Shown one piece after another: positions 1-64,000 of a DNA stretch of 64,000 nucleotides. Location of the stretch: NCBI RefSeq assembly GCF_038050405.1, contig NZ_CP150900.1, positions 2,790,001 to 2,854,000 on the forward strand, read 5' to 3'. Both the position numbers and the translations under genes were made by a program. How positions within the stretch are numbered: the stretch's first letter is position 1; every line of letters starts with the position of its first letter. The notes under the pieces are model-generated. The model searched no databases. It saw only the letters and a list, made by a program, of their open reading frames with translations, and was not told the origin of the DNA. The stretch is from Paraburkholderia sp. IMGN_8. GTDB lineage: Bacteria; Pseudomonadota; Gammaproteobacteria; Burkholderiales; Burkholderiaceae.

Positions 1-1715
1 ATCGGTGGCGCGTCGGTGCTGCCGGTGTTCTGGTCGAATGCGCCCGCGGAGAAATCGCCCTTGCCCGTCACGTCGCGCCAGATCCATTCGCCTTGCCGCG
101 GCTGATTGGGCGGCCACGCGCCGTCGATGCGCGACTGCGCGAAGAGCCCCGAGGGAATTGCCGTCTCGCGATCGGCGGTGAAACGATAGATGCGCAGGTA
201 CGACGAATACATGTCGGTCGTATAGAGCAGCCGGTGTCCGTCGATATCGCGCACCAGCGGCATGCCGCGCTGGCCACCCAGGTACAGATGAAAATACGGA
301 TCGTACGGATAGCGGAAACGATCGGCGGTGTAGCCGGCATACGACCACTCCTCGCCGACCGGGCGCGTCAGGTCGAGCGTAAAGCGCTTGCTGCCGCTAT
401 AGACCGAGGGCGGATCGCCATCGACGAACTGCGCCCCGTCGACAAACAACAGCCCTTGCAGACCGAAGCGCTGCGTGCCGTCCGGCGCATAGCTCTCGAT
501 CAGCGCGCCGTCGTAGGTGCCTGGACCCGTACCGACGCGACGCGGTCCCGCGCCGTTCATCGAAACATAAATGTTGCCGGCCCGATCCACGCCCACGCCG
601 GTCAGTCCATTGAAGCGCCGCGGCCCCGGCGCACCGGCCCGGCCCGCATAAATGCCGCCCTCTTCCCCGAAGCTTGCCGACAGATGCATGTCCGCTCCCT
701 GCTGAGTCGCGCCGGCCGCCGTGAAAATCAGGATCTGCTGGCGCGGCCCGTTGTCGGCGATCAGCAGCCGGCCGCGCGTATCCACCGTCAAATCCACGGG
801 CACCACGCGTGACGGCAGTGCGAGTACGGCAAGGTGTACGCCATTGCGCGCATAGTGGACCACGCGCTGTGCCCCGTCTGTGCGGCTGTCCTCAATGATC
901 CACAGCGAGCCGTCGTGCGCGAGTGCGAGGCGGCCCGGCTCGTGCACCGGAAAACCGCCTGCCGGTTGCATCGTTTGGGCGTCGAAGATCTGAACGCGGT
1001 TCTCGAGCTGATTCGACACGAAGAGCCGGGTGGCATCCACGGCAAGCCCGCGGATTGCGTAATCCTCCTTGCTCGAAAAAGTGGCGACCAGCAGAAACGC
1101 CAGACGGCTGCCGGCCGGCGCGCTTACCTGGCCGGCGAACGGCACGCCGTCACGGATATCGGCGCGGCTGCGGCGCGCCACGCCGGTCCACTGTTCGCCT
1201 TCGTGCGGCAGACGCCGATGTTTGACCATCTCGTTGCCGAGACTGACGACGGTCTGCGCGACGAACACGTAGTCGTCGTTCACGGCGACCGCGTCGCCGC
1301 CCATCATGCCCCAGCCGTGCGACTCGCCGCCGTGGCGAACCAGTTGACCATCGCGATACTGGCCGATCTCGCCGCCGCCTTCGTCCCACGGCGCATTCGT
1401 GAATACGTCGCCCTCGGGCGTGACGGCGAGCGCCTGCACATCGATCTGCACCCAGCGACGGTCCGCGTAGCCCCACGTGTTGCCGACCCATGAGGTCCGG
1501 TACGACAGCGCCGGATGCGCGGCGGTGGCGTGCGCGTCGGCGGCGGCCTTGGCAGCCGAAGCCACTGTGGCTGCGCCCGTCACCGCTTCAGTTGCGAACG
1601 CCGGCCCGAGCATCGTGCCGCCCGGTCCGCCCTCCGCCACCAGTACCACCACCGGCAACGCCAAGGCGACGGCGCACGCGAGGCGCTCGAAAGTTTTTAG
1701 TGCAATGCGTCGCAT
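1..1715 (-). CDS. Secreted beta-propeller (NHL-like) protein, 3' end outside window
   Basis: The frame is open from an ATG at 1715 to the window edge, so about 571 residues are visible and the C-terminus is missing. Residues 1-42 look like a signal peptide: MRRIALKTFERLACAVALAL, then an Ala-rich stretch. The mature part has repeated propeller-like blades with motifs such as GVGVDRAGNIYVSMNG, LTVDTRGRLLIADNG and LAHDGSLWIIEDS, typical of NHL/SMP-30-like propellers. It probably acts outside the cytoplasm. It starts 13 bp after the stop of the upstream glycosyltransferase, so it looks like a distal member of the leftward EPS operon. A role in polymer binding or modification is inference; no catalytic residues are assigned. 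Confidence 0.65.
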   Translation of the reverse strand, partial: MRRIALKTFERLACAVALALPVVVLVAEGGPGGTMLGPAFATEAVTGAATVASAAKAAADAHATAAHPALSYRTSWVGNTWGYADRRWVQIDVQALAVTPEGDVFTNAPWDEGGGEIGQYRDGQLVRHGGESHGWGMMGGDAVAVNDDYVFVAQTVVSLGNEMVKHRRLPHEGEQWTGVARRSRADIRDGVPFAGQVSAPAGSRLAFLLVATFSSKEDYAIRGLAVDATRLFVSNQLENRVQIFDAQTMQPAGGFPVHEPGRLALAHDGSLWIIEDSRTDGAQRVVHYARNGVHLAVLALPSRVVPVDLTVDTRGRLLIADNGPRQQILIFTAAGATQQGADMHLSASFGEEGGIYAGRAGAPGPRRFNGLTGVGVDRAGNIYVSMNGAGPRRVGTGPGTYDGALIESYAPDGTQRFGLQGLLFVDGAQFVDGDPPSVYSGSKRFTLDLTRPVGEEWSYAGYTADRFRYPYDPYFHLYLGGQRGMPLVRDIDGHRLLYTTDMYSSYLRIYRFTADRETAIPSGLFAQSRIDGAWPPNQPRQGEWIWRDVTGKGDFSAGAFDQNTGSTDAPP

Positions 1716-1728
1716 GACCACGGGCGCG

Positions 1729-2883
1729 TCAGAACGCGCCTATCGCTTCGCGGTAGATTCGCGCGACTTGCGCGGCCACCACCGGGTGATCGAAGTGCTT
1801 TCGCGCATAGTCGTGGCACGCATCCGCGTCCGGCATCACGCGCACGCCGAGCAATGCATCCGCAATGCCGCGGCCGATCGCGTGAAAGCCGCCCGAGGGC
1901 AGCACCAGGTCCGGCGAGAGCGGCGCCACCGCTTCCGGCAAACCGCCGACCGGCGTCACCAGCACCGGCGTGCCGGCCGCGAGCGATTCGATCGTCGTCA
2001 GGCCGAAACCTTCGAGCGCGACGGTGGGCACCACCGTCACGTCGGCCGCGCGATACCAGAGCGGCAATACGTCGTCCGCCACGAAACCGGCAAGGCGCAC
2101 CTGCCGTTCAAGGCCGCGCGCGATGATGCGCCCGCGCAGCATTTCCTCCAGCGGCCCTTTGCCTGCGATCACCAGCAGCACGTCGGACACCGCCTGTTTG
2201 ACGACGAACATCGCATCGATCAGATCGTCGAGGCCCATGCGCGACACCAGCCGCCGCACGCAAAACAGCACCGGCCGGTCTTGCGTCAGGCCGAGTCGCT
2301 CGCGGGCCTCGCGCTTGCTCATCGGCGTCGCGAAACGATCCACGTCGACGCAGCCCGGCACCACGCGAATCCGTTCTTCCGGTACACGGTAACGGGTGCG
2401 CAGAATCTCGCCGAATGCATGGGACAGCACGATATGACGCGTGCCGCCGCGATACACCATGCGTTCGAGCGAATAGCGCATCGCTTCGCTTAAGGCGGCG
2501 CGCCCTTCCACGCCGGATTCGTCGGCCCACGGCCCATGAAAATGCACGACCCGCGGCACGTCGCCGAACACGCCGAGGGTCGGTGCGGCATATAGCGCGA
2601 AGTGCGACGCGACCACATCGGGCCTGTGCAAACGTCCGAGCCGTCGCAACTGCGAGCGGGCTCCCCACAGACGCGTGCCGATGCCCGCCTGCGCATTGGC
2701 GAACGACTGCACCGCGCCACCCGAATCCGCCAGCACGCCAGGACTTCCCGCCACCAGGCCGCGCACGCTCACGCCCTGCGCGGGCAATGACTCGATCAGC
2801 GCCTTGAACATGCGGTCGAGTCCGCCGGGCCGCTCGCCGAACCAGTGCAGGCCGATTTGCAGCGAATCGATCGGCGCGCTCAT
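1729..2883 (-). CDS. GT4-family glycosyltransferase (EPS operon)
   Basis: The protein has 384 residues and a GT-B fold in two halves. The N-terminus LQIGLHWFGERPGGLDRM fits the acceptor domain with its Gly-rich loop. The C-terminal half carries an E-x7-E motif (EGFGLTTIE, near residue 290) followed by AGTPVLVTPVGGLPE, typical of retaining GT4 enzymes. It should transfer a sugar from a nucleotide-sugar donor to the lipid-linked EPS repeat at the inner membrane. The ATG at 2883 overlaps the TGA of the upstream glycosyltransferase (ATGA), which fixes the start and implies translational coupling. The transferred sugar cannot be told from the sequence. Confidence 0.85.
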   Translation of the reverse strand: MSAPIDSLQIGLHWFGERPGGLDRMFKALIESLPAQGVSVRGLVAGSPGVLADSGGAVQSFANAQAGIGTRLWGARSQLRRLGRLHRPDVVASHFALYAAPTLGVFGDVPRVVHFHGPWADESGVEGRAALSEAMRYSLERMVYRGGTRHIVLSHAFGEILRTRYRVPEERIRVVPGCVDVDRFATPMSKREARERLGLTQDRPVLFCVRRLVSRMGLDDLIDAMFVVKQAVSDVLLVIAGKGPLEEMLRGRIIARGLERQVRLAGFVADDVLPLWYRAADVTVVPTVALEGFGLTTIESLAAGTPVLVTPVGGLPEAVAPLSPDLVLPSGGFHAIGRGIADALLGVRVMPDADACHDYARKHFDHPVVAAQVARIYREAIGAF

Positions 2884-4130
2884 GATTTCGCCGCCGTGAC
2901 GGCCGCGGTGGCGGTGGTGGCCGGGCTGGTGTTCAGCCCCGCGTCCGCCAGATCCGCCAGCCCGGTTGCCGTTACGCCCACCGAAGCGGCACGCTCGGCG
3001 GCAATCCGTTCGTAGAGCGCCAGATAGCGATTCGCCATGATCTGCCAGGTGAGTGTTTGAGCGAGGGTGCGCGCCGCTGTCCGCATCCGTTTGGTGTACT
3101 GATGGTCCTGCGCGAGCCGCGCGATCGCCGCCGCCAGTCCCGCTGCGTCGTCCGGGTTGTCGAGCACGGTGCCACAGCCCGCGCCAATCACTTCCGCGCC
3201 GCCGGCCGTGCGCACCGTGACAACCGGCAACCCCGACGCCAGCGCTTCGAGCAACACCAGACTCATCGCCTCGTAGCGCGACGGGAACACGAACGCATCG
3301 ACCGAGCGCATCAGGTCCGGCATCTCCTTGATGAAGCCGATAAAATGCACCCGGTTGCTCACGCCGAGCGACTCGGCCAACGCCGGATACGGACTGTTGC
3401 GCAAGCCTCCGGCAACCGCGAGGTGAACGCCGGGCGTCGCCGCCAACGCGCGCAGCACGGTATCGAGATTCTTGCGCGGCACCCGCAGGTCGCCGGCGAA
3501 CAGCAGCATGAACGGCCCTTCCGGCAAGCCGAAACGCGCGCGCGGCACCTCGCCCGGCCTGAACTCTTCGATATCGACACCGTTGTGGATCACGGCGAGG
3601 CGCGCCGCATCGATGCCGAGCGCGCACACTTCCGCGCCTACTTTCGCCGACACCGGCACCACCACCTGCGCACGCCGGAACGCAAGGCGCTCACACCACG
3701 CGTTCACGCGCGTGAAGATCACCTGATAGGCGGCATAGGCGCCGTTCTTTAAACGGAACGGATAGAAGCCGCACCGATACCAGCCGTCGTGAACGAAATG
3801 CACCGCGTTGACATCGGCGCGCGCCCACGTGATGAAACCGTTCACGTGAATCACGTCGAACTCCTGACGATGTGCACGAATCCACAGCGCGGTGCGCCAT
3901 GCAAACATCTGGTATTGGAGGAGCCGCGACTGCAGCCGGCTTTCGGCAATCTTCACGAACCGCGCGCGCGCATGCCCGCTGATTTCCGGCGCAACCCGCG
4001 AACCCAGCAGCGTGACTTCATGTCCCGCTTCGAGCGCGGCGCGCGCGATCTCGTAGTTGACGCGCCCTTGCCCATCGCCTTTGGCGACCACATGCGTGAC
4101 GATCAGAATACGCATAGCCTTACCCGTCAT
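2880..4130 (-). CDS. GT4-family glycosyltransferase (EPS operon)
   Basis: The protein has 416 residues and begins MTGKAMRILIVTHVVAKGDG; a second ATG at 4115 (MRILIV) is possible. The N-terminal domain has the GQGRVNYEIA loop. The C-terminal domain has LLFAGDLRVPRKNLDTVL and an E-x7-E block (EAMSLVLLEALASG), both typical of GT4 retaining enzymes. It is expected to extend the EPS repeat unit on the cytoplasmic face. Its start overlaps the stop of the Wzy-like gene and its stop overlaps the next glycosyltransferase start. A low-complexity Ala/Thr tail of about 35 residues closes the protein. Donor and acceptor are unknown. Confidence 0.85.
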   Translation of the reverse strand: MTGKAMRILIVTHVVAKGDGQGRVNYEIARAALEAGHEVTLLGSRVAPEISGHARARFVKIAESRLQSRLLQYQMFAWRTALWIRAHRQEFDVIHVNGFITWARADVNAVHFVHDGWYRCGFYPFRLKNGAYAAYQVIFTRVNAWCERLAFRRAQVVVPVSAKVGAEVCALGIDAARLAVIHNGVDIEEFRPGEVPRARFGLPEGPFMLLFAGDLRVPRKNLDTVLRALAATPGVHLAVAGGLRNSPYPALAESLGVSNRVHFIGFIKEMPDLMRSVDAFVFPSRYEAMSLVLLEALASGLPVVTVRTAGGAEVIGAGCGTVLDNPDDAAGLAAAIARLAQDHQYTKRMRTAARTLAQTLTWQIMANRYLALYERIAAERAASVGVTATGLADLADAGLNTSPATTATAAVTAAKS

Positions 4131-5722
4131 GCGAGGCTCCCCCGGGGTTGCGGCGCCGGGGTTGGTGCGGCCGATGCGGGTCCATGCAGATGGCGCGCAT
4201 GCCGCAGGCTGATCACCGGCATGATCACGCCGATGAAAAAGAACATGCCCGGCAGCCCGGTCAATGTATTGACGAACACCATCATTGCGAAGATCGCGAG
4301 CGACACGCCGACGCCGGAAATCGCCAGCCGGTCTTTCGAGCGCAGGCGGCTCGCGAGGAACGCGCGCCACATCAGCAGCACGACCCCGCCCACATACAGC
4401 AGCGCGCCGGGCCAGCCCATCACGTACGGCACTTCCATCACGCCGCTGTCGAACACGACTCTCAGCTGCTGCGTATCGTCCGCGGAAAGTTTGGTGCCCA
4501 GACCCGTGGTGCCGAGACCCTGCCCGGCGATGTCGCTCAGCGCAACCATGAAGAATTGCTTGTAGAACTCGGCACGCACCTGGTAGCTGTTGTCTTCGCT
4601 GATGTTCTGGATCGTGTCGAAACGCTTCATGAGCGGCTCGGACACTTCGTCGATCATCAGCACCGGCGCGCCCAGCATCACCAGGCCCAGCAGGCCGGCG
4701 ATCAGCCGCAGGCGCCCCTTGCCGTCGAGCATCACAAGCGGATAGATCAAGCCGATCACCAGACCGCCCCACGCCCCGCGCACCGCCGTGAACATCAACG
4801 CGGGAACGCCGACGATTCCCATCGCGATGCGCATCTTGCCGCGTGCGCCTAGCGACAGCAGCATGATGCACATGATGGTCGTGGCGAACGGACCCGATGA
4901 ATTCATCGTGCTGCCGATGCGCATGCCGAACGGCACCGCCTCGCCCTCCGAGGTCATCTGCGAGGACAGCAGCCAGAAGGCGTCCCACGGCGACGGCGAG
5001 ATGAACTCGATCACGCCGTACAGGCCCATCACGAAACCCGCATACACGAAGGTCTTGAGCAGCACGCGGTGATAGACCGGATAGTCGCGCCATGTCGCGA
5101 CGAGGTGAAACGCGACCAGCACCGGGAACATCCAGTTGATCAGCGTGTACAGCGCGGCGGCCGGCCCGACCGCCGCCATGCCGATCACGAACGAGTAGAA
5201 CAGCGCCAGCATGATCATCACCAGCGGCGCGGCGCGGCGTTCGCCGAGGATGCGGAAGTTCCTGATCAGCGTGAAGCCGCTCAGCGAGACCGCCAGCAAC
5301 GGCGCGATCATCACCGGACTTTGCTGGTTGAAGGAACCATTGGCGAAGTCCGCGAGCCGCCGCACTTCCGGCGACAGAAAAAACAGCCAGCAAACGAAGC
5401 CGAGATAATGCGCGGGCGAGCGGCGATACAGCAGCAACGCGACACCGAACGCGCCGAGCGGAAAGAAGATCTCCACCAGCTTTGCCTGACGCAGGACGAT
5501 CAGGAGGAGCGTGACAGCGAAAAGCGCCAACGGCAGGCGGATGGGATGACGCATGCCCGCAGTCCGCCGGAGCGGCACGCCCGCGGCCGCGCTGCCGGAC
5601 GACGCAGCGGCGCCGGGCAGCGCACGCGGCGCTTCGTGTGACGACGGCGGTGGAGACTGCGGTGAGGACAGCGGCGGCAGCGCCGCCTTCTCGCTGGAAG
5701 GGGTAACCAGCATACGCGCCAT
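4127..5722 (-). CDS. Wzy-like polymerase / O-antigen ligase family membrane protein
   Basis: The protein has 531 residues and about ten to twelve predicted membrane segments, starting after a Pro/Ser-rich cytoplasmic N-terminus of about 55 residues. Segments such as LPLALFAVTLLLIVL and APLVMIMLALFYSFVIGMAA alternate with charged loops. A long loop around residues 330-410 containing VRAEFYKQFFMVAL, and the GLGTTGLG segment, resemble the Wzy_C/O-antigen ligase family. In an EPS locus this is most likely the periplasmic-face polymerase of the Wzx/Wzy route. The ATG at 5722 overlaps the upstream stop (ATGA); a GTG at 5725 is less likely. A ligase role is an alternative. Confidence 0.75.
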   Translation of the reverse strand: MARMLVTPSSEKAALPPLSSPQSPPPSSHEAPRALPGAAASSGSAAAGVPLRRTAGMRHPIRLPLALFAVTLLLIVLRQAKLVEIFFPLGAFGVALLLYRRSPAHYLGFVCWLFFLSPEVRRLADFANGSFNQQSPVMIAPLLAVSLSGFTLIRNFRILGERRAAPLVMIMLALFYSFVIGMAAVGPAAALYTLINWMFPVLVAFHLVATWRDYPVYHRVLLKTFVYAGFVMGLYGVIEFISPSPWDAFWLLSSQMTSEGEAVPFGMRIGSTMNSSGPFATTIMCIMLLSLGARGKMRIAMGIVGVPALMFTAVRGAWGGLVIGLIYPLVMLDGKGRLRLIAGLLGLVMLGAPVLMIDEVSEPLMKRFDTIQNISEDNSYQVRAEFYKQFFMVALSDIAGQGLGTTGLGTKLSADDTQQLRVVFDSGVMEVPYVMGWPGALLYVGGVVLLMWRAFLASRLRSKDRLAISGVGVSLAIFAMMVFVNTLTGLPGMFFFIGVIMPVISLRHARHLHGPASAAPTPAPQPRGSLA

Positions 5723-6255
5723 CACAACAACTCGAAGGTGTTGATGCCCGCCACGCCGTCGCGCTCGCGGCGGCGTACGCTAAATAGCGGCTGGCTGCCG
5801 CGCACCTGGCGCGTGAGTCCGATGAACGGCACGCCATGCTCGAGATACGGCCCTTCCGTCTTGCGAAAACCGAATTGCTCGTAGAAATCGCGCAAGCCGA
5901 CCGGCGCCGTCACGCGCGCGGCGTGTCCCGGCCAATGCTCGGCGATCGCCTGCAGCACCCGTTCGATCAGCAGCTCGGCGGTGCCGTCGCCGCGCCGCAG
6001 CGGACTCGTCAGCACCTTGTCGATGGTGACTTCAGGATCTTCCGCGTCGCCGGGTTGCAGGCGCGCATACGCGAGGATCGGCATCGCACGCGCCATGTCC
6101 TCGACCGCGAACACATGCAACGAACGCTCGTCGCGGCCATCGGCGTCGAGATAGACATGCGATTGCTCGACCACGAAGACCGCGCTACGCGCCCGCAAGA
6201 TCAGATAAAGCTCGCGCGCCGAGAGCTGCTCGAATTCCAGCGTTTTCCAGTTCAT
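5722..6255 (-). CDS. GNAT-family N-acetyltransferase, ElaA-like
   Basis: The protein has 177 residues. The layout matches ElaA: an N-terminal LRARSAVFVVEQ strand-helix, DKVLTSPLRRGDGTAELLIE as the acetyl-CoA-binding motif A, and FYEQFGFRKTEGPYLEHGVPFIGL near the C-terminus. The C-terminal 25 residues extend beyond the E. coli ElaA length. It is the first gene of the leftward EPS operon and overlaps the Wzy-like gene by four bases. It could acetylate a sugar or sugar nucleotide for the polymer, but ElaA-type proteins often act on small molecules, so the substrate is open. ATG 6255 is preferred over the GTG at 6258. Confidence 0.75.
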   Translation of the reverse strand: MNWKTLEFEQLSARELYLILRARSAVFVVEQSHVYLDADGRDERSLHVFAVEDMARAMPILAYARLQPGDAEDPEVTIDKVLTSPLRRGDGTAELLIERVLQAIAEHWPGHAARVTAPVGLRDFYEQFGFRKTEGPYLEHGVPFIGLTRQVRGSQPLFSVRRRERDGVAGINTFELL

Positions 6256-6588
6256 CACGTTCCCCAGCGGTTTCCAGGTTCTTGCGAAGCGGACTTCATG
6301 ATCCCGCCCTCATGGCCGGCTCAACACGCCGGTCCGTTGTCATGGCTACACGGTACGTCCGCGATACGCGTGCTTCCGTGCGCCATCGCACTGACGCTGG
6401 GCTTTGACAATCTTTAAATACGAGACGTCCGGACACAGCCGCACCACAAGTCTTGAATGCAACCTTGGGGCGGCCATACACGCGCAGCGAGGCACACCGA
6501 ACCAACACCGGAAAAACGACGGGGCCGGTTCGTTTTATCAGTCAGGCGGCACTTCGAGAGATAGTTGGCCAACAAGGGGTCCCTCACC
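6256..6588. other. Divergent intergenic region between two EPS transcription units
   Basis: This 333-bp gap separates the leftward glycosyltransferase operon from the rightward carrier-protein operon, so both promoters should lie here. An AT-rich patch at 6403-6422 (containing TTGACA and TTTAAAT) is the only promoter-like stretch I can see. I find no convincing paired -35/-10 elements and no RNA gene. Confidence 0.4.
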
Positions 6589-6840
6589 ATGAAAGAAGCA
6601 TTGCGACGCATCCTTTCCGAATCGGCACGTCTCGACGTCCTGCCGGACACGCTGGCAGACGATGCCGATCTCTACGCCGCAGGCTTGTCCTCGCTGGCGA
6701 CGGTGCATCTGATGCTGGCCATCGAAGACGAATTCGACATTGAAATCCCGGACCGCATGTTGACGCGCCGGCTCTTTTCCAGCATCGATTCGATGGCCGC
6801 CGCGGTGACCGAACTGCAACAGGCGAAGGCAGCAGCATGA
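6589..6840 (+). CDS. Carrier protein (ACP/PCP-like) of the aminoacyl module
   Basis: The protein has 83 residues. The phosphopantetheine site is DLYAAGLSSLATVHLM, with Ser35 as the attachment residue in a GLSSL variant of the usual GLDSL. Acidic helix II residues (IEDEFDIEIPD) are typical of acyl carriers. The ATG at 6589 is preferred; an in-frame TTG at 6565 would add eight residues. Its stop overlaps the flavoprotein start (ATGA), and an amino acid:[carrier protein] ligase follows two genes later. By analogy with the Bradyrhizobium and Agrobacterium aaCL/CP pairs, this protein should receive the activated amino acid on its thiol arm. It is probably not the housekeeping ACP. Confidence 0.85.
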   Translation: MKEALRRILSESARLDVLPDTLADDADLYAAGLSSLATVHLMLAIEDEFDIEIPDRMLTRRLFSSIDSMAAAVTELQQAKAAA

Positions 6841-8129
6841 ACGCCCCGCTGCTGGACGCGGCCGCCTCAGCCGCGCCGGAGGAACCCGCCGCCGCACCGG
6901 TCGTGCTGAGCGCAGTGGAAGCCGAACCCGGCTGGCGCGCGGCGGCGCAGCGTTGCGCGGCGGTGGCCGCGCAATTCGCCGACGCGGTGGACCGTGACGC
7001 GCGTTTTCCCAGCGAGGCTTTCGACGCGCTGCGGCGCGAACGTTTGCTCTCCGCGATGGTGTCGGCCCGTTTCGGCGGCGCCGGTCTGTCGCTCGCGGAT
7101 GTCGGCGCGATCTGCGAGACGCTGGCGCAGGGCTGCGCGTCCACCGCGATGGTGTACGCGATGCACCAGATCCAGGTGGCCTGCATCGAGGCGCACGGCA
7201 GCGAGTCGGCATGGCATCGGCAGTTGCTCGCGCAACTGGTGGACCATCAATGGCTGCTGGCTTCGGCGACGTCCGAGGAAACCATCGGCGGCAATATGCG
7301 CACCAGCGCCTGCGCGGTCGAACTCGACGACGAGCTCACCAACAAACTCGCCAACAAGCGCTTTCGCATCGAAAAGCTCGCGCCGACGATCTCGTACGGC
7401 GCGCACGCCGACGGCATTCTCGTCACCGCGCGCCGTACCGCCGAATCGGCCGCGGCCGACCAGGTGCTGATCGTCGCATTACGCGAACAAACGCAACTTG
7501 AAAAGCGCGGCGGCTGGGATTCGATGGGTATGCGCGGCACCTGCAGCGAGGGCTTCCGGCTCGTCGCCACGGGTCTGGTCGAACAGATCCTGCCCACCCC
7601 CTTCGCCGATATCGCCGATCAGACCATGCTCCCGGTGTCGCACACGCTGTGGGCCTCGGTATGGACCGGCGTGGCAAACGATGCGGTGAATCGCGCCAAG
7701 GCGTTCTTCCGCGCGCAGGCACGCTCGAAACCCGGTTCGATCCCGCCGGCCGGCTTGCGCCTCGCCGAAGCAGTCGGTCTGCTGCAGATGATGCAGGCGC
7801 GCCTGTCGGTGGCGCTCGAAGCGGCGCGCGCCGCGCATCACGCGACACACGGCGGCTGCCAGGCCGATGCGCCGCTCGCGGCGATGCTCGGCTTCGCCTC
7901 CGACATGAATACGCTGAAGACCAGCATCTCGACCACTGCACTGCAAGTCGTGCAGGAAGCGCTGATGATCTGCGGCATGGCCGGCTACAAGAACGGCACG
8001 GAATACAGCGTGGGACGCCATCTGCGCGACCTGTATTCCGCGCCGCTGATGATCAACAACGACCGTATCGCGCAGAACACCGCCAGCCTGTTGCTTGCAC
8101 AGCGTCCTGCCGCACCGGGGAGAGCCTGA
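6837..8129 (+). CDS. Acyl-CoA dehydrogenase-like flavoprotein
   Basis: The protein has 430 residues with the acyl-CoA dehydrogenase fold: an N-terminal helical domain (residues 20-140), a middle beta domain and a C-terminal four-helix bundle ending GRHLRDLYSAPLMINNDR. By eye, the position of the catalytic Glu of the classical IYEGT motif is taken by Asn (MINND), so it may be a specialised dehydrogenase or a flavin oxygenase-like member rather than a beta-oxidation enzyme. It sits between the carrier protein and the amino acid ligase, so its substrate is plausibly an aminoacyl-S-carrier. It is translationally coupled to the carrier gene by a 4-bp overlap. Confidence 0.75.
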   Translation: MNAPLLDAAASAAPEEPAAAPVVLSAVEAEPGWRAAAQRCAAVAAQFADAVDRDARFPSEAFDALRRERLLSAMVSARFGGAGLSLADVGAICETLAQGCASTAMVYAMHQIQVACIEAHGSESAWHRQLLAQLVDHQWLLASATSEETIGGNMRTSACAVELDDELTNKLANKRFRIEKLAPTISYGAHADGILVTARRTAESAAADQVLIVALREQTQLEKRGGWDSMGMRGTCSEGFRLVATGLVEQILPTPFADIADQTMLPVSHTLWASVWTGVANDAVNRAKAFFRAQARSKPGSIPPAGLRLAEAVGLLQMMQARLSVALEAARAAHHATHGGCQADAPLAAMLGFASDMNTLKTSISTTALQVVQEALMICGMAGYKNGTEYSVGRHLRDLYSAPLMINNDRIAQNTASLLLAQRPAAPGRA

Positions 8130-8130
8130 G

Positions 8131-9207
8131 ATGAACACGATGACCGAGACCGCCGCGCTCGCCGCTGCGCCGGCCGAAACCGGCGCGACGCCGAGCTTTC
8201 GCGACGAGCTGCTGGCCGCGGGGCTCCTGATCGACACCGGCGAAAACGGCCTGTACGGGCGCAGCCAGGTATTCGAAGACGTGGTGGACCGCCTGAACGT
8301 CGCGATCACGCATCTGGGCGCGGATCAGCAGCCGGAAGTGCTGCGCTTTCCGCCGGCGATGCGCCGCACCGACTTCGAAGATAGCGAATATCTGAAGAGC
8401 TTCCCGAATCTCGCCGGCACCATCCACTCGTTCTGCGGCAACGATATGGGTCATCAGCGCCTGTTGCGCGCGCTCGACGACGCCATGGCCGAACGCGACG
8501 ACGAGCGCGGCGAAGCATGGATGGCCCAGCAAAAACCGACGCGCGTCGTGCTGACGCCGGCTGCCTGCTATCCGATCTATCCGGTGATGGCGCGGCGCGG
8601 TCCGCTGCCGGCCAACGGCCGCACCATCGACGTGCTGTCGTACTGCTTCCGCCACGAACCGTCGCTCGATCCGGGCCGGATGCAGATGTTCCGTCAGCGC
8701 GAATACGTGCGGCTCGGCACGCCGGAACAGGTGATGGCGTTCCGGCAGATGTGGGTCGAACGCGGCTCGCTGCTGATTACGCTGCTGCAACTGCCGGTCG
8801 AGGTGGATCTGGCCAACGACCCGTTCTTCGGCCGCGGCGGCAAGATCGTCGCCGATAGCCAGCGTGCCCAGGCGCTCAAGTTCGAACTGCTGATTCCGGT
8901 GGCGAACGCCGACAGCAAGACCGCCTGCCTGTCGTTCAACTATCACATGGATCACTTCGGCGCGATCTGGAAAATCGCATGCGAAGACGGCGCGGTGGCG
9001 CATACGGGTTGCGTCGGCTTCGGCATGGAACGCATCACGCTAGCGTTATTCCGCCATCATGGGCTCGACCTGAACGCGTGGCCGGACGAGGTGCGCGCGC
9101 TGCTGTGGGGCGACACCCAGGCGCGTGTCGCGCACGGCATGGCGCAGGCGCGCGAGGCGCGGGCGCTGCCCGCCGCGCCGCTACAGGGTGCCGGAGACAG
9201 CGCATGA
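8131..9207 (+). CDS. Amino acid:[carrier protein] ligase (class II aaRS-like, SerRS-type core)
   Basis: The protein has 358 residues and is a truncated class II synthetase catalytic core with no tRNA-binding arm. Motif 2 is FRHEPSLDPGRMQMF (Arg174, Glu176) and motif 3 is GFGMERITLALF (Arg301). Cys146, Glu191 and Cys294 are spaced 45 and 103 residues apart, the same spacing I recall for the zinc ligands of the Bradyrhizobium glycine:[CP] ligase (Cys131, Glu176, Cys279). It should adenylate a small amino acid and load it on the phosphopantetheine of the nearby carrier protein. The ATG at 8131 follows a GGGGAGA ribosome-binding site. Which amino acid it uses cannot be read. Confidence 0.85.
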   Translation: MNTMTETAALAAAPAETGATPSFRDELLAAGLLIDTGENGLYGRSQVFEDVVDRLNVAITHLGADQQPEVLRFPPAMRRTDFEDSEYLKSFPNLAGTIHSFCGNDMGHQRLLRALDDAMAERDDERGEAWMAQQKPTRVVLTPAACYPIYPVMARRGPLPANGRTIDVLSYCFRHEPSLDPGRMQMFRQREYVRLGTPEQVMAFRQMWVERGSLLITLLQLPVEVDLANDPFFGRGGKIVADSQRAQALKFELLIPVANADSKTACLSFNYHMDHFGAIWKIACEDGAVAHTGCVGFGMERITLALFRHHGLDLNAWPDEVRALLWGDTQARVAHGMAQAREARALPAAPLQGAGDSA

Positions 9208-10265
9208 GGTCGTCTCCCTCCCCCCAACTGAAGGGAGCGCCGTCCGCTTTTCCGCCGCTCGCACGGCTCGCCCCGCACACTCAGGCCCCTGCGGTCCCGA
9301 GCGCGGCGCCGCCGCGCCAGCATGCGCCGCACGCGCTGCATCAGGGCGATCGCGTGTGGCAGGAAACCAACTGCTACGTCGATCTGTGGATCGAGCTGCT
9401 GCACGGCTTCGGACTCGATCCGCGCGCGGCGTTCGGCTTTACCGTCACGCAGGATTTCGAAGGCGATCAGTTCACGTTCTTCAAATTCCCGCTTGAAGAC
9501 CTCGAGCGGCTGTACGGCACCCAGGTGCAGGAACTCGCGATCTACGACTCGCTCGAGGCCCGCGTGCTTGCGCAAACCTTGCGCGGCCATACGGTGCTTG
9601 TGGAAGTGGACGGCTACTACCTGCCGAACACACGTGCCACGTCATATCGGCGCGAGCATCCGAAAACCACCGTGGGCATCGACTTCATCGATCCGGCCGC
9701 GCGCCGCCTCGGTTATTTCCACAACACCGGCTATCACCTGCTCGACGGTGAAGACTACGACGGCGTGTTTCGCAAGCTGCCGCAGTTCGCGCAGCAGCCC
9801 GATCTGCTGTTTCCTTATGTCGAATTCGCCAAGCAGGCGCGGCCCGCGCTGGAAGGCACCGCGCTTGCCGACGCGTCGGCCGAATTGTTGTGCTCGCATC
9901 TAAGCCGGCGGCCGTTGAGCAATCCGATCTCGCAGTGGCGCGTCGCGTTTCCCGACCATCTCGAGACGCTGCTCGAACGCGGCGAAGCGTTCTTCCACCC
10001 GTACTCGTTCAACCTGATGCGGCAGCTCGGCGCGAACTTCGAGTTTTTGTCGAAGTATCTGCTGTGGCTCACCAGCCAGGGCTTCGAGATTCCGGCGTCG
10101 ATCCCGGCCGCGGCGCAAAGCATCGCGTCGGAGTCGATGGTGATGCAGTTCCGGCTCGTGCGGGCGATCACGCGCGCTCGCCGCGATTTGTGCGAAGACT
10201 GCTTCGATACGCTGGAAATTGCTTACGAAAAGACGCTGCCGCCACTCGCCGCCCTGGTGTCGTGA
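9204..10265 (+). CDS. DUF1839 family protein
   Basis: The protein has 353 residues. After a Pro/Ala-rich N-terminus of about 45 residues comes a conserved-looking core (QETNCYVDLWIELLHGFGLDP, DFEGDQFTFFKFPLEDLE, VEVDGYYLPNTRATSYRREH). I recognise this as DUF1839, a family found beside amino acid:[carrier protein] ligases. A Cys-Tyr-Val-Asp near the start of the core and several conserved-looking His and Tyr suggest an enzyme fold, perhaps the acyltransferase that takes the amino acid from the carrier, but that is inference. The start overlaps the ligase stop by four bases. There is no signal peptide, so it should be cytoplasmic. Confidence 0.75.
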   Translation: MRSSPSPQLKGAPSAFPPLARLAPHTQAPAVPSAAPPRQHAPHALHQGDRVWQETNCYVDLWIELLHGFGLDPRAAFGFTVTQDFEGDQFTFFKFPLEDLERLYGTQVQELAIYDSLEARVLAQTLRGHTVLVEVDGYYLPNTRATSYRREHPKTTVGIDFIDPAARRLGYFHNTGYHLLDGEDYDGVFRKLPQFAQQPDLLFPYVEFAKQARPALEGTALADASAELLCSHLSRRPLSNPISQWRVAFPDHLETLLERGEAFFHPYSFNLMRQLGANFEFLSKYLLWLTSQGFEIPASIPAAAQSIASESMVMQFRLVRAITRARRDLCEDCFDTLEIAYEKTLPPLAALVS

Positions 10266-10299
10266 CGCGCGCTCGCCGCCCTAGCCGCAGGGATTCGCC

Positions 10300-12897
10300 G
10301 TGGATGCACTGACGACCGACGCAGAGCCTGATGCCGCCCCGCTCGTACCCACCGGCCCGATTGGGACTATTGGGACCGCTACCGGGTTAGCGGCGCAGGA
10401 TCTCTGGCCACAGCGGCTCGACACGGGCTGGCAGTGCGTCAGCACGCCGGCGGGCGCATGTGCGTCGCCCGCCGACTTACCGATGGATGGCTGGCTCGGC
10501 GCGCCAGTGCCGGGCACAGTGGCGAGCGCGCGCCGCGCCGCGGGCCTCTTCGACGCCGCCCATCCGCCGCCGCTCGCTTTCGACGATCACTGGTACCGGC
10601 TGACGCTGACAGGCACGGGCAAACGCCGCTTGCGTCTGCACGGGCTCGCGACGCTCACCGAGGTCTGGCTCGACGGCACCAGGCGGCTCGATTCCGATTC
10701 GATGTTCGTCGCGCACGATCTCGACATCGAACTGCACGGCAGCGCGACGCTCGCCCTGTGCTTTCGCTCTCTCACGCCAGCGTTGGCGGAAAAACGCTCA
10801 CGCGCGCGCTGGCGGCCACGTCTTGTTTCGCCGCCGACCTTGCGCAACCTGCGCACCACCCTGCTCGGCCATATGCCCGGTTGGTGTCCGCCCGTGCAAG
10901 CGGTCGGCCCTTGGCGGCCGGTCGAACTCCTCAGCGATGCGCCGGACGCATTCGACACTGTCGATCTCATGAGCCACCTTGATGGCGACGACGGCGTTGT
11001 TACGCTGACGCTACGCTTTGTTCATCCGCACGACAGCGCGGCGAACCGCGCCTCGTTGAATTGCGGCGGGTTCGTTTCGTCTTTGCAATGGCGCGATGCC
11101 TATACGCTGACCGGCAGCGTGCGCGTGCCGCACGCCGAACGCTGGTGGCCGCATACGCACGGCACGCCGACTTTATATCCTCTGACGTTGCAGCTCGATG
11201 ACGAGCACCCGATAACCCATGTATTGGGATCGGTCGGTTTTCGCCGCATCGAAGTGGATCATGGCGCGGACGGTGCGGGCTTCGCGCTGCGCGTCAACAA
11301 CGGTACGCCGGTGTTCTGCCGCGGCGCCTGCTGGACCAGCGCGGATCTCGTTACCTTAAGCGGCACTGCTGAGCAATTGCGCCACGCTTTTGCGCTCGCG
11401 CGCGCGGCGGGAATGAACATGCTGCGCGTGGGCGGCACCATGGTGTACGAGTCGGATGCGTTCTACGCGCTCGCCGACGAATACGGCATCCTCATCTGGC
11501 AAGACTTCGCGTTGGCGAATTTCGACTACCCGACCGACGCCGCTTTCAGCGCGTCGATCGACCGCGAGGCCAGCCAGTTCCTGACCCGCACGCGGCGCTT
11601 CGCGTCGCTCGCGGTGCTGTGCGGCGGCAGCGAAGTCGACCAGCAGGCGGCCATGCTGGGCCTGCCGGTTTCGATGCGCACGCAACCATTGTTCACCCGC
11701 CAGTTGCCGGCGATCGCGGCACGCGAGCGGCCGGACGTGCCGTACGTCAGCAACTCGCCCTCGGGCGGCGTCTGGCCGTTTTCGACTAATACCGGCATCA
11801 CGCATTACTACGGCGTCGGCGCCTATCAGCGTCCGCTCGACGACGTGCGCCGCTCACAGGTGCGCTTCGCCGCCGAGTGCCTCGCGTTCGCCAACGTGCC
11901 CGACGACGCCACCTTGCACGACGCGCCCGGCACGATGCACGTGCACGATCCGCGCTGGAAAGCCGCCGTGCCGCGCGACCCCGGCGCCGGCTGGGATTTC
12001 GACGACGTGCGCGACCACTACCTTCAGACGCTATATGGTGTCGAACCGGCGCGGCTGCGTTACGAAGACCCGCAACGCTATCTTGACCTGTCGCGCGCGG
12101 TGGTCGCCGAACTGATGAGCGACGTGTTCGCCGAGTGGCGCAGCGCCGGCTCGTCATGCGGCGGCGCCCTGGTCTGGCAGTTTCAGGATCTGCGACCCGG
12201 GGCGGGCTGGGGCCTGATCGACGCCACAGGACGGCCCAAAAGCGCCTGGCACGGCCTCGCGCAGACACTGCAGCCCGTGCAGCTGGTCATGACCGACGAA
12301 GGCCTCAACGGCCTCGCTATCCATTTACTGAACGAGCGTGCGCAACCGTTGCAAGCGCAGCTGGATCTGGTGTGCCTGCGTGACGGTTGCGTCAAGGTAG
12401 CGTCCGCGAGCCGGGCGGTCGAGCTGGCACCGCACAGCGCGGAGCGTATCGGCGCGGCCGAGTGCCTCGGCCAGTTCTTCGACTTCACGCACGCGTACCG
12501 CTTCGGCCCGCGCGCGCATGATGTAACGATTGCGACACTGCGCGATCCGGCAAGCGGCCGGATTCTGGCAGAAGCGTTTCATCTGCCGGAGCGGCGCGCC
12601 AGCGAATGCCACGAGCTGGGTTTGACGGTGACTGCCGGGCGCGCCGGCGACAGCTGGCAACTCGTCATCGAAGCAAAGCGGTTCGCGCGCTTCGTTCACA
12701 TCGTTGACACGCATTACCGGGCCGCGCACGACTGGTTCCATCTGCCGCCGAACCGCGCTGTGACCGTGCCGCTCATCCCCTCGGCTCAACTCGTTGCGTG
12801 CGCATCGAACCCGGCATTTAAAGCTAACGCAACATGCGTGGCGCCCGCCGGCGAAGTGCGTGCGATCAATGCGATTTCCGCCACGTTCTACGGTTGA
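10300..12897 (+). CDS. Glycoside hydrolase family 2-like protein (beta-mannosidase-like)
   Basis: The protein has 865 residues and uses a GTG start (10300) after GCAGGGA. The order fits GH2: a jelly-roll N-terminal domain (WYRLTLTGTGKRRLRLHGLA), immunoglobulin-like domains, then a TIM barrel. The predicted acid/base Glu445 lies in AVLCGGSEVD and the predicted nucleophile Glu526 in RFAAECLAF, both at the places expected for beta-mannosidases, so activity may be kept. No signal peptide is seen, which is odd for a polysaccharide hydrolase and points to a cytoplasmic oligosaccharide or a glycosyl-intermediate substrate. It is the last gene of the carrier-protein operon, 34 bp after DUF1839. Confidence 0.7.
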   Translation: MDALTTDAEPDAAPLVPTGPIGTIGTATGLAAQDLWPQRLDTGWQCVSTPAGACASPADLPMDGWLGAPVPGTVASARRAAGLFDAAHPPPLAFDDHWYRLTLTGTGKRRLRLHGLATLTEVWLDGTRRLDSDSMFVAHDLDIELHGSATLALCFRSLTPALAEKRSRARWRPRLVSPPTLRNLRTTLLGHMPGWCPPVQAVGPWRPVELLSDAPDAFDTVDLMSHLDGDDGVVTLTLRFVHPHDSAANRASLNCGGFVSSLQWRDAYTLTGSVRVPHAERWWPHTHGTPTLYPLTLQLDDEHPITHVLGSVGFRRIEVDHGADGAGFALRVNNGTPVFCRGACWTSADLVTLSGTAEQLRHAFALARAAGMNMLRVGGTMVYESDAFYALADEYGILIWQDFALANFDYPTDAAFSASIDREASQFLTRTRRFASLAVLCGGSEVDQQAAMLGLPVSMRTQPLFTRQLPAIAARERPDVPYVSNSPSGGVWPFSTNTGITHYYGVGAYQRPLDDVRRSQVRFAAECLAFANVPDDATLHDAPGTMHVHDPRWKAAVPRDPGAGWDFDDVRDHYLQTLYGVEPARLRYEDPQRYLDLSRAVVAELMSDVFAEWRSAGSSCGGALVWQFQDLRPGAGWGLIDATGRPKSAWHGLAQTLQPVQLVMTDEGLNGLAIHLLNERAQPLQAQLDLVCLRDGCVKVASASRAVELAPHSAERIGAAECLGQFFDFTHAYRFGPRAHDVTIATLRDPASGRILAEAFHLPERRASECHELGLTVTAGRAGDSWQLVIEAKRFARFVHIVDTHYRAAHDWFHLPPNRAVTVPLIPSAQLVACASNPAFKANATCVAPAGEVRAINAISATFYG

Positions 12898-13525
12898 CTG
12901 TCGCCCCTGAGCTAGCCTTCCCTTCGCAATACGCTTAAAGCCTCGCGTTGCGCGGATCCGTCTGTTTGTTTTCATGCATCACTGTCGGTTTTTCTGCGAC
13001 TTTCCCGTCGCCAAAAAAGCGATCCGTATGGCACCGTACGCAATGTATGGAACACAACTGAATCAATTCCGGCACATCCGGGACGCCCCTCTACAACACG
13101 CCCGCAAAGGCTGTTTCATACCTGTGACGCCCCCCGGAAAGACGCTTGCAGCGGCAGCTAAGCCAATCTGGTCAAGGACTTGAGCCGGATAAAAATACTG
13201 GACTGCCCCCTCTGCCGAGCGAGCTGCGCTGTACATATTTGAAACAAAAAGGCACGTTTCGCTTCGCGCACCGCTAAGGCCGGCTTCGCTGCGCCGCATC
13301 AGTCCTCGTTTTCCCTATCGTTGGCACGCTCCTCGCTAAAGAGATAGCGCAACACGGCGTCGCCGCAACGAGATCGACAAGAACGGCGGTGACGCATAAG
13401 GCCAATACGGGGCCGTTCCTGCTCATCCTTCGCTGCTCGCCAGGCAGCCCGCAGTTTTGATGGATGCAGGCATCGGATCAAAAAACAGGAGTCGCGCGGC
13501 GCGTGGCTTCACGCGAGGACCGATC
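12898..13525. other. Long non-coding gap upstream of the Crp/Fnr gene
   Basis: These 628 bp hold no convincing gene; a 69-codon frame at 12974-13183 lacks coding character. AT-rich patches at about 13186-13200 and 13230-13250 could be promoters. A GG-N10-GC match to the sigma-54 pattern (TTGGCACGCTCCTCGCT, 13321-13337) lies about 190 bp before the regulator start. The region probably carries the control signals for the rightward EPS export operon. Confidence 0.35.
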
Positions 13526-14260
13526 ATGTTGACACTTCAATCAGACCTGCACGGCAACCATCTGCTCGGCGCATTGCCGTCCCACGAATGGCAAGCACTT
13601 GCCCCTCACCTCGAACTGGTCCATCTGCGTACCGAGCAGTTGCTGTGCGACTCCGGCCAACGCATCCATCACGTCTACTTCCCGACCACGGCGATCATCT
13701 CGATGCTCTCGACGATGGAAGACGGCAGCTCGGTCGAAATCGCCGCCGTCGGCCGCGAAGGTATGACCGGCGTGCCGGTGCTCACCGGCGGCGAAACCAT
13801 GCCGAACCGCGTGCAGGTCCAATGCGCCGGCTTCGCGTACCGGATGAGCGCACAGGCGCTCAAGCAGCAATTCGCCCGCTCCGATTTCCTGCGCCGCCTG
13901 ATGCTGCTGTATATGCACGCCCTGCTCACGCAAGTCGCGCAGACCGCTGCCTGCAATCGCCACCACGCGCTGAACAAGCAGCTGTGCCGGTGGCTGCTGA
14001 TCGAAGTGGACAGGGTTGCTTCGAACGATCTGACGGTTACCCAGCAACTGATCGCCGACATGCTCGGCGTGCGCCGCGAAGGCATCACCGAAGCGGCCGG
14101 CAAGCTGCACGACGAAGGCCTGATTCACCACAGCCGCGGCCACATCAAGGTGCTCGACCGCAAGGGCCTCGAAGCACGCGCCTGCGAATGCTATGGCCTC
14201 GTCAAGCGCGAATTCGACCGCCTTCTGCCGCGCCTGCGTCAGGCTGAGACCGTCGAATGA
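13526..14260 (+). CDS. Crp/Fnr-family transcriptional regulator
   Basis: The protein has 244 residues. A cyclic-nucleotide-binding-like beta-barrel (residues 10-130, with ILSTMEDGSSVEIAAVGREGM-like spacing) is followed by a C-terminal HTH_Crp domain (TVTQQLIADMLGVRREGITE, about residues 168-190). I see no N-terminal cysteine cluster of the Fnr type. The ATG at 13526 has a GAGGAC site 8 bp upstream. It stands directly before the undecaprenyl-phosphate sugar transferase and likely controls the EPS export operon, though the ligand is unknown. Only 34 bp separate it from the next gene. Confidence 0.85.
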   Translation: MLTLQSDLHGNHLLGALPSHEWQALAPHLELVHLRTEQLLCDSGQRIHHVYFPTTAIISMLSTMEDGSSVEIAAVGREGMTGVPVLTGGETMPNRVQVQCAGFAYRMSAQALKQQFARSDFLRRLMLLYMHALLTQVAQTAACNRHHALNKQLCRWLLIEVDRVASNDLTVTQQLIADMLGVRREGITEAAGKLHDEGLIHHSRGHIKVLDRKGLEARACECYGLVKREFDRLLPRLRQAETVE

Positions 14261-14294
14261 TCGCTGCATTCTTTTGATTAAATGGTAGATCTTT

Positions 14295-15683
14295 ATGCTT
14301 AGGAATACTGCTCGATGTCTCGACGCACTCTTTGTGATTGCTGGCGGGCTGCTCGCTCACTGGATGCGCTTTTCGACGCCGATCGCGTTGACGGACACCG
14401 AGCGTCTTCTGATCGCCTTCAACTGCGTACTCGTGCTGCTGCTGTTTCCCGGCTTCGGCGTGTATGAAACGTGGCGCGGGAAATCACTGCCGGCAATGCT
14501 GGCACGCGTGGGCGCGGCGTGGCTGGTCGTGGTCGCCACCGCCGTCGTGCTGGCGTTTACCTTGCAGCACCGGATGGACGCGCTGTCGCGCTTATGGTTC
14601 GGCTACTCGACGCTGATTTCCGGCGCGCTGATCATCGTCACGAAGTGCCTCGTGCATGTGGCGCTGCGCAGCGTGCGGCGGCGCGGCATGAACTTCCGCT
14701 CGGTCGCGATCGTCGGCGCGCCAGGCTTCTCGCGCACGTTGCTCGCGCATCTCGACTGTGCGCCGCAAGCCGGTTTCAAACCGGTCTGCGTATTCGACAC
14801 CAGCGTCGAAGGGTCCAGCGCCTTCGGCGCGCGCCTGAACCACCTGCCGGTGCTGACCGATCTGAACGCGTTCGCCGCCAAGGTGCGCGACGAGCACGTG
14901 AATGAAGTGTGGCTGGCGTTGCCGCTTTCGGAAGAACATACGATCTATCGCTTCATGCGCACATTCCGGCATGACTTCGTCAATCTGCGATTCATTCCCG
15001 ACGTGCGCAGCCTCTCGCTTTTCAACCACGCGCTGGTCGATGTCGTCGGCTTACCGACACTGAATCTGAGCACCACGCCGTTCTCGCCGCCGCAGATGTG
15101 GCCCAAGCTGATCTTCGACCGGCTGTTCGCGGCGCTCGCGTTACTGGCGTTGGCGCCGGTCTTCATCGTGCTCTCCATCGCGATCAAGCTGACTTCGCCG
15201 GGACCGGTGTTCTTCCGGCAAACCCGCAAGGGCGTCGACGGCCAGCCGTTCGCGATCTACAAGTTCCGCTCGATGACCGTGCATCGCGAAGCGCATGGAC
15301 AGCTCACGCAGGCCGCGCGCAACGACACGCGCGTGACGAAGCTCGGCGGCTTCATGCGCCGCACCAGCCTCGACGAACTGCCGCAATTCCTGAATGTGCT
15401 GCTCGGCCAGATGTCGGTGGTCGGCCCGCGTCCGCATGCGCTCGAGCACGACGATCTCTACAAGGATCAGGTGTACGGCTACATGTACCGCTACCGGATC
15501 AAGCCCGGTATCACCGGCTGGGCGCAGGTGAACGGCTATCGCGGCGCCACCACCAAGGTCGAAAAGATGGAGACGCGCATCAAGTTCGATCTTTTCTACA
15601 TCCACAACTGGTCGTTCTGGTTCGACATGAAGATCGTGTTCATCACGATCTTCAAAGGCTTTATCAACCGGAACGCATTTTGA
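14295..15683 (+). CDS. wcaJ: Undecaprenyl-phosphate glucose phosphotransferase (WcaJ/EpsE-like)
   Basis: The protein has 462 residues. Four to five N-terminal membrane helices (residues 5-125) and a CoA-binding-like Rossmann domain ([18 protein letters not shown]) precede a polyprenyl glycosylphosphotransferase domain (residues 265-462). Signature blocks are [52 protein letters not shown] and [12 protein letters not shown]. The enzyme starts EPS repeat synthesis by moving a hexose-1-phosphate, usually glucose-1-P, to undecaprenyl phosphate at the inner membrane. Its stop touches the next gene (TTGA), so the pair is probably co-transcribed. Galactose-1-P is a possible alternative donor. Confidence 0.9.
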
Positions 15684-15706
15684 ACACGCCACTTCGAGAA
15701 CCGTTC

Positions 15707-16639
15707 GTGAAAGTCTCCGTGATCGTGCCGACCTACCGGCGCACCGCCGATCTGGCGCGCTGCCTCGCGGCACTCGATGCGCAGCAGCGCCGCGCCGACG
15801 AAGTGATCGTGATCGCACGTCACGACGATTACGCGACGCTCGACTGGCTGCGCACTCGCGAAGCGAACCGGCCGGACGCGCGCCTGTGGATCGTGCTGGT
15901 GCGCACGCCGGGCGTGGTCGCCGCATACAACCTGGGTATCGAAAGCGCCAGCGGCGACGTACTCTGCTTCACCGACGACGACGCCGCGCCGCATCCCGAC
16001 TGGATCGAGCGGATCGCCCTCGCCTTCGAAAACGATGCGTCGCTCGGCGGTCTGGGCGGACGCGACATCGTGCACGAACGCAACGGCATTCTGCAGGGGC
16101 AGAAACCGCGCGTGGGGCTGGTGCGCTGGTATGGCCGCGCCATCGGCAATCACCATATCGGCCATGGCGCGGCGCGCGAGGTGCAGGTGCTCAAGGGCGT
16201 CAACATGGCGTTTCGCCGCGAGGCGATCGGCACGCTGCGTTTCGACGGGCGCTTGCGCGGCACCGGCGCGCAGGTGCATTGCGAAATGGGTTTCAGCCTC
16301 GACGTGCAGCGGCGCGGCTGGACCCTGATCTATGACCCATCGTTGCTGGTGGAGCACTTCCCGGCCCAGCGCAACGACGAGGACCAGCGTTACACATTCA
16401 ACGACGCGGCTTTCTATAACGCGTCATTCAATCTCCGACTCATCATGTGCGAATACCTGACGCCGCCGGGCCGATGGGCGTTCGTCGCTTATTCGACGCT
16501 GATCGGCGATCGTGCGGACCCGGGGTTCCTGCGCGCATTGTCGTTGGCATTCGAGAGCGGCGGCGTGGCTCTCGCGCTTCGCAAATGGCGAGTCGGTTTA
16601 CGCGCAATGCGCGGGGCATGGCAGGAGGCGGCACGCTGA
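15707..16639 (+). CDS. GT2-family glycosyltransferase
   Basis: The protein has 310 residues from a GTG start (15707), chosen because GAGAA precedes it and MKVSVIVPTYRR is the usual GT2 N-terminus. An overlapping TTG at 15680 would add nine residues. The GT-A fold shows FTDDDAAPHPDW (the DxD-type metal site), the LKGVNMAFRREAI acceptor-side block and a final region with a hydrophobic helix (PPGRWAFVAYSTLI). It should add the second or a later sugar to the lipid-linked EPS repeat made by the preceding enzyme. The inverting mechanism is expected from the family; the specific sugar is unknown. Confidence 0.85.
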   Translation: MKVSVIVPTYRRTADLARCLAALDAQQRRADEVIVIARHDDYATLDWLRTREANRPDARLWIVLVRTPGVVAAYNLGIESASGDVLCFTDDDAAPHPDWIERIALAFENDASLGGLGGRDIVHERNGILQGQKPRVGLVRWYGRAIGNHHIGHGAAREVQVLKGVNMAFRREAIGTLRFDGRLRGTGAQVHCEMGFSLDVQRRGWTLIYDPSLLVEHFPAQRNDEDQRYTFNDAAFYNASFNLRLIMCEYLTPPGRWAFVAYSTLIGDRADPGFLRALSLAFESGGVALALRKWRVGLRAMRGAWQEAAR

Positions 16640-16680
16640 CCGATCCGATCAGCGCATCGTTTCACGCGAGGGACCACAAA

Positions 16681-17883
16681 ATGAATATCAAAACAATGGC
16701 CGCAGGGCTCGCGGCCGCATCGCTATGCGCCTGCTCATTGGCGCCAGGACCTTATCTGGACACCAAACGGCTGGAGCCGCCCCCTCCGCCGCAACAGACC
16801 GCGGAAAAATTCCCGGTTCGCGCGATCGATGTCGGCTATTTTCGTCAGCAGCGCGCGGCCGCCGTACCGGCGGTCTGTCCGTTGCAGTGCCTGACGTCGA
16901 AAACGCGCAGCTCCTATGACTATCACCTGGGGATCAGCGATCAGCTGACCATCATCGTCTGGGATCACCCGGAACTGACGGGTGGCGGCTCGGGCGCGGC
17001 GGCCGGTGTGCCGCCTCTGCCGGCGGGCAGCAGCGGCACGGCGCCGTCGCCGGGACCGACGCAGACACAAGGCGCGACACCGATCGCGCCGACGCTGACG
17101 GGCGGCGGCGAAGGTGGGCTGACGGTGCGGGTCGCCAATAACGGCACGATTTTCTTCCCGCGCGTGGGCCGCATCAAAGTGGTCGGCATGACCGCGCAGC
17201 AGGTCCAGCAGGAGCTGACCAAGGGTCTGTCCAGGACGATCCGCAATCCGCAACTCGACGTGCGCGTATCGGGCTTTAACAGCCAGTCGGTGCAGGTGAC
17301 CGGCAACCTGCGCACGCCCGCTTCGGAAGCGATCACCGACACGCCGCTGACCGTGCTCGACGCGATCAATCGCGCGGGCGGCGCACTGGCCGACGCGGAT
17401 CTGCAAAACGTCGGCGTCACGCGCGACGGCAAGCGCTACACGGTCGACGTCGCCGCGCTGCTCGAAACCGGCGATCCGCAACAGAACGTATTGCTGAAAG
17501 ACGGCGACATCATCGACGTGCCGGACCGTTCCAACAGCCGCGTCTTCGTGCTCGGCGAGGTCAACAAGCCGACCTCGCTGCCGATGAACCGCGGCCGCCT
17601 GACGCTCGCCGACGCGCTGACCGGCGCGGGCAGCCTCGACGTCAAAACCGGCGACCCGCGTTTCGTGTACGTGGTGCGCGGCGCCGACAAGACGCTCACG
17701 CCCGACGTCTATCAGCTCGACATGACGCAGGTCGACGCGTTGATGCTGATGACCAAGTTCGAACTACAGCCCAAGGATGTGGTGTACGTGCAAGTCTCGA
17801 GCGCCGCCCGCTTTAACCGCGCACTCGAACAGATCACGCCGACCCTGCAAACCTTGTTCTACACATGGCAGTTGTCCAAGTAA
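16681..17883 (+). CDS. Polysaccharide export outer-membrane lipoprotein (Wza-like)
   Basis: The protein has 400 residues. The signal peptide ends at a lipobox-like LCAC, with Cys18 the likely lipidated residue. A Poly_export/PES block follows (YHLGISDQLTIIVWDHPEL, residues 80-100), interrupted by a Gly/Pro/Ser-rich insert (residues 101-140) that is long for the family. Then come the rest of PES (VANNGTIFFPRVGRIKVVG) and two SLBB repeats (QSVQVTGNLRTPASEAI and SRVFVLGEVNKPTSLPM). It forms the outer-membrane channel for EPS. It is 23 bp from the Wzc-like kinase, its usual partner. Confidence 0.9.
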   Translation: MNIKTMAAGLAAASLCACSLAPGPYLDTKRLEPPPPPQQTAEKFPVRAIDVGYFRQQRAAAVPAVCPLQCLTSKTRSSYDYHLGISDQLTIIVWDHPELTGGGSGAAAGVPPLPAGSSGTAPSPGPTQTQGATPIAPTLTGGGEGGLTVRVANNGTIFFPRVGRIKVVGMTAQQVQQELTKGLSRTIRNPQLDVRVSGFNSQSVQVTGNLRTPASEAITDTPLTVLDAINRAGGALADADLQNVGVTRDGKRYTVDVAALLETGDPQQNVLLKDGDIIDVPDRSNSRVFVLGEVNKPTSLPMNRGRLTLADALTGAGSLDVKTGDPRFVYVVRGADKTLTPDVYQLDMTQVDALMLMTKFELQPKDVVYVQVSSAARFNRALEQITPTLQTLFYTWQLSK

Positions 17884-17906
17884 AACGATCGCTACGGAGT
17901 ATCTAT

Positions 17907-20318
17907 ATGAGTACGTACGACATGCTGGATCACGGACCGGCGCCGGGCAACGACGAGGACGCAGTCTTGCGGGACTTGTTGCGCATCATCGTCGATCAGA
18001 TCGGGTGGGTGATCGGCATTGCCGGCTGCGTCATCCTGGCCGCGGTGATTTATACCAGGATCGCGACGCCGATCTATTCCGCCGACGCACTGCTTCAGGT
18101 CGAAGCGCAGAACGCCAACGGCAACGCCACGCCGAGTCAGGCCATGCTTGCGCTCATGCCGTCGATCGGTGCGACGCACACCGAGGCGGAAATCGAAATC
18201 ATCAAGAGCCGCGCGGTGGTCGAACCAGTGGTCGAGCAATTCAAGCTGAACTTCAGCGTGGTGCCGAAGACCATGCCGGTGCTCGGCAAGATCTCCGCGC
18301 TCTTCGCGCATCCGGGCCGTCCGCTCGGCGCTGCGTTCGGCATGAGCTCCTATGCGTGGGGCGGCGAGCAATTCGAGGTCGATTCGATCACGGTGCCGAA
18401 GTCGCTCGAAGGAGTGCAGCTGATACTGCGCGTGCTCGACTACGGACGCTATGAACTGATCGACTCGTTCGGCGAACGGATCCTGACCGGCGTGGCCGGC
18501 CAGGAAGCGAGCGGCAACGACGTCACGTTGTTCGTCAAGACACTGGTGGCGCGTCCGGGCACCGAGTTCCACGTCACGCGCTTCAACCAGCTCGATGCGG
18601 TATCCACCCTCTCGTCCGGTCTGCAAGTGTCGGAGAAAGGCCGTGAAACCGGCGTCGTGCAACTGTCGTACATGGGCAAGGATCCGCACGCGATCACCGC
18701 GATCACCAACGCGGTGGCGGCATCGTATCTGAAGCAGCGCACCGAACGCGCGCAGGAAGAAGCGAGCCGCATGCTGAGCTTCCTGAACAGCGAATTGCCG
18801 CGTCTGCGTACCGAGGTCAAAAAGGCAGAAACCGCGCTGTCCGAATACCAGTCGCGTGTCGGTTCGTTCCAGCCGACCCAGGAAGCCGGGGTGTACCTCG
18901 CCGGCGGTCTGGACTACGAAAAGCAGATCGCGTCGCTGCGCATCATGCGTGCGCAACTGCTGCAGCGCTTCACCGCGGAGAGCCCGGAAGTGCAGCAGGT
19001 CGACGCGCAACTGGCAGCGATGACAAGCGAAAAGGCGCGCTTCGAACAGCACTTCACGACGCTGCCGAGTTCCGAGCGCAACGCCCTCGCCTTGCAGCGC
19101 GATGCGAAGGTTGCTGAAGAAATCTACGTGGCGCTGCTGAACAAAACCCAGGAGCTGTCGATCTCGCGTGCCGGCACGATCGGCAACGTGCATATCATCG
19201 ATCAGGCCTTGCTGCCGTCCCAGCCGGTGCGTCCGAAGGCGGCGCTGATCATTTCGGCGGGCACGGTGCTCGGCATCATCGCCGGCATTCTGTTCGCGTT
19301 CTGCCGGCGCACGTTCTTTACCGGCGTGTCCGATCCGGAGTTCGTCGAACGCCGCTTCCAGCTGCCGATCTTCGGTTCGATCACCTTCAGCCCGGAACAG
19401 GCGCGCAGCGACCGGCTGTTGAGTACCACGCGCGGCGCCGCCTTGCCCGCGCCGAGTTCGCGGCCGACCGAAGTGCCGGCCCTGTCCGCGACGCCATCCG
19501 GCATCGAGCGGTTGATCCGATCGCGCACGGCGGCGGCCAAGGGCGCGCGCGTGCCGGTCGGCACGCAAACCGTCATCCCGTCGGCCAGGACGCCGATGCG
19601 CTCGCTGCTGGTGAAGACGCATCCGTTCGATATGACGGTGGAAGGTTTGCGCGGACTGCGCGCCACGCTGCAATTCGGCCTGGTCGATGCGCCCAATCGG
19701 GTGGTGGCGATCACGAGCCCGGCGCCTTCGGACGGCAAGAGTTTCCTGTGCGCGAACCTCGCTGCGCTGATCGCCGAGTCCGGCAAGCGCGTGCTGCTGA
19801 TCGACGCCGATCTGCGGCGCGGCCGGCTCGCGCAATATTTCGGCCGCTCGCCCAACGGCGGCTTGACCGAACTGCTGACCGGCCAGGTCGATCTGGAAGT
19901 CGCGGCTCGCGCCACGGGCGTCGACGGCTTGCACTTCATCGCGGCGGGCGCTTATCCGCCGAACCCGTCCGAGATCCTGACGTCGTCGCGTTTCAGCGAA
20001 ATTCTTGCGCGCTTCGAGCAGGAGTTCGACTTGGTGATCGTCGATACGCCGCCACTGCTGGCGGTTGCCGATGCCGCGGTGGTCGCCAATATCGCCGGCT
20101 CGACGGTGCTGGTGATGCGTGCCGGCATGCACTCCGAGCACAACGTCACCGATGCGCTGAAGAAACTGCGGCGCGCGCGTGCCCGAGTGGTGGGCGGCGT
20201 GATGAATGCGGTGCCGTTGAAGAGCCGCAACAGGAACGGCACGTATGACTACGCGTATGCGTACACCTACTCCGCCGGCGATCCGATCAATCCTCAGGCT
20301 CCTCAAGCACCACGATAG
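17907..20318 (+). CDS. Polysaccharide co-polymerase / BY-tyrosine kinase (Wzc-like)
   Basis: The protein has 803 residues. A Wzz domain with two membrane helices (about residues 33-52 and 435-460) brackets a periplasmic coiled-coil region. The cytoplasmic kinase domain has Walker A (SPAPSDGKSF, Lys611), Walker A' (VLLIDADLRRG, Asp632) and Walker B (FDLVIVDTPP, about residue 711). The tail has five alternating tyrosines at 780-788 (YDYAYAYTY), the expected autophosphorylation cluster. It controls EPS chain length and export together with the Wza-like protein. A GGAG site precedes the ATG. It is the last gene of the unit and is followed by a strong terminator. Confidence 0.92.
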   Translation: MSTYDMLDHGPAPGNDEDAVLRDLLRIIVDQIGWVIGIAGCVILAAVIYTRIATPIYSADALLQVEAQNANGNATPSQAMLALMPSIGATHTEAEIEIIKSRAVVEPVVEQFKLNFSVVPKTMPVLGKISALFAHPGRPLGAAFGMSSYAWGGEQFEVDSITVPKSLEGVQLILRVLDYGRYELIDSFGERILTGVAGQEASGNDVTLFVKTLVARPGTEFHVTRFNQLDAVSTLSSGLQVSEKGRETGVVQLSYMGKDPHAITAITNAVAASYLKQRTERAQEEASRMLSFLNSELPRLRTEVKKAETALSEYQSRVGSFQPTQEAGVYLAGGLDYEKQIASLRIMRAQLLQRFTAESPEVQQVDAQLAAMTSEKARFEQHFTTLPSSERNALALQRDAKVAEEIYVALLNKTQELSISRAGTIGNVHIIDQALLPSQPVRPKAALIISAGTVLGIIAGILFAFCRRTFFTGVSDPEFVERRFQLPIFGSITFSPEQARSDRLLSTTRGAALPAPSSRPTEVPALSATPSGIERLIRSRTAAAKGARVPVGTQTVIPSARTPMRSLLVKTHPFDMTVEGLRGLRATLQFGLVDAPNRVVAITSPAPSDGKSFLCANLAALIAESGKRVLLIDADLRRGRLAQYFGRSPNGGLTELLTGQVDLEVAARATGVDGLHFIAAGAYPPNPSEILTSSRFSEILARFEQEFDLVIVDTPPLLAVADAAVVANIAGSTVLVMRAGMHSEHNVTDALKKLRRARARVVGGVMNAVPLKSRNRNGTYDYAYAYTYSAGDPINPQAPQAPR

Positions 20319-20342
20319 ATCGCACAGTTACTGTACTAACGA

Positions 20343-20377
20343 AAAGGGGCTGCGCCTGATCAAGGCGCAGCCCCTTT
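20343..20377. terminator. Bidirectional rho-independent terminator
   Basis: A perfect 15-bp stem with a 5-nt loop (GATCA) and GC-rich core GGGGCTGCGCC is flanked by A residues on the left and T residues on the right. It lies 24 bp after the Wzc-like gene and can also serve the convergent higA gene. Confidence 0.85.
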
Positions 20378-20453
20378 CGCATTGGCACATGGTTTACGTG
20401 GGCGGATCGGAAGCGAGGTCGATTTGAGATTGACGCGGCGGTATGCGCCGCTC

Positions 20454-20876
20454 TTACAGAAACGCGCTGACGTCGGTATGAAAACGCACGGCCAGTGCTT
20501 TCGCGACCTTCTTGCTGATCGCGCGGCGGCCCGCAAGAATATCGCTCACCACAGTGGGCGAGGCGATTCCGATCAGATCCTTTTGCTTGAGCCCATGCGT
20601 TTCCAGCAGATGCCGCAAGACCTCGCGCGGCTCCGCTTTCGGGATCGTCACGTTGTTTGCTTCCCAACTCTCGATCAGGTCGGTGACGATCGCGAACAGA
20701 TCGGCAAGCGGGTCTTCCTCGTTGCCGTTCAGGTGATCGGAGAGCTCGTTGGCCAGCCGGACCATCTTCTGATAATCCTGCTCGCTGCGAATGGGTGTGA
20801 GAGACAACTGGGTCTGCAGCGCAGCCCAGGTCTGAGCGATGTCGGGAAAAGCTCCCGGGAGGCGATCGGCATTCAT
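20454..20876 (-). CDS. higA: HigA-type antitoxin
   Basis: The protein has 140 residues and resembles E. coli HigA in length and layout: an N-terminal helical toxin-binding part (RSEQDYQKMVRLANELSDHL) and a C-terminal helix-turn-helix (GLKQKDLIGIASPTVVSDIL, about residues 93-112). ATG 20876 is preferred over a TTG at 20900 because GAGGAAG lies about 9 bp upstream and the ATG overlaps the toxin stop (ATGA). It should neutralise HigB and repress the operon. It sits between EPS blocks without an obvious link to them. Confidence 0.88.
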   Translation of the reverse strand: MNADRLPGAFPDIAQTWAALQTQLSLTPIRSEQDYQKMVRLANELSDHLNGNEEDPLADLFAIVTDLIESWEANNVTIPKAEPREVLRHLLETHGLKQKDLIGIASPTVVSDILAGRRAISKKVAKALAVRFHTDVSAFL

Positions 20877-21172
20877 GACTTTAAATTCTTCCTCGTCCAA
20901 AGGTCGTATTCCGCATGCGTCAATACATGACGAACGAATAACGACTGCCTGTTGTAGTGAATCGCCGCGACGATCCGGTAACGGTTGCCGCCCACATCGA
21001 ACACTGTGTATTGCGGCGGCACGTAGTCGACGCCGGCGAACGTCTGCTTCAGGTCGTTAAAGCCATACGCGAGGCAAGCCTGCGCCAGCGAGTACCACGT
21101 CAACAGCGCACTGCGCGCGCCCGGATGCCTCTTGATAAAGTCCAGCAACGCTTTCTTCGAAATGACCCGCAT
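20873..21172 (-). CDS. higB: HigB-type mRNA interferase toxin
   Basis: The protein has 99 residues, MRVISKKALLDFIKRHPGAR at the start, and ends with the HigB_toxin core (VFDVGGNRYRIVAAIHYNRQ, then VRHVLTHAEYD). The family is RelE-like and cleaves ribosome-bound mRNA. The toxin precedes the antitoxin, as is usual for hig loci. A GAGGAAAG site lies upstream; the ATG at 21172 gives normal spacing, with a second ATG at 21175. The operator should lie in the 259 bp upstream, where a large palindrome is found. Confidence 0.88.
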   Translation of the reverse strand: MRVISKKALLDFIKRHPGARSALLTWYSLAQACLAYGFNDLKQTFAGVDYVPPQYTVFDVGGNRYRIVAAIHYNRQSLFVRHVLTHAEYDLWTRKNLKS

Positions 21173-21314
21173 CATCTTTCCTCGCAACGACTCGCGCATC
21201 GAACATGCACGCTCTGCCTGCAAGGCTAAATGGAGTGGATCGGCACCGATAGCCGGCCGGATGGCATAGTCCGAACGACCAGCAGCGCTTTACTACGGTA
21301 CGACAGAAGCCATT

Positions 21315-21351
21315 TTATTCGCGTATTGCGAAGTTCGCAATACGCGAATAA
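21315..21351. promoter_or_regulatory. Perfect 37-bp palindrome with nested TTCGC/GCGAA half-sites
   Basis: Two 18-bp arms (TTATTCGCGTATTGCGAA and its exact complement) flank a single central G. Each arm contains TTCGC-N5-GCGAA, so four half-sites are arrayed symmetrically. There is no T-tract, which argues against a terminator. It lies 143 bp upstream of higB and 81 bp beyond the stop of the leftward glycosyltransferase. It looks like a tandem operator, with half-sites of the kind bound by IclR-type regulators, but no such regulator is nearby. Confidence 0.6.
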
Positions 21352-21431
21352 CAAGACAGTCAACTCCATTCCGGAGACGGCTCGCTAACAGCGCCGGCCA
21401 TCAAGGCGGACACGATCGAACTCATCTTGTG

Positions 21432-22646
21432 TCAACGCCCCCAGAGGTTTTCCCGCACCGCATCGCCGGGCCAGGCGAGCTCTTCGGCGGTGAATTCGTG
21501 TTCGATCCGCTCCATTGCGCCCCGTGGACGCTCGCCCGCCGCCGCGATCGTGCGCGTTACTTCACACATGAAAGCGCGCCGGAACACCGCCGCCGAAAAG
21601 CGTTCGGCATTCGCCCGGCACGCAGCCGGCGTGATCTGTTCTCGCTGGCGTTCGAAGCGATCGATCGCGTCGAGCATCGACACAACTGTTTGGCGTGCGA
21701 AATATACGCCGGTAGGATGCGCCTCGCCGACCGGCACCACCGTTTCGAGCGCCCCGCCCTTGCCGAACGCGATCACCGGCGTGCCGCACGCCTGCGCTTC
21801 GAGCGCGACGATGCCGAAGTCTTCTTCGGCGGCGAATACGAAAGCTCTCGCACGTTGCAGATGATCTCTGAGAACCGTGAACGGCTGATAACCGAGAATC
21901 GTCACATTCGGACCGGCCTTGGCGCGAATCGCCGCCATCTCCGGACCATCGCCGATCACGATCAGCTTGCGGTGCGGCGTCGCGGTAAAGGTTTCGACGA
22001 TCAGATCGATGCGCTTGTACGGCACCATCCGCGAGGCGGTCAGATAAAAGTCTTCCTTGTTCGTGCACATTTCGAACCGGTGCACGTCGACGGGCGGCGG
22101 AATCACAGCCGCATCGCGCCGGTAAGTTTTCATCATGCGGCGCGCGACAAACTGCGAATTGGCGATCAGCCGATCGACACCGTTCGCCGAATGCGAATCC
22201 CAGCCGCGCAGATAATGCAGCAGCGCGCGCGCGGCCCACGAGCGCAGCCCGTGCGTCAGTTTCGCTTCGCGCAGATACTGGTGTTGCAGATCCCACGCGT
22301 AGCGCATTGGCGAATGCACATAACTCACGTGCGTCTGATCGGGGCCAACCAGCACACCTTTGGCTACCGCATATGAGCTGGTGATGATGAGGTCGTAAGG
22401 CGATAGATCGAACTGTTCGATTGCAAGCGGCATCAGCGGCAGATACGCTCGATAGCGGCGCTGCGCAAACGGCAGACGCTGGATGAACGAGGTCGTGACG
22501 GGCTTGCCGCCGAGGGGTCTGCGATCTTCGAGGAAGTCAACGAGGCTGAAAAGATCGGCATCGGGAAAGCACTCGATGATCTGTTCGAGCACTTTCTCCG
22601 CCCCGCCGGGCGCGACGAGCCAGTCGTGCACGATCGCCACTTTCAT
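21432..22646 (-). CDS. GT4-family glycosyltransferase (WbaZ-like)
   Basis: The protein has 404 residues and starts MKVAIVHDWLVAPGGAEKVL, with a Gly-rich loop in the acceptor domain; a tandem ATG at 22649 is possible. The segment VSYVHSPMRYAWDL followed by FYLTASRMVPYKRIDLIVE and an E-x7-E block (EEDFGIVALEAQACG) is typical of mannosyltransferases of the WbaZ type. It should extend the EPS repeat unit. It faces away from the next glycosyltransferase across a 168-bp divergent gap. The mannose preference is only a family-level suggestion. Confidence 0.85.
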   Translation of the reverse strand: MKVAIVHDWLVAPGGAEKVLEQIIECFPDADLFSLVDFLEDRRPLGGKPVTTSFIQRLPFAQRRYRAYLPLMPLAIEQFDLSPYDLIITSSYAVAKGVLVGPDQTHVSYVHSPMRYAWDLQHQYLREAKLTHGLRSWAARALLHYLRGWDSHSANGVDRLIANSQFVARRMMKTYRRDAAVIPPPVDVHRFEMCTNKEDFYLTASRMVPYKRIDLIVETFTATPHRKLIVIGDGPEMAAIRAKAGPNVTILGYQPFTVLRDHLQRARAFVFAAEEDFGIVALEAQACGTPVIAFGKGGALETVVPVGEAHPTGVYFARQTVVSMLDAIDRFERQREQITPAACRANAERFSAAVFRRAFMCEVTRTIAAAGERPRGAMERIEHEFTAEELAWPGDAVRENLWGR

Positions 22647-22814
22647 CATCTTATTACCTATAGAAAAACAGCCCGTAGCCATAGGATCGAGTGTATGTGG
22701 CGCTTCGTCTGCTGTGCGTGCGCATGCCCACATTCGGGGCCTGACAGTCCGCGAATAATAAAGACTCGCCATTCGCCTCCTGCGAAGTGGCGCACTCAAT
22801 TACTTCGCCATCCT

Positions 22815-24098
22815 ATGCGCCCGACGATTGACGTCTCTCCACTTGCCCATTCGTTGCCGCTGGTTCGGCCAGCTTTGATCGATACGCCCGCTGCACCGTC
22901 GACACCCGTGACATCCGTGACACCTGCAACGCTCGCGCCCGCGATGCCGAGCGTGCTGTTCGTCGATCAGAGCGGCCAGCTCGGCGGTGCTGAATTCGCG
23001 CTGTTGCAACTGGCGGGAAGCTGCACCTCGCGCAGCCAGGTCGTGCTGCTCTCCGACGGCCCGTTTCGCGCGCGGCTCGAAGCGCTCGGCGCGCGTGTGG
23101 ATGTGCTGAACGATGCGCGCGTATCGGGCGTCGTGCGGCAAGGCTCCTGTTTGAACTGCCTGCGTGCCGTGCCAGGCATCCTGCGCCAGGTACGCGCAAT
23201 CGCCTCGCGGGCGCGCGACTTCGACGTGCTGTTTCTCAACACACAAAAGGCGCTGGTGCTCGGCGCGCTCGGCAAACCGCTGCATCGCAAACCGGTGATC
23301 TGGTATCAGCACGACATCCTGACGCGCGAGCACTTCGGGCGTGTGCAATTGGGCGTCGTCAAGTGGCTGGTGCGTTTCGCGGTCGATCAGGTCGTGGCGA
23401 ATTCGAAGGCGTCGGCGCAGTCGCTGGCGGCGCTGACGGGCGTCGCGGTCGATACGGTGCCCGTCATCTACAACGGCATCGACGCGGGCGCATTCAGCCG
23501 CGTCGCCGGCACGAACATGGCCGCGCTGCGCCGGCGCCTGGGCTTGCCTGAGCATGCCTGGGTCGCGGGTTTATTCGGCCGCCTCGCGCCATGGAAAGGT
23601 CAGCACATTGCCCTCGACGCGCTGGCGCGGCTGCCCGGCGTGCATCTGGTGCTGGTCGGCGCGCCGCTATTCGGCGAGGACGCGTACGCGCAGCGTCTCC
23701 ATCAGCAGGCCGAACAATTGGGCATAGCGGATCGCGTGCACTTCGCGGGCTTTCAGGACGACGTGCCCGCATGGATGAAAGCGATGGACGTCATTTTGCA
23801 CACCTCGACCGAACCCGAGCCGTTCGGCCGGGTGATCGTCGAAGGAATGGCGGCGGCGCGGCCGGTGATCGCCGCGGCCGCCGGCGGCGTGACCGAGATC
23901 GTGCGGCATCGTCACAACGGCTGGCTGGTGAAACCTGGCGACGTGGCCGCGTTAGCCGATGCGATCGAAGCGTTGCGCGCCGAGCCGGCACTCGCGCAGC
24001 GCCTCGCGGCGCAGGCGCTCGCCGATGCGCAAAACGAGTTTTCGGTGGATCAGTATTTGCAACGGATGACGCAGGCCATCGGGCAAGCCGCGCGCTGA
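22815..24098 (+). CDS. GT4-family glycosyltransferase
   Basis: The protein has 427 residues from ATG 22815; an internal ATG at 22944 (MPSVLFVDQSGQLGGAEF) is a serious alternative because the first 43 residues are low-complexity Pro/Thr/Val and no clear ribosome site precedes either. The core has the GQLGGAEFALL loop, VAGLFGRLAPWKGQHIALDAL, and an E-x7-E block (EPEPFGRVIVEGMAAARPV). It is a retaining GT-B enzyme of the EPS locus. It ends 48 bp before the convergent rpiA gene, marking the right border of the EPS region. Confidence 0.82.
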   Translation: MRPTIDVSPLAHSLPLVRPALIDTPAAPSTPVTSVTPATLAPAMPSVLFVDQSGQLGGAEFALLQLAGSCTSRSQVVLLSDGPFRARLEALGARVDVLNDARVSGVVRQGSCLNCLRAVPGILRQVRAIASRARDFDVLFLNTQKALVLGALGKPLHRKPVIWYQHDILTREHFGRVQLGVVKWLVRFAVDQVVANSKASAQSLAALTGVAVDTVPVIYNGIDAGAFSRVAGTNMAALRRRLGLPEHAWVAGLFGRLAPWKGQHIALDALARLPGVHLVLVGAPLFGEDAYAQRLHQQAEQLGIADRVHFAGFQDDVPAWMKAMDVILHTSTEPEPFGRVIVEGMAAARPVIAAAAGGVTEIVRHRHNGWLVKPGDVAALADAIEALRAEPALAQRLAAQALADAQNEFSVDQYLQRMTQAIGQAAR

Positions 24099-24120
24099 AA
24101 CAAGCTCGCGCGCGCGGCTG

Positions 24121-24149
24121 CTAAAAGGTCTGACTTAGACCTTGGTTAG
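24121..24149. terminator. Possible hairpin terminator between convergent genes
   Basis: CTAA-AAGGTCT (loop GACTT) AGACCTT-GG-TTAG forms an 11-bp stem with a small bulge between the glycosyltransferase and rpiA. It lacks a clear T-tract, so confidence is low. Confidence 0.35.
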
Positions 24150-24841
24150 CCCTTGCTGTACTCGATGGTCATGACGCCGGTATCGGTGCCGAGCAGGCAC
24201 AAATCCGCGCCGCGGCCGGCAAACAGACCCACCGTCACCACGCCCGGCCATGCATTGACGTGCATTTCCAGCGTGCGCGGGTCGCTGATCCGCAGACCTT
24301 TGACGTCGAGGATCTCGTTGCCGTTATCGGTGATGAACGGCACGCCTTCTTTCGTCACGCGTACCACCGGCACACCGCCGAGCGCCGTGACACGGCGGCC
24401 GATCGCGGTGCGCGCCATCGGCACGACTTCGATCGGCAGCGGGAAGTTGCCGAGCACGTCGACGCGTTTGCTTGCATCGGCGATGCAGACGAACACATCC
24501 GACACGGACGCGACGATTTTCTCGCGCGTCAGCGCCCCGCCGCCGCCCTTGATCATCGCGCCGCTGTGGTCGATCTCGTCGGCACCGTCCACGTACACCG
24601 GCAGCGAATCGATTTCGTTCAGGTCGAACACTTTGAAGCCGTGCGATTGCAGGCGCGCGGTGGTGGCGAGCGAGCTCGACACCGCACCGCGATAACGGGC
24701 CTTGCCGACAGCCAGCGCGTCGATGAAACAGTTCGCGGTGGAGCCGGTGCCGACACCGATCACCGCGCCTTCGGGCACGTTAGCGTTCACGTAGTCGGCG
24801 GCGGCCTGGCCGACCAGTTGCTTGAGTTCGTCTTGGGTCAT
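24146..24841 (-). CDS. rpiA: Ribose-5-phosphate isomerase A
   Basis: The protein has 231 residues, the usual RpiA length. Signature blocks are [17 protein letters not shown] (phosphate loop), [20 protein letters not shown] (catalytic Asp and Glu region) and [12 protein letters not shown]. The enzyme interconverts ribulose-5-P and ribose-5-P in the cytosolic pentose phosphate pathway. It stands alone, convergent with the last EPS glycosyltransferase and 129 bp after rlmB, from which it may receive read-through transcription. Confidence 0.96.
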
Positions 24842-24918
24842 AGGAAATGCTGGCGAGCAGTAAAAACGACAAGTTTACCGGAGTGGCATGCGAACGCCGG
24901 ATGACAATGATTGAAGCT

Positions 24919-24964
24919 GGGGCGTCGAGCCTGCGGCATTGCGCCGAAGCCGGTTCGACGCCCC
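24919..24964 (-). terminator. Hairpin after rlmB
   Basis: A perfect 10-bp stem (GGGGCGTCGA with TCGACGCCCC) encloses a 26-nt loop just beyond the rlmB stop codon. It has only a weak T-rich flank on the minus strand, so it may be a terminator or an mRNA 3' stabiliser. Confidence 0.4.
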
Positions 24965-24970
24965 TTAAGC

Positions 24971-25714
24971 TTACTTCTTCACCGACCGCTGACGCACTGC
25001 TTCGAACAGACACACGCCGCTCGCCACCGACACGTTCAGGCTCTCGACCGTACCGGCCATCGGAATCTGCATGACGACGTCGCAGGTATCGCGCGTGAGG
25101 CGCCGCATGCCCTCGCCTTCGGCGCCCATCACCAGTGCGACCGGACCGTTGAGTTCCGTCTCATAGAGGCTCTTGCTCGCCTCGCCGGCCGTGCCGACCA
25201 CCCAGACGCCCGCATCTTTCAATTCGCGCAACGCGCGCGCCAGATTCGTCACCGTGATGTACGGGACGGTATCGGCCGCGCCGCTCGCCACCTTGGCTGC
25301 CGTCGCGTTCAAACCCACTGCGCGATCGCGCGGCGCGATCACCGCGTGCGCGCCGGCTGCATCGGCGACGCGCAGGCAGGCGCCGAGATTATGCGGATCG
25401 GTCACGCCGTCCAGCACGAGGATCAACGGCGAACCGTTGATGCCGTCGAGCAGTTCGGCAAGGTTCTGCGCGAGCGGCATGTCACCCGCGCGCGCGACCA
25501 CGCCTTGGTGCCGCTCGGTATGCGAGAGGCCCCACAGACGCGTTTCATCGGCTGCGATCAGGCGCACGCCGGCTTCCTTCGCCGCATGCAGGAATTCGGT
25601 CATGCGACGGTCTTTGCGCTTCGCGTCGTAATAAACCTCTTCGACCGTCGACGCGTCGTGCCGCATACGCGCGGTCACTGCGTGGAAACCGTATAGAACC
25701 TTGAGACGTGACAT
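24971..25714 (-). CDS. rlmB: 23S rRNA (guanosine-2'-O-)-methyltransferase RlmB
   Basis: The protein has 247 residues from ATG 25714 ([13 protein letters not shown]). An N-terminal SpoU substrate-binding domain is followed by the knotted SPOUT methyltransferase with motif 1 ([19 protein letters not shown]), motif 2 ([14 protein letters not shown]) and motif 3 ([15 protein letters not shown]). It methylates G2251 of 23S rRNA. It lies 184 bp downstream of rnr in the same direction, the common rnr-rlmB arrangement in proteobacteria. Confidence 0.95.
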
Positions 25715-25898
25715 GACTGAAAAACCTTTGATTGAGCGCGCCTTCAACGCGCGCTGCTGTGATGAATACGAGCCTGGGTGCGACTTGAATACGATCTGAG
25801 TACGACCTGCGTACTAACTGGGTAAGACGAAATGCAGACCGCGCGCAACCGGTACGTGACGACGTACCCGATGCGCGCGGTTCAACCACCAGGCGACT

Positions 25899-28406
25899 TC
25901 AGCGCTTCTTGCGTGCCGGCTTCGACGCCGATTTGGCCGGCGCGCCATGTTTCTTCGCCGCGCCGCGCGCTGCGCGGGCTTCCTTGACGGCCGCGGTTTG
26001 TGCCGGCGCGGCCTTCTTGCGCCGCCCACCCGCGCCTGCCGCGCCGCCTGCCCCACCTTCGACCGGCGGCAACGAACGCACGCGCGCGCCGCCGTTTTCG
26101 CCGGAGGCCTTGTCGGCCGGCACCGGACGACTCGTCGGCGACTTGATCGGCGTATCGCGCACGAGGCGGAAGTCGATCTTGCGCGCATCGAGATCGACGC
26201 GGCTCACCTGCACCCGCACGCGATCCGACAGGCGATAACGAATGCCGGTGCGCTCGCCGCGCAGTTCGTTCTTGATCTCGTCGTACTGGAAGTAGTCCGA
26301 GCCCAGTTCGGTGACGTGCACAAGGCCTTCGATGAACAGCGCGTCGAGCTGCACGAAAATACCGAACGACGTCACGCCGCTCACCATGCCGCCATACTCT
26401 TCGCCGAGCTTGTCGCGCATGAAATAGCACTTGAGCCACGCTTCGACATCGCGCGAGGCTTCGTCCGCGCGCCGCTCGTTGGCCGAGCAATGCAGACCGA
26501 GCTCTTCCCAGATCGCCACGTTGTTCGAGCGCGTGCGGCCGCGCTTCTCGTCGTCGGCCTGCTGCATCGCGCGGGCACGCGGCGACAGCGCCGTATTCAA
26601 ATCGACGCCGTGCGGTGCTTCCGGTTGATATTTGCGGCCTTGCAGGATCGCGTAAATCGCGCGGTGCGTCAGCAAGTCGGGATAGCGGCGAATCGGGCTC
26701 GTGAAGTGCGCATACGCCTCATACGCGAGACCGAAGTGGCCGATGTTGTCCGGGCTATAGACGGCTTGCTGCATCGAGCGCAGCAGCATGGTCTGCATCA
26801 TCTGCGCGTCGGGCCGTTCGCGGATTTGCGCCATCAACGCGGCGTAATCGCTCGCGTGCGGCGTGTCGCCGCCGCCGAGCGAAAGGCCCATGCCGCGCAG
26901 GAAAGTGCGCAGATTCTCGAGCTTCTCGGCAGTCGGCCCGGCATGCACGCGGTACAGACCCGGATGCTTGTGGCGCTTGAGGAAGTCGGCGGCGCAGACG
27001 TTCGCGGCCAGCATGCATTCCTCGATCAGCTTGTGCGCGTCGTTGCGGGTGCGCGGCACGATCTGCTCGATCTTGCCCTGCGCATTGCAGACGATGTACG
27101 TTTCCGTGGTATCGAAGTCGATCGCACCGCGCTTCTGGCGCGCGGCGAACAGCGACTTGTACACGCCGTACAGATTCTGCAGTTGCGGCAGCAATGCGGC
27201 GCGGCGCGCGGCCTCAGGGCCTTTGGTGTTCTTCAACACCGCGGCCACTTCCGTGTAAGTCAGCCGCGCCACCGAGTGCATCACGCCCGGATAGAACTGA
27301 TACGCCTTCACCTCGCCGCGCGCGGTGACGATCATGTCGCACACCAGCACGCAACGGTCGACCTGCGGATTGAGCGAGCACAGCCCGTTCGACAGCTTCT
27401 CCGGCAGCATCGGAATCACGCGGCGCGGGAAATACACCGAGGTGCTGCGTTCGATCGCGTCGGCGTCGAGCGCGCTCTTCGGGTGCACGTAATGCGACAC
27501 GTCGGCGATCGCGACGATCAGGCGGAAGCCCTCACCGCGGCCGACCTGAACCGGCTCGCAATAGACGGCGTCGTCGAAGTCGCGCGCGTCTTCGCCGTCG
27601 ATCGTGACGAGCGGCACGTCGCGCAGATCGATGCGATGACGCGCGTCGACCGGGCGGACTTCGTCGGGCAGCTTGGCGGCTTCGTCGAGCGCGGCCTGGC
27701 CGAATTCGTGCGGCACGCCGTACTTGCGCACCGCGATTTCGATTTCCATGCCCGGGTCGTCGATATCGCCCAGCACTTCCACCACGCGGCCGAGCGGCTG
27801 CGAATGACGGCTCGGGAAATCGGTGAGCTCGACCACCACCACCTGGCCGACCTTGGCCTTTTTGGTGTTCTGCGTGATCAGAATGTCGTGACCGATGCGC
27901 TTGTCTTCGGGCGCGACGATCAGCGCGCCATTCTCGTTGAGCAGCCGCCCGATCACGCGCTTGTTGGCGCGATCCGTGACTTCGACGATATGCCCTTCCG
28001 GACGACCGCGGCGGTCATAGCCGACAATGCGTGCGAGCACGCGATCGTTGTGCATGACCTTTTGCATCTCGCCGGTCGGCAGGAACAGATCGTCCTGGCC
28101 GTCATCGCGCACGAGAAAACCGTAGCCGTCGCGGTGGCCTTGTACACGGCCGGCGACAAAGTTCGACGGATGGGTCAGCTGATAGAGATTGCGCTGATCG
28201 AGCCGGATCTGGCCGTCGCGCTCCATGGCGCCGAGGCGCTTGAAAAATCCTTCGCGCTCCTGGCGCTTGATCGACAAGGCTTCGGCGATGTCGTTCGCGG
28301 CAAGCGGCGCTTCACTCGTGCGCAGGACGCCCAGGATTTCTTCGCGGCTTGGAATCGGATACGGAAATTTGCTCAAGGGCTTGTCGATGATTTTTTCTCG
28401 TTGCAT
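25899..28406 (-). CDS. rnr: Ribonuclease R
   Basis: The protein has 835 residues. The order is an HTH_12 N-terminal domain, two cold-shock domains, an RNB catalytic domain with DGEDARDFDDAVY (about residues 270-282, the metal-binding aspartates), an S1 domain (EYGGMVSGVTSFGIFVQLDAL) and a Lys/Ala-rich basic tail. It is a 3'-5' exoribonuclease that degrades structured RNA. The start ATG encodes MQREKIIDKPLSKFPYPIPS. It leads an operon with rlmB. Confidence 0.95.
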   Translation of the reverse strand: MQREKIIDKPLSKFPYPIPSREEILGVLRTSEAPLAANDIAEALSIKRQEREGFFKRLGAMERDGQIRLDQRNLYQLTHPSNFVAGRVQGHRDGYGFLVRDDGQDDLFLPTGEMQKVMHNDRVLARIVGYDRRGRPEGHIVEVTDRANKRVIGRLLNENGALIVAPEDKRIGHDILITQNTKKAKVGQVVVVELTDFPSRHSQPLGRVVEVLGDIDDPGMEIEIAVRKYGVPHEFGQAALDEAAKLPDEVRPVDARHRIDLRDVPLVTIDGEDARDFDDAVYCEPVQVGRGEGFRLIVAIADVSHYVHPKSALDADAIERSTSVYFPRRVIPMLPEKLSNGLCSLNPQVDRCVLVCDMIVTARGEVKAYQFYPGVMHSVARLTYTEVAAVLKNTKGPEAARRAALLPQLQNLYGVYKSLFAARQKRGAIDFDTTETYIVCNAQGKIEQIVPRTRNDAHKLIEECMLAANVCAADFLKRHKHPGLYRVHAGPTAEKLENLRTFLRGMGLSLGGGDTPHASDYAALMAQIRERPDAQMMQTMLLRSMQQAVYSPDNIGHFGLAYEAYAHFTSPIRRYPDLLTHRAIYAILQGRKYQPEAPHGVDLNTALSPRARAMQQADDEKRGRTRSNNVAIWEELGLHCSANERRADEASRDVEAWLKCYFMRDKLGEEYGGMVSGVTSFGIFVQLDALFIEGLVHVTELGSDYFQYDEIKNELRGERTGIRYRLSDRVRVQVSRVDLDARKIDFRLVRDTPIKSPTSRPVPADKASGENGGARVRSLPPVEGGAGGAAGAGGRRKKAAPAQTAAVKEARAARGAAKKHGAPAKSASKPARKKR

Positions 28407-28658
28407 GGACGTCGGTCGGCGATGTGGCTCGGCTTAAGAAGCGTTTGAGATGCGCTTAAGTTGCACTTGCGATTGCACTGGAAAAACTGCTCGGGTCCGG
28501 CTCGTTCAAGTCTGAGTCCGACGGGCGTGTGCACCGTGCCAACGAACTACTGCGAGGCATTCTAACACCCGTCTTGCGCGCCACGCGGCCCGTCAATAGT
28601 CGCTGTGAGGCGCGTGCGGCCTGGCCGCCGCGCTGTTTAAGCAAGTTTTGAGAAACGC

Positions 28659-28686
28659 TTGACAGGCCTGAATCTGTCGCTATAAT
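28659..28686 (+). promoter_or_regulatory. Sigma-70 promoter of the first tRNA-Leu
   Basis: The -35 is TTGACA (28659-28664) and the -10 is TATAAT (28681-28686), both perfect consensus, with a 16-bp spacer. The tRNA begins 24 bp after the -10. Confidence 0.85.
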
Positions 28687-28710
28687 GGCGTTCTTTGCTG
28701 TTCATCACCT

Positions 28711-28797
28711 GCCCAGGTGGCGAAATTGGTAGACGCACTAGGTTCAGGTCCTAGCGGTGGCAACACTGTGGAGGTTCGAGTCCTCTCTTGGGCACCA
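28711..28797 (+). tRNA. tRNA-Leu (anticodon CAG)
   Basis: This is an 87-nt class II tRNA with encoded CCA. The anticodon stem-loop is CTAGG-TTCAGGT-CCTAG, giving anticodon CAG for CUG codons. The long variable arm CGGTG-GCAA-CACTG and the T-loop GGTTCGAGTC are clear. Compared with its neighbour it differs at three bases; two of them convert G-C pairs in the acceptor and variable stems to G-U. Confidence 0.95.
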
Positions 28798-28802
28798 GAT
28801 TT

Positions 28803-28837
28803 AAAAGTAAAGCCGCCTACGGGCGGCTTTACTTTTT
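28803..28837 (+). terminator. Rho-independent terminator of the first tRNA-Leu
   Basis: A perfect 15-bp stem (core AAAGCCGCC with GGCGGCTTT) with a 4-nt loop ends in a run of five T residues. It starts 5 bp after the tRNA. Confidence 0.88.
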
Positions 28838-28977
28838 GTGTGAAAGCTTGTGATGGGGTTCGCTTAATAACGATCGAATCGGATCACGGGTTTGCAGCAC
28901 GATCGTTGGTGGTTGGCGAGTTTGTTTCGCTTTACGACGGCTGAGCGGTTTGATGAAACGATGTTTGCAAGTGGGGA

Positions 28978-29005
28978 TTGACACGCTGCATCATCCCGTT
29001 AAAAT
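28978..29005 (+). promoter_or_regulatory. Sigma-70 promoter of the second tRNA-Leu
   Basis: The -35 is TTGACA (28978-28983) and the -10 is TAAAAT (29000-29005) with a 16-bp spacer, 21 bp before the tRNA. Confidence 0.8.
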
Positions 29006-29026
29006 AGCGGTCTAGCTTGAAGACGT

Positions 29027-29113
29027 GCCCAGGTGGCGGAATTGGTAGACGCACTAGGTTCAGGTCCTAGCGGTGGCAACACCGTGGAGGTTCGAGTCCT
29101 CTCCTGGGCACCA
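29027..29113 (+). tRNA. tRNA-Leu (anticodon CAG), second copy
   Basis: This is an 87-nt tRNA with the same CAG anticodon loop as the copy 229 bp upstream. Acceptor stem GCCCAGG/CCTGGGC and variable arm CGGTG/CACCG pair perfectly, so this looks like the ancestral version. It has its own promoter and terminator. The accessory island begins about 210 bp downstream, but I find no repeat of the tRNA 3' end at the island border. Confidence 0.95.
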
Positions 29114-29136
29114 CCCCTCTTCAAGTGAAACGAAAC

Positions 29137-29177
29137 ACCCCGTTAAGCGTTTGCGCTTCACGGGGTTTTTTGTTTTT
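29137..29177 (+). terminator. Rho-independent terminator of the second tRNA-Leu
   Basis: ACCCCGT pairs with ACGGGGT around an inner stem AAGCG/CGCTT, followed by a T-run broken by one G. Confidence 0.85.
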
Positions 29178-29323
29178 TGCCGTCCAATCTCGCCTACGGC
29201 AAGAGCAATTGGGGCCCAAACAGCACGTGGACATCGCAAGCAACTGCGAGACTAGGCACCGCTGTTCCTGGCGACGGAAAAACGTCCGATACGCTCAACC
29301 TCACCCAGCCTATTGATGACACA

Positions 29324-29393
29324 GGTTTTGGTGCAAATAGACTCATTGGACCGGTTAAAGTAGCGATCCAATGAGTCTATTTGCACCAAAACC
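29324..29393. repeat. 70-bp perfect palindrome made of IS6-family left ends (MITE-like)
   Basis: Two 27-bp arms, GGTTTTGGTGCAAATAGACT continuing to 29350 and its exact complement (29367-29393), flank a 16-nt loop. The left arm plus loop matches the first ~48 bp of the IS6-family element at 38369 with one mismatch. Both arms carry the left-end version (GGTTTTGG..ATAG), not the right-end version (GGTTCTGG..ACAG). The flanks show no 8-bp target duplication. It can be read as a miniature element or as the scar left when an IS copy was lost. It marks the left border of the accessory island. Confidence 0.8.
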
Positions 29394-29437
29394 ACCGCAA
29401 GCAGCGTCGCCAGGAGCATTCGCTTCGTCTGTCGCAT
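29394..29437 (-). pseudogene. 5' fragment of a secreted-protein gene cut by the palindrome
   Basis: An ATG at 29437, with an AGGT site upstream, begins a typical signal peptide (MRQTKRMLLATLLA) that runs straight into the palindrome at 29393. Beyond that point the frame reads IS-end sequence. It is probably the 5' stub of a gene whose remainder was lost. The fragment is short, so chance cannot be excluded. Confidence 0.3.
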
Positions 29438-29542
29438 TTCTAATCTACCTGTCTTGATCCATCGCTCAGGGCGCAGCCCCGTCGACGATTCGCCGGCCCT
29501 GCATCGCAGCGATGGGATTTAGCTGCTTTCGCTCGCACATGA

Positions 29543-29683
29543 CTAGAATCTCGTGCCAGCATGACATCCGCCAAAGGCTGCGCCATTGGTAGCCGCGCCT
29601 CCGCACCCGAACAAGCCGCATCCGCTGAACAGAACCGATGTGGCGAGCAGCAACGCTGCTGCCGCAAATTTTCGCAATCGCAT
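29543..29683 (-). CDS. Small lipoprotein of unknown function
   Basis: The protein has 46 residues: a basic start (MRLRKF), a hydrophobic stretch and a clear lipobox LFSGC with Cys22, then GLFGCGGAATNGAAFGGCHAG with two further cysteines. A tandem ATG at 29686 may be the real start. It begins 7 bp after the stop of the small membrane protein, so the two are likely co-transcribed. No family is recognised. Confidence 0.5.
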   Translation of the reverse strand: MRLRKFAAAALLLATSVLFSGCGLFGCGGAATNGAAFGGCHAGTRF

Positions 29684-29690
29684 CATCGTG

Positions 29691-29906
29691 TCAGTGAAGT
29701 GTTGCAGCGCGCGGAAACACAAGTGCAAGGATCAGGCGAAGAAACGCCCAGGCGAACAGTAGCGCGCCGAGCAGGCTCACGATGGCCAGTACCGGTGTCC
29801 AGCGAAACGCAGCGCGATCCGACACACCGACATTGCACTCGTGCTTTCGTTGCGCAACGAGGCCCTTCAGATCGCCAATACCTGCACTGCATTCTGGTTC
29901 CTGCAT
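29691..29906 (-). CDS. Small single-pass membrane protein of unknown function
   Basis: The protein has 71 residues from ATG 29906, which has a GAGG site six bases upstream; the frame is open further upstream without a better start. A hydrophilic N-terminus with two cysteines (MQEPECSAGIGDLKGLVAQR) precedes one long membrane helix (TPVLAIVSLLGALLFAWAF) and a short tail. The Cys/His content of the N-terminus could bind metal. It lies between two lipoprotein genes on the same strand. Confidence 0.45.
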   Translation of the reverse strand: MQEPECSAGIGDLKGLVAQRKHECNVGVSDRAAFRWTPVLAIVSLLGALLFAWAFLRLILALVFPRAATLH

Positions 29907-30048
29907 TCCTGCCTCATCAATTGGTCGTGTTTGCGCGTTCGTCGCTGCCCTTGTGTCGGCTCCGACCGGCGCACGCTGCGTCGGTTCGGACTGACTGGCT
30001 GCGCTCAGGTTGCGGCGCGATCCTTGCCAATCAGCAATGCTGATCGTG

Positions 30049-30498
30049 TCAATCCGGATTCGACGCCGCCTGCCCGGGCAGCGCATGGTTCACCTGGTCG
30101 ATCACCGATTTCGCGGCACCGACCGCAAGCGCCCGGTCGATATCCGACGTTTGCCAGTCGCCGTTGACATCCTTTGCGAACACCAGGCCGGCGTGCAGCG
30201 TCGTGCCATGTCCATCGGGCCGACTGGCGCGGCGAACGATGCTCACGTTGCACGCGAAGGTCTGCTCGCCGGTTTTAGTACAGTCGCCGTCGCGTTTCAC
30301 GGAGACGACGTCCGCTGACGCCGGCAAGGGGCTGCCTACCAGCGCGTTAATACCGCCCCGGTTTTCCGCGTCGAGTGCCCGTCTCACCGCGCCGTCGATC
30401 TCGCTCGCACCCGGGCCGGGATGAAACGCATCGCATGCCGCTACCAGCAGGCATATCCCTGCTATCGTCGCGGCGAGCCGCAGTCTGATTGTGTGCAT
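30049..30498 (-). CDS. Lipoprotein of unknown function
   Basis: The protein has 149 residues from ATG 30498, preceded by AGGAAGG at good spacing; a GTG at 30507 lacks a site. Signal peptide LAATIAGICLLVAAC with Cys22 as the lipidated residue. The mature domain holds VSVKRDGDCTKTGEQTFACN, with a cysteine pair likely to form a disulfide, and a closing NGDWQTSDIDRALAVG segment. The fold is unrecognised. Position next to T6SS genes suggests an accessory or cell-envelope role, but this is inference. Confidence 0.65.
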   Translation of the reverse strand: MHTIRLRLAATIAGICLLVAACDAFHPGPGASEIDGAVRRALDAENRGGINALVGSPLPASADVVSVKRDGDCTKTGEQTFACNVSIVRRASRPDGHGTTLHAGLVFAKDVNGDWQTSDIDRALAVGAAKSVIDQVNHALPGQAASNPD

Positions 30499-30573
30499 CG
30501 ATTTCACCTTCCTTCTATCCGACTGGTCGTGGACACGCGGGCGTTCACGGCTACCTGCCCGCCTGCCCTGCCA

Positions 30574-31555
30574 TTACAGCAGGATCGGCACGGCGCCCTT
30601 GCTACGCCGGCGATTGCGAGCCATACGCCTGCTTTCCCAGGCGCACTCCGGGCACCAACTGCCGCGCCAGACACTATTGACCGTCGCATGCCACGCATGC
30701 CCTTTTCCGCACTGCCATTCGATCTTGCCGTGGGGGCCTGGATAGACCGTCGACAGGCAACGCCCGCCGCGCGATTGCGCGAGATCCTGCATCTGTTCGA
30801 TCGTGCGCGTGCGTGCCTTCACGGCGCACAGATGGCACCATTGTCCCTTGCTGACGCGAAACCATGGCGCAAACCACGTATGCCCTTCGGCACACTGCCA
30901 TTGCAGTGGTGTTTCCTTGTCGATGTACGCCGACAGGCAGCGTCCGCCGCGTTCGGCCGCCGCGCGCTCGATATCATCCTGTCGAGGCTTGATTCGCTCG
31001 AAATGACACGCTTGGCACCAGTCGCCACGAAGCACCTGTTCAAGGCATGCGGACCACGTGTGACCGGCCTCACAGCGCCAGCGCATCTTTTCGCGACTGT
31101 TGAGGTAGGAACGCGACAGACACCGGCCGCCGCGCTCGGCCGCGATCGCCCGCGCGTCATCCAGCGAATAGATGGTTGCGCGATCGTAAGCGCACGCGTG
31201 GCACCAGTGCCCGAGCCTCAGTCCATGCATGAGCATCGGGAAACGGTGCGCTACGGCACATTCAAATACGAGGGGCACCTTGTGGCCTTCGTATGCCTTC
31301 GACAGGCACTGTCCACCCCATGCATGAGCGAGAGCACGGATTGCGTCAAGCATCTGCGCGCGAAACTCCGGTGCGGCCCCCCCGGTACACGGGTAGCGAC
31401 TCGAGCGCCTGCTGCACCCGTCTGCGCGTTGTTGCAGGAACCTTCGGAGCCTGGGCTGCACTACCCGTCGCTTCGCCCTCGCTGATGCTGGCAAGATGAA
31501 TCTTGCTGTCCAGCGCATTGAGCTCGGCGAGCAGGTCCCGCAATGATTTTTTCAT
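30574..31555 (-). CDS. Tandem zinc-ribbon protein, reading frame split at a seven-G tract
   Basis: An ATG at 31555 starts a 69-codon frame (MKKSLRDLLAELNALDSKIH); a second frame ending at 30574 carries four repeats of about 64 residues: GG-x-CLS, W-x-C-x2-GH-x-W, then G-x-WC-x2-C. The first repeat is degenerate (FECAVAHRF). The repeats resemble DUF4379-type zinc ribbons, each with four Cys/His ligands. The frames meet at seven C residues on the plus strand (31377-31383); removing one G on the coding strand joins them into a 326-residue protein (982 nt is one base over a multiple of three). It may be a sequencing error, a mutation or a phase-variable tract. Function unknown; nucleic acid or protein binding is plausible. 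Confidence 0.65.
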
Positions 31556-31592
31556 CTGTCACGCTGTGAACGAAAACCGGACAGCCCAGGCA

Positions 31593-32122
31593 TCACCGGG
31601 CCGACTCCTGGGGCGATTCGCCCCTCGCAAGCAGCAGCTGATCAACCATTTCGAGCTTCAGTGGCTTGTCCGCATCGAGCTTCTTTTTCTCGACCACGTA
31701 TTTCCACCCGTTGGCAGTGCCCGGATTCCGGTAAAACGCGACGATGGCCACATACTTCGTGTCGGCGTTCATCGGCTGCGACAGGCTTGCCGATGCGCCC
31801 GGATTGAGCACGACCGCCTTGCTGTCCTGGAGGTCTGCGCAAGCACGGTGCGATCGTTCTTCAGAAGATCGTCGTACGACGCCCCATCGAAGAGTTTGCG
31901 GTCCTTGAGCTGGTATACGCGCACCGCGACCGAGGTCGCGCGCCCGGCATCGTCGGGATTCAGTGCTTCGCGCGCGGACAGGTCGACATTGAGCACCTTG
32001 ACCTGCTTGAAGAAAACGGCGTGGTATGCGCTCGACGTCGTGTCGGAAACGGCCTGCCACGCGCCGCAGGCCGACAGCAGCAAGGCAGATGCAACAGTAG
32101 TAATGGCCAGACGGATAAACAT
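31593..32122 (-). pseudogene. tssJ: T6SS outer-membrane lipoprotein TssJ, frameshifted
   Basis: The first half runs from ATG 32122 (MFIRLAITTVASALLLSACG, lipobox Cys19) through SAREALNPDDAGRATSVAVR and VYQLKDRKLFDGASYDDLL. The second half continues in another frame from about 31835 (DSKAVVLNPGASASLSQPM, then TKYVAIVAFYRNPGTANGW). One missing base around 31831-31840 explains the break (530 nt; 531 would give 176 residues). TssJ anchors the TssLM membrane complex in the T6SS. It is 14 bp after tssG. A sequencing error is possible, but neighbouring T6SS genes are also broken. Confidence 0.8.
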
Positions 32123-32136
32123 CAATGGTTCCTCGG

Positions 32137-33270
32137 TTATGCGCGTTGCGGGCTCAGGTACGGATTGGGCGGCGGTACGGGGAAGGCTTCGCGCACACCC
32201 AGTGGAATGGTGATCATGCGTTCCTCGTCGGCGGGCAGCACGGTCGTCCACCCGAGTCGCGGTGCGGGTCCCGCAGGGGCTATCCCGATCGTCGGGACCG
32301 GAGCCAGGCGCGAGGAAACCTCCATGCGAAGATGGACATCAGCCTTGACGCCTACATACAGCTGGACGAAGGCCATCAGTTCGCGATGCAGCCACGCTCC
32401 GGGCAGCAGGTCGTGCGCGTGCTGCGCATTGTCGGGACGCAGCGTGACCCGCACGGCCCGGCTGCGATAGGCAAGCCGCCGGCCTAGCACATAGCCGCCG
32501 CCCAGGCCCAGCTGTTTATTATTCCCTGACTCCCGCGCCGATGGATGCGAAGTGAGCGGCCGGGGTTGCCCGGCACCTGTGACTGCAGGGAAAAATTCGT
32601 CGACGCGCACATCGACGCCCGGCACGGCTAGCGCGATGACACCCGCCAGACCTTCGGGCGTACGGGTCTTCATGTTGAGCAGGCCCAGCAGCGCGAGCAT
32701 TCGGGAGTCGGGCAGCCCCGCACGCTCAGGCTTCCTGCCCCAGCCAAATCCGATCAGGCACAGGAGGTTGCGCGAATGGGCATCGGTGCCCCCAGGACGG
32801 AAGCTTTCCGGGTAACGGTATTTTTTCCAGGCGCGGTACAGCACCGTGACGAAGCGGTGATTGAAGCGGTCGAGAAAGGCTTCGACCGCTTCGTGCCCTT
32901 CTTCACGCAGAACGATGTCGTCGATCATGTGCGGCGGCATCGCCGCATCGACACCGTACAGGCCCATGAACGTCGTACGCACGGTCGGTGGCGCATGCGG
33001 CCCGTAATCGTCCGATGCGTCGCCGAATTCGACCGTGGCGACTTCACCCGCCGGAAACCCGACGCGCGGCCACGACCCAAAACGCACAGGTTCGTGCTCG
33101 GGTGTGTCGCGCGTGCCAAATCCCGGACGGGCAGGCGCGCGCACCTCGAGCACACGGCACAGCTGCATGAAGCTCATCAGGGGGGCGCGTGCAAGCAGGG
33201 ACGCGACGAGCGGCTCGATGTTGGGGAGATCGTCCCCCAAGGGGACTTCCTGCGGGGCGCGCGGGTTCAT
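32137..33270 (-). CDS. tssG: T6SS baseplate protein TssG (VasB/ImpH)
   Basis: The protein has 377 residues from ATG 33270, overlapping the tssF stop by four bases. Family features are LMSFMQLCRVLE near residue 35, FMGLYGVDAAMPPHM, EEGHEAVEAFLDRFNHRFVTVLYRAWKKY and a final PNPYLS. TssG works with TssE, TssF and TssK in the baseplate that starts sheath assembly. The gene looks intact although its partner tssF is truncated, so it is likely non-functional here. Confidence 0.9.
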   Translation of the reverse strand: MNPRAPQEVPLGDDLPNIEPLVASLLARAPLMSFMQLCRVLEVRAPARPGFGTRDTPEHEPVRFGSWPRVGFPAGEVATVEFGDASDDYGPHAPPTVRTTFMGLYGVDAAMPPHMIDDIVLREEGHEAVEAFLDRFNHRFVTVLYRAWKKYRYPESFRPGGTDAHSRNLLCLIGFGWGRKPERAGLPDSRMLALLGLLNMKTRTPEGLAGVIALAVPGVDVRVDEFFPAVTGAGQPRPLTSHPSARESGNNKQLGLGGGYVLGRRLAYRSRAVRVTLRPDNAQHAHDLLPGAWLHRELMAFVQLYVGVKADVHLRMEVSSRLAPVPTIGIAPAGPAPRLGWTTVLPADEERMITIPLGVREAFPVPPPNPYLSPQRA

Positions 33271-34319
33271 AGCGGAGCGCGTTGTGCCTTGCTGCGCGGC
33301 CAGACCGTACGGGCCTGCGACGGCAGGCTCACGATCGACAGCTTCGTGAACAGGTTGATTTCGGCGTATGCCGCGAAGAAGCGGTGCAGAAGCTCTCCGA
33401 ACAGCATCAGGTCGCCCTCGCCGGCGAACGCCTGCGAATCGAGCGTCACCTCGATCAGCACACCCCGCTCGACCGAGCCGCCCGATACCTCCTCGAGCAG
33501 CTCCTGCGACACCCAGAGAATGCCGGCCAGGCGCCGCGCGTTCAGTTCGTCGTCGGTCCAGTCGTAGAGCGCTAGCGCGCCACGCAGCACTTCCGCGTCC
33601 ATCATCGATAGGAAGTTCGGGGCAAGATGTGACAGCACGCGCCACTGGAACCGGTCGCCCGTGGGCGGATAGAGCGGCAACGTGGGAGCGACGAGGTTGC
33701 GCACCCCAGTCACGTTCGGCGTGCTCGCAGCAAGTTCGCTGAAGTTCGCCTCGCGTAGCCCCTTGCGCGGCAACATCCCATTGGTGCCGGTGACGCGCAG
33801 CGAAAGGCTTTCTTCCGGCAGCGTTTCCATGGTTTCCCAGGCGTGGCCGCCCAGGATCACCCAAGTTTCGTGCAGCCCCGCCATGCCAGGGCGTACGCGC
33901 GCATGGAAATACCGCTCCGGTGCCTCGTGACGCAGCATGCCACCGCGATGCCGGAACGTGGCGAACGGCACGTACTCGTAGCGCTCGGCCGTGTCGTGAT
34001 CGAATGTCCCGATCGCATCGACCGAATACGTTTCGACGTGCTCGCCCTGATGTCCCGCCGGCACGACGCGATACTCCGTTTCGTGGTGATTGATCTCGAT
34101 GGGTTCCGCGTCGAGCTCGAACAGGTTGATCACCGGTGAGCAGAACAGCCTCACATTTTCCCTGCTGAAATGCTGGTCCGACGGGTAAGCGGTCTTCAGG
34201 ACAAGTTCAAGTTCGAAACGGGTCGTTCCCGCAGGAAGCTTCGCGACGTCGAGTCCGCACAGGTCAATGAAGAGAAATTTTTCGCGAAACGAAAAGTACT
34301 CGAGCAGAAGCTGATACCT
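33267..34319 (-). pseudogene. tssF: 3' remnant of T6SS baseplate gene tssF (VasA/ImpG)
   Basis: About 350 residues of the C-terminal half of TssF are in frame: RYQLLLEYFSFREKFLFIDL, ENVRLFCSPVINLFELDAEP, ATFRHRGG and FTKLSIVSLPSQARTVW. TssF is normally near 600 residues. On its 5' side the coding sequence stops at about 34316 where a TAG (34320-34322) is reached and the opposite strand becomes hcp. There is no start codon of its own except internal ones (a GTG at 34154). It is broken by a rearrangement rather than by point mutation. Confidence 0.85.
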
Positions 34320-34590
34320 CTACAAGGCCGTGACGAGCGGCCAGACGCTCAAGTCAGCGGAAGTGAAGTGGTACAAGATCGACGACGCGGGCAAGGAGAA
34401 GGAGTACTTCAACACGAAGCTGGACAACGTGAAGATCGTCGCCGTACGCCCGAAGATGCTCGATATCAAGGATCCCGCATACGAGAAGCACAACCACCTC
34501 GAGGAAGTGGAACTGCGCTACGAAACGATCACCTGGTCGTACAAGGATGGCAACATCATCCACAAGGACACCTGGAACGAGCGTTCCTGA
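34315..34590 (+). pseudogene. tssD: 3' remnant of T6SS tube gene hcp (tssD)
   Basis: In frame from TAC at 34315 the sequence reads YLYKAVTSGQTLKSAEVKWY, then VRPKMLDIKDPAYEKHNHLE and TWSYKDGNIIHKDTWNERS, the C-terminal 91 residues of an Hcp of about 165. The N-terminal half is absent; the codon before the junction is TGA. The joint to tssF on the other strand lies within 34313-34320. A strong terminator remains downstream, as expected for an abundant transcript. The remnant cannot form the Hcp tube. Confidence 0.88.
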
Positions 34591-34655
34591 TTCACCGGTG
34601 GTCCGGAGGCCGGTCCACCATCCCCGGTGGTCTTCGGAATTACCGGCCTTCCTTT

Positions 34656-34685
34656 GCCAGTCCGCCTGTGCGGACTGGCCTTTTT
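34656..34685 (+). terminator. Rho-independent terminator after hcp
   Basis: GCCAGTCCGC pairs perfectly with GCGGACTGGC around CTGT, followed by TTTTT. It separates the hcp remnant from tssH. Confidence 0.88.
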
Positions 34686-34748
34686 AGTGCGAGGGGTGGC
34701 CGCACCCAGCCGGCACGCCCCCTCTTCAGATGTGCGAACAGCCCGACC

Positions 34749-37514
34749 ATGACCGTGCTCAACGACCGAAACCCCTCTTTTCGCGACGCCAGCCAGCTTC
34801 TGCAGCGCCTCAATCCACATTGCGTGAAAGCGCTCGAGGCCGCGGCCAACCTGTGCCAGACACGGCTCGCGGACGAGATTACGGTCGAGCACTGGCTGCT
34901 CAAGCTGATCGAGGCCGGGGACGGCGATATCCCGGCCATCATGAACCACTACGACCTGAACATCGACGCCGTGTGGGATGCACTGCTCAGGGCCGTCGAC
35001 CACACGCCCCGCAACCTGCGCGGCCGCCCCAGCCTCTCTCCGCAACTGGCCGTTGTCCTCCAGGATGCCTGGTTTCATGCGTCGACCCACGCCGAAGGCA
35101 GCGATGCGGTCATCCGCTCCGGCAATGTCCTGCAGTCCATCGTTGAGGCGCCACATGTCCTTCGCGCGACCAATGCCTGGCAACTGCTGTCGGTGAGCCC
35201 TGCACAGATCGAACGCCTGCTGCCGCGCCTCGGACCGCGAACCTGCGAGAACCAGCTTGAGGAGCCGGAAGCACCTTTGGGACAGACCGCTGTCCCGGCG
35301 GGAGGCGGTGTCGTCGAACGCGCGCCGGAAGCCAATACAGCACCGGCAGCAAGGCGCAATGTGGATGGCGACGCGCTCACCCGCTTTGCGATTGACATCA
35401 CGGCAAAGGCGCGCGACAGCAAGATCGACCCCGTGTTCGGGCGCGATCGTGAGATCCAGCAGATGGTCGATGTGCTCGCGCGGCGCCGGAAGAACAATCC
35501 CATCCTCGTCGGCGAGCCTGGTGTCGGCAAGACCGCGCTCGTCGAAGGCCTCGCGCTTCGCGTGGCCGAAGGCACCGTGCCGACGGTGATCCGCGACGTG
35601 CGCATCCTCACGCTCGATCTGGGCCTGCTGCAGGCAGGCGCGGGCGTGAAGGGCGAGTTCGAGCAGCGCCTGAAGAATGTGATCGACGAGGTCCAGGCGT
35701 CGCCCGATCCGGTCCTGCTGTTCATCGACGAGGCGCACACCCTGATCGGCGCGGGCAACGCGGCCGGCGGTGCCGACGCGGCCAACCTGCTCAAGCCGGC
35801 GTTGGCGCGCGGCGAGCTGCGCACGATTGCGGCGACCACCTGGTCGGAATACAAGGAGTACTTCGAGCGCGACGCTGCACTCGAGCGGCGCTTCCAGATG
35901 ATCAAGGTCGACGAGCCCGATGATGATGCCGCCTGTCTGATGCTGCGGGGTCTCAAGGAACGCTACGCGAAGTATCACAACGTCCACATTCGCGACGAGG
36001 CACTGGTGGCCGCCGTCAAGCTCTCACGCCGCTACATCCCGGCGCGGCAGTTGCCGGACAAGGCCGTCGACCTGATCGACACCGCCGCCGCCCGCGTGCG
36101 CATGGGTCTCGAATCACCGCCGGCGGAACTGCAGCGCGCGCAGGCAGCCGTCGCTGCGCTCGAACTCGAACGCGCCACGACCGATGCGGATAAACGTGCG
36201 GGTATCGATGACGCACCAGCACGGCGCGACGCACTCGATGCAGCGCTCGCGCGTGCCAGGGGCGAGATGGAAGAACTGCAGGTGCGCTACGAGCTTGAAC
36301 TGCGGCTCGTCGGAGCGCTGCATGAGCAGCGCGACACCGATCCAGCCACCCGCGATGGAGCATCGTTTGCCGCAGCACGGCAGGCGCTCGCCAGCACCCA
36401 GGGCAAGACGCCGCTGATCTTCGCCGACGTGGACGCCCAGGCGATCGCGCGCGTGGTGGCCGAATGGACCGGCGTGCCGGTCGGCAACCTCCTCGAAGAC
36501 GAACTTCAGGGTCTGCTCACCTTGGAAGACCAGCTCGCGATGCGCGTCGTCGCGCAGGACGAAGCACTGGCCGCGCTCGCGGAAAGCCTGCGCACGGCGA
36601 AGGCCGGCCTGAAAAACGAGCACGCCCCGCTCGGCGTATTCCTGCTCGCAGGCCCTTCGGGCGTCGGCAAGACGGAGACCGCACTTGCGCTCGCCGATCT
36701 GCTCTTCGGAGGCGAGGCAGCACTCACGACGATCAACATGTCGGAGTACCAGGAATCGCACACGGTTTCGCAGCTCAAGGGTTCTCCGCCCGGCTACGTC
36801 GGCTACGGCCGCGGAGGCATCCTGACCGAGGCGGTACGCCAGCGTCCGTACAGCGTCGTGCTGCTCGACGAAGTGGAAAAAGCTCACCGCGACGTGCTCG
36901 ACATCTTTTACCAGGTGTTCGACCGCGGCACGATGCGCGATGGCGAAGGACGTGAGATCGACTTTAGCAACTGCGTGATCCTGATGACGTCCAACCTCGG
37001 GAGTGCCCAGATTGACGAGGCCACGGCCGACAATCGGGATATCGCGCAGGCGGCACTCCTCGAGGCGATCCATCCGCAGCTCGTGGCGCACTTCCAGCCC
37101 GCCCTGCTCGCCCGCTTCCAGACGCTGGTGTACCGGCCCCTCGACGCGTCCGCACTCGCCGGGATCGTCCGTCTGAAGCTCGCGAAGGTCGCCGGCCGGC
37201 TGCAGAGGCAGCATGAGGTCGAACTGACGTGCGACAAATCGCTGATCGCCGCCATGGCCGGATTGTGCCTCGCGCGCGAATCCGGCGCGCGCAATGTAGA
37301 CGCGTTCCTCAACCAGCGCCTTCTGCCCACGGTGTCGCGAGAGTTGCTCGCGCGCATGGCTCACGGTACAGCGCCCGCGAAGATCGCCCTGTCCAGTTCG
37401 CCCGAAGGCAATCTGACGATCGACTTCATCGACCCGGACGACAGGGAGCGCGACGCTTCGGTGACGTACTCCCACCATACAGCCATCGCCGACGCAGTCA
37501 ACCAGGGAGCGTGA
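34749..37514 (+). CDS. tssH: T6SS AAA+ ATPase TssH (ClpV)
   Basis: The protein has 921 residues. The order is a Clp_N-type domain (residues 1-165), AAA1 with Walker A GEPGVGKTA (Lys261), a middle coiled-coil domain, AAA2 with Walker A GPSGVGKTE (Lys641) and a ClpB_D2-small C-terminus. The first ~10 residues (MTVLNDRNPS) would carry the sheath-binding helix. ClpV disassembles the contracted TssBC sheath for reuse. The ATG at 34749 is chosen because the frame upstream only reads the tssF/hcp junction. The gene looks intact, but no tssB or tssC is in the window. Confidence 0.93.
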   Translation: MTVLNDRNPSFRDASQLLQRLNPHCVKALEAAANLCQTRLADEITVEHWLLKLIEAGDGDIPAIMNHYDLNIDAVWDALLRAVDHTPRNLRGRPSLSPQLAVVLQDAWFHASTHAEGSDAVIRSGNVLQSIVEAPHVLRATNAWQLLSVSPAQIERLLPRLGPRTCENQLEEPEAPLGQTAVPAGGGVVERAPEANTAPAARRNVDGDALTRFAIDITAKARDSKIDPVFGRDREIQQMVDVLARRRKNNPILVGEPGVGKTALVEGLALRVAEGTVPTVIRDVRILTLDLGLLQAGAGVKGEFEQRLKNVIDEVQASPDPVLLFIDEAHTLIGAGNAAGGADAANLLKPALARGELRTIAATTWSEYKEYFERDAALERRFQMIKVDEPDDDAACLMLRGLKERYAKYHNVHIRDEALVAAVKLSRRYIPARQLPDKAVDLIDTAAARVRMGLESPPAELQRAQAAVAALELERATTDADKRAGIDDAPARRDALDAALARARGEMEELQVRYELELRLVGALHEQRDTDPATRDGASFAAARQALASTQGKTPLIFADVDAQAIARVVAEWTGVPVGNLLEDELQGLLTLEDQLAMRVVAQDEALAALAESLRTAKAGLKNEHAPLGVFLLAGPSGVGKTETALALADLLFGGEAALTTINMSEYQESHTVSQLKGSPPGYVGYGRGGILTEAVRQRPYSVVLLDEVEKAHRDVLDIFYQVFDRGTMRDGEGREIDFSNCVILMTSNLGSAQIDEATADNRDIAQAALLEAIHPQLVAHFQPALLARFQTLVYRPLDASALAGIVRLKLAKVAGRLQRQHEVELTCDKSLIAAMAGLCLARESGARNVDAFLNQRLLPTVSRELLARMAHGTAPAKIALSSSPEGNLTIDFIDPDDRERDASVTYSHHTAIADAVNQGA

Positions 37515-37516
37515 CC

Positions 37517-37948
37517 ATGCCAGCGGGCCCTTCCCTTTACGACATGCTGCTCGGCCAGATCGACGGTGAGCCACTCGGAAATCACGACGACAGGACACTG
37601 GAAATCCTGAGCGTTCAGGCCAACATCCGGCGCATCCTCAACACGCGCGCGGGGGCACTCAAGCACGTTCCCGACTATGGACTACCGGACCTCACCGAGG
37701 TGTACCGGAATCTGCCTGCATCGGTTCATGATCTGCGCAACCAGATGGAGAGCACCCTGCTGAAATTCGAGCCGCGCCTGCGTGCGGTCGAAATCGAGAT
37801 TGACGAGCGGCCGGATCCGGGTCTGCTGGTGAGTTTCATCATGATCTGCCACCTCCGGAGAGCCGGGCTGGTCCGTTTCGGAACGCATTTCGAACCGCCT
37901 GGCCGCATGCACGTCAGGCGTCTGGTGAACCCCGACCAGACCCGGTAG
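37517..37948 (+). CDS. tssE: T6SS baseplate protein TssE (gp25-like)
   Basis: The protein has 143 residues and lies two bases after the tssH stop. The gp25 lysozyme-like core is visible: VQANIRRILNTRAGALKHVP, DYGLPDLTEV and a closing beta-rich half (VEIEIDERPDPGLLVSF). TssE is a wedge component of the T6SS baseplate, without lysozyme activity. It should interact with TssF and TssG, which are encoded on the opposite strand 3 kb away, an order that reflects the rearrangement. Confidence 0.88.
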   Translation: MPAGPSLYDMLLGQIDGEPLGNHDDRTLEILSVQANIRRILNTRAGALKHVPDYGLPDLTEVYRNLPASVHDLRNQMESTLLKFEPRLRAVEIEIDERPDPGLLVSFIMICHLRRAGLVRFGTHFEPPGRMHVRRLVNPDQTR

Positions 37949-38037
37949 CTGGCGTTGACAGGCATGCGCGGCGAGCTTTCGCTGCCTGAACGGCGGGCGC
38001 GCTTCGCCTTTGACGCACTGTATCTGGTACCAGAAGC

Positions 38038-38361
38038 ATGAAATTGCAATGGCGTTATTTCACAGCGGCCCTGATTCCCGGCATTGTGCTGGCGCTCGGT
38101 GCCACACGCGCTTATGCGTCGTATTCCGAAGAATGGATGAGCCCCCTGGCGCTGCAGAAGGAAGAAGCCACAAAGTCCAGCCATCACACCTCAATGTATG
38201 CGTGCGGGAACACTGGCACCCACTGTACCCGCATTCGCTCGAGGACAGCTTCTGCAAAGCAGCGTGCCGAAATCCATGATCGTGATACGGGTCGAGCAGA
38301 CGATCCCATTGCGGCCTTCGCAAAAAAGGGCAACGCTTCCAGTTCCGCACATCGCAGCTAG
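38038..38361 (+). CDS. Small secreted protein of unknown function
   Basis: The protein has 107 residues. A clear signal peptide (MKLQWRYFTAALIPGIVLAL, cleavage near ATRAYA) is followed by a short mature part with two cysteines (MYACGNTGTHCTRI) and a polar, probably disordered tail. The stop lies only 7 bp before the IS6-family element, so the true C-terminus may have been replaced. It follows tssE by 89 bp on the same strand. No family is recognised. Confidence 0.5.
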   Translation: MKLQWRYFTAALIPGIVLALGATRAYASYSEEWMSPLALQKEEATKSSHHTSMYACGNTGTHCTRIRSRTASAKQRAEIHDRDTGRADDPIAAFAKKGNASSSAHRS

Positions 38362-38368
38362 ATAGGCT

Positions 38369-39206
38369 GGTTTTGGTGCAAATAGACTCATTGAACCGGT
38401 TAAAGTAGCGATCCAATCAAGCTGGTGAGGCGGTAATGAGCAAGGGGAAGGGTCTGGAGGGGTTGTTCAATGGTCGGCATTTTGATCGGGAGATCATTGT
38501 TCTGTGTGTGCGCTGGTACCTTCGCTACAAGCTCAGCCTGCGCGATCTGGTCGAGATGATGGCCGAGCGGGGATTGTCGCTGGCACACACCACGATCATG
38601 CGTTGGGTAAAGCGCTTTACGCCGGAGTTCGTCAAGCACTGGAACCGGTTTGGCATACCGACAGGCCGGTCATGGCGTGTTGACGAGGCCTATCTGAAGA
38701 TTCGTGGCAAGTGGGTCTATCTCTACCGGGCGGTAGATCGGGTCGGCCAGACAGTGGACTTCATGCTCAGAGCAAAGCGCGATGTGAGCGCGGCCAGAGC
38801 CTTTTTCAGCAAGGCCATGAAACATCGGGGCCAGCCACCGGAGACGATCACGCTCGATGGGTATGCCGCCTCGCACCGGGCCGTGCGGGAGATGATCGCT
38901 GACGCTCTGCTGAGGGAACGCCTGTGCGCTCCTCGAAGTATCTGAATAACGTGATCGAACAGGATCATCGAAACATCAAGTCCAGAACGAACGTGATGCT
39001 CGGATTCAAACGATTCAGGTGTGCGAAGACCAAGATTTCAGGCATCGAGTTGATGCACCGCATCCGCAAGGGTCAGTTCAATCTCCGCATTCTCGGACTC
39101 AAGGATACTACCGCACCCGTCGTCTGGAATGCTGTCCTGTTCAATAAATAAGGCATCCTTATGTATCGGAGACATCTCGGCTTCGCCAGCTGTTTGCACC
39201 AGAACC
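38369..39206 (+). mobile_element. IS6-family insertion sequence (838 bp)
   Basis: Imperfect terminal inverted repeats are GGTTTTGGTGCAAATAG (left, 38369) and GGTTCTGGTGCAAACAG (right, complement ending 39206), 15 of 17 matching. One transposase gene nearly fills the element. Length fits the IS6 family. The 8-bp flanks (GATAGGCT and TAGTCGGC) differ, so there is no target duplication; this is common after IS6 replicative recombination or deletion. Its left end matches the palindrome at 29324. Confidence 0.88.
38436..39151 (+). pseudogene. IS6-family DDE transposase, frameshifted
   Basis: It starts [20 protein letters not shown] and shows the helix-turn-helix [20 protein letters not shown], the first Asp in [11 protein letters not shown] and the second in [13 protein letters not shown]. 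The frame breaks at about 38915-38930 and continues in another frame with the catalytic Glu in [10 protein letters not shown] and the end LRILGLKDTTAPV. One missing base (716 nt against 717) explains it. The combined length, 238 residues, is normal. The copy is likely inactive unless translational frameshifting or a sequence error is involved. Confidence 0.85.
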
Positions 39207-39294
39207 TAGTCGGCTCGTTCATTCGGTCTCTTCGCCAGATAATCAATCTCGTCCACGAGGCGCCGCTCTGCGATGAAACGCGCAACTGCCGCCA

Positions 39295-40281
39295 TCACCG
39301 CATGCACAGCACGGCCGCGCCCGTGACTCTTCCGTCACGCAGGTCGCTCAGCGCGCGGTTCGCGTGGGCAAGCGTGTAGCGGCTGGTTTCGATGTCGAGC
39401 GGAATCTCACCGGCGAGTTGCATGAAAGCATGCCCGTCGGCGCGCGTGAGGTTGGCCACCGAGCAGATGCGCCGTTCACCCCACAAAAATTCATACGGAA
39501 ACGACGGGATATCGCTCATGTGGATCCCCCCGCATACGACGGTGCCGCCCTTGGCCACTGCCTTCAGCGCCGCAGGCACGAGCGCGCCGGCGGATGCGAA
39601 GATCAATGCGGCATCGAGTTCGTCAGGTGCGCTCTCGTCGCTGCCGCCGGCCCAGCGGGCGCCGAGGCGTAGCGCAAGCTGCTGGGCGCTCGCATCGCCG
39701 TGGCGCGTGAATGCGTAGACCGAACGCCCTTGGTAGCGCGCCACTTGCGCCACAATATGCGCGGCCGCGCCGAATCCGTAAATACCGATCCGTTGCGCGT
39801 CGCCCGCCATGCTGAGCGTGCGATAGCCGATGAGCCCGGCGCACAGTAGCGGCGCCGCCTCGACGTCGGAATAGCGCTCGGGTAAATGAAAGCAGTAGCG
39901 GCTGTCGGCGACGGTACGTTCCGCGTAGCCGCCGTCGATCGTGTAGCCCGTAAAGCCCGGTTCGTCGCACAGGTTCTCGCGGCCGCCGAGGCAATAGCGG
40001 CAGTGGCCGCAGGTGCGGCCTGTCCACGGTACGCCGATGCGATCGCCGAGCTGGAATCCGGACACGCCCTCGCCCATTGCGGCAACGGTTCCCACGATTT
40101 CGTGCCCCGGAATGAGGGGCTGCTTCGGATGCGCCAGCTCGCGGTCGACCACATGCAGATCCGTACGGCACACCCCGCATGCATGGATGTCGATCAGCAG
40201 TTGACCGGCCGACGGTTGCGGATCCGGCACCTGCATGTCATGCAGTATTGGAGCGGTTCCGTCGAACACCATTGCACGCAT
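39295..40281 (-). CDS. Zinc-dependent alcohol dehydrogenase (MDR superfamily)
   Basis: The protein has 328 residues from ATG 40281, which follows AAGGAGA. The GroES-like domain has the catalytic zinc site (ACGVCRTDLHV, then PGHEIVG) and the structural zinc lobe with four cysteines (CGHCRYCLGGRENLC). The NAD(P)-binding Rossmann loop is IGIYGFGAAAHI, a variant of GxGxxG. It oxidises an alcohol or reduces an aldehyde in the cytosol; the substrate is unknown. It is 94 bp downstream of the SUF-operon Rieske gene and may be transcribed with it, or be independent. Confidence 0.85.
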   Translation of the reverse strand: MRAMVFDGTAPILHDMQVPDPQPSAGQLLIDIHACGVCRTDLHVVDRELAHPKQPLIPGHEIVGTVAAMGEGVSGFQLGDRIGVPWTGRTCGHCRYCLGGRENLCDEPGFTGYTIDGGYAERTVADSRYCFHLPERYSDVEAAPLLCAGLIGYRTLSMAGDAQRIGIYGFGAAAHIVAQVARYQGRSVYAFTRHGDASAQQLALRLGARWAGGSDESAPDELDAALIFASAGALVPAALKAVAKGGTVVCGGIHMSDIPSFPYEFLWGERRICSVANLTRADGHAFMQLAGEIPLDIETSRYTLAHANRALSDLRDGRVTGAAVLCMR

Positions 40282-40375
40282 GTTGTTCTCCTTTGAGTGG
40301 TGGTTGCGTAGTCGTCGTGAATACGGCCGTTTGCCATGTACCGGCATGGGGATCGTGCATAGCCGTCATCGACTA

Positions 40376-40696
40376 TCAATCCCACCGCGCGTCCCGCACC
40401 TGAATGAGCCCACCCTCGACGCGAACCGGAAACGTCGCGACGTCCTCGTAGGCCGGCGGCCCCAGGACCTTCCCCGTCCTGATGCAAAAGCTGGCCCCAT
40501 GACGCGGGCAGACGACCACGTCGCCATTCACCTCGCCGCCCGTGAGGATGCCGCCGTCGTGCGTGCAAACGTCTTCAATCGCATACCAGACGCCGTCGAG
40601 ATTGAACACGGCTACCTGTGCGCCGTCCACGTCGACCGTGCGGTGCGTACCGGGCGGCAGATCCTCGATGGCGGCGACCTCCACCCAGTCCGACAT
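40376..40696 (-). CDS. Rieske [2Fe-2S] ferredoxin of the SUF operon
   Basis: The protein has 106 residues from ATG 40696. The Rieske ligands are Cys44 and His46 (CTHDGG) and Cys63 and His66 (CPRHGASF). Such single-domain Rieske proteins often close SUF operons in actinobacteria and some proteobacteria and may donate electrons to cluster assembly; they also resemble dioxygenase ferredoxins. One base separates it from the sufT stop, so it is clearly part of the operon. Confidence 0.85.
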   Translation of the reverse strand: MSDWVEVAAIEDLPPGTHRTVDVDGAQVAVFNLDGVWYAIEDVCTHDGGILTGGEVNGDVVVCPRHGASFCIRTGKVLGPPAYEDVATFPVRVEGGLIQVRDARWD

Positions 40697-40697
40697 G

Positions 40698-41066
40698 TCA
40701 GAGCATCCCCAGTTGCAGGCGCGCAGCATCGGACATCCTGTCGCGCGACCAAGGCGGATCCCACACCAGTTCGACATGCGCCTCGTTCACGCCGCTCACA
40801 TCGAGCACCGCCTCCTCCACCGTCGCCGGGAAAGTCTGCGCGACCGGGCAGCCGGGCGCGGTGAGCGTCATGCGGATGTCGACGCGCCCCGCGTCCGCGT
40901 CGACATCGAGCCCGTAGACCAGGCCCAGGTCGAAGATGTTGACCGGAATCTCAGGGTCGTACACCGTGCGCAACGCCTCGATCACGCGTTCTTCCATGCG
41001 TTCTGTCGTTGCGCCACTGCCAGGTTGTGCGGCCTCGACGCGCTTCAGCCAGTCGAATGTGTTCAT
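40698..41066 (-). CDS. sufT: SufT-like Fe-S assembly protein (DUF59/MIP18 family)
   Basis: The protein has 122 residues. The DUF59 core is ERVIEALRTVYDPEIPVNIF, DLGLVYGLDVD and LTAPGCPVAQTFP, with the conserved Cys in TAPGCP. SufT helps Fe-S cluster maturation or transfer. It is 8 bp after sufU. Confidence 0.88.
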   Translation of the reverse strand: MNTFDWLKRVEAAQPGSGATTERMEERVIEALRTVYDPEIPVNIFDLGLVYGLDVDADAGRVDIRMTLTAPGCPVAQTFPATVEEAVLDVSGVNEAHVELVWDPPWSRDRMSDAARLQLGML

Positions 41067-41074
41067 CGTCTGCC

Positions 41075-41527
41075 TCACTCTGTCGACACGGGGCGATCCT
41101 CGCCTTGCAGCGCGGCATGCAGCGTATGCCACGCCAGCGTCGCGCATTTCACCCGCGCGGGAAACTCACGCACGCCGGACAGCGCCGCGAGCTTGCCCAG
41201 ATCCGGCGCCCCCACCGGTACCAGACCGGATGCCGTCACCATCTCGTGAAAGCGCCCGAACAGCGCTTGCGCCTCAGCTTCCGTTTTGCCTTTCAGCGCG
41301 TCGGTCATCAGCGATGCCGATGCGGTGGCAATCGCACATCCCGAGCCCTCGAAGCTCACGTCCTTGACGATACCGTCCTCGATCTTCAGATACAGCGTCA
41401 CCTTGTCGCCGCATAACGGGTTGTAGCCCTCCGCCTTGCGGTTCGCGCCGGCCAGCATGCCGTGATTGCGCGGCCGCCGGTAGTGATCGAAGATGACCTC
41501 CTGGTAGAGTTCGCTCAGATCGTTCAT
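41075..41527 (-). CDS. sufU: SufU-type Fe-S scaffold / sulfur-transfer protein
   Basis: The protein has 150 residues of the IscU/NifU-N fold. The three conserved cysteines are Cys39 (NPLCGDKV), Cys64 (GSGCAIATAS) and Cys128 (RVKCATLAW), with Asp41 beside the first. An insertion of about 18 residues between the second and third cysteines (HEMVTASGLVPVGAPDLG) marks SufU rather than IscU. SufU is a zinc-dependent sulfur acceptor for SufS. Its start overlaps the sufS stop (ATGA). Confidence 0.92.
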   Translation of the reverse strand: MNDLSELYQEVIFDHYRRPRNHGMLAGANRKAEGYNPLCGDKVTLYLKIEDGIVKDVSFEGSGCAIATASASLMTDALKGKTEAEAQALFGRFHEMVTASGLVPVGAPDLGKLAALSGVREFPARVKCATLAWHTLHAALQGEDRPVSTE

Positions 41528-42777
41528 CGTCCGAATACCTCCCCGACATGGTCGAGCCCTTCGATCAACGCGTCGATATCGTCGCGCGTGTTGTAAAGGC
41601 CTAACGACGCACGCACGGTCGCCGGTACGCCGAAGCGCTGCATCACCGGCATCGCGCAGTGGTGGCCCGCACGCACGGCGACGCCGTGACGATCGAGAAT
41701 CGTGCCGACATCGTGCGCATGCACGCCGTCGAGCACGAACGACAGGATGCTCGCTTTATCGCGCGCGGTGCCAATGAGGCGCAGGCCCGGAATAGCCTGC
41801 AGTGCGTGCGTCGCATAAGCGAGCACGCTGGCCTCGTGCGCGGCGATGACTTCCATGCCGATCCCGTCGAGATAATCGAGCGCCGCGCCGAGTGCAATCG
41901 CGCCGGCAATGTTCGGCGTGCCCGCCTCGAACTTCCACGGAATCGCGTTGTATTCCGTCTTCTCGAACGTCACCGAGCGGATCATGTCGCCGCCGCCCTG
42001 CCATGGCGGCATCGCCTCGAGCAGCGCGGCCCTGGCGTACAGCACGCCGATTCCCGTCGGCCCGTACACCTTGTGCCCGGAAAACGCGTAAAAATCGCAG
42101 TCGAGCGCGCGCACGTCGACGGGCAGATGCGAAATCGCCTGTGCGCCGTCCAGCAACACCGGCACGCCCTTCGCGTGCGCCGCGGCAACGATGTGCTCGA
42201 CCGGATTGATGCTGCCGAGCGCATTGGCCAGATGTGTGATCGCGACCAGCCGCGTACGGTTACTCAGCAGGCTTTCGTACGCGTCGACAACGAGCGCGCC
42301 CGCATCGTCGATCGGCACGACTTTCAGCACCGCGCCAGTCTGCTCGCAGACGATCTGCCACGGCACGATGTTCGAATGGTGCTCCATCGCGCTGATCAGG
42401 ATTTCGTCGCCGGACTCGAGCCGCGGTCGCGCGTAGCTCTGGGCCACCAGATTGATCGCCTCGGTCGCGCCGCGCACGAACACGATCTCCTCCGGGCGCT
42501 CTGCATTGATGAAACGTGCAATTTTCGCCCGTGCCGCCTCAAATGCATCGGTCGCGCGCACCGACAGCAGATGCACGCCGCGGTGCACGTTGGCGTTGCC
42601 ATGACGGTAAAAGGCGTTTTCCGCGTAGATAACCTCCGCGGGCTTTTGCGTCGTGGCGCCGTTGTCGAGATAGACCAGCGGCCGGCCATGCACGCGTTCG
42701 CCCAGAATCGGGAAATCAGCTCGCCAGTGCGCGACGTTGCGGGGATCCGGCGTCGGCATGGATTCAATCGGCTTCAT
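41524..42777 (-). CDS. sufS: Cysteine desulfurase SufS
   Basis: The protein has 417 residues of group II desulfurase type. The PLP lysine is Lys236 in AFSGHKVYGPTG and the catalytic Cys374 lies in RAGHHCAMPVM. N-terminal block PLVYLDNGATTQKP is typical. It releases sulfur from cysteine for Fe-S assembly, handing it to SufU. It overlaps sufD upstream and sufU downstream by four bases each. Confidence 0.95.
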   Translation of the reverse strand: MKPIESMPTPDPRNVAHWRADFPILGERVHGRPLVYLDNGATTQKPAEVIYAENAFYRHGNANVHRGVHLLSVRATDAFEAARAKIARFINAERPEEIVFVRGATEAINLVAQSYARPRLESGDEILISAMEHHSNIVPWQIVCEQTGAVLKVVPIDDAGALVVDAYESLLSNRTRLVAITHLANALGSINPVEHIVAAAHAKGVPVLLDGAQAISHLPVDVRALDCDFYAFSGHKVYGPTGIGVLYARAALLEAMPPWQGGGDMIRSVTFEKTEYNAIPWKFEAGTPNIAGAIALGAALDYLDGIGMEVIAAHEASVLAYATHALQAIPGLRLIGTARDKASILSFVLDGVHAHDVGTILDRHGVAVRAGHHCAMPVMQRFGVPATVRASLGLYNTRDDIDALIEGLDHVGEVFGR

Positions 42778-44117
42778 AGCAACTCCCTGATGCGCGCCCC
42801 TTCCGGGGTGCGCGCGAGCAGCACGTTTTCGAGGCGGCCGCGCAGCGAATCGATGCGCACACGTTCGACAACGTCACGCGCAAATGCATAGGTCAGCAGC
42901 GCCCGCGCCATGCGTTCCTCGACGCCGCGCGCACGCAGATAGAACAACTGATCTTCGTCCAGCTGACCGACTGTCGCGCCGTGCGTGCATTTCACGTCGT
43001 CGGCGTAGATCTCGAGCTGTGGCTTCGTGTCGATTTCAGCGTCGCGCGACAGCAGCAGGTTGTGATTCGCCTGATGGGCGTCGGTTTGCTGCGCATCGGG
43101 ATGCACGACGACGCGCCCGTTGAACACACCGTGCGCGGCGCCGTCGAGCACGCCGCGGTAGTACTCGCGGCTCGTACCGTGCACGTCGGCGTGGTCGATG
43201 CGCGTGTGGTGATCGACGTGCTGCCGGCCGCCGACGAAATAGAGACCGTTCAGCGTGGTTTGCGCGTTGGCGGCGTTCAGACTAGTACCGATGCCCGTGC
43301 GCGACAGCGCGCCGCCGAACGCGAACGCATGCGATGCGAAACAGCTGGCGCGTTGCTGGGCGACGACGACCGACGCGATATGAAAAGCCTTGGGGCCTTC
43401 CTGCTGCAACCGGTAGTGCTGCACATCCGCCTGTTCGTCCTCAACGATGCGAGTGACCGCATTGGTCCAATACGCATCGTCGCCTAATCCGACGAAGTGC
43501 TCGACAATCGTGCAGCCCGAGCGTGCACCCGCCAGCACGACATTGAAAGGCTGCACGGCCAGACCGGGTTCGTCGCTCAGGAACAGCATGTCCAATGGCT
43601 GATCGATAACTTCGCCAGGCGGCAGCACGACGGCAAAGCCATCGGCCAGAAACGCAGTGTTCAACGCTGCGAAACCGTCGGCATAGGTTTTTGCCGTCAT
43701 TGCCGCTTCAAGCCGTTGCGGCATTTCTCGCAACGCCCGCGCGAGCGAGCCCACAAATACGCCATGCGGCAAGCCATTCAGTTTCGACCGCCGCGGCACG
43801 TAGTGGCCATTCACGAATACCAGCCGATGGCCCGCCGGGTCCAGCACGAGTTCATCGACGATACGACGCATCTCGCTGTCGTCGATATGGCCGGTGCTGC
43901 CGGTACGCTGTGGCGCGAAATGCCAGTCATGCCGGCCGATCGCCGACACGTCCGTGTATTTCCAGTCCTCCTGACGTGTGGTCGGCAAGCCGAGCACGTC
44001 GAACTGCTCGAAGGCGCTGCGGCGCGCGGCACGCAGCCACGGCAACTCCGCGCCGGGCAAGGTTCCGGCGACGTGTCTGAACGCGTGGTGGAAAGGGTCA
44101 CTCGACTTGTCTTTCAT
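42774..44117 (-). CDS. sufD: Fe-S assembly protein SufD
   Basis: The protein has 447 residues. The C-terminal beta-helix of the SufBD family is clear (YYRGVLDGAAHGVFNGRVVV, HPDAQQTDAHQANHNLLLS, YADDVKCTHGATVGQLDEDQ). SufD forms SufBC2D with SufB and SufC and aids iron acquisition for the scaffold. The ATG at 44117 overlaps the sufC stop; a TTG at 44120 is possible. Confidence 0.93.
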   Translation of the reverse strand: MKDKSSDPFHHAFRHVAGTLPGAELPWLRAARRSAFEQFDVLGLPTTRQEDWKYTDVSAIGRHDWHFAPQRTGSTGHIDDSEMRRIVDELVLDPAGHRLVFVNGHYVPRRSKLNGLPHGVFVGSLARALREMPQRLEAAMTAKTYADGFAALNTAFLADGFAVVLPPGEVIDQPLDMLFLSDEPGLAVQPFNVVLAGARSGCTIVEHFVGLGDDAYWTNAVTRIVEDEQADVQHYRLQQEGPKAFHIASVVVAQQRASCFASHAFAFGGALSRTGIGTSLNAANAQTTLNGLYFVGGRQHVDHHTRIDHADVHGTSREYYRGVLDGAAHGVFNGRVVVHPDAQQTDAHQANHNLLLSRDAEIDTKPQLEIYADDVKCTHGATVGQLDEDQLFYLRARGVEERMARALLTYAFARDVVERVRIDSLRGRLENVLLARTPEGARIRELL

Positions 44118-44896
44118 CAAAGCCCCGCATTTGCTCCAGCGGCTGGATGCATTGGCTCATTCTCGATCCAGCCATAGCCCGTACGCTCCAACTCGACGGC
44201 CAGTTCACGCGCCCCCGACTTCACGATGCGGCCGTTCGCCAGCACATGCACGCGGTCCGGCACGACGTAATCCAGCAGCCGTTGATAGTGCGTGACCAGT
44301 ACGATCGCCCGTCCGGGCGCGCGCATGCTGTTGACGCCGCGCGCGACGATCTGCAAGGCGTCGATATCGAGTCCGGAATCCGTTTCGTCGAGAATCGCGA
44401 GCCGGGGTTCCAGCACCACCATCTGCAATATCTCGTTGCGCTTTTTCTCTCCGCCGGAGAATCCTTCGTTGACCGCGCGATACAACAGCGTCTCGTCCAT
44501 CTGCATCAGCGTCATTCGGGTCTTGACCAGTTGCAGAAACTCCATTGCGTCGAGTTCGGGCTCGCCACGATGCCGGCGCTGCGCGTTCAACGCGGCCTTC
44601 AGCAGATAAATGTTGCTCACACCGGGTATCTCGACGGGATACTGGAACGCGAGAAAGAGTCCCTCGTGCGCGCGTTCTTCGGGAGCGAGCGCCAGCAGAT
44701 CGTGCCCAAGGTACGAGACCGTGCCGCCCGTGACGACAAAGTCCTCGCGCCCCGCCAGCACCTGAGCGAGCGTGCTCTTGCCGGAGCCGTTCGGCCCCAT
44801 GATCGCGTGCACCTCGCCGGCCTTCACGCTCAGATCGATGCCGTGCAGAATCCGCTTGCCGTCGACTTCGACCTGCAGGTTGCTGATTTCAAGCAT
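44117..44896 (-). CDS. sufC: Fe-S assembly ATPase SufC
   Basis: The protein has 259 residues. Walker A is GPNGSGKST (residues 34-42), the ABC signature FSGGEKKRNEI and Walker B LAILDETDSGLD. It is the soluble ATPase of the SufBC2D scaffold. The gene lies 43 bp after sufB and overlaps sufD. Confidence 0.95.
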   Translation of the reverse strand: MLEISNLQVEVDGKRILHGIDLSVKAGEVHAIMGPNGSGKSTLAQVLAGREDFVVTGGTVSYLGHDLLALAPEERAHEGLFLAFQYPVEIPGVSNIYLLKAALNAQRRHRGEPELDAMEFLQLVKTRMTLMQMDETLLYRAVNEGFSGGEKKRNEILQMVVLEPRLAILDETDSGLDIDALQIVARGVNSMRAPGRAIVLVTHYQRLLDYVVPDRVHVLANGRIVKSGARELAVELERTGYGWIENEPMHPAAGANAGL

Positions 44897-44939
44897 GGTT
44901 CGTCTACCTCACGAATCACCGTGGATAAATGGATAAGAA

Positions 44940-46384
<1,445 letters not shown>

Positions 46385-46388
<4 letters not shown>

Positions 46389-46903
46389 GCGTGGCCTCCG
46401 TCAATCGCTCCATCAATCGTCTTGCGCGCCGCAGGCGCCGCACCGACGCGTTGACGGGAAATGCTGCGCGCGCGAATCGCGCTGATATCCACGGCGCGCA
46501 AGGTCGGCCCCGCCATATCCGCCATCGTGACCTGCTGCAACGCCTCGTAGATCAGGCGGTTAACCTTCAGCCAGTTGGCGCGCGCCGCACACGCCGCCTC
46601 CTGAATGCAGAGGCCGGGCAGCGTGCTGCATTCGGTCATGCCGATGGGTCCGTCGACGGCGGCGATCACCTGGGCCAGCGTGATCCGTTGCGGCGGCCGC
46701 GGCAGCAGATAACCGCCGTTCGCACCGCGCAGCGACACCACCACGCCGCCCCGCGTCAACACCTTCAGCACCTTTGACACGGTGGGCATCGCGATACCCG
46801 TCGCCGCCGCGATACTGCTCGCACTATGGACGGCGTCGGGATCCCGCGCCATTGCGGTCATGATCACCGTGCCGTAATCCGCCAGTTTGGTCATGCGCAG
46901 CAT
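46385..46903 (-). CDS. Rrf2-family Fe-S regulator of the SUF operon
   Basis: The protein has 172 residues from ATG 46903, chosen because AAGGAGG lies at proper spacing and the frame's ATG at 46921 falls in that site. The winged helix-turn-helix ([20 protein letters not shown]) is followed by three cysteines, Cys92, Cys99 and Cys105 (ECSTLPGLC, then EAAC), close to the IscR spacing 92/98/104. It should bind an Fe-S cluster and repress the operon when clusters are plentiful. An IscR-like site lies just upstream. Confidence 0.9.
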
Positions 46904-46922
46904 CTGGAATTCCTCCTTCACA

Positions 46923-46945
46923 ATCAGGACCAGATCAGTCCGGAT
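46923..46945 (-). promoter_or_regulatory. IscR/Rrf2-type operator of the SUF operon
   Basis: Read on the minus strand the site is ATCCGGACTGATCTGGTCC followed by TGAT. It fits the type 1 IscR pattern GACT-N4-YRGTC with partial outer symmetry. It ends 20 bp before the regulator ATG, next to the ribosome-binding site, so binding should block transcription or initiation. Confidence 0.6.
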
Positions 46946-47318
46946 TACGCCCGAACATATTGAGGATGGCGAACTGGCCGGCGCGTGCCGGTTTCGCCTC
47001 TCGTCCGCACGGGAAGTGCCGCCGTCGACCCCGCAGGTTCTTATCGTTTTTAGTTGGCGGTAGTGCAGCGAATCAGTGGCGACTCCTATTCAGTGTAGGC
47101 CGATATGGATAACCCTGCCGTCGCTCGGGTCTTGTGCGCGCGGGGCCCCGGAACGCACGCCTCCTGCAAGGCAAAGCGTGTAGTTGAACGTGATAAGCGC
47201 TACGATCAGAAGCGCGCGCCGAGTTGCTGGAAGCGCGGACTTTTTCCAGTCGAAACGCGGGTGGCGCGCGTGCTGCTTCTGGTTCGGAAATGAATGCGTA
47301 CCGTAGAAGGAGGTCACG
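46946..47318. other. Divergent gap between SUF operon and a small gene
   Basis: These 373 bp should hold the SUF promoter on the minus strand and the promoter of the small rightward gene. I see no consensus -35/-10 pair and no RNA gene. Short frames on both strands lack coding character. Confidence 0.35.
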
Positions 47319-47561
47319 ATGCAACATGGGAACGCTATTGAATATGGCGGTTGCCTCATCCATCCGGTTGTGACCGCATCGAAGGGTGGACGATTTGCCG
47401 GCGCCGCGACAATTGTCGATCGGGACGGAGAAGAACGCACAGTCGGGGTCGACGGCGATTTCGGACAGGCTCAGGAGGCGATGGATCAGGCAATCGAACT
47501 GGCGATCGCCTGGATTCATCGACGACGCGTGGTCTCCGACCACTATGTACGCGGGGGATAA
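47319..47561 (+). CDS. Small conserved-looking protein of unknown function
   Basis: The protein has 80 residues, MQHGNAIEYGGCLIHPVVTA at the start. A very strong site (GAAGGAGGTCACG) precedes the ATG, which supports translation. The composition is soluble: a beta-rich first half (GGRFAGAATIVDRDGEERTV) and a helix (AQEAMDQAIELAIAWIHRR). It resembles short cytosolic proteins common in Burkholderia without a known role. It stands alone. Confidence 0.65.
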   Translation: MQHGNAIEYGGCLIHPVVTASKGGRFAGAATIVDRDGEERTVGVDGDFGQAQEAMDQAIELAIAWIHRRRVVSDHYVRGG

Positions 47562-47818
47562 CTGCCTGGACGGCGAACTGTGCCGTGCACAAATTGCAAT
47601 GCAGTGTAAAAAAATGCGGCGTGCGTGTCTCTTCTTCTACAAGAAATCTGACCGCCGCACGTCGCCTCGCCTATTCCTCTGCAGAAACCGCGCACGACCT
47701 GAATCACGGTCCCGAAACACGTTGCGTCTGGTGGTGCCGGCGGTTTTGGCGGTACCCATCGCGGCACAGCGAACGATCTGTTGTTCCGCATACCCACTGC
47801 TCACCACGCACGCGTGCG

Positions 47819-48190
47819 TCATGGCGCGTCCGGGAGAGCCCCGTCGAGAAGCTTATGAATCGCCCCTATCAGTCGTGCTATCGGGGCAGGCTTCAACAAG
47901 AGTACGTCCCATAACGGCTCTTGCGAATGAGGCGGCAGCGCGGCCGACAGCATGATCACCGGAATGCCGGCCGTCGCACTGTCACCCTTCAATCGCCGGC
48001 ACAGTTCAACGCCATCGACGTGCGGCATCATCCAGTCGGTCACAATCAGACTGGGGTTCTCGATCACAGCGACGGCCTGTGCCGCCTCGCCATTCTGCGC
48101 CGTCAGCACGCGATATCCCTCACGCTCCACCAATAGCCGAAGGGGGCGCAGAATATTCGGATCGTCATCAACTAGAAGTACCGTCGGCAA
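47819..48190 (-). CDS. Stand-alone receiver-domain response regulator
   Basis: The protein has 123 residues, a single CheY-like receiver. The acidic pocket is Asp8-Asp9-Asp10 (LLVDDDP), the phosphoacceptor Asp52 (LIVTDWMMP), the switch Ser near residue 82 (IMLSAA) and Lys100 (LLLKPAP). There is no output domain, so it should act by protein contact. No histidine kinase is adjacent. Confidence 0.88.
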   Translation of the reverse strand: MPTVLLVDDDPNILRPLRLLVEREGYRVLTAQNGEAAQAVAVIENPSLIVTDWMMPHVDGVELCRRLKGDSATAGIPVIMLSAALPPHSQEPLWDVLLLKPAPIARLIGAIHKLLDGALPDAP

Positions 48191-48506
48191 TTCGGGTACC
48201 GCGCGTTCAAGTCAAAAGGGCAATAAACCAACGGCGCAATAAGCGTACCCGACAGGCATTCCGGCATCGCGCGCGGCAATTCGACAAACGCAATTAATAC
48301 AATAATTACATTCACCCGACGTCTTGCATGCATAAAGATTCGTGACGCAATTCACTCCAGGTATTAACACGGATAAACACCGGTTCATTCATGCAAGCGC
48401 TTAACACTCGGCGTACACTCGTTCGAGCCCCATGCTACGGGGCATACGGAGCTGCGCGGCCGCCCGTAGTCAAACGAGGGTTATCGGAGACTCAGGAGAA
48501 CAATCA
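48191..48506. other. Divergent gap between receiver gene and MFS transporter
   Basis: This 316-bp gap includes an AT-rich patch at 48290-48316 that may hold a promoter. A good CAGGAGA ribosome site precedes the transporter start. No RNA or repeat is seen. Confidence 0.35.
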
Positions 48507-49721
48507 ATGAGCTGGACTCGGGAACAGAGAAACGTCACGATCGCCGCCTATCTGGGCTGGACACTCGACGCATTCGATTTCTTTCTGATGGTATTCGTAT
48601 TGAAAGATATCGCGGCGGAGTTCAATACGAACATCCCGGAGGTCGCCTTCGGCATCATGCTCACCCTGATGATGCGTCCCGTCGGCGCATTGATTTTCGG
48701 CTGGCTCGCCGACAAATTCGGCCGCCGTCCAACGCTGATGGTCAACATCGCGTGCTTCTCGTTGCTGGAATTGCTCTCCGGTTTTTCGCCGAATCTGACC
48801 ACCCTGCTCGTGCTGCGTGCCCTGTTCGGCATTGCGATGGGTGGCGAATGGGGCGTCGGCGGCGCGCTCACGATGGAAACCGTGCCGCCGAAGTCGCGCG
48901 GCTTCGTATCGGGTCTGTTGCAGGCCGGTTATCCGAGCGGCTATCTGCTCGCGTCGGTCGTGTTCGGCATCTTCTATGAGTACATCGGCTGGCGCGGCAT
49001 GTTCTTCGTCGGCGTGCTGCCCGCGTTGCTCGTGCTGTACATCCGTGCGCACGTGCCGGAGTCGCCGGCGTTCAAAACGCTCGAAAAGAAAGCACATCTG
49101 GGTCTTGTCGCCACGTTGAAGCAGCATGTCGGGCTGTCGCTGTACGCAATCGTCCTGATGACGGCGTTCAACTTCTTCTCGCACGGCTCGCAGGATCTGT
49201 ATCCGACCTTCCTGCGCGTTCAACACCAGTTCGATGCGCATACGGTGTCGTGGATCACGATCACGCTGAACGTCGGCGCGATCTGCGGCGGTCTGTTCTT
49301 CGGCTCGCTGTCGGAGAAGATCGGCCGTAAGCGCGCCATCTTCATCGCCGCGCTGATCGCGCTGCCGGTGCTGCCGCTGTGGGCATTCTCGAGCACCCCA
49401 GTGCTGCTCGCGGCCGGCGCCTTCCTGATGCAGATTTCGGTGCAGGGTGCATGGGGTGTGATTCCGGTGCACCTGAACGAAATTTCGCCCGATGAAATTC
49501 GCGCGACGTTCCCAGGCCTCGTGTATCAGCTCGGCAACCTGATCGCGTCGGTCAACGGTCCGCTGCAGGCGAGCGCCGCCGAAGCGCATGGCAACAACTA
49601 CGCGCTGGTGATGGCCGTCGTGATCGGCATCGTGGTGGTGGTGATCGCCGCGCTGATTCCGTTCAGCCGCGAACGCCGCGGCATCGATATGACGCAATCG
49701 GCGAAAGAGGTTGTAGCGTAG
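48507..49721 (+). CDS. MFS transporter, sialate/lactate:H+ symporter-like (SHS family)
   Basis: The protein has 404 residues and twelve predicted membrane helices. MFS signatures are GWLADKFGRRPTLM between helices 2 and 3 and GSLSEKIGRKRAIF between helices 8 and 9. The start WTREQRNVTIAAYLGWTLDAFDFFL with the DAFDFF motif marks the metabolite:H+ symporter / sialic acid / lactate permease group. It is likely an inner-membrane importer of a small carboxylate. ATG 48507 is chosen from the ribosome site; upstream codons have no site. Confidence 0.85.
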   Translation: MSWTREQRNVTIAAYLGWTLDAFDFFLMVFVLKDIAAEFNTNIPEVAFGIMLTLMMRPVGALIFGWLADKFGRRPTLMVNIACFSLLELLSGFSPNLTTLLVLRALFGIAMGGEWGVGGALTMETVPPKSRGFVSGLLQAGYPSGYLLASVVFGIFYEYIGWRGMFFVGVLPALLVLYIRAHVPESPAFKTLEKKAHLGLVATLKQHVGLSLYAIVLMTAFNFFSHGSQDLYPTFLRVQHQFDAHTVSWITITLNVGAICGGLFFGSLSEKIGRKRAIFIAALIALPVLPLWAFSSTPVLLAAGAFLMQISVQGAWGVIPVHLNEISPDEIRATFPGLVYQLGNLIASVNGPLQASAAEAHGNNYALVMAVVIGIVVVVIAALIPFSRERRGIDMTQSAKEVVA

Positions 49722-49860
49722 CTTTAAGCGTTCGAACTAAACAGCTATTTCGCCAGCCCGTTATCGGGCACAATAGACACAAAGGCGGCTCGAACCGCCA
49801 CGCTGTAAAAGAACAAACGCAGAACAAACGCAGGGCCAAACACAAGCAACAAGCCATACG

Positions 49861-49895
49861 AGGCCGTTCCGATTTCGATCGGAACGGCCTTTTTT
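49861..49895 (+). terminator. Rho-independent terminator
   Basis: A perfect 13-bp stem (AGGCCGTTCCGAT) closes on a TTCG tetraloop and is followed by six T residues. It lies about 140 bp after the MFS gene. Confidence 0.9.
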
Positions 49896-50023
49896 ATTTC
49901 CGCGCGCTTCGACGTAGCACGCGGGTTCGCAGCCCGACCCTCGTCAGGTCTTCTAGAGGAGTTAATCGACACTGAACCCTTGATCGCCCACCCTATTCTT
50001 CTTATCCTGAAAAAAACGGCTGT

Positions 50024-50041
50024 TTCAAATACTCATTTGAA
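50024..50041. promoter_or_regulatory. Palindrome upstream of the TetR gene, probable autoregulatory operator
   Basis: TTCAAAT-ACTC-ATTTGAA is a perfect 7-bp inverted repeat with a 4-bp spacer, 43 bp before the TetR-family start codon. Its position suggests that the regulator binds its own promoter. Confidence 0.45.
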
Positions 50042-50084
50042 TCGCTTGTTTGCGGCCGGATGCCCGGCAACTGGGAGACGCAAC

Positions 50085-50951
50085 ATGGCAGTTCGCACAA
50101 CAGGCCGGCATGCCGGCGACACGAAGTCCCGCATCCTCGACGCCGCTGAAACGCTGTTCATCGAATGCGGCTATGAGGCCATGTCGCTGCGCCAGATTAC
50201 TTCGCGTGCCGAAGTGAATCTCGCGGCGGTCAACTATCACTTCGGCAGCAAGGAATCGCTGATTCACTCGATGCTGTCGCGCCGGCTCGACCAGCTCAAC
50301 CAGGAACGGCTCAAATTGCTCGATCGCTTCGATGAAATGCTCGGCGCGCGTTTGACCTGCGAGCACGTGCTCGGCGCGATGTTCATTCCGGCGCTGCGGC
50401 TATCGCGCGATCCGCGCGTGGGTGGCAAGGCGTTCCTGCGGCTGCTCGGGCGCGCTTATACCGATCCGTCATCGTTCATTCGCGACTTTCTGAACGCGCA
50501 CTACGAGTCGGTGGCTATGCGCTTTTTTGATGCGTTTCAGCGCGCGCTGCCGCATCTGCCGCGTGAAGAACTCGGCTGGCGTTTGCACTTCGCAATCGGC
50601 GCGCTGTCCGGCGTGCTGGCCGGCACCGATACCGACAGCCTGATTTCCGAGTTCTCACAGGGCAAGTCGATGAACGATCTGCAACTGATCGCGCGTCTCG
50701 CTTCGCTGATGGTGGCCGCGCTCAAAGCGCCCCTGCCCGATGGCACCCAGCTGGCCGCGTTCGCCGCCGTGCTGGGCGACGCCACCGATGGCGGAGAGCA
50801 AGACCAGACGGAATGCGCCAACCCGGCAGTGGCCGCCGCGCGGCCGGCTCCAAGCGGATCGGCGGCGGCCTCGCCCGAATCGGACGGCGAACACCGCGGC
50901 GGCAGTGTCGAAGCGAGCTCATTTCAGCACGCGTTGCATGGCACGGCTTAA
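50085..50951 (+). CDS. TetR-family regulator, probable fatty-acid-degradation repressor (PsrA-like)
   Basis: The protein has 288 residues. The N-terminal HTH (SRILDAAETLFIECGYEAMS, LRQITSRAEVNLAAVNYHFG) is standard TetR. The ligand domain (FIPALRLSRDPRVGGKAFLR) resembles the group containing PsrA. The last 60 residues are a low-complexity Ala/Pro/Ser tail, unusual for the family. The ATG at 50085 has GGGAG upstream. It lies directly before fadE and likely senses acyl-CoA to control the beta-oxidation genes downstream. Confidence 0.85.
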   Translation: MAVRTTGRHAGDTKSRILDAAETLFIECGYEAMSLRQITSRAEVNLAAVNYHFGSKESLIHSMLSRRLDQLNQERLKLLDRFDEMLGARLTCEHVLGAMFIPALRLSRDPRVGGKAFLRLLGRAYTDPSSFIRDFLNAHYESVAMRFFDAFQRALPHLPREELGWRLHFAIGALSGVLAGTDTDSLISEFSQGKSMNDLQLIARLASLMVAALKAPLPDGTQLAAFAAVLGDATDGGEQDQTECANPAVAAARPAPSGSAAASPESDGEHRGGSVEASSFQHALHGTA

Positions 50952-51349
50952 GTGCCGCTACCCGGCGGCGCCGTCATGGGCCGCCCAGATGCAAGCCGGA
51001 CACAAGCCACCCGCAAACTGGACACGCGCTCGCGCCATGCGGCAAAGCGAGTCGACGCCACGGCAGCCGCGCTCGAATGCGAATACACATCCGAGTACAC
51101 GTCTAAATAAACATCAAAGCACGCACCGGAACATCATGAATGCCGCATATCTGAGCAGCGCCGCCAGGTCCCGCACCTAGGCGCCGCCGCGCTGTCGAAC
51201 AAGAGACACGACACGCAAACACGACTGGAAAGCGACCCCGACGCGCGGCGAATGCAGCTAAACCGCCAGTAAAAGATCAACAACAGAACGCGAGCCGTCC
51301 GCGCCCCGTGGATGCGTTCGCACGCACCATCGAAACAGGAGGAAACGTC
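50952..51349. other. Gap upstream of fadE
   Basis: The 398 bp between the regulator and the fadE-like gene hold no supported gene. An AT-rich spot at 51100-51125 may be part of the promoter. A strong ribosome site (ACAGGAGG) ends the gap. Confidence 0.35.
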
Positions 51350-53848
51350 ATGCCGTGGTTCATCCTTGTGCTCATCATCGCCGCGCTTGCGCTCGTCTAC
51401 GTTCAGGCACGCGCTTTATGGTGGCTTGCCTTCATGATCGTGTGGGTGGCAGCCGCGCATGTCGGCGGTGCGGCCGGCCCGGTGGCGACAACGGTTCTGG
51501 TCGTCCTGTTCGTCCTTCCCGCCCTGCTGCTGGCGCTCAAGCCGCTGCGCCGCGCGTGGCTCACGAAACCGGTGCTCGATATTTTCCGCAAGATCCTGCC
51601 GGAGATGTCGCCGACCGAGCGCGACGCGATCGAAGCCGGCACGGTCTGGTGGGACGCCGAACTGTTTTCGGGCCGCCCGCACTGGGACACGCTGCTCGGC
51701 TACGGGCCGGCCACCCTCACCGCCGAAGAGCAATCGTTTCTCGACGTGGAATGCCAGCATCTGTGCGATCTCGCCAACGATTGGGAAACCACCATGGTGT
51801 GGCAAGACCTGTCGCCGCAAACCTGGCAGTACGTCAAGGAGCACGGCTTCCTCGGCATGATCATCCCGAAGCAATACGGCGGCAAACAGTTCTCCGCGTA
51901 CGCCCATTCGCAGGTCATCATGAAGCTCGCGACGCGCTGTTCGGCCGCCGCCGTTTCGGTGATGGTGCCGAACTCGCTCGGGCCCGCCGAATTGCTGATG
52001 CACTACGGCACCGAAGAGCAAAAAAACCATTATCTGCCGCGTCTTGCGCGTGGCGACGAAATCCCCTGCTTCGCGTTGACGAGCCCGTACGCCGGCTCCG
52101 ATGCGGCGGCGATCCCGGACGTCGGCATCGTCTGCAAAGGCACTTTTGAAGGCCGCGAGACGCTGGGCTTTCGCGTCACGTGGGACAAGCGCTACATCAC
52201 ACTCGGCCCGATCGCGACCGTGCTCGGCCTCGCGTTCCGCGCGCTGGATCCCGATCATCTGCTTGGCTCCAGTGAAGAACCCGGTATTACCTGCGCGCTG
52301 ATTCCGACCGACCATCCAGGCGTGAACATCGGCCGCCGTCACTGGCCGCTCAATGCGGTGTTCCAGAACGGCCCGAACTCGGGCAAGGACGTCTTCATTC
52401 CACTCGACTGGGTGATCGGCGGCCGTGCGCAAGTCGGCAACGGCTGGCGCATGCTGATGGAATGCCTCGCGGCGGGCCGGGCGATTTCGCTGCCGTCGTC
52501 GAATGTCGGCATGGCGAAGATCGCCGTGCGCGGCACCGGCGCGTACGCCGCGATACGCCGCCAGTTCCGCACCGCCATCGGCAAGTTCGAGGGCGTGCAG
52601 GAAGCGCTCGGCCGCATGGGCGGCAACCTGTATGTGATGGATGCCACGCGCAGATTGTCCGCGCAAGCGGTGGACCTCGGCGAAAAGCCCTCGGTGATTT
52701 CGGCGATCGCGAAGTATCACGTCACCGAACGCGCCCGCATGGTCATCAACGACGGCATGGATATCGCCGCCGGCAAGGGCATCTGCATGGGACCGTCGAA
52801 CTTCCTCGCGCGCGCCTATCAGCAGGTGCCGATCTCCATCACGGTGGAAGGCGCGAACATTCTGACGCGCTGCCTGATTATCTTCGGCCAGGGCGCGATT
52901 CGCTGCCATCCGTATGTGCTCAAGGAAATGGCCGCGACGCGCGAAACCGATCACGTCAAAGCACTGCGCGATTTCGATGCGGCGTTCTTCGGCCATGCGA
53001 GCTTCACGCTCTCTAACGTGGTGCGCAGTTTCGTCTACGGCGTGACCGGTGGTGCTTTCATCGCCAAGCCACGCACGGCGCATGCGCCGCTGCTCCCGTA
53101 CTACCGCGCGGCGACCCGCATCTCGACGGCCTTCGCCTTGCTCGCCGACGTATCGATGTTCGTGCTCGGCGGCGATCTGAAACGGCGCGAACGCATTTCC
53201 GGGCGTCTTGGCGACGTGCTGTCGCAGCTCTACCTGATCTCGGCGACGCTCAAGCGTTTCGAGGACGAAGGCCGTCAGGAAGAAGATCTGCCGCTGGTGC
53301 GCTGGGGCGTCGAAGATTCGCTGTACCAGGCGCAACAGGCGATCGACGGTGTGCTCGCCAACTATCCGAACCGCTTCGCCGCGCGCCTCGTGCGTGTGCT
53401 CGCATTTCCGTTCGGCCTGCCGTATCGCGAGCCGTCCGACCAGCTCGGCACCGAGATTGCCGAGTTGATGCAAACGCCGGGCGCGGCACGCGATCGTCTC
53501 GTGTCGGACTCATATGTGCCGCATCCGGATGTCGACGCGCTCGGCTACGGCGAACTGGTGTTCCAGTTGAACCCGCGCTTCAACGAGATCGATCAGAAAC
53601 TGCGCGACGCGCTCAAGCAGGGCCTGCTTCCGCCGATGCCGCAAAGCCTGCCGCAACTGGCCGCGTGGACCAGCACCGCGCAGCAGAAAGGCCTGATCGA
53701 TGCCGACGACCGCCGCGTTCTCGAGGACTACGCGCGCTTTGGCGCGGAAGTCGTGAAGGTCGACGATTTCCCGGCCGACTTCGACATGCTGGCCGGATTG
53801 CAAAAGCGCAAGGAGGCGCTCGAAAAGGCGTTGCAGATTGCGGCCTGA
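51350..53848 (+). CDS. fadE: Acyl-CoA dehydrogenase FadE (membrane-associated, long form)
   Basis: The protein has 832 residues, close to E. coli FadE (814). Two N-terminal membrane helices (residues 3-20 and 40-60) precede the ACAD core (CFALTSPYAGSDAAAIPDVG, LNAVFQNGPNSGKDVFIPL, VEGANILTRCLIIFGQGAIR) and a long C-terminal extension of the DUF1974 type. It makes trans-2-enoyl-CoA in the first step of fatty acid beta-oxidation. An upstream in-frame start at 51308 is less likely because AGGAGG fits the ATG at 51350. It leads a block with FabG, MaoC and thiolase genes. Confidence 0.92.
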   Translation: MPWFILVLIIAALALVYVQARALWWLAFMIVWVAAAHVGGAAGPVATTVLVVLFVLPALLLALKPLRRAWLTKPVLDIFRKILPEMSPTERDAIEAGTVWWDAELFSGRPHWDTLLGYGPATLTAEEQSFLDVECQHLCDLANDWETTMVWQDLSPQTWQYVKEHGFLGMIIPKQYGGKQFSAYAHSQVIMKLATRCSAAAVSVMVPNSLGPAELLMHYGTEEQKNHYLPRLARGDEIPCFALTSPYAGSDAAAIPDVGIVCKGTFEGRETLGFRVTWDKRYITLGPIATVLGLAFRALDPDHLLGSSEEPGITCALIPTDHPGVNIGRRHWPLNAVFQNGPNSGKDVFIPLDWVIGGRAQVGNGWRMLMECLAAGRAISLPSSNVGMAKIAVRGTGAYAAIRRQFRTAIGKFEGVQEALGRMGGNLYVMDATRRLSAQAVDLGEKPSVISAIAKYHVTERARMVINDGMDIAAGKGICMGPSNFLARAYQQVPISITVEGANILTRCLIIFGQGAIRCHPYVLKEMAATRETDHVKALRDFDAAFFGHASFTLSNVVRSFVYGVTGGAFIAKPRTAHAPLLPYYRAATRISTAFALLADVSMFVLGGDLKRRERISGRLGDVLSQLYLISATLKRFEDEGRQEEDLPLVRWGVEDSLYQAQQAIDGVLANYPNRFAARLVRVLAFPFGLPYREPSDQLGTEIAELMQTPGAARDRLVSDSYVPHPDVDALGYGELVFQLNPRFNEIDQKLRDALKQGLLPPMPQSLPQLAAWTSTAQQKGLIDADDRRVLEDYARFGAEVVKVDDFPADFDMLAGLQKRKEALEKALQIAA

Positions 53849-53929
53849 ACGCCCAGAAAAAACACACGGCAACGCGCAACGCATGCACACTGACGCACAT
53901 CCGATGAGGCCAGCGGAGCAACGGACCCT

Positions 53930-55336
53930 ATGAACGACTCTTACCTGAACTTCGTCAACTCGCCGTTCGGCGCGCGCCTCGCGCGCTCGCTCGGCTTGCC
54001 GAAGCCCGAAGTGCTGCGCCGCTATCGTGCGGACCAGCCCGAGTTCGACGGCCTGGTGGCGATCGGCGCGGGCCGCGAACCGCGTCTGCTCGACGCGCTC
54101 GCCAACCTCGTCGCCGGTATCGGTATGACCAGCGTCGCACACGAAAGCGCGGGACTGTGGGTGCCGCTCGCGAATCGCCATGGCCTGATGACCGGCCGCT
54201 TCGAGCCGGCCGAATCCGGCCCGCACGGCAAGCTCAACGCACTGCTGTTCGACGCGAGCGGTATCGAAGACAGCAGCCAGCTCGAAGCGCTGCACGGATT
54301 CTTTCACGATACGTTGCGCTCGCTCGGCAAGTGCGGCCGCATCGTCGTGCTCGGCCGGCCGCCGGAAGCCTGCGCGAGCCCGCGCCAGTGGACCGCGCAG
54401 CGCGCGCTCGAAGGCTTGACGCGCTCTCTCGGCAAGGAAGCGCGGCGCGGCATTACCGCGAATCTCGTGTATGTCGAGCAAGGCGCCGAGAACGGCATTG
54501 AAGCGACGCTACGGTTCTTTCTGTCGCCGCGTTCGGCGTATGTATCGGGCCAGGTGGTGCGCATCGGCGCCGGCAGCGATGCAGCGCCGGCGTTCGACTG
54601 GAAGCAGCCGCTCGCCGGCCGCCGCGCAGTCGTCACCGGTGCGGCGCGCGGCATCGGTGCGGCCATTGCGGGCGTGCTGGCCGCCGAAGGCGCGCATGTG
54701 ATCGGCATCGACATTCCAGCGGCGCGCGACGCGCTCGAATCGACGATGCGGCAACTGAACGGCACCGCCCTCTCCTTCGACGTCGCCGCGCCCGAAGCGC
54801 CCGCGCAGATCGCCGCGGCGCTCGATGAGCAAGGCGTCGATATCGTCGTGCACAACGCCGGCATCACCAGGGACAAAACCATCGCAAAGATGGCCGACGC
54901 CGCGTGGCACAGCGTGATCGACATCAACCTGTCCGCGCAGGAACGTATCGACGATGCGTTGCTCGCGGCCGGCATCCTGCGCGACGGCGGACGCATCATT
55001 GGCGTGTCGTCGATCAGCGGCATCGCGGGCAATCTCGGGCAGACCAATTACGCGACCTCGAAAGCCGGTGTGATCGGCCGCGTGCAAAGCATGGCGCCGC
55101 ATCTGCGCGAGCGCGGCATCACGATCAACGCGGTCGCGCCGGGCTTCATCGAAACGCAGATGACCGCGAAGATTCCGCTGACGATTCGCGAAGCCGGCCG
55201 CCGCATGAATTCGATGAGCCAGGGCGGCCTGCCGGTCGACGTCGCGCAGACCATCGCGTGGCTCGCGCATCCCGGATCGGCGGGCGTCACTGGCCAGATC
55301 GTGCGCGTGTGCGGGCAAAGTCTGATTGGAGCGTGA
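53930..55336 (+). CDS. High-molecular-weight FabG-type 3-ketoacyl reductase
   Basis: The protein has 468 residues, about twice normal FabG. The N-terminal 210 residues are a degenerate flavodoxin-like/Rossmann domain; the C-terminal half is an active SDR with GAARGIGAAIAG (cofactor loop), VVHNAGITRDKTI, VSSIS (Ser360-363) and the catalytic Tyr374 and Lys378 (YATSK). HMwFabG enzymes act on acyl-CoA and often use NADH. In this cluster it should serve as a hydroxyacyl-CoA dehydrogenase/ketoacyl-CoA reductase. The next gene, maoC, starts two bases after its stop. Confidence 0.88.
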   Translation: MNDSYLNFVNSPFGARLARSLGLPKPEVLRRYRADQPEFDGLVAIGAGREPRLLDALANLVAGIGMTSVAHESAGLWVPLANRHGLMTGRFEPAESGPHGKLNALLFDASGIEDSSQLEALHGFFHDTLRSLGKCGRIVVLGRPPEACASPRQWTAQRALEGLTRSLGKEARRGITANLVYVEQGAENGIEATLRFFLSPRSAYVSGQVVRIGAGSDAAPAFDWKQPLAGRRAVVTGAARGIGAAIAGVLAAEGAHVIGIDIPAARDALESTMRQLNGTALSFDVAAPEAPAQIAAALDEQGVDIVVHNAGITRDKTIAKMADAAWHSVIDINLSAQERIDDALLAAGILRDGGRIIGVSSISGIAGNLGQTNYATSKAGVIGRVQSMAPHLRERGITINAVAPGFIETQMTAKIPLTIREAGRRMNSMSQGGLPVDVAQTIAWLAHPGSAGVTGQIVRVCGQSLIGA

Positions 55337-55338
55337 CC

Positions 55339-56250
55339 ATGGGCGAGCCGTATAGTGGCGGTCACGCAGCGAATGCAGTCCGACCCAAAACCGTCGTCAT
55401 CGAGCAACTGCCCGCCCCGGCAAAGCTGTATGCGCGCGCGTTGTCCGGCCTCGTCAAACGCGGACGCGCTACGCATCTGCCGGCGCTGCGCCTGGTGCGC
55501 CCCGCCGCGCCGCTCGATTCGGCGGCGATCGGGCATTACGCACGGGTGTGCGGTTTCATTCCCGAGCACGGCGTGCCGCTCACTTTTCCGCATCTGCTCG
55601 CCTTCCCGCTGCATCTGCTGATGCTGACCGACCCGGCGTTTCCGTGGCCGGCGCTCGGGCTCGTGCATCTGGCCAATCATGTGCGGCTGCGGCGGCCGAT
55701 AGCGCATAACGACGTGCTGCGCGTCGAAGTCGAGTTCGGCGCGCTGCTGCGTCACGACAAGGGCCAGGCGTTCGTGCTGCATTCGCGTCTGTACCGGCGC
55801 GGCGAAGCCGTGTGGGACGGCGACAGCGTCTATCTGAAGCGCGGCGTGCCGGCAAGCGGCGATCCTCTTGGCGCGCTCGAACTCGAGCACGCTGCGTTGC
55901 AACGTCTGTCCCGCTGGCAATTGCCGCCGCAACTGGGCCGCGACTACGCTCGCGTGTCCGGCGACTACAACCCGATTCACATGACCGCATTGTCCGCAAA
56001 AGCATTCGGTTTTCCGCGCGCCATTGCACACGGCATGTGGACACTGGCCCGCGCCGCCGCCGCGCTGCAACCGCCGAAACCGCTTGCCGAAGCCACGCTC
56101 AGCGCGGAATTCAAAGTGCCGATGCTGCTGCCGGGCGAGGCGTCGTTGTGGAGCGCGTCGCCTTCGCTGATCGAGCGCGAACTGGAAGTGCGCGATATCG
56201 CCGGAGAGAAACCGCATTTGCGCGGCCGCATGCAGTGGATGCTGCAATGA
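55339..56250 (+). CDS. MaoC-like (R)-enoyl-CoA hydratase
   Basis: The protein has 303 residues with a double hotdog fold. The catalytic dyad is Asp209 and His214 in YARVSGDYNPIHM, the R-hydratase motif, followed by GFPRAIAHGMW. It hydrates trans-2-enoyl-CoA to the (R)-3-hydroxy product, which fits the stereochemistry of the preceding FabG-type reductase. The two genes are separated by two bases. Confidence 0.9.
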   Translation: MGEPYSGGHAANAVRPKTVVIEQLPAPAKLYARALSGLVKRGRATHLPALRLVRPAAPLDSAAIGHYARVCGFIPEHGVPLTFPHLLAFPLHLLMLTDPAFPWPALGLVHLANHVRLRRPIAHNDVLRVEVEFGALLRHDKGQAFVLHSRLYRRGEAVWDGDSVYLKRGVPASGDPLGALELEHAALQRLSRWQLPPQLGRDYARVSGDYNPIHMTALSAKAFGFPRAIAHGMWTLARAAAALQPPKPLAEATLSAEFKVPMLLPGEASLWSASPSLIERELEVRDIAGEKPHLRGRMQWMLQ

Positions 56251-56264
56251 GGTGCGCGTTGTTT

Positions 56265-56303
56265 CGTGCGATTGCTTCGTGCGATTGCTTCGTGCGATTG
56301 CTT
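56265..56303. repeat. Three 13-bp tandem repeats after maoC
   Basis: CGTGCGATTGCTT occurs three times head to tail and is followed by another CGT. It lies in the 190-bp gap before the thiolase gene. The copy number may vary between strains. Confidence 0.85.
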
Positions 56304-56440
56304 CGTAACAGCATGGAATGACAGCCGCATGAAATTCGTTGTGTAGTGAAGATAGACCCGAACGCGGACCCTAACGCAAACCCGAAGTAATCGTCATTCG
56401 CACCGTTCAATAACCAGAGAACGACCCAAAGGAGCCGAGC

Positions 56441-57742
56441 ATGTCCAACCCGCTGCCCGCCGTGCGCCGCGTCGCCATCATCGGCGGCAACCGGATTCCG
56501 TTTGCCCGCTCGAACACCGCCTACGCGACCGCGTCGAATCAGGACATGCTGACTTTCACGCTGCAAGGCCTGATCGATCGCTACGACCTGCACGGCCAAC
56601 GGCTCGGCGAAGTGGCCGCCGGCGCCGTCATCAAGCATTCGCGCGACTTCAATCTGACGCGCGAATCGGTGCTGTCCACCACGCTCGCGAAGGAAACGCC
56701 CGCGTACGACGTGCAACAGGCTTGCGGCACCGGTCTCGAGGCGGCGATCCTCGTCGCCAACAAGATCGCGCTCGGACAGATCGATGTGGGGATCGCGGGC
56801 GGCGTCGATACGACATCCGACGCGCCGATCGGCGTCAACGAACGGATGCGCAAAATCCTGCTCGAAGCGAATCGCGGCAAGAGCACGGGGCAACGCGTCG
56901 GCGCGCTGACCAAGCTGCGCCCCGCGATGTTTTTCAAGCCGCTGCTGCCGCGCAATGGCGAGCCGCGCACGGGACTCTCGATGGGCGAGCATTGCGAGCT
57001 GATGGCCAAGCGCTGGAACATCTCGCGCGAAGCGCAGGACGTGCTCGCCTACGAGAGCCACCGCAGGCTCACCGAGGCGTACGCGCGCGGCTTCGTCAAC
57101 GATCTGATGACGCCGTACCGCGGCCTCGCGCGCGACAACAATCTGCGCGCCGACCTGACGCTCGAAAAACTCTCCGGCCTGAAGCCGGTCTTCGATCGCG
57201 ACGCCGGCACGCTGACGGCCGGCAACTCGACCCCGCTGACCGACGGCGCGTCCGCAGTGCTGCTCGCGAGCGAAGACTGGGCGGCCAGACACGACCTGCC
57301 CGTGCTCGCGTATTTGAGCTGGTCCGAAACCGCCGCGGTCGACTATTTCGACAAGCAGGAAGGCCTGCTGATGGCGCCCGCCTACGCGGTGCCGCGCATG
57401 CTGGCGCGCGCCGGCCTGAGCCTGCAGGACTTCGATCTGTACGAAATTCACGAAGCATTCGCAGCACAAGTGTTGTGCACGCTCGCGGCGTGGCAGGATG
57501 ACGAGTACTGCCGCACGCAACTCGGTTTGCCGGGCCCGCTCGGGCCGATCGATCGGGCAAAATTGAACGTGAACGGCAGCTCGCTCGCCACCGGTCATCC
57601 GTTTGCGGCAACCGGCGGGCGAATCGTCGCCGGCCTCGCGAAGATGCTCGCGCAACTCGACAAACCGGCCGGCACCGCGCGCGGGCTGATTTCGATCTGC
57701 GCGGCGGGCGGCCAGGGCGTGGTGGCGATTCTGGAGCGCTGA
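56441..57742 (+). CDS. fadI: Acetyl-CoA acyltransferase (FadI-like thiolase)
   Basis: The protein has 433 residues. The nucleophile Cys95 is in QQACGTGLEAA, the base Cys420 in SICAAGGQGV, with histidines in EIHEAFAAQ and SLATGHPFAATGGR. Length and the RRVAIIGGNRIPFARSNTAY start fit FadI-type thiolases. It cleaves 3-ketoacyl-CoA in beta-oxidation. The ribosome site AAGGAG precedes it. Confidence 0.92.
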   Translation: MSNPLPAVRRVAIIGGNRIPFARSNTAYATASNQDMLTFTLQGLIDRYDLHGQRLGEVAAGAVIKHSRDFNLTRESVLSTTLAKETPAYDVQQACGTGLEAAILVANKIALGQIDVGIAGGVDTTSDAPIGVNERMRKILLEANRGKSTGQRVGALTKLRPAMFFKPLLPRNGEPRTGLSMGEHCELMAKRWNISREAQDVLAYESHRRLTEAYARGFVNDLMTPYRGLARDNNLRADLTLEKLSGLKPVFDRDAGTLTAGNSTPLTDGASAVLLASEDWAARHDLPVLAYLSWSETAAVDYFDKQEGLLMAPAYAVPRMLARAGLSLQDFDLYEIHEAFAAQVLCTLAAWQDDEYCRTQLGLPGPLGPIDRAKLNVNGSSLATGHPFAATGGRIVAGLAKMLAQLDKPAGTARGLISICAAGGQGVVAILER

Positions 57743-57765
57743 AGCGCACCAGTGTCGTACTGACC

Positions 57766-57801
57766 GATTCAATGAGCGACTCAATGAGCAACTCAACGAC
57801 C
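57766..57801. repeat. Three imperfect 12-bp repeats after the thiolase
   Basis: GATTCAATGAGC, GACTCAATGAGC and AACTCAACGACC follow head to tail. They lie in the gap before fadD. Function unknown. Confidence 0.7.
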
Positions 57802-57878
57802 GCTTTGATCACTGCGTCAATGACTGGCCGCAAGACCAGCACACAAACATACGAAAGCACTGCTTCAGGAGACGACCG

Positions 57879-59660
57879 ATGACCCAGCCCACGCACGACC
57901 CGCTCTCGTCCGCTGCCGAATCCGCACCTTCATCCGGTGCGGCGAATCGCTCGCCGAACACCGACGGCATCTGGTACGCGTCGTATCCGGCGGACGTCCC
58001 GCACGAAATCGACGTCCAGAAATACGAGTCGGTCGTGCAGTTCTTCGACGAATGCATCGCGCAGTTCCGCGAACGCGTTGCGTACGTGAGCGTCGGCGCG
58101 AATCTGACGTATGGCGAACTCGGCCGCAAGGCGACGGCGTTCGCCGCGTATCTGCAAAGCATCGGCGTGAAACCGGGCGAGCGCGTCGCGATCATGCTGC
58201 CGAACACGTTTCAGTATCCGGTGTCGCTGTTCGGCGTGCTGAAATCCGGCGCCGTGGTGGTCAACGTGAATCCGCTCTACACCGTGCGCGAACTCGCGCA
58301 TCAATTGAAGGACAGCGGCGCGCAAACCATCATCGTGTTCGAGAACTTCGCGAAGACCGTCGAAGAGGCGTTGCCCGGCACCAAGGTGCAGAACGTCATC
58401 GTCACGGGTCTGGGCGACCTGCTCGCCGACGGCCTGAATCTGAAGGGGCGTTTCCTCAATTTCATGCTGCGCCATGTGAAGAAAATGGTGCCGAAGTACA
58501 ACCTGCCGAAAGCCGTGCCGCTGCTCGAAGCGCTCGCGATCGGCTACACGCAGCCGTTGACACCGGTTCGCCCCACGCACAACGACATCGCGTTCCTGCA
58601 ATACACCGGCGGCACCACCGGCGTCGCCAAAGGCGCGATGCTCACGCACAAGAACATCATCGCCAACCTGTTGCAGGCGAAGGCGTGGTCCGAGGGGCAA
58701 TTGAGCGGCGACATCGAAACGGTGCTCACGCCGCTGCCGCTTTATCACATCTATTCGCTGACCGTGAACGCGATGATCTTCATGGGACTCGGCGGGCGCA
58801 ACATCCTGATCGCGAATCCGCGCGACATGAAGCGCGTGATGATGATCATCCGTCACGAGAAATTCACCGGCATGACGGCGGTGAATACGCTCTACAACGC
58901 GTTCCTCGAAAACGAAGAATTCTGCAAGCGCGACTTTTCGAACCTCAAACTCGCGATGGCCGGCGGCATGGCCACGCAGAAGTCGGTTGCCGATCGCTTC
59001 AAGGCGGTCACCGGCAAGCCGATCATCGAAGGTTATGGGCTGACCGAATGCTCGCCGATCGTGTCGATGAATCCCGTGGATCTCACCAATCTGCGCGATT
59101 TCGAAGGCTCGATCGGTTTGCCCGCGCCGTCCACTCAAGTGCGTTTCAGGAAAGACGACGGCACGTGGGCGAACATCGGCGAAGCGGGCGAACTGTGCGT
59201 GCAGGGTCCGCAGGTGATGAAAGGCTACTGGAATCGTCCGGAAGAAACTGCCAAGACGATCGATGCCGATGGCTGGCTCGCGACCGGCGACATCGGCGTG
59301 ATGGATTCACGCGGCTTCATCCGCCTGATCGACCGCAAGAAGGACATGATCCTGGTGTCGGGCTTCAACGTCTACCCGAACGAAATCGAAGACGTGATCG
59401 CGATGCATCCCGACGTGCGCGAAGTCGCTGCAATCGGCGTGCCCGACGCGGTGAACGGCGAGCGTGTGAAGGTGTTCATCGTCAAGCGCAATGCGTCGCT
59501 GACCGAAGAACAGGTGATTGCCCACTGCCGCAAGAACCTGACCGGCTACAAGGTGCCGAAACTCGTCGAGTTCCGCGACGCGCTGCCGCAAACCAATGTC
59601 GGCAAGATCCTGCGCCGCGCGCTGCGCGACGAGGAACTCGCGAAGCAAAAGCCTGCCTGA
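57879..59660 (+). CDS. fadD: Long-chain fatty acid-CoA ligase FadD
   Basis: The protein has 593 residues. The AMP-binding P-loop is YTGGTTGVAKGA (residues 242-253), then EGYGLTECSP, GWLATGDIGVMD and the acyl-adenylate signature DRKKDMILVSGFNVYPNEIE. The C-terminal lysine segment is TNVGKILRRAL. It activates fatty acids to acyl-CoA at the membrane. A 35-residue hydrophilic N-terminal extension precedes the core. Ribosome site CAGGAGA. Confidence 0.93.
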   Translation: MTQPTHDPLSSAAESAPSSGAANRSPNTDGIWYASYPADVPHEIDVQKYESVVQFFDECIAQFRERVAYVSVGANLTYGELGRKATAFAAYLQSIGVKPGERVAIMLPNTFQYPVSLFGVLKSGAVVVNVNPLYTVRELAHQLKDSGAQTIIVFENFAKTVEEALPGTKVQNVIVTGLGDLLADGLNLKGRFLNFMLRHVKKMVPKYNLPKAVPLLEALAIGYTQPLTPVRPTHNDIAFLQYTGGTTGVAKGAMLTHKNIIANLLQAKAWSEGQLSGDIETVLTPLPLYHIYSLTVNAMIFMGLGGRNILIANPRDMKRVMMIIRHEKFTGMTAVNTLYNAFLENEEFCKRDFSNLKLAMAGGMATQKSVADRFKAVTGKPIIEGYGLTECSPIVSMNPVDLTNLRDFEGSIGLPAPSTQVRFRKDDGTWANIGEAGELCVQGPQVMKGYWNRPEETAKTIDADGWLATGDIGVMDSRGFIRLIDRKKDMILVSGFNVYPNEIEDVIAMHPDVREVAAIGVPDAVNGERVKVFIVKRNASLTEEQVIAHCRKNLTGYKVPKLVEFRDALPQTNVGKILRRALRDEELAKQKPA

Positions 59661-59708
59661 TGGGCAAGGCGCGCCCGCGCCACCCCAGGCTACCTTACGG
59701 AGAGATTC

Positions 59709-60737
59709 ATGAAGCACAGCACGTCCGCACGTTCGCGCCGCTCGCCGGCCTTCATGCGCCTCGCCCGTTTGCCGTCGGACGTCACCGTGCCGCGTGCTTC
59801 GCCGGGGGTTTCGCTGGGAGCGTCATTACGTGCCGCATCGTTACGTGTGTTAGTGATAGGTGCATTCGCAGCGGGCGCGACGGCCATGCCCGGGTTCGCG
59901 CAGAACGACGACACGCCGCCCGCGCTCGATACCGCCAACGCGGTCAAAGCACCGGCCACGCCTTCGGCACAGGTCGGCAAACTCACGCTGAACCAACAGG
60001 TCAAGTGGCTGCGCGCCGCGCAACAAAGCGGCGCGATGGAAAAGCTCGACGACGCGCAACTGGTCGCGCTATTCAAGTCGCTCGATCCGCTTGCGTTGCC
60101 GCGCTACATCAAGGAAGGACCGAACGGCTATCCGTCTTACGAGTTCACGATGTCGCGTATGGAACGCGTTCACGGCCAGTGGCCCGACAAGGCCGATCAC
60201 ATGCTGGTGCGCATCGCGCACGACCCACTGCGGATCTACGCGAAGTGGCTGCCCGACGGGGCGCACGCCGGCCAGGAAATCATCTATGACGAGTCCAAAC
60301 GCACCGACGAAATGTATGGCCACCTCGGCGGCATACTGAACGTGATGCCGCTGTGGACGTCGACCGCCGGCACACTGGCGCGTGCGCAATCGAACCATCA
60401 GGTGCGCGACCTCGGCACCGAGTTCATTGCCAGTCAGTACCTCGCCGAAGGCAGGAAATACATCGAGGCCGGCCTGCCGCGCTCCAACCAGGTGGACGTG
60501 AAAACGATCGACGGCGTACGCGCGGTTGCCTTCACCTTCGAATCGCCCACCGGCCAGCCGCAGTTCTACGCGCAGAAGGAAACGCTCGGGCTCGATCTGC
60601 GGCACCCGTATTTCCGCACGGTCGAGTCTTACGATAACGACGGCAGGCTCTTCGAGAAAATCGTCTTCGAAACCATCACGCCGAAGACGTTCGACGACAT
60701 TGCCTTCGATCCGAAGAACAAGGGGTACAGTTTCTAG
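59709..60737 (+). CDS. DUF1571 family exported protein
   Basis: The protein has 342 residues. After about 40 hydrophilic residues comes a membrane-spanning/signal stretch (VLVIGAFAAGATAMPGFAQ), so export is likely; the true start may be downstream. The rest matches DUF1571 by eye (ERVHGQWPDKADHMLVRIAH, DPLRIYAKWLPDGAHAGQEI, NGTLARAQSNH-type blocks). The function is unknown; proteins of this kind resemble outer-membrane-associated LolA-like factors. It converges with the next gene, and their stop codons overlap by four bases. Confidence 0.7.
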   Translation: MKHSTSARSRRSPAFMRLARLPSDVTVPRASPGVSLGASLRAASLRVLVIGAFAAGATAMPGFAQNDDTPPALDTANAVKAPATPSAQVGKLTLNQQVKWLRAAQQSGAMEKLDDAQLVALFKSLDPLALPRYIKEGPNGYPSYEFTMSRMERVHGQWPDKADHMLVRIAHDPLRIYAKWLPDGAHAGQEIIYDESKRTDEMYGHLGGILNVMPLWTSTAGTLARAQSNHQVRDLGTEFIASQYLAEGRKYIEAGLPRSNQVDVKTIDGVRAVAFTFESPTGQPQFYAQKETLGLDLRHPYFRTVESYDNDGRLFEKIVFETITPKTFDDIAFDPKNKGYSF

Positions 60738-61129
60738 CGCGCGAGGCGCGGTGCAAGCACGAAGGCCACGTGCGCAACGCGTCCCGCGCCCTGCTCGTGA
60801 CTGTGCTCGACCATGCGTCCGGTGCGGGTTGCAAGCTGCTCGAGCACGAAGTAATCGGATGCGCGCGTGAGACCGATCAGCGATGCCTGGGTTCGTGACA
60901 GGCGCGGCGCAAGCGTCGTGTACCAGAGCAAGCCGATATCGTCGCCCGTTTCGAATGCCGGCAGGTTCAATTGTGCGACGTAGTCCGCGAACGAACGGCC
61001 GGACGCGAGTGTGGAATCGACCACCGCCAACGTATTGCGGCGAGCGGCCGCATGCGCGAGCCACGGCCACGCGCCGCCCGCCGCGGTCGAAAACCATGCG
61101 CCTGTCATCATGAAAGTGCGTCGGTCCAT
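60734..61129 (-). CDS. Small exported protein with Tat-like signal, unknown function
   Basis: The protein has 131 residues from ATG 61129 (MDRRTFMMTGAWFSTAAGGA), a start that looks like a twin-arginine signal (RRTFMM). The mature region is about 100 residues of mixed helix/strand with no cysteine or heme motif. It follows the vanillyl-alcohol-oxidase-type gene by 29 bp on the same strand, so the two are probably one unit. Confidence 0.65.
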   Translation of the reverse strand: MDRRTFMMTGAWFSTAAGGAWPWLAHAAARRNTLAVVDSTLASGRSFADYVAQLNLPAFETGDDIGLLWYTTLAPRLSRTQASLIGLTRASDYFVLEQLATRTGRMVEHSHEQGAGRVAHVAFVLAPRLAR

Positions 61130-61158
61130 TGCTTCGTTACGCCATCGCGTCGCGCGTG

Positions 61159-62736
61159 TCAGGTATACCCGCGCCGGTCGCGCCACGCCGCCGGCCAGAT
61201 GCCCTGCTTGCCCGGCGCAAGAATGCCGTTCGGGTCGAGCGCGTCCTTGATCGTTTCCGAGAGCCGCAGTAATGCGCCGTCGTTGAAACTGTACTGCGCC
61301 GCGGCGAAATCCATATACGCGAGATGCGCGCGATATTCGCCGTAACCGGCCGCGCGCGCATCGCTCATCAGCGAGCGCACTAACTCGCCGGCCTGCTCGA
61401 CCTGATTCGCGTCGTCACGGTCGAAGATCGCCGCGAAGATGTGATGCAAATAACGCACGCCCGCCGTAAAGCCGCCGTAGTAATCGAAGCCGTATTCCGC
61501 GGCGCGCGCCTTCACCATCGTGTATTGACGCAGCGCGTCGCGCCCGGTCGCCGGACAGACCGGCGCGAAGTCCACATGCGCGCCCGCGCCGCCGCGCCAG
61601 TCGAGCATGCGGAACGCGCTCATCGCGGGGATGCCGGCCTGGTTGCGGTCGCCGCCCGCGGCGGGTTGCGCATCGCCTGCATAGCGTACGGCCGAGAGTC
61701 TTGCCTGCGGGACGCGGGCGAACGCGCGCTGCACGATCGCATAGCGCGCGTCGATCAATTCCGGCGTGCCGTACAGTGCGAAATGCAGATTCCAGCGGCC
61801 AACGTTCAGCTTGTCGAGCATCGCCGCCACCGCGCTCTCGGGCATCGCGCCTGTGCCGTCGTACCACTGCGCACGCGCCGACAAACCCGCGGCGCGGCGC
61901 AGACCGCCTTCGATCACCGCGTTGTTGCGGATCGTTTCATCGAGCCGCAGCGGCCGCAAGATTTCCACGATCGCTTCGAGATCCTGCTCGTGACGAAACT
62001 GGATTTCACCGAGCAGATACGCGGGTGGCGCAGGCATCAGCCAGACGCCCAGCTTGGTGACGATGCCGTAGTTCGACTGCATGAACATCGCGTCGAACGA
62101 CGGCCCGTAGCCCGGCTGATACAACTGCCACGCCGTGCCGATTTCGATGCCGCCCATCCCCGTGCGCAGCACGTCGCCATTGGCGAGCACTACTTCCATA
62201 CCGCATTGGGACGCCGCGTGATCGCCATACGCGGTATAGCCGAAGCCGCGCTCGAGCGTATTGCCGACCACGCTGCCCCAACCCGCCGCGGGTGGATCGA
62301 CCCATAGCTTGTAGCCTTTGTCGCGCAGATGCGCATACAGATCGAAGTAACTGACGCCCGGCTCGACGAGCGCATAGGCGAGCGTCTCGTTCACTTCGAT
62401 GATCCGGTTCATCCGTTGCAAATCCAGCACCACCGAGCCCGGCAGACGGGGCGCCGCGCCGCCGTACGCAAAGTTGCGGCCGGTCGAGACCGTCCACAAC
62501 GGAATGCGATATTGATTGGCAATGCGCAGTACCGCGCGAATCTCGTCGACCGATGCGGGCAGCACCGCGGCGGACGCAGAGAACGCTTCGCGCTCGCCGG
62601 GCGCAAACGGATCGAGATACGCCGCGAGCCCGGCTGCCGAGCTCACCACCTGCGCCTCGCCGACGATCGAGCGCCAGCTGGCGAGCGCGCGATCGAACTG
62701 AGCGGCTGAAACTTCCGGCGGCAAGCTGCGTGTCAA
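61159..62736 (-). CDS. FAD-dependent oxidase/hydroxylase of the VAO/PCMH family
   Basis: The protein has 525 residues. The FAD_binding_4 domain (residues 55-240) shows IPLWTVSTGRNFAYGGAAPR, VLDLQRMNRIIEVNE and AGWGSVVGNTLERGFGYTAY, very like the flavoprotein subunit of p-cresol methylhydroxylase and vanillyl-alcohol oxidase. The C-terminal substrate domain ends DPNGILAPGKQGIWP. It should oxidise a para-alkylphenol. No cytochrome c subunit is beside it, so it may use oxygen (VAO-like) or a distant cytochrome. Confidence 0.85.
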   Translation of the reverse strand: MTRSLPPEVSAAQFDRALASWRSIVGEAQVVSSAAGLAAYLDPFAPGEREAFSASAAVLPASVDEIRAVLRIANQYRIPLWTVSTGRNFAYGGAAPRLPGSVVLDLQRMNRIIEVNETLAYALVEPGVSYFDLYAHLRDKGYKLWVDPPAAGWGSVVGNTLERGFGYTAYGDHAASQCGMEVVLANGDVLRTGMGGIEIGTAWQLYQPGYGPSFDAMFMQSNYGIVTKLGVWLMPAPPAYLLGEIQFRHEQDLEAIVEILRPLRLDETIRNNAVIEGGLRRAAGLSARAQWYDGTGAMPESAVAAMLDKLNVGRWNLHFALYGTPELIDARYAIVQRAFARVPQARLSAVRYAGDAQPAAGGDRNQAGIPAMSAFRMLDWRGGAGAHVDFAPVCPATGRDALRQYTMVKARAAEYGFDYYGGFTAGVRYLHHIFAAIFDRDDANQVEQAGELVRSLMSDARAAGYGEYRAHLAYMDFAAAQYSFNDGALLRLSETIKDALDPNGILAPGKQGIWPAAWRDRRGYT

Positions 62737-62775
62737 AGCGTCTCCTTTGCGGCGCGATGTGCGAGCCGCGGCAAG

Positions 62776-63327
62776 CTAACGATGCATCCCACCGCCGCCG
62801 TGCGACATGCCGCCCGCTCCCTGCATCGGCACGGTACTGCCATGTCCGCCGCCGTGCCAGTCGCCGTGGCCGCCATGCCAATCGCCGTGGCCGCCGCGCC
62901 AGTCGCCGTGGCCGCCATGCCAATCGCCGTGGCCGCCGCGCCAGTCGCCGTGGCCATCCATACGCACATGATCCATATGATGATGGTGATGAAAGCGGTC
63001 GACAAAGACGAACGACACGCCGCCTCCGAACACTACCGGCGGCCCCCAATACCATGGGTCGTAGTAATAGGCCGGCGCCGGGTACGATGCCAGCGCGGTG
63101 CCGTCGCCGCCTTCGACGATCTGCCAGGTGCCGTCCGGCTGCAGGCACGCGCGGCCGGTAATCTGCTGCATGACGCCGTCGATTTCCGCCTGCCCTGCGA
63201 CGATGCGGCATGGCGGCGTGTCGTTCAACGGGGCATTCGCATCGTACTGCGCCGCACAACCGGTGCTCAGACACAGGCAACATATGCCGGAGCATAGCCC
63301 CGTGCCGAATTGATGGAAAGTAAGCAT
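62776..63327 (-). CDS. Secreted Gly/His-rich protein with HGDW(R/H)GG repeats
   Basis: The protein has 183 residues from ATG 63327. A signal peptide rich in cysteine (GLCSGICCLCLSTGCAAQ) may end at a lipobox. The mature domain starts with AGQAEIDGVMQQITGRACLQ and YYYDPWYWGPPVVFGGGVSF, then a run of five histidines (RFHHHHHMD), five tandem copies of GHGDW(R/H)G and a Gly/His tail. The His/Trp/Gly-rich repeats suggest metal binding or an aggregation-prone cell-surface protein. No family is recognised. Confidence 0.7.
   Translation of the reverse strand: MLTFHQFGTGLCSGICCLCLSTGCAAQYDANAPLNDTPPCRIVAGQAEIDGVMQQITGRACLQPDGTWQIVEGGDGTALASYPAPAYYYDPWYWGPPVVFGGGVSFVFVDRFHHHHHMDHVRMDGHGDWRGGHGDWHGGHGDWRGGHGDWHGGHGDWHGGGHGSTVPMQGAGGMSHGGGGMHR
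62851..62955. repeat. 21-bp tandem repeats coding the GHGDW(R/H)G motif
   Basis: Five in-frame 21-bp units alternate between two versions, CGCGCCAGTCGCCGTGGCCG and CATGCCAATCGCCGTGGCCG (plus strand), so that 42-bp pairs recur. Because the unit is a multiple of three, changes in copy number keep the frame. Confidence 0.8.
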
Positions 63328-63618
63328 GATTTCGCTGCCTCGACGCGCCGGCGTTGCGACTCGCCAGGGGGCGTGTCGACACCGTGAAGACCCTGTCGGT
63401 TTGCCTCGCTCGAGACCGCGCCGTGCGCGCGTACCTGCGCGTATCTGCGCATACTTATACGCCGCCGCGACGGCACGGTCCTGCAACGAGTAAACGAAGC
63501 GCCGCGCGACGCTATTCCGCCGGCGGCCCGCGAGCGCGAGGGCTTTTCTGTTACCGAGTGTTGCAACGCGAGCAAGCAGGCCGGCGCTCACCGCAAACTG
63601 CTTACTGCGCTCACGGCG

Positions 63619-64000
63619 TTACTGCCACGATTCCGGCTTACCGCCGAGGGCGCTACACACTTCGATGGCGATCGAGCGCAGCTTGCCTTCGGCGATCGGC
63701 CCGGACAACGCGTAGCCCATGCGGTCGCTAACCCAGTAGAAGGTGCTCCGGTTGCCGTCGCGGAACAGGCGGAACGCGGTTTCGTCGCGCGAAATACCGG
63801 TGATGTACAGCGTGAGGCGCGCGCCGTGCTGGTTCTCGTACATGAATTGCGCAGCCGGTCCCGCTTCGCCCGGCAGCAGACGTCCCCCCACCAGCGAATA
63901 GCCATATTCCTGCAATGACGGCACCGACAACGGCCGGTTCAGCCGTTTGGACAGCCAATTGATCAGATGCTCTTCCTCGCTCGCCGCGACTTCGACCGGA
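63619..64000 (-). CDS. Probable anti-sigma factor / transmembrane regulator, C-terminal part
   Basis: The frame is open to the window edge; 126 residues are visible and the N-terminus is outside. The visible part (EEEHLINWLSKRLNRPLSVP, LQEYGYSLVGGRLLPGEAGP, AAQFMYENQHGARLTLYITG) matches the periplasmic domain of ChrR/RsgA-like anti-sigma factors common in Burkholderia. It should control an ECF sigma factor encoded to the right. No membrane segment falls within the visible part. Confidence 0.65.
   Translation of the reverse strand, partial: PVEVAASEEEHLINWLSKRLNRPLSVPSLQEYGYSLVGGRLLPGEAGPAAQFMYENQHGARLTLYITGISRDETAFRLFRDGNRSTFYWVSDRMGYALSGPIAEGKLRSIAIEVCSALGGKPESWQ

What the first reader, a model, noticed from the sequence alone, without database searches (positions are those of the whole stretch)
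6589..12897. Amino acid:[carrier protein] ligase module embedded in an exopolysaccharide locus
A carrier protein, a flavoprotein, a tRNA-independent aaRS-like ligase, DUF1839 and a GH2-like enzyme form a coupled operon with ATGA overlaps, placed between the two halves of a Wzx/Wzy-type EPS locus. The ligase keeps the Cys/Glu/Cys zinc triad with 45- and 103-residue spacing. aaCL enzymes are known biochemically in Bradyrhizobium and Agrobacterium, but their pathway is, to my knowledge, unresolved. The setting suggests that an activated amino acid, perhaps oxidised on the carrier, is attached to an EPS sugar by DUF1839 or another enzyme. The linkage to EPS is inference from position.
Basis: partly seen in the sequence, partly recalled or inferred. 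Interest (0 to 1): 0.75.

Follow-up and report, generated by a model that had tools for sequence, protein, structure and literature searches.

The report
Carrier-protein aminoacyl-transfer module in biofilm locus
Five neighbouring bacterial genes look like a small assembly line that loads an amino acid onto a carrier protein and hands it on, probably to a sugar; here it sits inside a gene cluster for a biofilm-type polysaccharide, and its hand-over enzyme has the predicted shape of an antibiotic-pathway enzyme that joins an amino acid to a sugar.

Summary
Window 6589-12897 encodes, on one strand, a carrier protein (CP), an acyl-CoA-dehydrogenase-like flavoprotein (ACAD), an amino acid:[CP] ligase (aaCL), DUF1839 and a GH2 enzyme, inside a Wzx-type EPS locus. 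The order is conserved: all 16 DUF1839 genomes of a 398-genome phylum sample have it, and 76 of 80 named loci, nearly all Burkholderiaceae.

A 2010 note (PMC2922099) proposed that a gene in this place joins the amino acid to a cell-surface amino sugar.

Added here: (1) the DUF1839 model matches, full length, only CcbD, AziU3 and CtaG; CcbD is a CP-dependent cysteine enzyme joining an amino acid to an amino sugar. (2) The neighbours are those of the Bep/bec biofilm EPS locus; published insertions there, one in the flavoprotein gene, give smooth colonies. (3) Twelve of 28 aaCL genomes (Bradyrhizobium type) lack DUF1839 and GH2, and lie mostly away from polysaccharide genes. (4) The five-gene module also stands alone, so EPS decoration is unproven; the published Bep repeat has no amino sugar, though NaOH extraction would remove esters.

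Most likely DUF1839 is a CP-dependent aminoacyltransferase; its acceptor is open.

The parts
6589..6840 (+). Aminoacyl carrier protein (CP), 83 aa; phosphopantetheine Ser35 in GLSSL
   Evidence: NF005480 126 bits over cut-off 72; PF00550; nearest solved structures Agrobacterium Atu2571-type CP, 69 bits; Ser invariant in 111 of 111 rows, 89 distinct; the only CP of this family over cut-off in the genome
6837..8129 (+). Acyl-CoA-dehydrogenase-fold flavoprotein without the usual catalytic Glu by alignment; LMI[NSH]NDRI motif near the C-terminus
8131..9207 (+). Amino acid:[carrier protein] ligase (aaCL), Zn ligands C146/E191/C294
   Evidence: NF005479 535 bits; Bll0957 structures 293-299 bits; triad invariant in 122 of 122 rows
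9204..10265 (+). DUF1839: predicted papain-like CP-dependent aminoacyltransferase; C57, H152, T155/T156, H173; basic stretch R317, R320, R324, R326
9372..9374 (+). Codon of predicted catalytic Cys57 of DUF1839
   Evidence: C in 106 of 114 rows; the 8 exceptions are in-operon copies from 7 genomes that have a second DUF1839
10300..12897 (+). GH2 (beta-mannosidase-like) glycosidase, E445 and E526 conserved, no hydrophobic N-terminus
   Evidence: PF22666/PF00703 over cut-off; beta-mannosidase 5n6u E 3e-40; both Glu in 106 of 106 rows, 100 distinct; hydropathy
13526..14260 (+). Crp/Fnr-type regulator, relative of the Crp genes next to the module in B. cenocepacia
   Evidence: PF13545/PF00027; 49% identity to L204:5828-6709
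14295..15683 (+). WcaJ-type undecaprenyl-phosphate glucose phosphotransferase, start of the downstream EPS half
   Evidence: TIGR03023 499.5 bits over cut-off 410.75
5722..6258 (-). GNAT protein, relative of the GNAT beside ManC in B. cenocepacia (Bcam1341 type, COG2153, by position)
   Evidence: NF007644 89.7 bits, below cut-off 171; 53% identity to L204:17130-17789; Table 2 of PMC3584217
1729..5837 (-). Two long overlapping ORFs with GT4 glycosyltransferase domains, upstream EPS half (true starts not set)
   Evidence: PF00534/PF13439 for 2880-5837; GT4-type NCBIfam matches for both
16447..20318 (+). Wza (16447-17883) and Wzc (17865-20318)
   Evidence: PF02563 and PF13807/PF02706

Best explanation
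The five genes are one carrier-protein pathway that activates a small amino acid and transfers it to a sugar-like acceptor in the cytoplasm. aaCL adenylates the amino acid and loads it on Ser35-phosphopantetheine of the CP (inferred from characterised relatives). The ACAD-fold flavoprotein acts on the CP-bound aminoacyl group; reaction unknown (inferred). DUF1839 takes the group onto Cys57 and passes it to an amine or hydroxyl of a sugar, ping-pong as in CcbD, docking the CP through a basic stretch near its C-terminus (fold shown on a model; chemistry inferred). The GH2 enzyme trims or releases the glycoside (inferred). In Burkholderiaceae the module serves the Bep/bec-type biofilm EPS locus in which it lies (position shown; published insertion phenotypes, polarity not excluded).
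Against: Module away from EPS genes: initiating sugar transferase near in 0 of 11 five-gene loci outside the window's class; stand-alone on several plasmids; 12 of 80 named loci without EPS marker hits, 2 of them on short contigs. The Bep repeat is Gal-Glc-Gal-Man without amino sugar or amino acid, although it was taken up in 0.3 M NaOH. The CP insertion (becF by order) was in the library but not found in the screen, and becG has the mildest defect of the seven bec mutants of Table 1. No sequence similarity between DUF1839 and CcbD was found, and its triad order is published as swapped (PMC10318531). In this genome the three DegT aminotransferases over 250 bits are about 91 kb or more from the window; the one hit inside it, near 42.1 kb, scores only 25.5 bits.
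Confidence: 0.6

Rival explanations
1. The module makes a free small molecule (an aminoacylated sugar or similar metabolite or signal). The EPS locus only hosts and co-regulates it, and EPS phenotypes are indirect.
For: Compact and portable: complete five-gene set without annotated EPS machinery on plasmids of Caballeronia, Azospirillum, Mycetohabitans and Rhizobium; closest folds are natural-product enzymes (roles of AziU3 and CtaG recalled); no glycosyltransferase inside the five genes; published Bep repeat bears no such group.
Against: Recurrent Wzx, GT4 or XrtA-type hydrolase neighbours also outside the window's class, with a Wzx fused to the hydrolase pair in L087 and L092; smooth colonies of becG mutants.
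Confidence: 0.35
2. The aminoacyl CP feeds a non-ribosomal peptide pathway, as the discoverers of aaCL suggested (as cited in PMC2922099).
For: Chemistry of aaCL and CP; the three-gene type lacks DUF1839 and GH2.
Against: No condensation-type family is among the 25 most frequent flank families of either type (only those 25 are shown); DUF1839 and GH2 complete every DUF1839 locus of the phylum sample; the 2010 note argued against it.
Confidence: 0.05
3. DUF1839 is a hydrolase (thioesterase or protease) that unloads or processes rather than transfers.
For: Papain-like superfamily with many peptidases (PMC10318531, passages read); swapped triad.
Confidence: 0.15
4. Published bec phenotypes come from polar effects on neighbours, so the module has no role in the EPS.
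For: Transposon insertions in an operon; becF (CP by order) gave no hit; becG defect mild.
Against: The sigma-54 regulator gene beyond the module is on the opposite strand in the related loci L199 and L202, so polarity would act mainly on module genes and the hydrolase.
Confidence: 0.3

Closest known systems
aaCL/CP pairs of Bradyrhizobium (Bll0957) and Agrobacterium (Atu2571 CP)
   Same: aaCL 293-299 bits to Bll0957 structures, same Zn triad; CP nearest Atu2571
   Different: Bll0957 is nearly identical to the three-gene type (L098, 718 bits), which lacks DUF1839 and GH2; Atu2571 goes with the five-gene type (L087 CP 124 bits)
2010 proposal for Atu2574 (PMC2922099, note added in proof)
   Same: Same kind of gene set and same proposed step: amide ligation of the amino acid to a cell-surface sugar. 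That Atu2574 is a DUF1839 protein is inferred from gene order, not looked up
   Different: Argued from neighbourhood; no fold, no tie to Bep/bec, no split into two module types
CcbD/LmbD of lincosamide biosynthesis; AziU3; CtaG
   Same: Fold over the whole protein, Cys at a helix start, basic stretch near the C-terminus
   Different: No detectable sequence similarity; triad order swapped according to PMC10318531; acceptor unknown
Bep (Bcam1330-1341) and becA-R biofilm EPS loci
   Same: In B. cenocepacia L204 the module is flanked by WcaJ and Crp genes on one side and sigma-54 regulator, GNAT and ManC on the other; the window has relatives of GNAT (53%), Crp (49%) and WcaJ (46%)
   Different: In the window the module points the other way: GNAT on the CP side, Crp and WcaJ on the GH2 side. 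The sigma-54 and ManC genes of L204 were not found in the window, L004 or L005. Published bep limits leave the module out
XrtA/exosortase-A-associated hydrolases TIGR03100 and TIGR03101
   Same: A fused pair is a recurrent neighbour of the module
   Different: Below the curated cut-offs (57-113 bits against 168 and 203)
Dlt-type D-alanylation of teichoic acids (recalled)
   Same: Ligase plus carrier protein delivering an amino acid to a polymer; CP scores 31 bits to a DltC model
   Different: No membrane transferase in the module; ligase of another superfamily

Membership tests
amino acid:[carrier protein] ligase | Match over the curated family cut-off | tested here: met
   NF005479 535 bits against 357
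amino acid:[carrier protein] ligase | Cys/Glu/Cys zinc triad of the class II core | tested here: met
   C146/E191/C294, 122 of 122 rows; metal role recalled
amino acid:[carrier protein] ligase | Charges a carrier protein and not tRNA | not testable with these tools
   Inferred from relatives; needs purified proteins
CcbD/CtaG/AziU3-type CP-dependent acyltransferases | Same fold over the whole chain | tested here: met
CcbD/CtaG/AziU3-type CP-dependent acyltransferases | Catalytic Cys at the start of the first core helix | tested here: met
   C57 starts helix 57-68 of the model; C in 106 of 114 rows
CcbD/CtaG/AziU3-type CP-dependent acyltransferases | Catalytic His and third residue as in CcbD | tested here: inconclusive
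   H152 and H173 invariant, T155/T156 kept in all 106 rows with C57; a swapped order is published; no residue-level superposition was available
CcbD/CtaG/AziU3-type CP-dependent acyltransferases | Detectable sequence relationship | tested here: not met
   hmmsearch with A5 against PDB chains gave one weak hit to another protein; therefore fold-level likeness, not filed as a member
acyl-CoA dehydrogenase superfamily | Fold | tested here: met
acyl-CoA dehydrogenase (dehydrogenases proper) | Catalytic Glu at one of the two usual sites (sites recalled) | tested here: not met
   The IYEGT-type site reads LMI[NSH]NDRI; H269/W272 lie near the other site; judged by eye on sequence alignment, so filed only as ACAD-fold flavoprotein
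GH2 glycosidase | Pfam matches over cut-off and both catalytic Glu | tested here: met
   PF22666 32.4 over 27, PF00703 24.3 over 23; E445 and E526 in 106 of 106 rows
Bep/bec biofilm EPS locus | Shared marker genes in the same order | tested here: inconclusive
   GNAT, Crp, WcaJ, GT4, Wza and Wzc present; module inverted relative to these; ManC and sigma-54 genes of L204 not found in the window, L004 or L005
XrtA-associated hydrolases | Score over the curated cut-off | tested here: not met
   57-113 bits against 168.45 and 202.75 in the six proteins with the pair; not filed as members

The most novel reading that the evidence does not exclude
DUF1839 would be a CcbD-like aminoacyltransferase working outside antibiotic pathways: with aaCL and CP it would decorate a biofilm exopolysaccharide (or its lipid-linked repeat) with an amino acid or an oxidised derivative, a cytoplasmic Gram-negative counterpart of D-alanylation that alkaline extraction of Bep would have destroyed. 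A swapped catalytic triad, and Cupriavidus operon copies in which Cys57 is lost and T156 has become Cys beside a second, intact DUF1839, would be natural variants of the active site.
Probability: 0.3. Interest if true: 0.8.

Novelty: new variant of a known kind. Interest (0 to 1): 0.6.

Why it matters
The destination of the aaCL/CP amino acid was left open in the sources I read. A concrete transfer enzyme with a solved mechanistic cousin (CcbD), a named residue to mutate (Cys57) and a named polysaccharide to analyse (Bep-type EPS) make it testable. If the amino acid ends up on the EPS, biofilm matrix charge and solubility would be under enzymatic control, and Bep should be isolated again without base. 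The split into five-gene and three-gene types also warns that biochemistry done on Bradyrhizobium Bll0957 concerns the type that lacks the transfer enzyme.

Tried and rejected
Amide to an amino sugar of Bep: not favoured, since the published Bep repeat holds only Gal, Glc and Man; ester linkage or another acceptor stays open. A DegT aminotransferase as source of an amino sugar in this locus: the three over 250 bits lie about 91 kb or more from the window; a hit of 25.5 bits (cut-off 19.8) inside the window near 42.1 kb was not followed.

A proximity test with glycosyltransferase family PF00534: the listing was cut short, so I did not count from it; it does show a GT4 about 12 kb from the three-gene module in G247 and in G365. 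Flanks of the 11 five-gene loci outside the window's class (101 genes): GT4 family 7, Wzx-type 3, alpha/beta hydrolase 8. Flanks of the three-gene type were scanned for 8 of 12 loci (92 genes) and gave mainly signalling and metabolic families, but Wzz in 3 genes; Wzz-type genes lie within 10 kb in 3 of 12 (L105, L106, L108), so that type is not wholly free of polysaccharide neighbours.

Literature: searches by gene name, locus tag and family gave no paper on the function of DUF1839 beyond PMC10318531 and PMC2922099 (open-access library only). The 2010 PNAS paper on aaCL was not read; what I say of it is as cited in PMC2922099 or recalled.
Full report
What is there. Window 6589-12897 holds five + strand genes: CP, ACAD-fold flavoprotein, aaCL, DUF1839 and GH2. 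Two junctions are ATGA overlaps, one a 1-nt gap and one a 34-nt gap. The aaCL triad C146/E191/C294 has the stated spacing and is invariant in 122 of 122 rows; CP Ser35 in 111 of 111 and both GH2 catalytic Glu in 106 of 106. Rows include some copies of one genome from two sources: distinct sequences are 116, 89 and 100. None of the five proteins has a membrane-like stretch by a simple hydropathy scan, so the work is probably cytoplasmic.

Conservation. In a sample of 398 genomes of the window's phylum (own genome included; Pseudomonadota, inferred from the hits) aaCL over cut-off is in 28 and DUF1839 in 16, all 16 also with aaCL. In those 16 (15 loci read plus the window) the order CP-ACAD-aaCL-DUF1839-GH2 is the same. 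The other 12 aaCL genomes have ACAD-aaCL, with a divergent CP detected in 10 of 12, and no DUF1839 in the genome and no GH2 hit in the stretch read. Bradyrhizobium Bll0957 is of that three-gene type (718 bits), while Agrobacterium Atu2571 goes with the five-gene type (124 bits). Among 98 relatives aaCL is in 31, 30 over cut-off, so it is patchy. Of 80 named loci (the best 80 of 583, so biased to close kin; titles are Burkholderiaceae, one only Burkholderiales) 76 have all five genes in order, 5 of these with a second DUF1839; 2 lack GH2 where the contig ends (L192, L205), and 2 lack DUF1839 and GH2 (L182 on a 5.7 kb contig, L183 in 20.9 kb).

Flavoprotein. The fold is that of acyl-CoA dehydrogenases, and Z does not separate dehydrogenases, the flavoprotein ColB1 (titled as catalysing assembly-line-tethered cysteine dehydrogenation) and class D monooxygenases (37.8-40.6). 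By alignment both usual catalytic Glu sites (recalled) are lost, with a conserved LMI[NSH]NDRI motif instead (122 rows). Reaction and substrate are inference.

EPS setting. Downstream lie a Crp regulator, WcaJ, GT2, Wza, Wzc and GT4; upstream GNAT and GT4s, and before the window start GT4, Wzx and a fused hydrolase pair. In B. cenocepacia L204 the module lies between two Crp genes plus WcaJ on its CP side and a sigma-54 regulator, GNAT and ManC on its GH2 side. In the window the same neighbours sit the other way round, so module and flanks are inverted to each other. The L204 genes match Bcam1340 (ManC), Bcam1341 (COG2153), Bcam1342 (BerB) and Bcam1349 (BerA) (PMC3584217 Table 2; PMC9684580 passages), so the module would be about Bcam1343-1347 by order; I did not check it against the J2315 annotation. 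In B. pseudomallei the homologous becA-R cluster was nearly saturated in a pellicle screen: 15 of 18 genes were hit; becM and becO were not in the library, and becF, in the library, was not found. becG, annotated acyl-CoA dehydrogenase, gave biofilm 0.84 against 1.25 and smooth colonies (PMC5507470, sections 16-18 read). By gene order in the related loci L199 and L202, becF to becJ are CP, ACAD, aaCL, DUF1839 and GH2 (inferred). Polarity is not excluded, and the CP result speaks against a simple reading.

Against an EPS-only role. Of seven plasmid regions viewed (59 plasmid records matched DUF1839), six hold the five genes; in five of these no flippase, polymerase or initiating transferase is annotated, though Mycetohabitans has an ArnT-type transferase and an acyltransferase upstream and R. 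leguminosarum a GT4 remnant; Shinella has GumC and O-antigen-ligase genes about 6-8 kb upstream. The seventh has a DUF1839 alone. Outside the window's class the TIGR03101+TIGR03100 hydrolase pair is near the five-gene module in 8 of 11 loci and in 0 of 12 three-gene loci, with three Wzx-like genes, two of them fused to the pair. The three-gene type has Wzz-type genes within 10 kb in 3 of 12. The Bep repeat has no amino sugar or amino acid, though it was taken up in 0.3 M NaOH and measured in NaOD.

What was known. The 2010 note added in proof (PMC2922099) named the same kind of neighbours and predicted that Atu2574 forms an amide between the amino acid and a cell-surface amino sugar, with a redox step. 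The additions here are the fold match, the Cys57/second-copy pattern, the two module types and the tie to Bep/bec with existing mutant data. I found no paper making the last link.

Verdict. DUF1839 as a CP-dependent aminoacyltransferase is well supported at fold level (about 0.75). A sugar-type acceptor is likely (about 0.6). Covalent decoration of the EPS is possible (about 0.3).

Noticed in passing
L004:8859-10878 (own genome C1, about 3.706 Mb): Two more aaCL genes in tandem, overlapping, inside a second Wzx-type polysaccharide cluster (WbaP-type transferase, GTs, Wzx), with intact Zn triads but no CP, flavoprotein or DUF1839 seen beside them; the genome has one CP of this family over cut-off, the one in the window, and a strong DegT aminotransferase lies about 23 kb away.
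   Followed up: partly
L083, L085, L188, L189, L193, L207, L208, L210: In these Cupriavidus-type loci the in-operon DUF1839 has lost Cys57 (R or Q) and has Cys at T156, while a second DUF1839 is encoded about 4 kb away or, for L083/L189, on another contig.
   Followed up: partly
L087:15273-18599 and L092:1457-4768: A Wzx-like flippase fused to two alpha/beta-hydrolase domains of the XrtA-associated type, two genes downstream of GH2.
   Followed up: partly
L125:16013-16999: A DUF1839 gene alone on a conjugative Rhizobium plasmid, without aaCL or CP annotated or found within 16 kb.
   Followed up: no
L109-L112: Distant aaCL-like proteins (about 150-175 bits, under the cut-off) in further genomes of the phylum, with no hit to the other module genes nearby.
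   Followed up: no
L005:3053-4712: Flavin reductase and methyltransferase genes in the upstream EPS half; the reductase recurs near the module in 8 of 80 named loci.
   Followed up: partly
L087:5781-6842: In a rhizobial-type locus a class II (D, K, N type) tRNA-synthetase-like gene lies just upstream of the module, and EF-P domains occur in two of the 101 flank genes.
   Followed up: no
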